32,367 nt of DNA from Bacteroidales bacterium (GTDB taxonomy: Bacteria; Bacteroidota; Bacteroidia; Bacteroidales; UBA7960). Each line of letters begins with the position of its first letter. Within the stretch, counting starts at the first letter, position 1. Position numbers and translations under genes: made by a program. Below are positions 1 to 32,367 of the stretch, one piece after another. The notes under the pieces were generated by a model. The model was not told the DNA's origin. It saw only the letters and a program-made list of their open reading frames with translations, and searched no databases. Location of the stretch: assembly GCA_003556325.1 (NCBI GenBank), contig PWRF01000308.1, positions 1 to 32,367 on the forward strand, read 5' to 3'.

Positions 1-1505
1 AACCAGGTGATAAAATCGCGCTGCTGGGCAAAAATTCAGCACATTGGGGTATGTCGTACCTTGCAATCCTTACATACGGAGCTGTAGTCGTACCGATTTT
101 GCCTGATTTCAAGCCCAACGACGTGCATCATATTGTCAATCACTCAGAAAGCCGTTTGCTTATCAGCTCCGATGTCCTGTTCGATGCCCTTGACCCCGAC
201 AGGATGGATGACCTTCTGGGAATCATCTCACTAAATGATTTTTCTGTTCTTTCCGATGGCAAAGGGTCATCCATCAGCGATAAAGCCGAGCTCATAGAAG
301 ACAAACACCAGGAGAACTATCCGTACGGAGTACAATCCGACAGTCTGAAACTGCCTGTTATTCCGAATGAGAACCTTGCTGTGATCAGCTATACATCGGG
401 AACAACAGGATTTACGAAAGGGGTAATGCTACAGCACAACGCTTTGGTAGCCAATGTTGTATATGCAAACAACAATATGCCGCTCAACCCAGGCGACGAG
501 ATTGTTTCTTTTCTGCCACTTGCTCATGCCTACGGGTGTGCTTTTGAGTTTCTGTGGCCTTTTACCCTGGGATGCCACATTACCTTCCTTACCCGGACGC
601 CCTCTCCGCAGATTATTCTGCAGGCATTTAAAGAGGTAAGACCCCGGCTTGTGCTCTCAGTGCCCCTGATCATTGAAAAGATCTACAAAAAACAGATCAT
701 GCCTGTTATTGAAAAACCGGCAATGAAAAGCATGCTAAAAACACCGGTGCTCAGAAACATCATCAAAAAGAAAATCAGAAAAAAACTTGTCGATGTGTTT
801 GGCGGCAACTTCCATGAAGTTGTGATCGGTGGTGCCCCCCTGAACAAAGAGGTGGAAGATTTTTTGCATGACATCCGCTTCCCTTACTCCATAGGATACG
901 GGATGACAGAATGCGGACCGCTGATCAGCTATGCCAATTGGGACAAAACCCGGCCCGGTTCTGCAGGCAAAATTGTTGACACGCTTGAAGCAAAAGTTGA
1001 CAGTCCGGACCCGCAAAACATCGCCGGGGAAATCCTGGTGAGGGGCGAAAATGTCATGATGGGGTACTACAAAAACAAAGAGGCCACAAGAGAAGCCCTT
1101 GATGAGGATGGATGGCTGCATACGGGAGACCTGGGGCTGATCGACAAAAAAGGATATGTCTATATCAAAGGCAGAAGCAAAAGCATGATCCTGGGGCCGT
1201 CAGGACAAAATATATACCCCGAAGAAATTGAAGCCAAACTCAACAACAAAATGTTCATACAGGAATCACTTGTTATCGAGAACCAGGGCAGGCTTGAAGC
1301 ACTTGTATATCCCGATTATGAAGCAACAGACAAAGCGGAGGTAAGCGAAAACATGCTCAGGGAAATCCTGGAAGGATATAAAAGTTCTCTCAATAACAGC
1401 CTTCCTGTATATATGAACCTCTCAAAAATAAAAATTGTACCGGAAGAGTTTGCAAAAACACCCAAAAAGAGCATAAAACGCTTCCTGTACACACTTGACA
1501 GATAA
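1..1505 (+). CDS. AMP-dependent acyl-CoA synthetase (long-chain fatty acid-CoA ligase type), 5' end cut by window
   Basis: This enzyme activates a carboxylic acid, probably a fatty acid, with ATP to an acyl-adenylate and then to acyl-CoA. The frame is open back to base 3, so the gene starts outside the window; 500 residues are visible, and the ATG at 51 is internal. Visible motifs, numbered from base 3, are the P-loop YTSGTTGFTKG at about 130-140, YGMTECGP (A5), GWLHTGDLG (A7) and KGRSKSMILGPSGQNIYPEEIE (A8, hinge and CoA site). The C-terminus ends in a lysine-rich KTPKKSIKR stretch where the A10 catalytic lysine normally sits; read against the usual T-x-x-G-K spacing, a Ser takes the exact Lys position with lysines on either side. 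The family is secure but chain-length specificity cannot be read. A sigma factor gene follows after 161 bases with its own promoter. Confidence 0.93.
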   Translation, partial: PGDKIALLGKNSAHWGMSYLAILTYGAVVVPILPDFKPNDVHHIVNHSESRLLISSDVLFDALDPDRMDDLLGIISLNDFSVLSDGKGSSISDKAELIEDKHQENYPYGVQSDSLKLPVIPNENLAVISYTSGTTGFTKGVMLQHNALVANVVYANNNMPLNPGDEIVSFLPLAHAYGCAFEFLWPFTLGCHITFLTRTPSPQIILQAFKEVRPRLVLSVPLIIEKIYKKQIMPVIEKPAMKSMLKTPVLRNIIKKKIRKKLVDVFGGNFHEVVIGGAPLNKEVEDFLHDIRFPYSIGYGMTECGPLISYANWDKTRPGSAGKIVDTLEAKVDSPDPQNIAGEILVRGENVMMGYYKNKEATREALDEDGWLHTGDLGLIDKKGYVYIKGRSKSMILGPSGQNIYPEEIEAKLNNKMFIQESLVIENQGRLEALVYPDYEATDKAEVSENMLREILEGYKSSLNNSLPVYMNLSKIKIVPEEFAKTPKKSIKRFLYTLDR

Positions 1506-1516
1506 AAAATCAGATC

Positions 1517-1552
1517 TTTGTTTGTTAAAAGATTAAAATGTTTTTATATTTG
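1517..1552 (+). promoter_or_regulatory. Bacteroidota-type promoter for the sigma factor gene
   Basis: A -33 element TTTG at 1521-1524 is followed by a 20-base spacer and an exact -7 element TATATTTG (TAnnTTTG) at 1545-1552. A second TTTG sits at 1517-1520. The predicted start of transcription is near 1559, giving a leader of about 108 bases before the ATG at 1667. This is the best promoter match in the window and it rules out the longer reading frame beginning at 1538. Confidence 0.75.
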
Positions 1553-1651
1553 TGGTGTCAGAAAAGCGACATCATACCAATCAATCTTCAGTGCAAACCA
1601 AAACATAGGAGGACGAATTATCGAATAGACGCTTACGCTGGTTTAACACAT

Positions 1652-1658
1652 AAGGAGG
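1652..1658 (+). promoter_or_regulatory. Strong Shine-Dalgarno site fixing the sigma factor start
   Basis: AAGGAGG lies 8 bases before the ATG at 1667. Strong Shine-Dalgarno sites are uncommon in Bacteroidota, so this one is informative. A second AGGAGG at 1607-1612 in the same leader has no start codon at a suitable distance. Confidence 0.7.
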
Positions 1659-1666
1659 CCATTATT

Positions 1667-2254
1667 ATGAATGACCGCACAGCGACTAGCGATCAGGAGT
1701 TGATTCGTCTGTTCATCTCTGGTGATCACAATGCATTGGAGACACTTATCAACCGCCATCAACGCAAGATTTTCTCGTATATCCTCTTAATTGTCAAGGA
1801 TAAACATCTGGCTGAAGATATCTTCCAGGATACCTTCATCAAGATCATTAAAACCCTGCGGGCGGGTGCCTACAATGAGGAAGGCAAGTTTTTGCCCTGG
1901 GCCATGCGTATAGCCCATAACCTTACCATAGACTTCTTCCGGAAATCCAAGCGTATGCCGTTCAAGGAGAACAGTGAAGAGTATGACCTGTTTGAAACCC
2001 TGAAAATATACGAGGACACCGTTGAAGAAAAAATGATCACGGGGCAAATCCATAACGATGTCCGTAAACTCATCGAATACCTGCCGGAAGAGCAAAAGCA
2101 GGTGCTCAAAATGCGGCATTACAAGGAGATGAGCTTTAAAGAAATTGCCCAGGCAACAGACGTCAGCATTAATACCGCCCTCGGAAGGATGCGCTATGCC
2201 CTGATAAACCTGCGCAAGATGATAGACGAAAAGAATATCATTCTTACGCGATAA
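1667..2254 (+). CDS. RNA polymerase sigma-70 family factor, ECF type
   Basis: A 195-residue alternative sigma factor with only regions 2 and 4. Region 2 is at about residues 25-95 (ALETLINRHQRKIF, then HLAEDIFQDTFIKII for -10 recognition and core binding). Region 4 is at about 125-190 (LPEEQKQVLKMRHYKEMSFKEIA, with the helix-turn-helix at TDVSINTALGRMRYAL) and would contact the -35 element. I chose the start at 1667 because of the AAGGAGG site and because the upstream ATG at 1538 lies inside the promoter. No anti-sigma factor gene is next to it: the following gene is murB, behind a terminator. Control may therefore be transcriptional or through a distant partner. Its own promoter matches the housekeeping consensus rather than showing autoregulation. 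The family is certain; the regulon is unknown. Confidence 0.93.
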   Translation: MNDRTATSDQELIRLFISGDHNALETLINRHQRKIFSYILLIVKDKHLAEDIFQDTFIKIIKTLRAGAYNEEGKFLPWAMRIAHNLTIDFFRKSKRMPFKENSEEYDLFETLKIYEDTVEEKMITGQIHNDVRKLIEYLPEEQKQVLKMRHYKEMSFKEIAQATDVSINTALGRMRYALINLRKMIDEKNIILTR

Positions 2255-2312
2255 CCTTTATCACAGAACACCACACCCTATCCAGGTCATGACACCACCA
2301 CGGATCACCATG

Positions 2313-2335
2313 ACCGGACAGGGATGCCCGGTTTT
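2313..2335 (+). terminator. Possible weak terminator after sigma factor gene
   Basis: ACCGG at 2313-2317 can pair with CCGGT at 2328-2332 and is followed by TTTT. The stem is only five base pairs, and a stronger hairpin follows about 40 bases later. Confidence 0.3.
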
Positions 2336-2374
2336 CTGTAATACGGCTTTATCAATTCAGGAAAAATTATATTC

Positions 2375-2397
2375 AAACCGGTATACCCGGTTTTTTT
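2375..2397 (+). terminator. Rho-independent terminator after sigma factor gene
   Basis: AAACCGG (2375-2381) and CCGGTTT (2387-2393) form a perfect 7-bp stem around a TATAC loop, followed by a run of T to 2397. It isolates the sigma factor transcript from murB. Confidence 0.7.
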
Positions 2398-2429
2398 GTT
2401 GCAAACTGCAGCTTAGGACTTTTTTACAT

Positions 2430-2437
2430 TACCTTTG
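2430..2437 (+). promoter_or_regulatory. -7 promoter element for murB
   Basis: TACCTTTG matches TAnnTTTG exactly. No clear TTTG lies 19-21 bases upstream. Transcription would start near 2444, which excludes the TTG at 2435 as start codon and supports the ATG at 2480. Confidence 0.45.
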
Positions 2438-2479
2438 AAGCACATAACACAACGGGCACATCACTTCGACAACACTGCC

Positions 2480-3493
2480 ATGACGATTTGTGAAAATCAT
2501 CCTTTGAAGAATTTGAATACCTTTGGGTTAGATGTTTATGCCCGGTATTATACGGAAATTCGTGATGAGAAAATGCTCTATGACCTTTTCAGGGTGAAAG
2601 AATTGTTTCAAAATAAACATCTTATTCTTGGCGAAGGAAGCAATATCCTTTTTTCCGGAGATTATGACGGGACCGTGGTCAGGATAATGCTTAAGGGAAT
2701 AGAGGTAACAGGAAAAAAGGATGGATATGTTTTCATACGGGTTAACGCGGGAGAGATATGGGACCACCTCGTATCTTTTTGTGTTTCGCAAGGATGGGGC
2801 GGACTGGAAAACCTTTCCCTGATCCCCGGCCAGGTCGGAAGCAGCCCGATACAAAATATTGGCGCCTACGGGGTAGAACTGGAAACACTTTTTGTATCGC
2901 TCGAGGCGTTTGATAAACTAAAGGGGGAAAGCGTGGTGTTCCGTCACAAAGACTGCCAGTTCGGATACAGGAACAGCGTTTTCAAGGGCCGGTCCGGGGG
3001 CCGCTATGTTATAACATCGGTTACCCTAAGGCTGAAGGAAGATCCGGAGCTGAACACAAGCTATGGAAGTGTAGCTGAGGAATTGAAAAATATGGGAATC
3101 TCCTCGCCTGGGATCAAAGACGTGAGAGAAGCAGTGTGCCGGATACGCAGAAGCAAACTGCCAGACCCGGAAGATCTGGGAAACGCAGGAAGCTTTTTCA
3201 AAAACCCGGTGGTTCCGTTGAGAAAATACAATGACCTGAAAAGCAAACATCCTGACCTGGTGGCTTACGGCGCTGGTAACGGCATGAAGCTTGCCGCAGG
3301 ATGGCTCATCGATAAGGCCGGGTGGAAAGGATACCGCCACAACGATGCAGGAGTTCATGAAAAACAAGCCCTTGTCCTCGTAAACCACGGCAAGGCATCA
3401 GGTAAGGAAATACTTGACCTGGCGGGTCGCATTAAAGACTCTGTTTCCCGGCGTTTTGGTGTGTCGCTGGAACCCGAAGTGAATATAATATGA
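2480..3493 (+). CDS. murB: UDP-N-acetylenolpyruvoylglucosamine reductase MurB
   Basis: This FAD enzyme of the cytoplasm reduces UDP-GlcNAc-enolpyruvate with NADPH to UDP-N-acetylmuramate, the second committed step of peptidoglycan synthesis. The 337 residues fit type I MurB (E. coli 342). Visible are the N-terminal NTFGLDV, the FAD-binding LGEGSNILF, the PGQVGSSPIQNIGAYG motif at about 116, the CQFGYRNSVFKG segment typical of type I enzymes, the catalytic serine in GSFFKNP (Ser238) and the C-terminal catalytic glutamate in PEV (Glu333). I placed the start at the ATG at 2480 because the -7 element at 2430-2437 overlaps the longer reading. A small membrane-protein gene follows within 40 bases. 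Confidence 0.95.
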   Translation: MTICENHPLKNLNTFGLDVYARYYTEIRDEKMLYDLFRVKELFQNKHLILGEGSNILFSGDYDGTVVRIMLKGIEVTGKKDGYVFIRVNAGEIWDHLVSFCVSQGWGGLENLSLIPGQVGSSPIQNIGAYGVELETLFVSLEAFDKLKGESVVFRHKDCQFGYRNSVFKGRSGGRYVITSVTLRLKEDPELNTSYGSVAEELKNMGISSPGIKDVREAVCRIRRSKLPDPEDLGNAGSFFKNPVVPLRKYNDLKSKHPDLVAYGAGNGMKLAAGWLIDKAGWKGYRHNDAGVHEKQALVLVNHGKASGKEILDLAGRIKDSVSRRFGVSLEPEVNII

Positions 3494-3532
3494 TTGACCC
3501 TGCGGCCGGGAAAACGGATATACAAATTGGAT

Positions 3533-4141
3533 ATGATGCCCCGAAAAGATACCCTTGTAAATAAGTTCGAAAAAGCCGGCCTGGCAACAGTGATCGTAAT
3601 CTGGATCTTACGTGCCGCTTTTGGCCCCATGTTTAATTTTTCCCTGCTGCTGATAACCACCTTGCTGGCAATCTATTATCTCTGGTTTGGTTTTTTTATA
3701 TTCAACAAAATGCAGCCGCTGGATTTACTCTATCAGCGAAATCACCAAAACATCAGCCGGTTTCATATATCGGCAGGACTCCTTTCAGGATTGATATTAT
3801 CCTACAGCCTGATCGCCATTTTGTTTGGATTCCTTTTCTTCCCGGGTATGCAAACCGCCCTGATCACCGCATTATCAATCCTGCTGCTATTTACAGCCGG
3901 GATTATCGCGTACGACCTGGTAAAGAAAAAACACCGGAAAATATGCAAAAGATATTACTACCGGGCAGCTGTCATTGGTTTCTTTTTAGCTATCCTATTG
4001 TTTACCCCGATCGAAACGAGGCTTTCAGTTCTCTTCAGGCAATACCCTGACTTTCAGGAAGCTTACCTGGAGTACAGAGAAAACCCGGACGATGAGGAAG
4101 CCGAGGAGCGACTGCGTGAGGAAAGAAGCAGGTTCAGGTAA
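3533..4141 (+). CDS. Uncharacterised multi-pass membrane protein
   Basis: I do not recognise a named family. From the ATG at 3533 (a second ATG follows at 3536) it is 202 residues. About four to five hydrophobic segments are visible: roughly residues 15-60 in two stretches, 75-135 in two stretches, and 145-170. A highly charged C-terminal tail of about 30 residues is rich in Glu and Arg (YRENPDDEEAEERLREERSR) and probably faces the cytoplasm. A longer reading from a TTG at 3494 directly after the murB stop is possible, giving 215 residues. It probably shares the murB transcript (39-base gap) and converges on the phosphohexomutase gene with only 6 bases between stops. Function unknown. Confidence 0.75.
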   Translation: MMPRKDTLVNKFEKAGLATVIVIWILRAAFGPMFNFSLLLITTLLAIYYLWFGFFIFNKMQPLDLLYQRNHQNISRFHISAGLLSGLILSYSLIAILFGFLFFPGMQTALITALSILLLFTAGIIAYDLVKKKHRKICKRYYYRAAVIGFFLAILLFTPIETRLSVLFRQYPDFQEAYLEYRENPDDEEAEERLREERSRFR

Positions 4142-4147
4142 AGCACC

Positions 4148-5884
4148 TCATCCTGTTCCCAGATCTTCCTGAATTGCTTTGATCCTGCCAAGCAACTCTT
4201 CCCGCACCTTTTCGTAGTTTTCAATATGATCCAGTCCGGCATTACAGCTGAAATAAAACTTGATCTTTGGTTCCGTGCCCGAAGGCCTCATGGTAATCCT
4301 GGTGCCGTCTTCCAGCACAAACTGGAGCACATTGGCTGACGGCAGATCGATAGGAAACTCCTGGTCGAGATATATGTCACGATCGATCCCTGATTGGTAA
4401 TCCAATATCCGTGCAACGGTTAATCCGCTTATGCTTTCGGGCGGCTGCCGGCGAAATCTGTCCATCATGGCCTTTATCTCCCTGCCGCCTTCAATGCCTT
4501 TGCGGGTGAGAGACACCAGCGACTCGACATACAATCCGTGTTTAACGTATATGGAGCGCAGCAGATCATACAAGGTCATATTCCGGGACTTTGCCCATGC
4601 CGCGGCTTCTGCAACCATGCAACAGCTGATCACCGCATCTTTGTCGCGCACCAGGTCGCCAACCAGAAAACCATAGCTTTCCTCGCCACCACACAGAAAT
4701 TTCTTTTTGCCTTCAAGCAATCGCATTTTTTCAGCGATGTATTTAAAGCCGGTAAGCACGTCGTAGAACTCCACATCGTAATCTTCGGCTATCCTGCTGA
4801 GCAGGTCGCTGGTAACAATGGTTTTGACAATGTACTCCCTGCCGGTTAGCCCGTCCTTTTGCTTCATTTGCTCGAGTATATACCAGGTAAGCAGGGTGGC
4901 GCATTGATTGCCGTTCAGCAGGATGTATTCGCCCCTGTCATTTTTGATGCCTACTCCAAGCCGGTCGCCATCGGGGTCGGTTGCCATAACCAGATCGGCA
5001 TCAACCTCTCTGGCCTTATCCAGAGCCATCTTAAAAGCAGCCGCCTCTTCCGGATTGGGTGATTCTACAGTGGGGAAATTCCCGTCTGTTACATCCTGCT
5101 CCGGCACATTATACACCGATTTAAAGCCAAAAGCGGCCAAAGCCTGTGGCACCAGCCGGACAGTAGTTCCGTGGATGGGGGTAAATACAATTTGCAGATC
5201 GCTGTGGCTACGATTGACCTCCGGGTTTAATGAAAGTGATTGGATCTGCTTAAGATACTGTCGGTCAAATGTCTCCTCCAGCTTTGTTATTAGTGTTGGA
5301 TCGGCCTGAAAACGGATGTCCTCAACAGCGGTTCTGGTTACCTCCTCGATAATATTCTTGTCGTGTGGGGGAACGAGCTGTCCTCCGTCCTCCCAATAGA
5401 CCTTGTAACCATTATATTCCGGAGGGTTGTGTGATGCGGTGATGACAATCCCGGCCTGGCACTTAAGCTCCCTGACAGCAAAAGACAGCAAAGGCGTAGG
5501 CCTCAGATCATCGAAGACAAAAACCTGTATGCCATTGGCAGTCAGGACATCCGCTGTGATCCTGGTAAAGTATTCACTGTTGTTCCTGCAGTCATGTGCA
5601 ATGGCTACGGAAGGACGCTCCAATGCAGGAAAGGACTTCAGAATATAATCAGCCAGCCCCTGTGTCGCCATCCCAACGGTATACTTGTTCATTCTGTTCG
5701 TACCAACACCCATTACACCCCGCAAACCGCCTGTGCCAAATTCAAGATCCTTGTAAAACGCATCGGCCAGCGCAGCAGTATCCTCATCCATCATTCGTCT
5801 CACCTCTTTCCGGGTCTCTTCATCAAACACGCTGGTCAGCCAAATCTCAGCACGTTCCCGGATCGCCTTGTCCACTTTACTCAT
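4148..5884 (-). CDS. Phospho-sugar mutase (phosphoglucomutase/phosphomannomutase, PgcA-like)
   Basis: An alpha-D-phosphohexomutase that interconverts hexose 1- and 6-phosphates, feeding glycogen, sugar nucleotides or glycolysis. The 578 residues fit the long PgcA/PGM2-like subgroup. All four active-site motifs are present: the phosphoserine loop TASHNPPEYNGYK with Ser151, the metal loop DPDGDRLG with Asp303, Asp305 and Asp307, the sugar-binding GGEESYGF with Glu402 and Ser404, and the phosphate-binding RPSGTEPKIKFY near the C-terminus. The N-terminal EFGTGGLRGVMG loop (residues 48-59) is typical of the subgroup. Whether glucose or mannose phosphate is preferred cannot be decided from sequence. 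A -7 element at 5934-5941 gives it its own promoter. Confidence 0.95.
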   Translation of the reverse strand: MSKVDKAIRERAEIWLTSVFDEETRKEVRRMMDEDTAALADAFYKDLEFGTGGLRGVMGVGTNRMNKYTVGMATQGLADYILKSFPALERPSVAIAHDCRNNSEYFTRITADVLTANGIQVFVFDDLRPTPLLSFAVRELKCQAGIVITASHNPPEYNGYKVYWEDGGQLVPPHDKNIIEEVTRTAVEDIRFQADPTLITKLEETFDRQYLKQIQSLSLNPEVNRSHSDLQIVFTPIHGTTVRLVPQALAAFGFKSVYNVPEQDVTDGNFPTVESPNPEEAAAFKMALDKAREVDADLVMATDPDGDRLGVGIKNDRGEYILLNGNQCATLLTWYILEQMKQKDGLTGREYIVKTIVTSDLLSRIAEDYDVEFYDVLTGFKYIAEKMRLLEGKKKFLCGGEESYGFLVGDLVRDKDAVISCCMVAEAAAWAKSRNMTLYDLLRSIYVKHGLYVESLVSLTRKGIEGGREIKAMMDRFRRQPPESISGLTVARILDYQSGIDRDIYLDQEFPIDLPSANVLQFVLEDGTRITMRPSGTEPKIKFYFSCNAGLDHIENYEKVREELLGRIKAIQEDLGTG

Positions 5885-5933
5885 CTCTTATGCATTTTGT
5901 TTCTACAACTATTTATGAAAAAAATACCTCACT

Positions 5934-5941
5934 CAAATATA
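5934..5941 (-). promoter_or_regulatory. -7 promoter element for the phosphohexomutase gene
   Basis: On the minus strand 5941 to 5934 reads TATATTTG, an exact TAnnTTTG. The leader would be about 45 bases. No good TTTG lies at the expected upstream spacing. Confidence 0.42.
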
Positions 5942-5996
5942 AGGCAATTTTTTCGTGAAAAGGAGCCAGCAGAGTAAAAGTTTGCATATAAACACG

Positions 5997-6027
5997 AAAA
6001 AAGGCCGCCTGAAAATCAGACGGCCTT
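5997..6027 (-). terminator. Strong rho-independent terminator of the tRNA-Leu operon
   Basis: Read on the minus strand, a 12-bp stem (6027-6016 with 6012-6001, one G-T wobble) closes a 3-base loop and is followed by a T run complementary to the A run at 5997-6002. It begins 3 bases after the tRNA-Leu(CAG) 3' end. Confidence 0.85.
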
Positions 6028-6029
6028 AG

Positions 6030-6113
6030 TGCCCGGAGCAGGACTCGAACCTGCACGATGTTACCATCACTAGTCCCTGAAACTAGCGCGTCTACCAATT
6101 TCGCCATCCGGGC
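6030..6113 (-). tRNA. tRNA-Leu (anticodon CAG)
   Basis: An 84-base type II tRNA with a long variable arm. The acceptor stem GCCCGGA (6113-6107) pairs with TCCGGGC (6037-6031), and the discriminator base is A at 6030. The anticodon stem CTAGT/ACTAG encloses the loop TTCAGGG, giving CAG. The T-arm contains GGTTCGAGTCC. The 3' CCA is not encoded (the next bases read CTA), so it must be added after transcription. It is the second gene of a two-tRNA transcript. Confidence 0.95.
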
Positions 6114-6185
6114 CAGGATTAATGCAAGCAGCCATCAGATATGACTGACCTGCTGTAAAAATGTGTAAGAACTTTTTGTTACTGG

Positions 6186-6269
6186 TGCCCAGGACAAGAC
6201 TCGAACTTGCACGGCCTTGCGGCCACTACCCCCTCAAAGTAGCGTGTCTACCAGTTTCACCACCTGGGC
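6186..6269 (-). tRNA. tRNA-Leu (anticodon GAG)
   Basis: An 84-base type II tRNA. The acceptor stem GCCCAGG (6269-6263) pairs with CCTGGGC (6193-6187), with discriminator A at 6186. The anticodon loop TTGAGGG gives GAG. The variable arm contains the perfect hairpin GGCCGCAAGGCC. Unlike its neighbour, the 3' CCA is encoded in the DNA (6185-6183). It is the promoter-proximal gene of the pair. Confidence 0.95.
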
Positions 6270-6283
6270 GCTGATTGCGACGG

Positions 6284-6317
6284 CAAAATTACAAAAAAAC
6301 TTATTGAACTTCACAAA
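6284..6317 (-). promoter_or_regulatory. Promoter of the tRNA-Leu operon
   Basis: On the minus strand TTTG (6317-6314) and TAATTTTG (6291-6284, exact TAnnTTTG) are separated by 22 bases. Transcription would start near 6277, just before the tRNA-Leu(GAG) 5' end at 6269. Confidence 0.55.
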
Positions 6318-6432
6318 AAAAATTCAACCTTTGCATAAAAATTGCGGATCGCAGGGACAGAGACACAAAACAAGGCTAAGAATCAACGCCAAAGCCTTCT
6401 TTATGCTTAAACCGGAACAAAAGATCTATCCT

Positions 6433-6987
6433 ATGGAAGAAAAGTCACCAGACGATAAGAGTATATCCAGGCAGGTCATTGAAATGATCACAGTAGCCAA
6501 CGAATATTGCCTGTTTTTAGAGAAAGCCGGACAATACAGCAGGCAGGATATCCTCAGGTATTTTCAGAAAGTCGCCCCGCTGCTGTATCTTAAGGGAGCT
6601 TTACTTCCTGCCGTCCCTGTAAACGATCCCGGGGTCATGGAACGTTATGTAACTGAAGAACAATGGGAGACTGTCTTCAAGGCCTTGCGCGAACAATTTA
6701 AGGAAATAGATGTATATTACACACTGGACCATAACAATGATTCCGTTGAGTCAAGCCTGGCCGATAATATGGCCGATATTTACCAGGACATGAAGGATTT
6801 TGTAATGCTTTATCAAAAGAACACTGCTCCCGCCCGGCAAAATGCCGTTGAACAACTCAGAGACCTGTTTCGCTGGCATTGGGGGCCAACCCTTCTTTCG
6901 GCGATGGGCAGAATACACCAGGTCCTGCATAAAGAGGTTATAGACCCCGATTTGCTTGACGAAGATCACGGATGGCTTATTGATTAA
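6433..6987 (+). CDS. DUF5063 family protein
   Basis: A predicted soluble cytoplasmic protein of 184 residues, largely helical, that I match to DUF5063 from the pattern VIEMITVANEYCLFLEKA near the N-terminus, the central PLLYLKGALLP, SLADNMADIYQDMKDFV, and the tryptophan-containing end RWHWGPTLLSAMGRIH. The family is widespread in Bacteroidota and has no established function. I chose the ATG at 6433 because family members start about 15 residues before the conserved VIEFVTVANEYC-like block. An ATG at 6403 is possible, while the full open frame back to 6217 would run through the tRNA gene and is rejected. A poor promoter match (AACCTTTG, 6326-6333) lies back to back with the tRNA promoter. Confidence 0.82.
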   Translation: MEEKSPDDKSISRQVIEMITVANEYCLFLEKAGQYSRQDILRYFQKVAPLLYLKGALLPAVPVNDPGVMERYVTEEQWETVFKALREQFKEIDVYYTLDHNNDSVESSLADNMADIYQDMKDFVMLYQKNTAPARQNAVEQLRDLFRWHWGPTLLSAMGRIHQVLHKEVIDPDLLDEDHGWLID

Positions 6988-7003
6988 TTTAACAGAAAGA
7001 CCT

Positions 7004-8434
7004 ATGATCTCAAAAAACCAAATAAAAAAGAGTACTGTTACTTTTCTTTTTTTCTCTTCCTGTCTTCTTTTGTTCTCTCATGCCCTGGCGAACGGCGGAC
7101 ATCGCATCGAAATCCGGTTTGAAGGCCTCCGGGAAGGTGAAACTTATCTTGCATACCATTTTGGCAACAGGCAGTACATGCAAGACACCGCAAAGATCGG
7201 GGCTAATGGTGTGGCTGTCTTTGAAGGCGGTGAACGACTGAATCCCGGCCTGTACCTGGTAGTCCTTGAGGACGATACCAATTTCGAAGTTATTATAGAT
7301 CGCAACCAGCATTTTGGCATATCCGCCCACCCGGAAGATATCATGGGCACTCTTGAGTTTACTGACTCGCCCGATAACGAAGCTTTTTATGAATACCTCA
7401 GCTTTCTGACACAGATAAACCAGCAACGGCAACCCCTGGAACAGGAGCTCAGGGATCCCTCAGTGAGCCCGGCCCGGGAAACAGAGATCAGACAGAAAAT
7501 TGAAGACATCAACAATGAGATCATTCAACAACAGGATGACATCATTGCCAACGATCCTGAAGGGTTGCTGGCCGTGATACTCAAAGCACAGCGCGATCCG
7601 GAAATGCCTGAACCCATCCTGTTCCCCGATGGGCAACAGGATATAGACGCCATGTACCAGGTCTATAAAAGCCAGTTTTTTGAAAACATCGACTTCTCCG
7701 ATGAAAGACTCATTTACACTCCTGTTTATCACAGCCGCCTCAGGACATATTTCAATAATGTGATCGTACAGCACCCCGACAGCGTTATTCAGGAAGCCGG
7801 CCGAATAATTGACAAAGCCCGGGAGAACAGTGAGTTGTTCAGGTATACGATATGGTTTATAACCAATAACGCTGAGTCGTCGCAGATCATGGGCATGGAC
7901 AAAGTATTCGTCTATATGATAGAAAACTACTACCTTACGGATGAGGTGGACTGGATATCCGAGGAGCGAAGAAACCAAATGAGAGCGCGCGCAGAAGCCC
8001 TAAAACCACTGCTTCTTGGCGAAACAGCACCCGATCTGCAGCTGGAGAATGTAGAAAGAGAAAAGGTAGTGTTGCACGACATAGAGGCCAGCTACCTGAT
8101 TCTCTATTTCTGGGACTCAGAATGCCCCCATTGCCTGCGTGCAGCTCCTGCCCTGAAAAGCACCTGGGAAGAACTTAGGGATGAGGGCGTAAAAATTATT
8201 GCAATCAATACTGAGCAAAACAGGCAAAACTGGAAAAAAGCCATCGAAGAATACCCGGAACAATGGATTCATCTGCATGACACTGACAACAAAGCACGGA
8301 TATTGGACACCTACCAGATTTTTGCGATCCCCCAGGTATATATTCTTGATAAAGACAAAAGGATACTGGCAAAAGATATTGGTGTCGAGCACATTGCTTC
8401 TTTTGTGAGACAAGACATGCGCCAGCGGCAATAG
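7004..8434 (+). CDS. Secreted DUF4369-thioredoxin (TlpA/ResA-like) protein, CPHC motif
   Basis: A 476-residue exported protein. A signal peptide with the hydrophobic core TVTFLFFSSCLLLFSHALA occupies residues 1-27. An N-terminal DUF4369-like beta domain (about 28-130) is followed by a helical linker region (about 130-340) and a C-terminal thioredoxin fold (about 345-476). The redox motif is CPHC, with Cys374 and Cys377, the same dipeptide as in DsbA, and the cis-proline is Pro443 in AIPQVYIL. It is expected to act on disulfides in the periplasm. The CPHC pair may indicate a more oxidising role than the CAPC and CRPC paralogues in this window, but that is inference. The gene begins 16 bases after DUF5063 and probably shares its transcript. 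The start at 7004 is chosen because it opens directly onto the signal peptide. Confidence 0.9.
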   Translation: MISKNQIKKSTVTFLFFSSCLLLFSHALANGGHRIEIRFEGLREGETYLAYHFGNRQYMQDTAKIGANGVAVFEGGERLNPGLYLVVLEDDTNFEVIIDRNQHFGISAHPEDIMGTLEFTDSPDNEAFYEYLSFLTQINQQRQPLEQELRDPSVSPARETEIRQKIEDINNEIIQQQDDIIANDPEGLLAVILKAQRDPEMPEPILFPDGQQDIDAMYQVYKSQFFENIDFSDERLIYTPVYHSRLRTYFNNVIVQHPDSVIQEAGRIIDKARENSELFRYTIWFITNNAESSQIMGMDKVFVYMIENYYLTDEVDWISEERRNQMRARAEALKPLLLGETAPDLQLENVEREKVVLHDIEASYLILYFWDSECPHCLRAAPALKSTWEELRDEGVKIIAINTEQNRQNWKKAIEEYPEQWIHLHDTDNKARILDTYQIFAIPQVYILDKDKRILAKDIGVEHIASFVRQDMRQRQ

Positions 8435-8480
8435 ATCTCAGACAGTCTGATGCCTTTTTACCCGTAATGTTTTTATCAGC

Positions 8481-9638
8481 TTAACTCCCGGATTCAGAAA
8501 GAGATGGTATTTCAATGGTAAAAATGGTTCCTTTACCCTTTTCCGAAACAAAGGAAACACTTCCGTTAAGGTATTTCTCAGTGAGGATTTTTATGCTATA
8601 GGTGCCCCATCCCCTGCCCCTGCCTTTGGTGGAAAAGGATTTCTGAAACAGTTTGAGCTGATCGTTCTGGGGAATGACCTGTGGATTTTCCACCGATATT
8701 CTCGCCACTTCTTCATTTTTATCGTAATGAGCGTAAATCCTGACCACATCATCCTGGTTGCTGGCTTCGAGGGCATTTTTGATCATATTCATCAGCACCC
8801 TCCTGAGCAAGGTCCTTTCGGTAACAATATTCGCCACCGAAACGTCCATTTCCACCTGCCTGAATTTGTACCTGTGCATACTCTGAAGGCTCCTGACCAC
8901 TTCTGCAATAATGTCAGAAATGTCAAGTAACGAATAATCAGGCTTTAAAAGCTGACTTTCAGCGTTACTTATCAACCGGTAGGACTGCACTTCGTCGGTA
9001 ATGTTTCCAGAAACTTCATTCAGCATATCCTTCACCTGTTCGCGGGGAAGTTCTTCGAAAGTCTCGGAAAGCCCTCTCAAAATTGCAGCAGTGTTAAGAA
9101 TGTCGTGCAAAAATATGCTTTCAAGCATCTGCCTTCTCTTTTTTTCGCTGATATTTTCAAGCGTACAGAAAATATATGTCTCCCCTTCAAAAGCAAAGGG
9201 CCTGGTAGAGACACTCAATGTTAAGGAAGACCCGTTTGTAAGGGCTATGTTGCACTCATCCTGTCCTTCTGAACCTCTTTGGCTTGCCGTAATGGCTGCA
9301 TTAAAGCCGCAAACCCTGCAAAACTCAGAAGAACTGCATCCCAGTTCACCCCTCGGAGCATTGACACACCCGAGACATTCCCCGGGCCTTTGGCCCACCC
9401 CGGTAGTATTTTCATAATCATACTGCGATACAGGATGCCTGTTAAGGTAAACCACCTGCCTTTGCTCATTTAGGATCATGATGATATTGGGAGCGCTTTG
9501 CAGCAATTTCTCAAAAACCCCACTCTTCAGGATTTTTTTCGCCTGGGATTCCAGAACCGGAGGAGATACTTTCTGTGTCGGGTCAAACATATGGTTAAGA
9601 GGATTTTTAGAGCGAAAATACAAAAATCTTTCCATCAT
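8481..9638 (-). CDS. Orphan PAS sensor histidine kinase with a five-cysteine cluster
   Basis: A 385-residue soluble sensor kinase with no membrane segment. A PAS-like domain (about residues 38-165) carries C-x2-C-x9-C-x5-C-x2-C (Cys88, 91, 101, 107, 110) in the contexts GECLGC and FCRVCG. The dimerisation helix holds the phosphoacceptor in SIFLHDILN (His178). The ATPase domain has the N box at about 282-290 (LMNMIKNAL) and the G2-type loop GRGRGWGTYSIK, but the usual DxGxG G1 box is not recognisable, the equivalent strand reading VENPQV. I recall this PAS-cysteine-kinase arrangement in other anaerobic bacteria, with a redox or metal sensing role suspected but not established. No response regulator adjoins it. 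A later start at Met17 (9590) is possible. It is divergent from DUF4301. Confidence 0.88.
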   Translation of the reverse strand: MMERFLYFRSKNPLNHMFDPTQKVSPPVLESQAKKILKSGVFEKLLQSAPNIIMILNEQRQVVYLNRHPVSQYDYENTTGVGQRPGECLGCVNAPRGELGCSSSEFCRVCGFNAAITASQRGSEGQDECNIALTNGSSLTLSVSTRPFAFEGETYIFCTLENISEKKRRQMLESIFLHDILNTAAILRGLSETFEELPREQVKDMLNEVSGNITDEVQSYRLISNAESQLLKPDYSLLDISDIIAEVVRSLQSMHRYKFRQVEMDVSVANIVTERTLLRRVLMNMIKNALEASNQDDVVRIYAHYDKNEEVARISVENPQVIPQNDQLKLFQKSFSTKGRGRGWGTYSIKILTEKYLNGSVSFVSEKGKGTIFTIEIPSLSESGS

Positions 9639-9684
9639 AGACTCGTCGAAAAGACCATGCGTTCCGTTTTTGCAAATTATTTAA

Positions 9685-9692
9685 TACATTTG
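9685..9692 (+). promoter_or_regulatory. -7 promoter element for the DUF4301 gene
   Basis: TACATTTG matches TAnnTTTG exactly, 31 bases before the ATG at 9724. The nearest TTTG (9669-9672) is too close to serve as a normal -33 element. Confidence 0.4.
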
Positions 9693-9723
9693 TTAAAGCT
9701 GACCCTTAAAATTGCCGGATACT

Positions 9724-11259
9724 ATGTTAAACGAACAGGATGTTAAACAACTGCAAAGCAAAGGCATCACAAAAGAAGCCTTTCTGGAACAAATCAACCA
9801 CTTTAAAAAGGGTTTTCCATCCTTGAAGCTGGTAAAGCCGGCTACGGTTGGTGACGGTATCCGCAGAATTGAAGAAAACGCACTGGACGGGTATGTGGAT
9901 CTGTTTGAAAAGGAAAGCAGTAACTATAAGCTTCTTAAGTTTGTGCCCGCCAGCGGGGCTGCTTCCAGAATGTTTAAGGATGTTTTTGCCTGGCGCGATC
10001 TCCTTATCGCCGGTGTAGACCCTAAGGACCTGCTGCAATCAAAACCTGAGGCCAGGCAGTTTTTTGAAAGAATACATAAATTCGCCTTCTGGCAAGACCT
10101 GCAGATCGTCATGGATAAAGATGACCTGGATGCTGATCATTTGCTGCAATCCGAAAATTATCTGCCCCTGCTCGAGTATTTGCTGTTTGATCCCGGACTT
10201 GATTATGCAGCACGCCCCAAAGCCCTTATTGCTTTCCACAAATACAACTCCTCCAGCCGTACATCCATGGAAGAACACCTGGCAGAGGGGGCTGAATACG
10301 GCACAGACAATAAAGGAAATGTAAAAATCCATTTTACACTGTCACCGGAACATATTCAAGCCTTTAAGGAAAAGCTCGAAAAAGTTAAAGATAAATACGA
10401 ACATCAGTTTGGTGTTTCATACGAAATTCATTGGTCGGTGCAGAAACCAGCTACTGACACCATCGCCGTTACCCCGGATAATCTGCCTTTCCGGGAAGAG
10501 GACGGCAGCTTGCTATTCCGGCCGGGAGGGCACGGCGCACTTATCGAGAACCTCAATGACCTCGACGATGATATAATTTTTATCAAGAACATTGACAACG
10601 TAGTTCCGGACAGACTCAAAAACAACACAGTCTATTATAAAAAGCTTCTCGGAGGTATGCTCATAGGACTAAAAAAAGAGCTTTCGTATTGGATGGATCA
10701 GCTGGAAAAGGGCACCTTGAATGCAGATCAGTATCTTCAGGCTGTGGATTTTGCGGTTAACGGTCTGAACATTGATCCCGGGGTTTTCCCGGAAGACAAT
10801 CAGCATGGATCAGAGGCGCTGCAGCACTATATGGACCGTCCATTGCGCGTTTGCGGAATGGTGCAAAACCAGGGTGAACCCGGCGGCGGACCCTTCTGGG
10901 TCGCCGACCCCCGGCAAGGAACCCGCTCACTCCAGATCGCAGAAAAGTCACAAATCGACACAGATGACCCCAAACAGGCAGATCTGCTGAAGCAGTCGAC
11001 ACACTTTAACCCCGTTGACATCGTATGTTCGTTTAAAAACCATAAAGGCAAAAAATACCACCTGCCCGACTTTGTCGATACCGAAACAGGATTTATCAGT
11101 CATAAATCAAAGGATGGGAAAGAATTGAAGGCCCTGGAAAGACCAGGCCTTTGGAATGGAGCAATGGCCAACTGGAACACCGTTTTCGTGGAAGTCCCGC
11201 TGATCACGTTTAACCCCGTGAAAACGATCAATGATCTTCTGCGTGAGGAGCACCAGTAA
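9724..11259 (+). CDS. DUF4301 family protein
   Basis: A 511-residue cytoplasmic protein that I recognise as DUF4301 from the signature KFVPASGAASRMFKDVF at about residues 77-93, with RPGGHGALIENLNDLDDDIIFIKNIDNVVPD in the middle of the chain. The family has no established function. The GAASRM loop, a GGHGALIENL loop and an aspartate-containing strand resemble nucleotide-sugar pyrophosphorylases and other nucleotidyltransferases, so sugar-nucleotide chemistry is a reasonable hypothesis, not a demonstration. I took the ATG at 9724 rather than the TTG at 9712 because of the promoter spacing. The 3' end overlaps the convergent lpxH gene by 32 bases. Confidence 0.87.
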   Translation: MLNEQDVKQLQSKGITKEAFLEQINHFKKGFPSLKLVKPATVGDGIRRIEENALDGYVDLFEKESSNYKLLKFVPASGAASRMFKDVFAWRDLLIAGVDPKDLLQSKPEARQFFERIHKFAFWQDLQIVMDKDDLDADHLLQSENYLPLLEYLLFDPGLDYAARPKALIAFHKYNSSSRTSMEEHLAEGAEYGTDNKGNVKIHFTLSPEHIQAFKEKLEKVKDKYEHQFGVSYEIHWSVQKPATDTIAVTPDNLPFREEDGSLLFRPGGHGALIENLNDLDDDIIFIKNIDNVVPDRLKNNTVYYKKLLGGMLIGLKKELSYWMDQLEKGTLNADQYLQAVDFAVNGLNIDPGVFPEDNQHGSEALQHYMDRPLRVCGMVQNQGEPGGGPFWVADPRQGTRSLQIAEKSQIDTDDPKQADLLKQSTHFNPVDIVCSFKNHKGKKYHLPDFVDTETGFISHKSKDGKELKALERPGLWNGAMANWNTVFVEVPLITFNPVKTINDLLREEHQ

Positions 11260-11995
11260 ATGACAACAGCTCCATCCGGCTGCCGTCAAAAACAGCATAG
11301 GAATAGTGATTGTACCAATCACCGGTATTAATGTACCTTACACCGGGAGCAATCTCTATGTTTACCGGCACATGGCGATGGCCGTATACAAAATAATCAA
11401 CATGCCGCTTTTTCAGCAGCTCTTTGCTGTATATAACAAGCCACTCTTTATCTTCTCCCAGGAACTGCTCATCCGAAGGCCTGTTGGCAAGCCTGCTTTT
11501 TCTGGAAAAATAATTTGCCAGGCGCATTCCTGTTGCAGGATGCAGAGCTGCAAACAAACGCTGACAAAAGCGACATGAAAAAACAGCCTTCAGAAACTTG
11601 TAGCCTCTATCTCCCGGGCCAAGTCCATCACCATGCGAGAGATGAAATCTCTTTCCCAGGATCACTGTATCCAGCGGTTCGTGATGCATAATAACCCCAA
11701 TCTCTTTCTCAAAGTAATCAAACGCCCACATGTCATGATTACCTGTGAAATAATGTATGCTGATGCTGGCATCCGACAGCTCTGCAAGTTTTCCAAGCAG
11801 CCGGACATATCCTTTGGGTACCACCCTCCTGTATTCAAACCAGAAATCAAATATATCACCCATAAGGTAGATGGCTGACGCATCCTTTTTAACCATATCA
11901 AGCCATGCAACCATTTTTTTTTCACGGGCAAGGCTCGAAAGATTATCCGGGATCCCCAAATGACTATCTGAAAGAAAATATACCTTTTCTGACAT
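11228..11995 (-). CDS. lpxH: UDP-2,3-diacylglucosamine diphosphatase LpxH
   Basis: This peripheral membrane metallophosphoesterase cleaves UDP-2,3-diacylglucosamine to lipid X and UMP in lipid A synthesis. The 255 residues hold all calcineurin-type motifs: DSH (Asp10, His12), GDIFD (Asp47, Asp50), GNHD (Asn86, His87), HGD (His121) and GHRH (His206, His208). These six to eight ligands would hold two Mn ions. The segment after HGDGLGPGDRGYKF is helical with Arg-rich patches, as in the LpxH cap that grips lipid. The start at 11995 is preferred over one at 12046 because the promoter -7 element lies at 12044-12051. Confidence 0.92.
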   Translation of the reverse strand: MSEKVYFLSDSHLGIPDNLSSLAREKKMVAWLDMVKKDASAIYLMGDIFDFWFEYRRVVPKGYVRLLGKLAELSDASISIHYFTGNHDMWAFDYFEKEIGVIMHHEPLDTVILGKRFHLSHGDGLGPGDRGYKFLKAVFSCRFCQRLFAALHPATGMRLANYFSRKSRLANRPSDEQFLGEDKEWLVIYSKELLKKRHVDYFVYGHRHVPVNIEIAPGVRYINTGDWYNHYSYAVFDGSRMELLSFTGAPHAEDH

Positions 11996-12043
11996 GATCT
12001 GCTTAATGGTTTTCTGGCTCTCTGAAAAAACAATAACAGCAAA

Positions 12044-12075
12044 CAAACCTACATCAAATTTCTCTCATCTGCAAC
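12044..12075 (-). promoter_or_regulatory. Promoter of lpxH
   Basis: On the minus strand TAGGTTTG (12051-12044) matches TAnnTTTG exactly, with GTTG, a three-of-four -33 match, at 12075-12072 after a 20-base spacer. The leader to the ATG would be about 42 bases. Confidence 0.5.
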
Positions 12076-12207
12076 AATAAGAACAAGAAACAAGGTCAAA
12101 AACGCTGATACGGTATATACCCATTTCGTAATATTATCTTATCTTTATGCACCCGAAACAGCTAAATCAGCGTCCCTCTGAAAAACGTTAACCAAAACAT
12201 ACTGAAA

Positions 12208-12795
12208 ATGAAGAACCTCATACAAAAGCTAGAAGGATTGAAGGGTGAAAAGATAGATCCTGCCCTGGTGAAAAACACACTTGCTGACATTGATTTTTCA
12301 GGGCTTGACTATCAGGATTTTTTAGCAGGCAAAGATCTTGCAGATTACAACCGTATTCAGGTCAGTGAGGATCCGTTCCAGATTTTTTTAATGACCTGGC
12401 CGCCGCAGTTTCTTCTTCCTATTCATCAGCACAAAAATTTCTGGGGCTATGTAATTCCTCTCGAAGGCATTGTCGCTGAGACCATTTACGGATACGCCCC
12501 CCGAAAGAAAAAAGTGTTTCTGCATCCAACTAAAACCTACAAAAAAGGAGAGATCATTTACGAGCCCTACAATGTGATCCACAAATTGCAAAACACCTCA
12601 CCCCTGGATGTTACCATAAGCATTCATATCTATTATCCTCCTTCCTTTAATTATAAAGGAACTATGATCTTTGATGCCCAAAACAGAAAACTGGCTGTGC
12701 TGAATGAAAAGGCCACCATGCTTAGCTGGGATCTGCCTGAAGATCATTATGAAAAAGTAATGGAGGAAGCTTACGACGTTGAAAAGCTCTGGTAA
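12208..12795 (+). CDS. Cysteine-dioxygenase-like thiol dioxygenase (cupin)
   Basis: A 195-residue cupin that aligns by motif to cysteine dioxygenase, which uses non-haem iron and oxygen to turn a thiol into a sulfinate. The iron ligands are His73, His75 (IHQHK) and His125 (VIHKL). Residues matching the substrate clamp of mammalian cysteine dioxygenase are Tyr47 and Arg49 (DYNRIQV, compare Tyr58 and Arg60) and the Ser-His-Tyr triad in ISIHIYYPP (Ser138, His140, Tyr142, compare 153/155/157). The position of the crosslinking Cys93 is Gly, as in many bacterial members. The substrate, cysteine or 3-mercaptopropionate, is undecided, although the Arg favours a carboxylate. The gene is monocistronic and convergent with a thioredoxin lipoprotein gene. 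Confidence 0.83.
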   Translation: MKNLIQKLEGLKGEKIDPALVKNTLADIDFSGLDYQDFLAGKDLADYNRIQVSEDPFQIFLMTWPPQFLLPIHQHKNFWGYVIPLEGIVAETIYGYAPRKKKVFLHPTKTYKKGEIIYEPYNVIHKLQNTSPLDVTISIHIYYPPSFNYKGTMIFDAQNRKLAVLNEKATMLSWDLPEDHYEKVMEEAYDVEKLW

Positions 12796-12837
12796 ACTCA
12801 CCGGACCGGGCTGTCAATAAAACATCCGGACCTTTAT

Positions 12838-14010
12838 CTACACCTCAAAGACTGCCGAGAGGATTTCCCTTAGCTTTTCCGGAGTGGGATTTTTTTCGAT
12901 AATTATTCCGTCAGGATCAAGCAACACAGAAAAAGGTATCTTTTCGACATTATAAAGAGCAACCACAGGAGAGTTCCATATCCTGAGATCACTAACCTGT
13001 ATCCAGTTGATCTCATCATCTTTTATACCCTGAAGCCATTGTTCACGGGTCCGGTCAAGAGAAATGCCATAAATTTCAAAGCCATGGTCGCGATATTCTT
13101 CATATATGTCACTTAGTTTAGAATTTGCTTCGCGACAGGGTGCACACCATGCTGCCCAGAAATCGACCAGCACATAATTTCCCCGCAAAGAAGAGAGCGC
13201 AACCATCTCCCCTTCCGGACATGGAAGGATAACCTCCGGGGCCTCTTTCCCGGGAGCAATGTTCTCGCTGGCCAGTCTTCGCCTCGCTTCGTTCCGGCGA
13301 TGAAGGTTCACCCGGCGGCTTAGATCCAGGACGTGCTTGTTGGTTGGATAGACTCTGGCAAGAGACTGGCTAAGGAGCTCATAATACTCAAAATGCTCGC
13401 TTTCGGTTAACAGCAATCGATTCCCAAAATACTGGTAAAGCGCAATAATCGAAGCGAGGGACCGCGGATTGCTGCGAATGAATTTTTTGACGTATTCCTG
13501 CTGCGCCGAAAAAATTTCCCTGTAGGATTCCTTCAGCTCCTCCCTCACCTGCATAAAGTCATCCTGGTATTGACTCTCCCGGAATACCTTTGCCAGCGAG
13601 TCAACAAGTTCGTGTTGATCCCTTAGGTGCCTGTTCAACTCCGATAACAGAACAGACCCTGGTGACCCTTCAATGCGGTAACTTTCGGATAAGGTATTCG
13701 CGTCTCCTTTAATGTGTATCTCTTCACCGGGTTCAACAACAAGGGTAATGTTTTCATTTTCATCCACACGTAAAACATAGAAACCGGCTTCGTTTGCCGG
13801 TTGTCGGTGAGAGAAAAACCCGGCCGAATCCGTGGTGAATGTATGCAGGGGGATCAAATCGTTTGTGGTAAGTTCCTCTAAAAACAGATTGATCTCCCTG
13901 GCATTTTCCAGATGCCCTTTTACAATAAAGTAGCCTGTTTCACCGGTATTATTACCCGATTGACAGGCCAAAAGCATAAAAGACAAGGCAAGTAACAGTA
14001 TCCGTTTCAT
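12838..14010 (-). CDS. DUF4369-thioredoxin lipoprotein (TlpA-like), CAPC motif
   Basis: A 390-residue envelope lipoprotein. MKRILLLALSFMLLACQSG is a lipoprotein signal with the acylated Cys16. A DUF4369-like beta domain (about 25-120) leads into a helical middle and a C-terminal thioredoxin fold (about 250-390) with FWAAWCAPC, the redox pair being Cys289 and Cys292. The cis-proline is in KIPFSVLLD. It should reduce or exchange disulfides in the periplasm, anchored to a membrane. The start at 14010 is set by the lipobox; a start five codons earlier is less likely. It occupies the position after mreD where other Bacteroidota carry cell-elongation genes, but it has its own -7 element, so it need not be co-transcribed with mreD. 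Confidence 0.9.
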   Translation of the reverse strand: MKRILLLALSFMLLACQSGNNTGETGYFIVKGHLENAREINLFLEELTTNDLIPLHTFTTDSAGFFSHRQPANEAGFYVLRVDENENITLVVEPGEEIHIKGDANTLSESYRIEGSPGSVLLSELNRHLRDQHELVDSLAKVFRESQYQDDFMQVREELKESYREIFSAQQEYVKKFIRSNPRSLASIIALYQYFGNRLLLTESEHFEYYELLSQSLARVYPTNKHVLDLSRRVNLHRRNEARRRLASENIAPGKEAPEVILPCPEGEMVALSSLRGNYVLVDFWAAWCAPCREANSKLSDIYEEYRDHGFEIYGISLDRTREQWLQGIKDDEINWIQVSDLRIWNSPVVALYNVEKIPFSVLLDPDGIIIEKNPTPEKLREILSAVFEV

Positions 14011-14040
14011 TATATTCGGCAACAAACTTTAGTTCCATCT

Positions 14041-14048
14041 CAAAGATA
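14041..14048 (-). promoter_or_regulatory. -7 promoter element for the thioredoxin lipoprotein gene
   Basis: The minus strand reads TATCTTTG, an exact TAnnTTTG, about 31 bases before the ATG at 14010. It lies in the 95-base gap after mreD and has no clear -33 partner. Confidence 0.4.
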
Positions 14049-14105
14049 GAAACAAATACCGCTGCTGTCCAGATGTTTAAGATTTTTTAACCTGCTCGGC
14101 TTAAA

Positions 14106-14624
14106 TCAACGACTTTGAGAACCAGCACGCTTTTCCAGAAGAGCAAATCCTATGATCACAAAGATGAAGGTGATTATGGCAGACTGAAAAATCCGGGAAA
14201 GGGTTTGTGCTATTTCGGTAAATCTGAATATTTCCAGGAAAAACAGCATGCTGTGATGGAGGATAATAATAATTCCGGAATATATGGATAAAGACAAACC
14301 ACCTATTGACCCGAAAGAAGGATCCGTTTCTGAATCTTGTTTTGACCCTGCGGTAACCAGTCTTAAAACAGCAGGCCGGCAAAAAGCAGCAAACAATGTT
14401 GAAGCTGTATGTATGGCCAGGGAATCAGTAAACAGGTCCATTACAAGGCCTGTGAAAAATGCAGTGAGCAGTAAGGCATATCCGGGGATCCTGGCTGGAA
14501 GAATGAGAATAAAGAGGATGTATATCTGGGGATTGATATACCCGCGAAAATGTATATGATTCAATATGAATACCTGAACCAGCAGCAATAAGAGAAACAG
14601 GAAAATCAGTTTCAGCAGATTCAT
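14106..14624 (-). CDS. mreD: Rod shape-determining protein MreD
   Basis: A 172-residue inner-membrane protein of the elongasome, with about five hydrophobic segments. Opening MNLLKLIFLFLLLLLVQVFI and the segment HFRGYINPQIYILFILILPARIPGY are characteristic of Bacteroidota MreD. I placed the start at 14624 because family members begin just before the first membrane helix. The open frame reaches back to 14699, which would add 25 non-hydrophobic residues and close the gap to mreC. MreD links MreC and MreB to cell-wall synthesis. No penicillin-binding protein 2 or rodA gene follows. Confidence 0.88.
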   Translation of the reverse strand: MNLLKLIFLFLLLLLVQVFILNHIHFRGYINPQIYILFILILPARIPGYALLLTAFFTGLVMDLFTDSLAIHTASTLFAAFCRPAVLRLVTAGSKQDSETDPSFGSIGGLSLSIYSGIIIILHHSMLFFLEIFRFTEIAQTLSRIFQSAIITFIFVIIGFALLEKRAGSQSR

Positions 14625-14725
14625 TTGAGTTTTTTTTAATGCATCTATAGCCTCTTTAAGAAAAACAGGACCCCAGGGCCGGCAGTCTGATGAAAACAAG
14701 GGTTACCTAATCATTATTTTACAAT

Positions 14726-15559
14726 TCAGATGTCAGGGGAAGCATGGTTTTCAAGTTCTTCCTGTTCTTCCTGCATAAGATTCTTTACAATGTAAACGTG
14801 GGCCAGGTTATTAAAGTCGAGATGCAGTTTAACTTTTGCTGTATAAAACGTCTCACCCCGTCTGATTTTCCAATCTATGATCTCGCCCACAGGGATGTTT
14901 TCCGGAAAAATCGTAGAAAATCCACTTGTAACAACCGTATCGCCTTCTTCCAGCTCAACGTGCGGGGGTATGTACGCCATTTCCACAATGCGGTAGTTTT
15001 CGCCATTCCACTGAAGACTGCCAATATGCCCGTTTTTTTCAATTTTGACGCTGACCATTGTTTCGCTATGCAGCAGTGAGTTCACCAAACTAAAATTCGA
15101 AGAAACAGCCTTTACCACGCCAACCACACCGTAAGGGGTAATGACCCCCATATCCGGAAGAACTCCGTGGTCACGCCCTTTATTCAGGGTAATATGATTG
15201 TTCCGGCGCGTAACGGAGTTCTGAATGATGTCGGCATGTGTGTATGTATATCTCCTTTGCGACAGGCTGTCATAATAAATCCGTGTCGTATCTTCTGCAA
15301 CAACGAAATTTTCTTCAAGCCGATCCAGGAGTTTTGCATTCTCTTCAAGAAGTCTCTGATTCACATGCCGGAGATGAAAGTAGGATGCTAAATTTGCCCT
15401 GACCTGGAACAACGTTGCAGAGAAGGTATTCGCGGAATGCCATATAAATGCCTGTTTGTAGTGCTGGCGCGACGCATTTAACACCATGGCCAGCGTGAAA
15501 AGCAGCACAAAAAGTAGGAAAAAGTGGTACCTGTATATGAATTGCAACAGGTTGCGCAT
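14726..15559 (-). CDS. mreC: Rod shape-determining protein MreC
   Basis: A 277-residue bitopic inner-membrane protein with a large periplasmic part, scaffolding the elongation peptidoglycan machinery. One membrane helix spans about residues 10-30 (YHFFLLFVLLFTLAMVL). A predicted coiled coil lies at about 60-90 (HVNQRLLEENAKLLDRLEE), and the periplasmic beta-rich part includes NKGRDHGVLPDMGVITPYGVVG, the most recognisable MreC block. The chain ends in a short acidic tail (MQEEQEELENH). The gene starts 43 bases after the mreB stop and is followed by mreD. Confidence 0.93.
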   Translation of the reverse strand: MRNLLQFIYRYHFFLLFVLLFTLAMVLNASRQHYKQAFIWHSANTFSATLFQVRANLASYFHLRHVNQRLLEENAKLLDRLEENFVVAEDTTRIYYDSLSQRRYTYTHADIIQNSVTRRNNHITLNKGRDHGVLPDMGVITPYGVVGVVKAVSSNFSLVNSLLHSETMVSVKIEKNGHIGSLQWNGENYRIVEMAYIPPHVELEEGDTVVTSGFSTIFPENIPVGEIIDWKIRRGETFYTAKVKLHLDFNNLAHVYIVKNLMQEEQEELENHASPDI

Positions 15560-15602
15560 AGCTTTTAAGCAATTTTGAATATATACCTGCAGTTATCCCT
15601 GC

Positions 15603-16625
15603 TTACTTGATCAGGAACGGGAACTTATCAAAGTTTTTCAGGGCTATCCCGGTACCTCTTGCAACTGCCCGTAAGGGATCTTCTGCAACATGAACGGTAA
15701 GCCTGGTTTTCTGCGCGATCCTTTTATCCAGGCCCCGCAACAGACCTCCCCCACCGGCCATGTAAATACCGGTGCGATATATATCGGCAGCCAATTCGGG
15801 CGGAGTCATTTCCAGGGCATTCATAACTGCTGCTTCTATCTTTGTAATGGACTTGTCCAGGCAATTAGCTATCTCCGTATAAGATATATTTATCTCCTTG
15901 GGTACACCCGTCATCATGTCACGTCCATGAACAGGAAGATCAGGTGGGGGGTTTTCGAGCTCATTAAGCGCTGCGCCCACTTCGATCTTGATTTTCTCGG
16001 CAGTTCTTTCCCCGATCAGTATATTATGCTGTTTGCGCATGAACTCCATAATATCGGTGTTAAAGTCGTCGCCGGCAATTCTAATGGATTTGTTACATAC
16101 TATGCCCCCGAGAGCTATTACAGCGATCTCGGTGGTTCCACCCCCGATATCAATAACCATATTGCCGACTGGTTCAAGCACATCGATTCCAATTCCGATC
16201 GCAGCAGCCATCGGCTCATGAATAAGACGTACTTCCTTGGCTCCCGCCTGCTCACAACTGTCACGAACAGCCCTTTCCTCGACTTCGGTGATTCCTGAAG
16301 GAATACATATTACCATTCGCAAAGACGGTGGAAACAGTGGTTTTTTATTTTCCGTCATCTTGATCATTGCACGTATCATGGCCTCTGCAGCCTGGAAGTC
16401 AGCAATGACCCCATCCCGCAAAGGGCGCAATGTTTTGATGTTCTCGTGCGTCTTGCCATGCATCATCATCGCCTGGCTGCCTACAGCGAGCATTTCACCC
16501 GTTGTGCGATCAATCGCTACTATAGAAGGCTCTTCCACAACGACCTTGTCGTTATGAATAATGATAGAGTTAGCTGTGCCAAGGTCTATAGCAATTTCTT
16601 TTGTTAAAAATGAAAACAATCCCAT
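15603..16625 (-). CDS. mreB: Rod shape-determining protein MreB, actin homologue
   Basis: A 340-residue bacterial actin that polymerises on the inner membrane and directs lateral wall synthesis. Nucleotide-binding blocks are phosphate 1 (AIDLGTANSIIIH, about residues 13-25), phosphate 2 (DIGGGTTEIAVIALGGI, about 160) and the adenosine motif (GIYMAGGGGLLRGLD, about 287-301). The N-terminal MGLFSF is a short amphipathic membrane-binding start. The gene begins 28 bases after the purH stop, so it is probably transcribed with purH as well as with mreC and mreD. Confidence 0.97.
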   Translation of the reverse strand: MGLFSFLTKEIAIDLGTANSIIIHNDKVVVEEPSIVAIDRTTGEMLAVGSQAMMMHGKTHENIKTLRPLRDGVIADFQAAEAMIRAMIKMTENKKPLFPPSLRMVICIPSGITEVEERAVRDSCEQAGAKEVRLIHEPMAAAIGIGIDVLEPVGNMVIDIGGGTTEIAVIALGGIVCNKSIRIAGDDFNTDIMEFMRKQHNILIGERTAEKIKIEVGAALNELENPPPDLPVHGRDMMTGVPKEINISYTEIANCLDKSITKIEAAVMNALEMTPPELAADIYRTGIYMAGGGGLLRGLDKRIAQKTRLTVHVAEDPLRAVARGTGIALKNFDKFPFLIK

Positions 16626-16653
16626 TTATTACAGTCCTTTTATTTTGTTTAAA

Positions 16654-18174
16654 TTAGTGTCTGAAATGTCTGTTGCCGGTAAATACCATGGCTATACCGG
16701 CTTTATTGCAATACGTTATGCTGTCCTGGTCTCTTTTCGATCCCCCGGGCTGAATCACAGCTTTAATCCCTGCCTTGTCTGCAATCTCCACACAGTCGGG
16801 GAAAGGGAAAAAAGCATCAGAGGCCATCACGGCTCCTTCCAGATCATGATCAAACTGCCTGGCTTTCTGAATAGCTTGCTTTAATGCATCTACCCGTGAA
16901 GTCTGGCCGCACCCGATGCCCAGAAGCATATTGTTTTTAACCAGCGCTATGGCATTGGATTTTAAATGTTTGACCACGGTATTTGCCAGCACCAGGTCAT
17001 TTTCCAGTACCGGGTCCTTTATACCATGGGAAGTTACCTGCCGCCACTGACCTGGGGAGGTGGTTTTGTGATCCTGGCTCTGCAACAGCACACCATCAAA
17101 AAGTGAACGATACCTGTGATCAGGAAAAAGCCCGGGCTTGCTGCGCAAAATGATCCTGTTCTTATTTGATGTCAGCACTTCCATCCCTTTCTCATCATAG
17201 GAAGGGGCGATCAGCACTTCAAAAAACACCTCCCGGATACTTTCAGCCAGTTCCGTTGTAATATGCCTGTTAGATATCAATATGCCGCCAAAAGCAGAGA
17301 CAGGGTCGGCCGCAAGGGCTTTTTCCCAGGCCTCCTCAATGGTGTCGCGCGTTGCAACGCCACAGGCATTCGTATGCTTTACAATCGCAAAGGCAGGTGT
17401 TACAAACTCCCTGATCAGGGCCATGGCAGCATCCACATCCAGGAGATTATTGTATGATAAGGATTTGCCACCCAGCTTTTCAAAAAAAACATCCAGGTTG
17501 CCGTAATACACAGCCTGCTGATGGGGGTTTTCGCCGTATCGCAAAGGAAATGAATCTTCCAGGCTCTCTTTAAAGAAATTGTGGTCTCCCTCGTCCAGGT
17601 AATGGAAAATAGCCGTATCATAATGAGATGATACATGCATGGCCATGGCTGCCATCCGGCGTCTGTAGGCAAGGGTGGTTTCCCCTCCGAACTCAGTCAA
17701 TCGCAAAGATACATCTGAAAAACATCCTGCAGAAGGAACAACCAGCACATTCTCAAAATTCTTTGCAGCAGCCCTTATGAGAGATATGCCACCAATATCA
17801 ATATTCTCAATAACCTCATCCAGGGAAGCACCCCTGGCAACCATATCATGGAAAGGATACAAATCGACCACAACCACGTCGATGGGAGATATCCCGAATT
17901 TATTCAGGTCATCATGGTCCGCATCGTTTGCAGGCCGGCACAAAATACCTCCAAATATGGCCGGGTGCAAGGTTTTTACACGCCCGCCCAGCAATGAAGG
18001 GTAAGATGTAAGATGTTCAACATCTGTAACCGGGAAACCCATTTCACGAATATAAGAGGCCGTTCCCCCTGTTGAAACCAATTCAATATCCACCTCTGCC
18101 AGAGAGGGTATGATCTCACTGAGCGCATCTTTATTATGAACGGAAACAAGGGCTCTGGCATGTTTTTTCTTCAT
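16654..18174 (-). CDS. purH: Bifunctional AICAR transformylase / IMP cyclohydrolase PurH
   Basis: Catalyses the last two steps of purine synthesis: formylation of AICAR with 10-formyl-tetrahydrofolate, then ring closure to IMP. The 506-residue length is normal. An N-terminal MGS-like cyclohydrolase domain (about 1-145, ELVSTGGTASYIREMGFPV and GRVKTLHPAIFGGIL) precedes the transformylase with RYGENPHQ and the catalytic Lys-His pair in AIVKHTNACGVA, then DPVSAFGGIL and GCGQTSRVDAL. I set the start at 18174 because GGAGG at 18184-18180 has the right spacing to it; the ATG at 18186 lies upstream of that site. It heads the purH-mreB-mreC-mreD cluster. Confidence 0.96.
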   Translation of the reverse strand: MKKKHARALVSVHNKDALSEIIPSLAEVDIELVSTGGTASYIREMGFPVTDVEHLTSYPSLLGGRVKTLHPAIFGGILCRPANDADHDDLNKFGISPIDVVVVDLYPFHDMVARGASLDEVIENIDIGGISLIRAAAKNFENVLVVPSAGCFSDVSLRLTEFGGETTLAYRRRMAAMAMHVSSHYDTAIFHYLDEGDHNFFKESLEDSFPLRYGENPHQQAVYYGNLDVFFEKLGGKSLSYNNLLDVDAAMALIREFVTPAFAIVKHTNACGVATRDTIEEAWEKALAADPVSAFGGILISNRHITTELAESIREVFFEVLIAPSYDEKGMEVLTSNKNRIILRSKPGLFPDHRYRSLFDGVLLQSQDHKTTSPGQWRQVTSHGIKDPVLENDLVLANTVVKHLKSNAIALVKNNMLLGIGCGQTSRVDALKQAIQKARQFDHDLEGAVMASDAFFPFPDCVEIADKAGIKAVIQPGGSKRDQDSITYCNKAGIAMVFTGNRHFRH

Positions 18175-18179
18175 CCGGA

Positions 18180-18184
18180 CCTCC
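18180..18184 (-). promoter_or_regulatory. Shine-Dalgarno site deciding the purH start
   Basis: GGAGG read on the minus strand, 5 bases before the ATG at 18174. It shows that the ATG at 18186 is not the main start. Confidence 0.55.
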
Positions 18185-18199
18185 ATACAAAAAAGCCGT

Positions 18200-18207
18200 T
18201 ATCTTTG
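18200..18207 (+). promoter_or_regulatory. -7 promoter element for the YitT-family gene
   Basis: TATCTTTG matches TAnnTTTG exactly, about 41 bases before the ATG at 18249, in the 74-base divergent gap with purH. No convincing -33 element. Confidence 0.45.
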
Positions 18208-18248
18208 CAGCCTCAAAATCCACACGAAGTTACGCTAAATTTTCAGAT

Positions 18249-19142
18249 ATGGCTTTCCAGAATAAAGAAAAAATTTTTTCGCGCAAATGGTTTATTTCCT
18301 ATGCCCTCATTGTATTGGGAGCTTTTATCATGGCCAGTGGCTATGTCCTTTTCGTAAGCCCTTATAAAATAGTACCGGGAGGTGTATACGGAATAGGTAT
18401 CATTTTATACCATGTAATGAATCTTCCTATCGGGCTTACAGGCCTGGCGCTGAATATCCCCCTTGCCATTATTGGGGTAAAAATACTGGGGCCCCGTTTC
18501 GGCGTCAAAACAGTAGTGGGTTTCTTTCTGGCCTCCGGGTTTATTGACGGAATAGCATTGTGGTATGGAACCGAGCCGCTGGTAGAAGCAGACCCCCTGC
18601 TTTCCAGTATATTTGGCGGTGTATTTATCGGGATCGGGCTGGGACTCATCTTCAAAGCCAGGGCAACATCAGGCGGCACAAGTATCCTCGCCATGATCAT
18701 TACCAAATATACACGGATCCCCGTCGGGCAAAGCCTTGCTATCGTAGACGCACTGATCGTTCTACTGGCATTATTGTCCTTCGGCGACTGGACCATTCCC
18801 CTCTATTCCCTGATCGTCATTTTCATCACAGGCAAGGTAATCGACGTGGTGATGGAAGGCTTCACCTACGAGAAAACCCTGTTTATCGTCAGCAACAAAT
18901 ATGAGGAAATTGCCCGGAAGATCCTGGAAGACCTGAAACGCGGCGGTACATATATTGAAGGCAAAGGAATGTATCAGGAAGATGAAAAAAAGATCATCTT
19001 TGTAAATGTTACACGCAGGGAAATGGCCGTTTTACAGGATTTTATCAACCAAATTGACCCGGATGCATTCGTAACAGTGATTGAAGCCTCAGAAATTCTG
19101 GGTAAAGGATTCCGGCCACTTGGCGAAACTGTCAGCGGATAA
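18249..19142 (+). CDS. YitT family membrane protein
   Basis: A 297-residue protein with an N-terminal membrane domain of five to six helices (about residues 15-205) and a soluble C-terminal DUF2179 domain (about 215-297). Family marks are MASGYVLFVSPYKIVPGGVYGIGI, GVFIGIGLGLIFKARATSGGTSILA, and in the soluble part RKILEDLKRGGTYIEGKGMY and VTRREMAVLQDFINQIDPDAFVTVIEASEILGKGF. The family is common in Firmicutes and Bacteroidota; its transport activity, if any, is not established. The gene is monocistronic and divergent from purH. Confidence 0.9.
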   Translation: MAFQNKEKIFSRKWFISYALIVLGAFIMASGYVLFVSPYKIVPGGVYGIGIILYHVMNLPIGLTGLALNIPLAIIGVKILGPRFGVKTVVGFFLASGFIDGIALWYGTEPLVEADPLLSSIFGGVFIGIGLGLIFKARATSGGTSILAMIITKYTRIPVGQSLAIVDALIVLLALLSFGDWTIPLYSLIVIFITGKVIDVVMEGFTYEKTLFIVSNKYEEIARKILEDLKRGGTYIEGKGMYQEDEKKIIFVNVTRREMAVLQDFINQIDPDAFVTVIEASEILGKGFRPLGETVSG

Positions 19143-19278
19143 GCCCCTGTTCACTTTTTCGGCATCTACACATCCAAATATATTACTGTATTCAAACAAG
19201 ATCAGGCAAACAGTGCCGTATTTCAAGCTGCGATTCATTAGCATTCTTATTTTATATTTATATTTTTTGTTATATATT

Positions 19279-19310
19279 TTTTATTTTTTGAAGTATTATT
19301 TATACTTTTG
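19279..19310 (+). promoter_or_regulatory. Probable promoter of the secreted protease gene
   Basis: TACTTTTG at 19303-19310 matches TAnnTTTG exactly; TTTT at 19279-19282 is a three-of-four -33 match after a 20-base spacer. The leader to the ATG at 19556 would be about 240 bases, the longest in the window. Confidence 0.45.
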
Positions 19311-19312
19311 AT

Positions 19313-19333
19313 ACCATAACACTTAGTTATGGT
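19313..19333 (+). repeat. Perfect 8-bp inverted repeat at the predicted transcript 5' end
   Basis: ACCATAAC (19313-19320) and GTTATGGT (19326-19333) are perfect complements around ACTTA. It sits immediately after the -7 element, so it could be an operator or a 5' stem that protects the transcript. Confidence 0.6.
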
Positions 19334-19357
19334 CGCAAAGCGTATATTTTTCAACTT

Positions 19358-19373
19358 CACTATGGAGGTAGTG
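19358..19373 (+). repeat. Small hairpin with a G-rich loop in the protease leader
   Basis: CACTA (19358-19362) pairs with TAGTG (19369-19373) around TGGAGG. The stem is only five base pairs; its interest is the purine-rich loop in a structured leader. Confidence 0.35.
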
Positions 19374-19481
19374 GCAGGAGGGTTGGCGGGTGGGCTAAAA
19401 AATACACGCTAGAATCCAAAAAACTCACTTCTGAATAGGGAGAGTCTCGTGAATTATTGATAAGTTTGCAGGACGCAAAAT

Positions 19482-19512
19482 AATACCCGGTGAAAAGTAT
19501 GCACCGGGTATT
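19482..19512 (+). repeat. Perfect 11-bp inverted repeat 44 bases before the protease start
   Basis: AATACCCGGTG (19482-19492) and CACCGGGTATT (19502-19512) are exact complements around a 9-base loop, AAAAGTATG. No T run follows on the plus strand, so it is not a standard terminator for that direction. It could be a protein-binding palindrome or a leader hairpin. Confidence 0.7.
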
Positions 19513-19555
19513 GAAATTTGTGGCTGTAAACAATTTTAATCCAAATCTATTCACG

Positions 19556-22500
19556 ATGAACAAAAAAACACTTACCCGAACCGTCATGCTGTTACTGATG
19601 TTCGTGCTGATCCCATGGGGATTGCATGCACAAATGTTCGAAGTTGACGCTTCTTCCATTGAATCATCCGAAAACAAAGAATATAATCAGGATATTGAAT
19701 CAGATCCTTTGCTGGACCCTGTTAACGTGGAGCGTTTTCTCGAGCAGTTTGTAAGAGGAAGCAGCCGTATCGTTGGCGGCGAAGATGTTATGATAAGTGA
19801 ATATCCCTGGCAAACGTCCATACAGCTTACCCCGCAATACGGTGGGAGCCACATGTGTGGCGGGATCATTCTTGATGACGAATGGATACTTACCGCTGCA
19901 CACTGCCTGGTGTTTGAACAAGCCGATGGTAGTTTTTTCTATCTCACTCCAGGTCACGTGCGTGTGCGCGCCGGTTTTACCAACATGAATTCAGATCAGG
20001 GTGCTTACTTTAATGCAGAGGAACTGTTTGTTCACGAAGTGTATGACCCGACCGACTATTCATACGATATAGCACTTATCCGGCTGGCTGACGAAATGAA
20101 CCTGACCGAAGAGACAGACATGGCTAAGGTGGACATCGTTTCCCAGGAAGATGCAGATCAAGGCATGACAGACCCCGGTGAGATGGTCAAGGTTAGCGGA
20201 TGGGGATCCTTGTCTTTCGGAGGCCCAAGCCCTGACCATTTGCAAGCCATTGAGGTTCCCATCGTAGACATCTCAGATACGGCTTACCCCAATCATTTGA
20301 TCACCGACGACATGATCATAGCAGGAGCTCCGGGGATGGACTCCTGCCAGGGAGACAGCGGCGGCCCCATGGTGGTTGAAGATGGTGAAGGATGGTACAA
20401 AGCAGCCGGAATTGTCAGCTGGGGAATCAATTGCGGTTTGGCTCAGTATCCGGGCGTTTATGTCCGGGTAAGCTATTTTGAGGATTGGATCCGCAACATC
20501 ATTGAAACACCGGATCCCAATCAATTTCAGATCGTGCACTACGAAACCTTCGGAGACGGTACCATTCCCGCTGAATGGTCAAACGTAGTTATTGAAGGAC
20601 CCGACGGCTTCCCGGGCTGGGAATGGACAGATGAAGGAGGAGCCTACGGAGGACAACTGAACTCGACCACCGCCGATGACGGCTACGTAATGGTAAATTC
20701 TATGGCGCATGGACAACACGGAGTAAGCGAAGAAGCCCATCTGATCTCCCCTCCGATCGATCTCACAGGTGTTGAAAACGACATTCTTTTCTCTGTTGAA
20801 CACCGTGCGCGCACATTCGGAAATGCCGACGTGAGCATCCTGATGAGTACCGACGGCTTCAATACAGAAACAGAACTCTACAGATGGCATGATGCCAACC
20901 CAAACCAATATAACGGGGATAACCCCGTGGTATCTGAATTTGACATCACAGACATTGTACAGGGTGAATCCGGGGTGCAGTTCAAATTCAAATGGATAGG
21001 ATCAGCCGATTACTGGTGGCTGGTGGATGACTTCCTGGTGCGCATTGAGTTTCCACCACTGGAGGTGGAGTTCCAGGTTACCGACGGGGAAGACCCCTTG
21101 AGTGATGTAATGCTTTCCACACCTTATACCGGACAGGAAACCGTAACGGATGAAAACGGAATTGCATACCTCACCCTATATGAGGGCATGTATGAGATCA
21201 GCGCCTACAAAAGTGGCTACCATCCCTTCGTGGAAACATTTGAAGTGACCCACGACGGGCAGATCATCCATATCGAAATGGAACTGATCACCTTCCCGGA
21301 AATTGTTATCGATACCGATGAAATAAACATTGCTATCCCACAAGGAGCCACCGAACACTTTACCGTTAATTTTTCAAACCCCGGTGATGGGGACCTGGAG
21401 TTTGCTCTTTTTGCCTACCCCTCCACTGGTGGCAAACAATCAGATGATTACGTAGAAATACATCACGACACCGGCTACAATAACAATGGAATCGGAACCG
21501 GAGGTGCTACCTCTTTTTCAACCGCAGCAAGGTTTACCGCAGAAGAGCTGGCCGGGTATTATGAGATATACCAGCTTGGAGCTGTAAGATACCATATTCA
21601 TTCTGATCATTTTTCACAGGTTGAAGTAAAAGTCTGGAAAGGAGGTTCAGACTCAGGGCCCGGCAACGAGATCTATTCTGCCGATGTTACTGACGATGTC
21701 ATACCCGGAGAATGGTCGTTGCATATCATGAACGATCTGGTAAATCTTGAAGCAGGCGAAGAGTACTGGATCGGCTATGCCATACAGACCACAGGAGGCC
21801 ATCCCGCATCCGTCGACTCCGGACCCATGGTGGAAGGCAAGGGTGGCTGGATGTTCTTTAATAACGTTTGGCAGGAGCTTCCTGACCTGAACCCGGCTTT
21901 GGACTTCAACTGGAACATCAGGGGGCTCATTTACCTGGCAGACGAAATCGACTGGCTCAGCTTTGACCCGCAGTCAGGTATCGTGGAACCGGAAACCAAC
22001 AAGGACATCGACTTCATTTTTGATACCAGCGGCCTTGAATTAGGACCGCACCACGCAGACGTCCTGGTGCAGAACAATGCCGGCGAAAGCATTACCATTC
22101 CCGTTACCGTCAATGTCGAAGTGGGTGAGTTCGATGTCACTTTTAACGTCACCGATGAAAACGGTGCCCCGGTAGATGACGCAACCATTACACTGGGCGA
22201 TCAGACCAATACACCGGGGGACTATACGTTTGAAGCCATGCCCGTTGGCCTGCACGCATACCAGGTTGAGAAAACAGGGTACCATACCGCCGAAGGCTAT
22301 ATAGAGGTTGGATTTGAAGATATGACAGTGGATGTGACTCTCGTTTCTGACGATACGGAATTGGTGACGTTGAATGTTAGCGTTGAAGACGAATTTGAAG
22401 ATGCCGTAGCAAGCGCATTCTTTATGATAGACGGTTTTGGCGGACATATGACAGATGAAAACGGCCAGATCGTTTTGCCAATGATTCCGGGCACTTATGA

Positions 22501-23518
22501 CTACTCTGTTAGCAAAACAGGATTCGAAACCGTTACCGGTGAGGTAGTAATAACCACCGATGCCGATCAGTTCCTGGATATTTCTATGAACTATCTTCGT
22601 TTTGATATAGTGGTTGATATTAACCTTGATGAAGCCGGAACGGTTACTGGCGGCGGTGAATACCTCTATGGTGATTTTGTCACACTAACGGCCGAAGCCA
22701 ACGAGGGCTATCATTTCCTGCATTGGTTTGAAGACGGACAAATAATAAGCGAAGACGAAGAATATGAGTTCATGGTAACACAGGACAGACATATCACTGG
22801 CGTTTTCGACCTTATAACCTATACCATTCACGCCACCCTGAGCGGCAATGGCGGAATGGATCCTTTTGGGGTTGTAGAGGTTCTGCACGGCGAAGACATT
22901 ACATTCACCATGGAACCCCTGCCAGGAAATCACATTGAAGACGTGCTGGTAAACAACGAAAGTGTTGGAGCTGTTACGGAATATACCTTTGAAAATGTAG
23001 TTGAGGACGGGCACACCATTCACGCCGAATTTGCACTTAACACGTATGTTGTTTCCATTACCTCCGAAGGTAATGGAACCGTTGATCCGTATGGCGATAT
23101 AACGGTATCTCATGGAGATGACCTGCACATACAGATGTTTCCCGATGCAGACCACCACGTGGCCGATATATTGATTAATGGTAGCAGCGTTGGTGACGAT
23201 GAAGAATATCTTCTCACCAACATCACAGGCGACATGACCGTACACGTGGTCTTTAGCTTATCGGTGGATGTTGCAGACCTGGACGCTACACCGGACATCA
23301 CCCTGTATCCAAACCCGGCCCGCGACAGGGTGACAATAAATAGCAGCGAAATCATCTCCGTCATAGCACTTTATCATATTACAGGTCAACGGATCAAATC
23401 AGTATATCCCGATGCCAGGGAACACTCGCTGAATGTCGGCCAGCTGCAAAGAGGCACATATTTTTTGCGGATTCAATACCAGGACGGAGTGACGACTAAG
23501 AGCCTGCAAATAAGATAA
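19556..23518 (+). CDS. Secreted trypsin-like serine protease zymogen with T9SS sorting domain
   Basis: A 1320-residue surface or extracellular protease. A signal peptide (about 1-22, ending HAQ) and a propeptide lead to the activation site Arg71-Ile72 (SRIVGG). The S1A domain (about 72-317) has the full triad: His116 (TAAHC), Asp171 (YDIALI) and Ser268 (GDSGGP). Asp262 sits at the bottom of the S1 pocket, predicting cleavage after Lys or Arg. Then come a jelly-roll-like domain (about 325-500), several small beta-sandwich repeats with DENG motifs, an ASH-like region, three repeats resembling InlB B or bacterial bulge domains (about 1005-1240), and a type A T9SS tail from LYPNPA (about 1245-1320). 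I chose the ATG at 19556 because it opens onto the signal peptide; the frame is open back to 19490. It converges on another T9SS cargo. Confidence 0.93.
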   Translation: MNKKTLTRTVMLLLMFVLIPWGLHAQMFEVDASSIESSENKEYNQDIESDPLLDPVNVERFLEQFVRGSSRIVGGEDVMISEYPWQTSIQLTPQYGGSHMCGGIILDDEWILTAAHCLVFEQADGSFFYLTPGHVRVRAGFTNMNSDQGAYFNAEELFVHEVYDPTDYSYDIALIRLADEMNLTEETDMAKVDIVSQEDADQGMTDPGEMVKVSGWGSLSFGGPSPDHLQAIEVPIVDISDTAYPNHLITDDMIIAGAPGMDSCQGDSGGPMVVEDGEGWYKAAGIVSWGINCGLAQYPGVYVRVSYFEDWIRNIIETPDPNQFQIVHYETFGDGTIPAEWSNVVIEGPDGFPGWEWTDEGGAYGGQLNSTTADDGYVMVNSMAHGQHGVSEEAHLISPPIDLTGVENDILFSVEHRARTFGNADVSILMSTDGFNTETELYRWHDANPNQYNGDNPVVSEFDITDIVQGESGVQFKFKWIGSADYWWLVDDFLVRIEFPPLEVEFQVTDGEDPLSDVMLSTPYTGQETVTDENGIAYLTLYEGMYEISAYKSGYHPFVETFEVTHDGQIIHIEMELITFPEIVIDTDEINIAIPQGATEHFTVNFSNPGDGDLEFALFAYPSTGGKQSDDYVEIHHDTGYNNNGIGTGGATSFSTAARFTAEELAGYYEIYQLGAVRYHIHSDHFSQVEVKVWKGGSDSGPGNEIYSADVTDDVIPGEWSLHIMNDLVNLEAGEEYWIGYAIQTTGGHPASVDSGPMVEGKGGWMFFNNVWQELPDLNPALDFNWNIRGLIYLADEIDWLSFDPQSGIVEPETNKDIDFIFDTSGLELGPHHADVLVQNNAGESITIPVTVNVEVGEFDVTFNVTDENGAPVDDATITLGDQTNTPGDYTFEAMPVGLHAYQVEKTGYHTAEGYIEVGFEDMTVDVTLVSDDTELVTLNVSVEDEFEDAVASAFFMIDGFGGHMTDENGQIVLPMIPGTYDYSVSKTGFETVTGEVVITTDADQFLDISMNYLRFDIVVDINLDEAGTVTGGGEYLYGDFVTLTAEANEGYHFLHWFEDGQIISEDEEYEFMVTQDRHITGVFDLITYTIHATLSGNGGMDPFGVVEVLHGEDITFTMEPLPGNHIEDVLVNNESVGAVTEYTFENVVEDGHTIHAEFALNTYVVSITSEGNGTVDPYGDITVSHGDDLHIQMFPDADHHVADILINGSSVGDDEEYLLTNITGDMTVHVVFSLSVDVADLDATPDITLYPNPARDRVTINSSEIISVIALYHITGQRIKSVYPDAREHSLNVGQLQRGTYFLRIQYQDGVTTKSLQIR

Positions 23519-23523
23519 TTTGT

Positions 23524-23552
23524 TAATGTGCTGATGTGCCAATGTGCTAATG
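23524..23552 (+). repeat. Degenerate octamer tandem repeat
   Basis: Four consecutive 8-base units: TAATGTGC, TGATGTGC, CAATGTGC, and the start of TAATGAAT. They follow the protease stop codon directly. Confidence 0.55.
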
Positions 23553-23620
23553 AATGGTTTCGGCTATAAGATGGCCTTGCTTTGTTAGCTGAATCGGCAA
23601 CATCATTGCTAATGAACATA

Positions 23621-23656
23621 AAAGCGGGCATCCCCCTTGAGGTGATGCCCGCTTTT
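23621..23656. terminator. Bidirectional rho-independent terminator between two convergent T9SS cargo genes
   Basis: AAAGCGGGCATC (23621-23632) and GATGCCCGCTTT (23644-23655) form a perfect 12-bp stem around an 11-base loop, with T on one side and A on the other, so it can stop transcription from both strands. Confidence 0.85.
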
Positions 23657-23706
23657 GCTGTCCGGTTGATGCCTGTTGGAGTATGCAGCCAACCGCTGTT
23701 CCGCTA

Positions 23707-26700
23707 TTAATTCCTTAACAGGAACATCCTGTCGCGGTAAGTATGGTCGTCGGTTTTGATTTCAAAGATATACACCCCGTCAGTGAGTGCTTGACCATCG
23801 GGTCCTCTGCCGTTCCATTTTACTTCGTTCACACCCGATGGATACAAGGTATTAGGGGCAATGTTGAAACGTCTTCCTGTCATGTCATATACGTATATGG
23901 CCGCATGGGCAGGTTTTGTGAGGGTGAATGTGATGTTGGTGATATCTGAAAAGGGATTTGGGTAATTGTAGGCTCGCACCAGTTTGCCCTCATCCACTGT
24001 ATCGATTCCTGTCTCATCTGTTACCATTTGTACTTCAATGGTTTTATCTTCATCAAGTACAAAAGACCCTTCATGAGCAAAATAACCCTCTTTTGTGACA
24101 GTAAAATCATATTCGTCTTCAATAAGCTCAAAGCTTACCATTCCCTCTTCATCAGTAGCTCCGGTGTGACCGGTTTGAGTAATAACGACGGTTGCATTTT
24201 CCAAAGGGTTGGCGGGCTCCTGGTCGTCAGATACAACGAAGGTGACGTCATAATAGGTCAGTGTCACTTTAGTGCCTCCCGAAAAAGCACCCACATAATT
24301 GTTCCTCGAGCTTGCAACTACCTCCATCGAATTGTCGCCTGTGATATCAGGCACAGCCATTATGGCATCCACCGCATCGGGCATGGGCACCGAATCAAGC
24401 ACTGCTCCATCGGCACCTGAAAGGAAATACAGGTAGTTGTGGTTAAAGAGCGTACCCACAGCCACGTCGTTAATGCCGTCACCATCTATGTCGCGCATGG
24501 GTGAAACGGCCCAGCCCTGGTCAGCGATTTCTGTAGACCAGATGAACTGACCGTCTTTTCCGCTGATCGCACGGGCTTGGTTGACTGTGGAATAAGAGGG
24601 AATCACATCCACATACCCGTCTACATTTAAGTCACCGGCAAGCCAGAAGTCCACAATAATTGCATTGCCCAGGTTGCCTGAATGAACAACCTCACCGTTA
24701 GTTACATCCATAAGATAATAGTGGCCCGAGAATGAGCCTGCGATGACGTCACTGATGCCGTTATCAGTAATGTCATCAATTTGCTCCAATGCCCAGACGG
24801 CAGTGCCAGCTGTTGTAAAGTCCCATTCGATGTTTCCGTTGGCCCCATTGATGCCGATAACACGACCCTCCTGTGCAACTGTTTGTCCGCCGGCAACCAC
24901 ATCCGGTACACCATCGCCTGTGAAGTCTTCAACCGCCAGGACCGAGTATGCAGCACCTCCCATGGGGGTGTCCCATATTATCTCACCGTTGCTGCCATCG
25001 AGCAGGAATATCCTCCTTGGGCCGGTTCCATCTCCATCGTCGCCGGTTGCAGCCAGCACATCACGCACACCGTTGCCGTTATAGTCAAAACGTGTGTCGA
25101 TCATATAGACCCATCCACCACCACCGTATATGTTGGTTTCAAAACGCCAGATGATCTCGCCGGTGCGCGACGACAAGGCCGTTACGGCGCGGTCGCCATA
25201 GGCAGTACCGATAACAATGTCATAATAACCGTCGTCGTTAAGGTCATCCGTTAACCTCACGGCTTTGGGATACTCAACAGTACCTATGTGTTTCGACCAG
25301 AGGATATCCGGGGTATCGCTGGCATTGCCAGCAAGCATATACAACGTTAAACCCCTTGTGCATACCAGCACATCGTCAACACCGTCGTCGTTAACATCAG
25401 GCACACTAAGAATAGCACGGGGGTTATCCACCGAATGGCCGGGAAGCATAAGATCCCAGACCACAGCAGCCATTGGAAACTCCATGTCGACAGATTCGCC
25501 GGATAGCGGAATCTGATAGGGCGACTGTTCGTCGTTGTTAAAGTTTATGTTTGCATTGCTTTCCAGCAACCCTTCCGTTGCCGGCTGAAACCAGAAAGGC
25601 AGGGAATCAACCTCCACCGGATCAAGGATTACAGGGAACTCAACAGTCCAGTCCCACCAAAAATCATATATACAAAAGCCGATAGACTCAATTACCATAG
25701 GCTCATCTCCCATATTCTGCAACACAAGGAAATCCCTCGAACTGGAGTTTAAGCGGACTGTTCCAAAGTCGATCTCTTCCTGATGGGCGTACAGGTATGC
25801 ACCTGAAGCCAGCCCGTTTCCCTTAAGGATAACCTCAGTGACAGGTGTGGCCACATCGTTGCTGTGAATGCTCATGATCTTTTCATACATGTTTATCTCC
25901 TGTGGGTCGAAAATGACAGGAATGTGTGTTGACGCACCCGCATCAATATGTACCGGAAAACTGACATCAACAGAAAAAGATTCGTTATCTTCCGGGAAGG
26001 TAATATCATCAATGATAAGCTCTCCGGTACCAATGTTATTGACCAGCATGTTCCATTCTTCATGATCACCAAGAGTAACATCACCAAAGTGGTAGGAGTC
26101 AAGCACCTGGATAACCGGTGTTCCCATCCCCCATGGATCGACCTGGTATAAAGTGCTCTCCCCCATAGAGGTGCGCCCTATATACCACAAAAACGCACCA
26201 TCATAATAAATGCCCGTTACACGGTGATCGTCATAGGGAAATGACTCCACCAACGTACCATCAGACTCAACCAGGTGAATAAAGTCATTCCAGAAATCAG
26301 CAATCCAAATGGAATCTCCCTGCATGGCCAGGTCCCAGGGCTGATCCGTTGGCGGGACAAAGCTGGAGAGCTCATTGCCATTTAAATCAATGTTTTGAAT
26401 GGTACCTGGATTGGGATGATAGATCCCAACCCATAACGTGCCGTCATCCCAGGCAATCCCCGACATAAAATTCTCATCCAGTTCGATGGAAGTGACCTGG
26501 TTGCCTTCCATGTCAAGCTGGAGTGCATGCGCCGGGTTGATCTCCCGGCTGATCGTCCATAGATACTCACCGTCGAATGTCAATCCGAATGCATTATCCT
26601 GGGGCCCGGAAAAAAGAAACTCAAGTTCTTCGGTTTGGGGGTCAAAGGTGTAAACCTGGTCACCTATCCCACCATACAGGGAACCGATATAAATGAGCTC

Positions 26701-26859
26701 ACCGTCAGAAGCAAGACCACCGGCATTATTATGAATCTCATACTGATTGATGATCGTCCACTCGCTGCCACCACGCTGGGAACCAGGTTGGCCGGCGACA
26801 AAAAGTGGAATTACAGATAAAAAAACAAAAGCTGTTAGTAGTGTAAATAATTTCTTCAT
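23707..26859 (-). CDS. Large secreted beta-propeller / ASH / calcium-repeat protein with T9SS sorting domain
   Basis: A 1050-residue exported protein of unknown function. After a signal peptide (about 1-23) come a propeller-like region (about 30-240, repeated blade pattern such as GEYLWTIS, GTLWVGIY, DSIWIADF, GAFLWYIG), two ASH or choice-of-anchor-D-like domains (about 245-350 and 355-465, SIHSNDVATPVTEVILKGNG), and an FG-GAP/quinoprotein-like stretch (about 475-860). That stretch has eight D-x-(N/D/T)-x-(D/N)-G-type loops such as DVNDDGVDD, DLNDDGYYD and DIDGDGIND, probable calcium sites. One beta-sandwich repeat (about 880-950) and a T9SS tail beginning YNYPNPFSD with an FlgD-like fold (about 970-1050) follow. 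No catalytic residues are recognised, so binding or adhesion is likeliest. It lies downstream of the Omp28 lipoprotein gene (176-base gap) and may or may not belong to that operon. Confidence 0.88.
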   Translation of the reverse strand: MKKLFTLLTAFVFLSVIPLFVAGQPGSQRGGSEWTIINQYEIHNNAGGLASDGELIYIGSLYGGIGDQVYTFDPQTEELEFLFSGPQDNAFGLTFDGEYLWTISREINPAHALQLDMEGNQVTSIELDENFMSGIAWDDGTLWVGIYHPNPGTIQNIDLNGNELSSFVPPTDQPWDLAMQGDSIWIADFWNDFIHLVESDGTLVESFPYDDHRVTGIYYDGAFLWYIGRTSMGESTLYQVDPWGMGTPVIQVLDSYHFGDVTLGDHEEWNMLVNNIGTGELIIDDITFPEDNESFSVDVSFPVHIDAGASTHIPVIFDPQEINMYEKIMSIHSNDVATPVTEVILKGNGLASGAYLYAHQEEIDFGTVRLNSSSRDFLVLQNMGDEPMVIESIGFCIYDFWWDWTVEFPVILDPVEVDSLPFWFQPATEGLLESNANINFNNDEQSPYQIPLSGESVDMEFPMAAVVWDLMLPGHSVDNPRAILSVPDVNDDGVDDVLVCTRGLTLYMLAGNASDTPDILWSKHIGTVEYPKAVRLTDDLNDDGYYDIVIGTAYGDRAVTALSSRTGEIIWRFETNIYGGGGWVYMIDTRFDYNGNGVRDVLAATGDDGDGTGPRRIFLLDGSNGEIIWDTPMGGAAYSVLAVEDFTGDGVPDVVAGGQTVAQEGRVIGINGANGNIEWDFTTAGTAVWALEQIDDITDNGISDVIAGSFSGHYYLMDVTNGEVVHSGNLGNAIIVDFWLAGDLNVDGYVDVIPSYSTVNQARAISGKDGQFIWSTEIADQGWAVSPMRDIDGDGINDVAVGTLFNHNYLYFLSGADGAVLDSVPMPDAVDAIMAVPDITGDNSMEVVASSRNNYVGAFSGGTKVTLTYYDVTFVVSDDQEPANPLENATVVITQTGHTGATDEEGMVSFELIEDEYDFTVTKEGYFAHEGSFVLDEDKTIEVQMVTDETGIDTVDEGKLVRAYNYPNPFSDITNITFTLTKPAHAAIYVYDMTGRRFNIAPNTLYPSGVNEVKWNGRGPDGQALTDGVYIFEIKTDDHTYRDRMFLLRN

Positions 26860-27035
26860 GATTACGATAGTTTAAGTTGCCAGATAGGATTCTGTGCAAT
26901 ATAATAAAAGCTTTTCAAAATGTAAATCCTGATTGTATGTTAAGGAAGGTATGCTATCCAGGGCAAGCTTGAAAACGGGCAAGCGATTAAGAAGAAGCGT
27001 GATCGGAAAAATTGCCGCCGGAAAATTTTCAGGCA

Positions 27036-27893
27036 TCACTCCGGAACAACCGGAGAAGCTGTCACCTGCATTACCTCTTCAGTCAGCGCATGGTGCACAA
27101 AGGCAACGATCTTGCTGTTTTCCGGGATCCACTCGTTGTCCCAATTGAGGGAATAGGTTTTTTGGAAAGACATTCCCGGTGATATGGATGCATCATTCAG
27201 GATCTCACCCCACACATCGTTGAAACTCGCACGAAGCACATAATTGTGCTCATAATCTTCAATGACTCCTGAGGGATAATCCGGGTCATTCGTTTTCTGA
27301 GGTTTTACAATGCCACTTTCGGTAAGAAAAACCGACAGGCGGTAGTTGCAGTCAGAGCTTTCAAGAACATACACATTGACATCCACCTTCAGTGTGTTCT
27401 CATCCGGATCATATGCACTATCTATATGAATATCAAAGCCGGGAGGTTGATCAGTGAGCTGGGGGATGGCTTCTGCCCAGGCTGAATGGCTCAGCAGCAA
27501 GCTGCCTCCAAATCTTGTTCTGTTTACCAGGCCAATGGGAAATTGCTGCACATTGAAATGGTCGGCCAGGGCAGACCCCACCGGCGTTGTAAAATCGTAA
27601 CTAAAAAGGTCATCGTCGGTATTCGCAAACCAACCGGCATGAATGGTCAAAATTACCAGCTGGTCACCATATAATGCCTTCAGGTCTTTTGCTGCTTTGC
27701 TGGCTTCAGGGCAGTTGGGACACTGATGTCCGGTAAACTCCTCGAGCAAAACCCGGCTGACCACCTCTCCGTTTTCTCCGTTGTGATCATGATCTACCTC
27801 GGTAGTATAGGGTGGATCAATTTTATCACACCCTGCAAAAAACATCACCACAGCGACGAATAAGGATTTTAATAGTGCTTTGTATCTTTTCAT
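27036..27893 (-). CDS. Omp28-related lipoprotein with thioredoxin-like CPNC motif
   Basis: A 285-residue envelope lipoprotein; the signal ends in a lipobox with Cys22 (MFFAGC). An N-terminal thioredoxin-like half carries LLEEFTGHQCPNCPEA, with Cys58 and Cys61 in the CxxC position, followed by a beta-rich half (about 150-285). This layout matches the Omp28-related family of Bacteroidota, whose function is not established. A His/Asp-rich stretch DHDHNGENGE lies just after the lipid anchor and may bind metal, although that is speculative. Unlike the related 485-residue protein upstream in the operon it has no T9SS tail, so the two would end up in different places. The gene follows DUF6029 after 35 bases. 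Confidence 0.85.
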   Translation of the reverse strand: MKRYKALLKSLFVAVVMFFAGCDKIDPPYTTEVDHDHNGENGEVVSRVLLEEFTGHQCPNCPEASKAAKDLKALYGDQLVILTIHAGWFANTDDDLFSYDFTTPVGSALADHFNVQQFPIGLVNRTRFGGSLLLSHSAWAEAIPQLTDQPPGFDIHIDSAYDPDENTLKVDVNVYVLESSDCNYRLSVFLTESGIVKPQKTNDPDYPSGVIEDYEHNYVLRASFNDVWGEILNDASISPGMSFQKTYSLNWDNEWIPENSKIVAFVHHALTEEVMQVTASPVVPE

Positions 27894-27928
27894 TTCTTAC
27901 AATTTTTTCAAAACGTCGAAACGTACCC

Positions 27929-29608
27929 TCAGAAGCTGCTGGTGACTCTAAGCGTAAACCCATTAGAGGCCGGAACCTGCCGGCACACACCTCCCACGCA
28001 TACGATGCCTTCACGTTGTTTGCCATACGACAGGCTGAAACGGTTCCCCCCTCTTGAATACCCCGCACTAACGGAATAATAATGGATTCTCAGGTCTTTA
28101 TCGTCGTTTCCGTAATTGTACTGATCGCTGACGGCAAAAAACCAATGAGGTGCAATAGTATACTCTACCATAGCCATGGCCCAGTTCTGATTATCCTGGG
28201 CAGTGGAGAGGTGCTGAAGTTCCCAGCGGAGGCTGCGGCGATCCGGCAGACGATAGCTCATGTCGGCAATAAAGATATGGGCCTTTACATCTTCCCTGTC
28301 TACGTAACCCTCAATAACATTCTGGTTATAGAAGATGTAAGCATACGAGAACAGGGCTCTGAACGTGCGTGAAAAGCGCCGGGAGATTTCCACATTGAAA
28401 TCCCGGAAGTAGGTCTCATCGCCCGGCCTGAAAAAATCACTTTTGTAGCCGTCTGTGCCTCTTGCTCCTATGGGAATAGTGTCATGAATGGCTTCTTTAT
28501 GAATGGATTGTGCCTGGCTGTAATTCAATGTCACCGAGGTGCCGAACTGTCCTCCAAGCGGGGTTCCACGAGGAATGGTAAAATTTAGCTCACCCATGAC
28601 ACCAAACTCACCCGTTGGCTGGGTTGCATAGGGATACATACCACTGAGCGAGTACAAATGCTGCCTCGTAGTCGGCGGCAAATAATTAATGTTCAGATCA
28701 TTACCTGTGGCGTTCCGGTCTGACCGGAAACCCATGTTGTCTATATGCTTGGCTGACAGCAAAAGTCCAACCCCCCGGCGTGAATAGGAAGCATTTAAGT
28801 GCAAAGCCTGGCCATCTTTATAGATGAAATTATTTTCAGCAGAAGGGTCGTTTACTTTATGGGCATATTCAGCCGACAGGCTCACAGGCCCTCTTCCGAA
28901 GTTGAGGCGCCCGGCAAAAGCTGCTACGTTTTCAGGCAAATGGTACAAGGGGTTCTGGTCGCTTTGGTACTTGCTGACCACACTGCCTCCTATAGTCCAG
29001 CGGTTATTGCTTTCCTCCAGGAAGCCGAGCACCGAATTGAGCCTTACACGTGCATCAAAGCCCCTGACAATGCCCGGTCCTGTATCAAAATACAGGCGTT
29101 GCTGACCAATAACACCTCTCAGCGTTACCCCATCAGCAGGACGGTACACCAGACGCATGCCGTCCATGGCATTGTCGACGCCTAAATCACGTTCTTCGTA
29201 GGTGCGCAACACCATCCCGCTGCCAAACTGTTCATAGAAATTACCGGCTGTCACTTCCAGGTTTTCCTGTGAGTAAGAAGCAAAGCGATAAGGAATACCG
29301 TTGCCACGGTAGCGTGGGTCATAACCAAGCAAAGCATTCTGGTAACTTTCGTAACGGATGCCCATGCTGAAACCCCGGTAAGACATGTTTACATTTGCAA
29401 AGCCATTCATGAGGATCTTTTCCGACACATCCGGGGCACCTATCAATGTGTCGGAAATGTAGTACTGTGCTTCAAGGTCAACATTGCCCCAGATACGAAG
29501 CTCTGATAAAAAATCTCCTGCCCGGACGGCCTGTACATGTATCAGGATCATGCCGGCTAAGAAAAACAGAAAAGCCTGCAGCAAACTGCTTCTATTGCCT
29601 CTCATCAT
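27929..29608 (-). CDS. DUF6029 family outer-membrane beta-barrel protein
   Basis: A 559-residue predicted outer-membrane barrel. A signal peptide (about 1-31, ending VRA) is followed by alternating amphipathic strands with aromatic girdles throughout (for example NVNMSYRGFSMGIRYESY, FFAVSDQYNYGNDD, YSVSAGYSRGGNRFSLSYG), and the chain ends in phenylalanine (RVTSSF), the usual BAM recognition residue. I assign DUF6029 from the N-terminal pattern and its company with Omp28- and TlpA-type genes; the family has no known function. The start overlaps the TlpA stop by one base (TGATG), implying translational coupling. A second Met follows immediately. No TonB box or plug domain is visible, so it is not a TonB-dependent receptor. 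Confidence 0.8.
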   Translation of the reverse strand: MMRGNRSSLLQAFLFFLAGMILIHVQAVRAGDFLSELRIWGNVDLEAQYYISDTLIGAPDVSEKILMNGFANVNMSYRGFSMGIRYESYQNALLGYDPRYRGNGIPYRFASYSQENLEVTAGNFYEQFGSGMVLRTYEERDLGVDNAMDGMRLVYRPADGVTLRGVIGQQRLYFDTGPGIVRGFDARVRLNSVLGFLEESNNRWTIGGSVVSKYQSDQNPLYHLPENVAAFAGRLNFGRGPVSLSAEYAHKVNDPSAENNFIYKDGQALHLNASYSRRGVGLLLSAKHIDNMGFRSDRNATGNDLNINYLPPTTRQHLYSLSGMYPYATQPTGEFGVMGELNFTIPRGTPLGGQFGTSVTLNYSQAQSIHKEAIHDTIPIGARGTDGYKSDFFRPGDETYFRDFNVEISRRFSRTFRALFSYAYIFYNQNVIEGYVDREDVKAHIFIADMSYRLPDRRSLRWELQHLSTAQDNQNWAMAMVEYTIAPHWFFAVSDQYNYGNDDKDLRIHYYSVSAGYSRGGNRFSLSYGKQREGIVCVGGVCRQVPASNGFTLRVTSSF

Positions 29609-30105
29609 CAGTCCAGCAGTTCAATTAACTTGTCAAACATTTCCCATTCCATGCCATCATAGAAAGACGTGTGCTGATAAACAATCTCCCCCTCTCCGTT
29701 CAGGATAAAGGTATGTGGCACATTGTTCACACCCATGGCACGCCTGAAGTCGCCATTTTCATCAATATAGAACTCATAATCCCACCCCCTGCCGCTAACC
29801 ATGGGGAGGACGTTGGGTTGTGTACGGGCATCATCGGTGCTGACAGCAATCAGTTTAAATCCATAATCCTTCCATTCGTGATAGATCTCATCGATGGCAT
29901 TCAATTCTTTAAGGCAGGGGCGGCACCACGTAGCCCAAAAGCTGATCACAAAGGGTTTACCGTCGTTGTCGAGCTGAAGCGTATTGATTTCATCGCCGTC
30001 CAATGTTGCTATGGTAAGTTCGGGAAGTGTTGAATGCCGTTGCGCGAATGCTGCAGAGGCTAAAAACAATGCAAAAAGGGTGATCAGGATCTTGTTTCTT
30101 GTCAT
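29608..30105 (-). CDS. TlpA-family periplasmic thioredoxin, CRPC motif
   Basis: A 165-residue exported thiol-disulfide oxidoreductase. A signal peptide (about 1-22, ending AFAQ) is followed directly by a single thioredoxin fold with SFWATWCRPC (Cys61, Cys64) and the cis-proline in NNVPHTFIL. The TlpA insertion ELNAIDEIYHEWKDYG is present. It probably keeps a specific partner reduced in the periplasm. Candidates are the two Omp28-related CxxC proteins encoded on either side in the same operon, or cysteines of the DUF6029 barrel. The gene begins 4 bases after the preceding stop and overlaps the next start by one base, so the three genes are almost certainly co-translated. Confidence 0.93.
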   Translation of the reverse strand: MTRNKILITLFALFLASAAFAQRHSTLPELTIATLDGDEINTLQLDNDGKPFVISFWATWCRPCLKELNAIDEIYHEWKDYGFKLIAVSTDDARTQPNVLPMVSGRGWDYEFYIDENGDFRRAMGVNNVPHTFILNGEGEIVYQHTSFYDGMEWEMFDKLIELLD

Positions 30106-30109
30106 TTGA

Positions 30110-31567
30110 TTACCTTGTTATAGTAAGTTTGTCGTGAAAAACTCCTCTGTCAGTCTCAACCTTTATTATGTATATTCCAGGCTCCAGTGCTTCCGTGTCG
30201 ATACGAAATGAATCAGATATAAGCTGATCTCTAATCTCTTTGGTCAAAACCACCCTGCCCCGGAGATCAAAAATACGAATATTATTTATAGCAAGGTTTT
30301 TATCCGGCTTCACAAACGCAAAGCTGGTTGCAGGATTTGGATAAACAAGCAGGTCTGGCTGAGCATCCGGACCGGGTACAGAAGTCTCATCTCTATCCCC
30401 GTTGTCGTCATTATCATCATCACCATTATCTCCATCGTTATCGCCATTATCATTTTCTTCCGGTTCATCATAATAGAGCCTGCTGACCTGGAATATTTCC
30501 CTGGTCTCCATATCCTGTATAAAGGCGAGCAATTGGATCCGGGTAGTGTCTACGATGCTTACATCCAAATGTCTTTTTACTTCAATGGCAAACTCCGACC
30601 CTGCATCAAGGTCTCCCAGCTGAATGCCCCCCGCATCGGGAACGAAGGCCCGCATCACATGATAAAAGCTTTGTTCGCCGTTGCTTCCCGGTGGCTCATC
30701 AAAATGTACCTCATCTTCCGTCAGGCTGATGAAAAGACGCAAATCCTGATCTTGAAAATCTGCATGTGAAAAGGCACTAGCCTCAGCATAAATGGTGTCG
30801 TTATCAAAATAATAACTGGCATCTATTTCGAAAGCAGCCGGTTTCATCATTTCCAGATCCATCATGTCTTCCTTCACAAATTCAGCAGGCCCAAAAAACA
30901 GTCCCCCTATGTTTGCAAGGGGTGTATATGTAACACCGTAAAAATCCCTTCGTATATCGTGATCGCGGGGGTTGAACAGATAAAGGGGGCTGTTTTCATA
31001 ACCGAGAGGATGGTAAAATATCATCGAATAGTTTTCAGGGTTGCTGTTTACCATAGTGCGGATCTGGGGATTGACTATCGCACAGCTTCCGCAATTCTGA
31101 CTTGAGAAGCTTTCCAGCAGAACCAGTTCCCTGGCAGGAAGATATTCATATACGGCAACCTCTATCAGCAAGGTGTCACTTACTCCCTCGTCAATGGGGG
31201 CACCATTCAATCCCGAAAACCATAATTCAAGATCATAGTTACCTTCCGATGATGGCACCCAGTGTTCATCTGCCTCATAATAAAACGGTATTTGCGGGTT
31301 CAGGCCAATGTTGTCAAAAAAGGTGGTATGAACTTCACCTCCGTCAATCTGATAATGCATAAAAAGGGACTCAAAAATACCTGACCCGATAAAGGCAAGT
31401 TCGCCATGAACATAATATTCTGAGTCTGTCTGGGCAATTGGCCCGCTGAAAAACCGGTCAAGGCGTATGTCATGAATTTTGCTGCTCCCGAAAACAACTG
31501 ACTGTCCAATTAAAACAGTTATAACGGCAAACATTATTTTTTTAATAACAGAACAGGGGTGTCTCAT
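30110..31567 (-). CDS. Omp28-related CGSC protein with T9SS sorting domain
   Basis: A 485-residue exported protein. The signal peptide covers about residues 1-27. An N-terminal beta domain (about 28-140) comes before a thioredoxin-like segment, LLESFSSQNCGSCAIVNPQI, with Cys159 and Cys162, and a beta-rich Omp28-like region (about 250-380). A highly acidic Asp/Asn/Gly linker (about 386-410) then leads to a type A T9SS tail from VYPNPA to the C-terminus. Secretion to the surface through T9SS separates it from the periplasmic TlpA and from the lipid-anchored Omp28 paralogue of the same operon. It is the first gene of the operon, 4 bases before the tlpA-like gene. Function unknown; a surface disulfide or thiol-binding role is inferred. 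Confidence 0.87.
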   Translation of the reverse strand: MRHPCSVIKKIMFAVITVLIGQSVVFGSSKIHDIRLDRFFSGPIAQTDSEYYVHGELAFIGSGIFESLFMHYQIDGGEVHTTFFDNIGLNPQIPFYYEADEHWVPSSEGNYDLELWFSGLNGAPIDEGVSDTLLIEVAVYEYLPARELVLLESFSSQNCGSCAIVNPQIRTMVNSNPENYSMIFYHPLGYENSPLYLFNPRDHDIRRDFYGVTYTPLANIGGLFFGPAEFVKEDMMDLEMMKPAAFEIDASYYFDNDTIYAEASAFSHADFQDQDLRLFISLTEDEVHFDEPPGSNGEQSFYHVMRAFVPDAGGIQLGDLDAGSEFAIEVKRHLDVSIVDTTRIQLLAFIQDMETREIFQVSRLYYDEPEENDNGDNDGDNGDDDNDDNGDRDETSVPGPDAQPDLLVYPNPATSFAFVKPDKNLAINNIRIFDLRGRVVLTKEIRDQLISDSFRIDTEALEPGIYIIKVETDRGVFHDKLTITR

Positions 31568-31656
31568 GATAATATGTTTAGTCTTGATGATTCACAAAAC
31601 TGTTTTATAAAATTAAAGATTATACCGCTCAAGCGAAACGGGTCTGTTATTTGTCA

Positions 31657-31687
31657 ACCTTTGAGTGACCTTGAGTAACTTTTGTAC
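31657..31687. repeat. Three imperfect direct repeats of 10-11 bases upstream of the redox operon
   Basis: ACCTTTGAGTG (31657-31667), ACCTTGAGTA (31668-31677) and ACTTTTGTAC (31678-31687) follow one another at about one helical turn, as operator half-sites often do. They lie 90-120 bases upstream of the first start codon. Confidence 0.35.
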
Positions 31688-31873
31688 AGAACAAAGCTTT
31701 ACCAAGTTTCCTAAGAAAAACAAATAATTGCTCAGCAAATTAATCAAAGATTAAAACAAACGACATTTAAAAATGTAAATTTATCAATATTTTATATGCT
31801 TTCCAAAAAAGAGTGCTTACTATTTATCGAAACGACACTCCGATTCCCGCCCGTTGATTGAAGCCACAAAAAC

Positions 31874-31905
31874 AAAAAGGGCCACCACATAAGGCAGCCC
31901 TTTTT
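31874..31905. terminator. Rho-independent terminator after the truncated T9SS cargo gene
   Basis: AAAAAGGGC (31874-31882) pairs perfectly with GCCCTTTTT (31897-31905) around a 14-base loop. A runs on the plus strand give a T run on the minus strand, where the gene ending at 31946 is read. Confidence 0.75.
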
Positions 31906-31945
31906 GCATCAGACAATTGATATTGTCAGATAATTAATTAATCAC

Positions 31946-32367
31946 TTACCTGGTGATTTGTACTCTCTGGGTAGCCACACCCTGATCGGTAGTGACCTGG
32001 ATGAAATATACACCCGCTTCAAAATCAGCTACGTTGATCTGGTGTACATCATTACCCACAGAAGTATTGTAAACCACCTGGCCCAATATGTCTATCATGC
32101 GGATCTCTGTGATGGTGGCATCTGCTTCGACATACAAATTAGATTGTGCCGGATTCGGATACACCTTCAGGCTCAGTGCTTCCGTATCAGGAACAGACAC
32201 ATCATCAACCACCAGTGTCACTTCCACCGTCACATCGCCATCAACTTCCACTGTGCCTTCGACCGTAAAGAAACCGTCCCTTTCGACCATGTAGTCGTAC
32301 GTGCCTTCTTCCACGTCGTCGATCACATAGTGCCCGGGATCGTACATTACCCCGTCGAAGGTCACCA
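31946..32367 (-). CDS. C-terminal part of a T9SS cargo protein, 5' end outside the window
   Basis: About 140 residues are visible and the frame is open to the window edge, so the start lies beyond it. The first 55 residues are a small beta-sandwich repeat (EEGTYDYMVERDGFFTVEGT) like those in the two large cargo proteins of this window. A type A T9SS sorting domain follows, from KVYPNPAQSNLYV to the end, with DILGQVV and AGVYFIQV. The catalytic or binding part of the protein cannot be seen. Confidence 0.88.
   Translation of the reverse strand, partial: VTFDGVMYDPGHYVIDDVEEGTYDYMVERDGFFTVEGTVEVDGDVTVEVTLVVDDVSVPDTEALSLKVYPNPAQSNLYVEADATITEIRMIDILGQVVYNTSVGNDVHQINVADFEAGVYFIQVTTDQGVATQRVQITR

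Follow-up and report, generated by a model that had tools for sequence, protein, structure and literature searches.

The four genes described here (genes A to D, Table 1) appear, on balance, to be one lineage's version of a conserved module whose core is formed by a TlpA-type thioredoxin, a DUF6029 outer-membrane barrel and an Omp28 lipoprotein, with PorA as a frequent fourth partner. We give a slight preference to a T9SS-associated thiol function, in which TlpA and Omp28 would target the cysteine pairs in the barrel and in PorA. The genes lie on the minus strand of the window, the whole 32,367-nt stretch of Bacteroidales contig PWRF01000308.1 that was analysed. A sequence-only reading of this DNA had proposed an envelope thiol module, which is borne out by the conserved neighbourhood and the conserved CxxC motifs; its view of the four genes as a unit had to be replaced, the fixed unit being TlpA-DUF6029-Omp28, often together with PorA. 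The conserved gene order yields named candidates, DUF6029, the Omp28 lipoprotein and TlpA, all with conserved cysteine pairs.

Layout and conservation of the locus

The coordinates and spacings previously claimed for the four genes (4 nt between A and B, a 1-nt overlap between B and C, and 35 nt between C and D) were confirmed from the ORFs, and no terminator-like site was detected in the three intergenic gaps of the module. Over positions 25500-32367, five terminator-like sites were found versus 6.4 expected in shuffles. The module promoter likely lies in the upstream intergenic region, and inner promoters are possible, given 23 promoter-like sites versus 10.7 expected.

Table 1 Features of the module and its upstream region in the window
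Feature	Positions	Strand	Description
Upstream intergenic region	31568..31945	minus	378 nt; terminator-like hairpin at 31907-31872, behind the previous gene
Gene A	31567-30110	minus	485 aa, CGSC, T9SS tail; first in reading order
CGSC of gene A, C159-C162	31082..31093	minus	ORF and homologue alignment
T9SS C-terminal sorting domain, gene A residues 408-483	30119..30346	minus	Pfam
Gene B	30105-29608	minus	165 aa, CRPC, TlpA type, core gene
CRPC of gene B, C61-C64	29914..29925	minus	CxxC in 46/46 neighbouring TlpA proteins
Gene C	29608-27929	minus	559 aa, DUF6029 outer-membrane barrel, core gene
C-x4-C hairpin CVGGVC, C537-C542 of gene C	27983..28000	minus	Loop before the last strand
Gene D	27893-27036	minus	285 aa, lipobox FAGC, CPNC, Omp28 lipoprotein, core gene
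CPNC of gene D, C58-C61	27711..27722	minus	CxxC in 40/40 neighbouring Omp28 proteins

Conservation was assessed over 62 sampled DUF6029 loci, taken from 40 of 101 DUF6029 genomes together with the window's own genome and one further genome (G270); loci L047-L051, which share contigs with L059, L061, L063, L062 and L064, were left out. The sample consists mostly of strong matches, few per genus, so that distant variants are under-represented (L112 stands alone for family f41). TlpA was found directly upstream (-1) of DUF6029 in 46 of 61 loci, and no other offset had it in more than 5 of 57, indicating that it is not a chance neighbour of the barrel; Omp28 lay directly downstream (+1) in 40 of 61. 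By family, TlpA was at -1 in 27 of 30 and Omp28 at +1 in 20 of 30, and in family f50 TlpA was adjacent in none of six loci. The suggestion that Omp28 and TlpA neighbour DUF6029 beyond close relatives thus held across 27 of 30 families, as did the expectation that the CxxC cysteines are conserved in orthologues, both motifs being present in every neighbouring TlpA and Omp28 protein (Table 1). SprA was present in 100 of the 101 DUF6029 genomes. Among the other neighbours, no Pfam family occurred in more than 3 of 140 proteins (150-620 aa, up to three genes from the barrel); this tally covers 140 of 145 eligible proteins, with five dropped at random and those below 150 or above 620 aa left out.

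These figures bear on the view that the genes are ordinary co-located envelope genes, in which a general-duty TlpA stands beside a barrel with a structural disulfide and no common pathway joins them. TlpA-type genes are indeed common, as illustrated by 16 AhpC-TSA matches in the window's own 2.8-Mb genome. We nevertheless consider this view improbable in light of the recurrence of TlpA beside the barrel from family to family, the co-occurrence with PorA and the Omp28-PorA fusions described below, and the location of both Omp28 matches of the window's own genome inside the module.

Three proteins with CxxC motifs

The thioredoxin context assigned earlier to three CxxC motifs was corroborated by Pfam for gene B and by profile-profile comparison with TlpA for gene D (92.8% probability, with the CxxC aligned) and gene A (88.9%). 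Gene B belongs to the TlpA family by Pfam and matches PDB 2m72 (E 1.7e-42); with a signal peptide judged by eye, its product is presumably a periplasmic protein of the TlpA/ResA type. It shares the family match and the CxxC motif with the periplasmic thiol-disulfide proteins TlpA, ResA and CcmG, but differs from them in being tied to a barrel gene and in scoring under the cut-offs of the named NCBIfam kinds (76.9 bits, compared with a ResA cut-off of 170), and it was filed as a TlpA-type thioredoxin only. ResA, CcmG and TlpA are reductases or isomerases. By analogy with these relatives, and because the genome has a DsbD-type donor (a DsbD_TM match over cut-off that spans half of the profile), gene B would most likely work as a reductase or isomerase. 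VKOR, as an oxidant, was not found in the window's own assembly, which is 86% complete.

Gene D is a member of the Omp28 family, with 114.6 bits for PF11551 versus a cut-off of 34.9 (E 5.7e-33) and 161.9 bits for NF033782 versus a cut-off of 150, and carries an FAGC lipobox by pattern. It thereby resembles the Omp28 lipoproteins (P. gingivalis PG2173; PDB 2r2c). The match to 2r2c (E 3.6e-12) covers residues 108-281, outside the thioredoxin-like part with the CPNC motif. A T9SS-secreted 'Omp28-related' protein of Paraprevotella is described in an excerpt of PMC9477747 as recruiting trypsin, quite a different use. Among the literature matches listed for the name Omp28, nearly all concern different proteins. 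In P. gingivalis, PG2174 is presumably the DUF6029 protein and PG2175 presumably the protein of 2m72; PG2175 appears in the excerpt of PMC3946380 in a microarray-probe note only.

Gene A is a paralogue of gene D (hhalign 99.2%, E 2.8e-19). Its assignment to PF11551 was rejected at 23 bits versus the cut-off of 34.9, and its match to Omp28_seleno (E 3e-10) is also under cut-off. The gene encodes a T9SS cargo as judged by its type A sorting domain (Por_Secre_tail, Pfam, E 7.8e-13, 49 bits versus a cut-off of 27) and the presence of SprA in its own genome (G000), and a signal peptide judged by eye predicts secretion. The cysteine pair is invariant in 10 of 10 sequences, Pro216 is also invariant, and the low-confidence model (pTM 0.51) displays the strand-CxxC-helix order. 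Using this model, the best PDB fold match was HBP35 (5y1a, E 9.9e-15; next match 1.3e-6), with a loose superposition (rmsd 18, TM 0.39/0.58); the sequence itself had no PDB match at E 0.1. HBP35 (P. gingivalis PG0616) is a T9SS-secreted thioredoxin, from which gene A differs by an added N-terminal part and an Omp28-type domain behind the thioredoxin part. We class gene A as an HBP35-like T9SS cargo with a thioredoxin/Omp28-like core and as a lineage-specific member of the module. Omp28-like genes occur at -2 of DUF6029 in just 13 of 57 loci, and gene A is outside the phylum-wide core. An excerpt of PMC13404670 reports HBP35-type surface thioredoxins from Muribaculaceae as well.

The resemblance to HBP35 raises the alternative that the locus serves surface redox or haem/iron handling, with gene A as a haem-binding thioredoxin and the barrel moving a small ligand. 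Excerpts of two papers fit this account, one reporting haemin binding and thioredoxin activity for HBP35 (PMC2907840) and the other a response of the PorXY system to haemin (PMC8050853), as does the lead of HBP35 over the next fold match. We hold it to be doubtful, since gene A is restricted to its lineage, its model is of low confidence and superposes loosely, and no further family recurs around the barrel in a neighbour set that excluded proteins above 620 aa, the size of most TonB receptors.

The DUF6029 barrel and its cysteine pair

Gene C matches DUF6029 over nearly its entire profile (PF19494, 632.5 bits versus a cut-off of 27, E 7.9e-190, positions 15-538 of 538), and this was its sole Pfam match, with no usher, Wzi or AlgE family. 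The AF2 model (pLDDT 72.8, pTM 0.70) displays a barrel of approximately 24 strands by our count. The sequence-only reading had also predicted an outer-membrane barrel here, but the barrel is not the cysteine-free member of the cluster. A C-x4-C pair, placed by the model in a hairpin of strands 534-538 and 541-545, is present in 60 of 62 DUF6029 frames. The two exceptions are truncated, and in one of them (L096) the motif lies on the detached tail. It is the most conserved cysteine feature of the DUF6029 barrel. The two cysteines may simply form a structural disulfide. A precedent for an outer-membrane barrel linked to thiol-disulfide enzymes is LptD, whose assembly depends on the general enzymes DsbA and DsbC and whose disulfides lie on the periplasmic side. 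By contrast, the DUF6029 pair is predicted in an outer loop, and the gene for the enzyme is adjacent.

In VIA-align comparisons, the gene C model aligned with the usher FimD (3ohn) over 365 residues at an rmsd of 3.6 (Z 18.1), and it aligned with PapC over 370 residues at 4.0 (Z 17.5). AlgE was tied with the ushers (Z 17.4), and 18-strand OprD-type porins were less than 3 Z lower. Among the structures listed, the 24-strand ushers gave the most residues and the lowest rmsd over gene C 37-559. FimD and PapC thus form barrels of like size, yet gene C lacks an usher family match and the structural alignments have 11-14% identity; the resemblance in the model may reflect pore size alone.

The AlgE alignment, together with the HHpred resemblance between DUF6029 and some Wzi-barrel homologues noted in an excerpt of PMC9603273, would also fit a Wzi/AlgE-type porin for polysaccharide export, with thioredoxins as chance or housekeeping neighbours. 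This is very improbable, however, as TlpA holds the -1 position in most loci and no polysaccharide-export family is among the 25 commonest Pfam families of the 140 neighbours (each found in 3 or fewer members, glycosyltransferase family 2 in two; 184 families are rarer).

The PorA link and a proposed role

A second cysteine pair is found in a family of DUF6029 neighbours outside the window. The profile (A3) of this 245-aa family matches the crystal structure of the PorA N-terminal domain (6kjk, E 1.9e-5) with the cysteine pair inside the alignment, and Por_Secre_tail was over cut-off in all four members scanned, which places these genes in the PorA family by 6kjk kinship and T9SS tail. They share size, signal peptide, Ig-like domain and T9SS tail with P. 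gingivalis PorA (PGN_0123/PG2172). Unlike P. gingivalis with its PorA and PorXY-SigP, the window and its own assembly gave no PorA match at E 1 (assembly completeness is 86%, and the contig stops 0.8 kb upstream of the module). The profile was built from 26 neighbours of 225-285 aa with a T9SS tail, minus two duplicates and four removed by eye (L070, L086, L089 and L112), which lacked the FC..C motif or were TlpA-type proteins. A phmmer search of the PDB with one PorA-like protein returned T9SS-tail and chance matches only, and the 20-sequence profile was needed. All 20 profile members have the cysteine pair, a partly selected count because of the four removals; so do all 11 PorA domains found afterwards and unused in the profile. 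In addition, two genes (L054 and L103) encode an Omp28 thioredoxin fused to a PorA domain.

Across 392 genomes, DUF6029 was present in 56 of 63 with PorA versus 45 of 329 without (p 6e-32), a co-occurrence favoured by the origin of the PorA profile from DUF6029 neighbours; tallied by genus, the only correction for kinship, it was 42 of 45. DUF6029 was also found in 12 of 13 PorA genomes among 41 relatives, and when the DUF6029 match was required to reach E 1e-100, 43 genomes qualified, 38 of which had PorA. Where both genes were present (n=56), they lay within 10 kb in 39 genomes, 31 of these within 2 kb, and far apart or on different contigs in 17. Seven PorA genomes lacked a DUF6029 match. 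Conversely, 45 of 101 DUF6029 genomes, five with strong DUF6029 matches, had no PorA match, and the barrel therefore does not need PorA.

In P. gingivalis, PorA acts on PorXY-SigP signalling and controls T9SS expression, its domain has been likened to FimH, and mutants of sov and of porV display it on their surface, according to excerpts of PMC7712824. This role, and the thioredoxin activity reported for HBP35, make the earlier statement that the partners have no established role partly outdated, although the excerpts of the PorA paper give none for the cysteine pair. A word search of that paper found thioredoxin once, in the reference list, and Omp28 nowhere. In the open-licence literature, no paper pairs TlpA with T9SS, and the excerpts contain nothing that joins PorA with DUF6029, TlpA and Omp28. 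As the module often travels with the PorA gene, it may supply the redox partner still missing from PorA-type T9SS control.

The surface exposure of PorA in these mutants, and an alternative secretion pathway considered for it in an excerpt of PMC8754138, lend some weight to a different account: PorA, and perhaps Omp28, would leave through or be seated in DUF6029 as a T9SS-independent outer-membrane conduit, with the thioredoxins only helping to fold the disulfide of the barrel. The adjacency of the DUF6029 and PorA genes and the ushers' lead in aligned residues and rmsd are consistent with this account, which would account for surface delivery of PorA without the Sov translocon. It is nonetheless unlikely: ushers and AlgE are tied by Z with OprD-type porins close behind, Pfam gives no usher match, many DUF6029 genomes lack PorA, and binding of PorA to PorV-Sov has also been observed (PMC8754138, in excerpt), so that Sov may be its normal route.

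Under the preferred T9SS-associated thiol function, the DUF6029 barrel would be embedded in the outer membrane and point its C-x4-C hairpin outward, as this forms the last loop of the barrel. TlpA in the periplasm and the membrane-anchored Omp28 would determine, while the barrel and PorA are being assembled, the thiol/disulfide state of their cysteine pairs, and likewise that of the secreted HBP35-like gene A product; formation and activity of the barrel-PorA assembly would depend on this state. A thiol relay across the outer membrane, including its direction of electron flow, is possible.

A tentative extension, to which we assign a rather low likelihood, is that TlpA, DUF6029, Omp28 and PorA form an outer-membrane redox sensor in which PorXY-SigP adjusts T9SS up or down according to the thiol state of PorA. 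The barrel C-x4-C and the PorA C-x(3-4)-C would exchange disulfides through the thioredoxin-fold Omp28, TlpA would recharge the system from the periplasm, and the barrel could double as a T9SS-independent exit of PorA. As a candidate for PorY, the histidine kinase at 8481-9638 was rejected because its translation has no hydrophobic stretch at the N-terminus, PorY being an inner-membrane protein (PMC7712824, in excerpt). If true, such a sensor would account for signalling from a surface protein to a kinase of the inner membrane and for the responsiveness of PorXY to haemin and peroxide.

Gene neighbourhood of the DUF6029 barrel

The four minus-strand genes A to D are spaced as the sequence-only reading had claimed, with 4 nt between A and B, a 1-nt overlap of B and C, and 35 nt between C and D. 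No terminator-like sites were found in the gaps between these genes, while the previous gene is followed by a terminator-like hairpin, 378 nt lying between that gene and the start of the module. Among solved structures the closest relative of gene B is 2m72 (E 1.7e-42), a thioredoxin-like protein that is uncharacterised and that we take to be PG_2175; residues 108-281 of gene D match an Omp28 domain from P. gingivalis (2r2c).

Genes of the module and other features of the window
Feature	Position	Strand	Product
Gene A	31567-30110	minus	485 aa; T9SS sorting domain at C-terminal end
Gene B	30105-29608	minus	165 aa; TlpA/ResA-type thioredoxin
Gene C	29608-27929	minus	559 aa; DUF6029 (E 7.9e-190)
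Gene D	27893-27036	minus	285 aa; Omp28 lipoprotein, above both curated cut-offs
Gene cut by contig end	31946-32365	minus	PEGA domain and T9SS tail
Gene just downstream of module	23707-26859	minus	1050 aa; HYDIN-type Ig domain, FG-GAP/PQQ propeller, sorting-domain-like tail (above NCBIfam cut-off, slightly below Pfam cut-off)
Protease	19490-23518	plus	1342 aa; trypsin-like, carboxypeptidase-regulatory domains, T9SS tail
Further TlpA-type protein	12838-14025	minus	395 aa
Histidine kinase	8481-9638	minus	385 aa; no evident membrane segment
Further TlpA-type protein	6956-8434	plus	492 aa

Of 41 relatives, 15 carry DUF6029, as do 101 of 392 genomes of the phylum (99 above the curated cut-off); it was found in none of 14 control genomes, one of them a Bacteroides. 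We compared 62 loci, comprising 14 from relatives, one from genome G270, 40 others of the phylum set, six named loci and the window. TlpA lies directly upstream of DUF6029 in 46/61 loci (same strand in 42) and Omp28 directly downstream in 40/61, which supports both as fixed neighbours; at any other offset TlpA occurs in at most 5/57 loci. Counted by family (n=30), TlpA stands beside DUF6029 in 27 and Omp28 in 20. The CxxC motif is likewise conserved, in 46/46 neighbouring TlpA and 40/40 neighbouring Omp28 proteins. The proposed four-gene unit thus held for TlpA, DUF6029 and Omp28 but not for gene A, which is not part of the core; Omp28-like genes occupy its position (-2) in 13/57 loci. No Pfam family recurred in more than three of 140 other neighbours (150-620 aa). 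One family of six loci, in none of which TlpA stands beside the barrel, was counted against the conserved neighbourhood. Two loci (L070, L112) carry a distant variant of the module, in which TlpA and a DUF6029 with CTSGIC are followed by a TlpA-type gene bearing a T9SS tail; in L112 an extra TlpA precedes this last gene.

PorA beside the module and across the phylum

Next to the module, a family of T9SS-tailed proteins about 245 aa long is found repeatedly. A profile of 20 members matched the crystal structure of PorA (6kjk, E 1.9e-5), the following PDB match standing at E 0.24; in four PorA-like proteins scanned, the T9SS tail alone passes any Pfam or NCBIfam cut-off. Two cysteines are invariant in the 20 members, spaced by eye count as C-x4-C in 15, C-x3-C in four and wider in one, and the pair is present in all 11 further PorA domains that the profile found in the loci. 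PorA lies within five genes of DUF6029 in 26/62 loci and 13/30 families. Two genes, one in L054 (469 aa) and one in L103 (478 aa), encode fusions of an Omp28-type thioredoxin with a PorA domain; the L103 fusion (genome G106) adjoins a T9SS protein of 495 aa in which three PorA domains stand in tandem. The place of the gene cut by the contig end is taken, in the relatives L061 and L064, by a second Omp28-type T9SS protein (838 or 815 aa), then porA.

In a whole-genome search at any location, PorA was found in 63/392 genomes. DUF6029 was present in 56/63 of these versus 45/329 others (odds ratio 50, p 6e-32), an association that persists among the 310 genomes bearing the T9SS marker SprA (56/63, p 3e-26). 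Where both occur (56 genomes), they lie within 10 kb in 39 and within 2 kb in 31; when only DUF6029 matches of E 1e-100 or better are taken (43 genomes), PorA is present in 38. Kinship was handled by genus tally alone (174 genera), which gave DUF6029 in 42/45 PorA genera and PorA in 42/66 DUF6029 genera. Among the 41 relatives, DUF6029 occurs in 12/13 PorA genomes (p 7e-7), and within the genus in 4/5 (p 0.011).

Several observations were counted against the association. The PorA profile was derived from DUF6029 neighbours; no PorA match was found in 45/101 DUF6029 genomes, five of which have strong DUF6029 matches, nor a DUF6029 match in seven PorA genomes; and the two are distant or on separate contigs in 17/56 genomes. 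The genome of the window is one of the five, PorA not being found in its assembly, which is 86% complete and in which the contig of the module ends 0.8 kb upstream of it. SprA was found in 100/101 DUF6029 genomes; the lack of a match in G270 was also counted against, and the barrel may therefore exist without T9SS. The G270 locus carries DUF6029 and a 689-aa Omp28-like lipoprotein.

Published work places PorA (PGN_0123/PG2172) at the surface of P. gingivalis and reports that porA deletion lowers expression of T9SS components via PorXY-SigP (PMC7712824), that haemin elicits a PorXY response and that PorXY guards against peroxide (PMC8050853). PG2172 is named as PorA and PG2173 as the Omp28 lipoprotein (PMC9722745), and a vesicle proteome lists PG2174 as uncharacterised (PMC4335976). 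Gene order suggests that PG2174 is DUF6029. If so, and if 2m72 is indeed PG_2175, the four partners would be adjacent in the organism whose T9SS is best studied; a search of open-licence papers, in the portions covered, found no link joining PorA, DUF6029, TlpA and Omp28.

Cysteine motifs and the barrel fold

Profile-profile comparison supported the thioredoxin context ascribed to the CxxC motifs, CPNC of gene D and CGSC of gene A aligning with the TlpA CxxC (92.8% and 88.9%). Gene A is a paralogue of gene D (99.2%, E 2.8e-19), and the two make up the Omp28 matches of their genome. This genome has 16 AhpC-TSA matches, among them the two further TlpA-type proteins of the window. A low-confidence AF2 model of gene A (pLDDT 68.8, pTM 0.51) had HBP35 of P. 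gingivalis as its top PDB match (E 9.9e-15; second-best 1.3e-6), with a superposition that is loose across several domains (rmsd 18, TM 0.39/0.58). HBP35 is described as haemin-binding with thioredoxin activity in vitro (PMC2907840) and as T9SS cargo (PMC7712824).

The barrel had been read as lacking cysteines, which proved incorrect: C-x4-C occurs in 60/62 DUF6029 sequences, most often as CVGGVC (35/60), and this motif close to the C-terminus provides the only cysteine columns common to at least 8 of the 62. The two exceptions are cut frames: L098 is cut short, and in L096 the tail has been separated from the rest but contains CVGGVC when translated in its own frame. L098 (genome G266) covers profile positions 1-355 only and has a PorA-like gene directly adjacent. 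In the AF2 model of the barrel (pLDDT 72.8, pTM 0.70; about 24 strands by count), C-x4-C forms a small hairpin between the final two strands (522-531 and 548-558). Since both ends of such barrels are, as a general rule of established topology, periplasmic and the last loop hence points outward, the C-x4-C loop is predicted to face outward.

Among the solved structures listed, usher pores gave the longest alignments and the smallest rmsd (FimD, Z 18.1, 365 residues at rmsd 3.6; PapC, Z 17.5, 370 residues at rmsd 4.0); AlgE tied in score (Z 17.4, 313 residues at rmsd 6.1), and OprD-type porins came next (Z 15 to 17). That the barrel is the exit for PorA is a live alternative; one study considers an alternative secretion route for PorA and reports that PorV and Sov co-purify with it (PMC8754138).

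Proposed thiol system

Most likely, the module would be a dedicated outer-membrane thiol system that sets or maintains the correct thiol state of the cysteine pairs in the barrel and PorA. Relatives of TlpA are mostly reductants. The genome encodes a DsbD-type donor (partial match, above cut-off), and no VKOR was found in the 86% complete assembly. Candidate roles for such a system would be maturing the barrel and PorA only, sensing the outside redox state, or carrying electrons outwards. Elsewhere in the window, the N-terminal half of the histidine kinase holds a cysteine cluster (CxxC, C, CxxC) in about 25 residues, and this protein is possibly an iron-sulfur, zinc or haem redox sensor.
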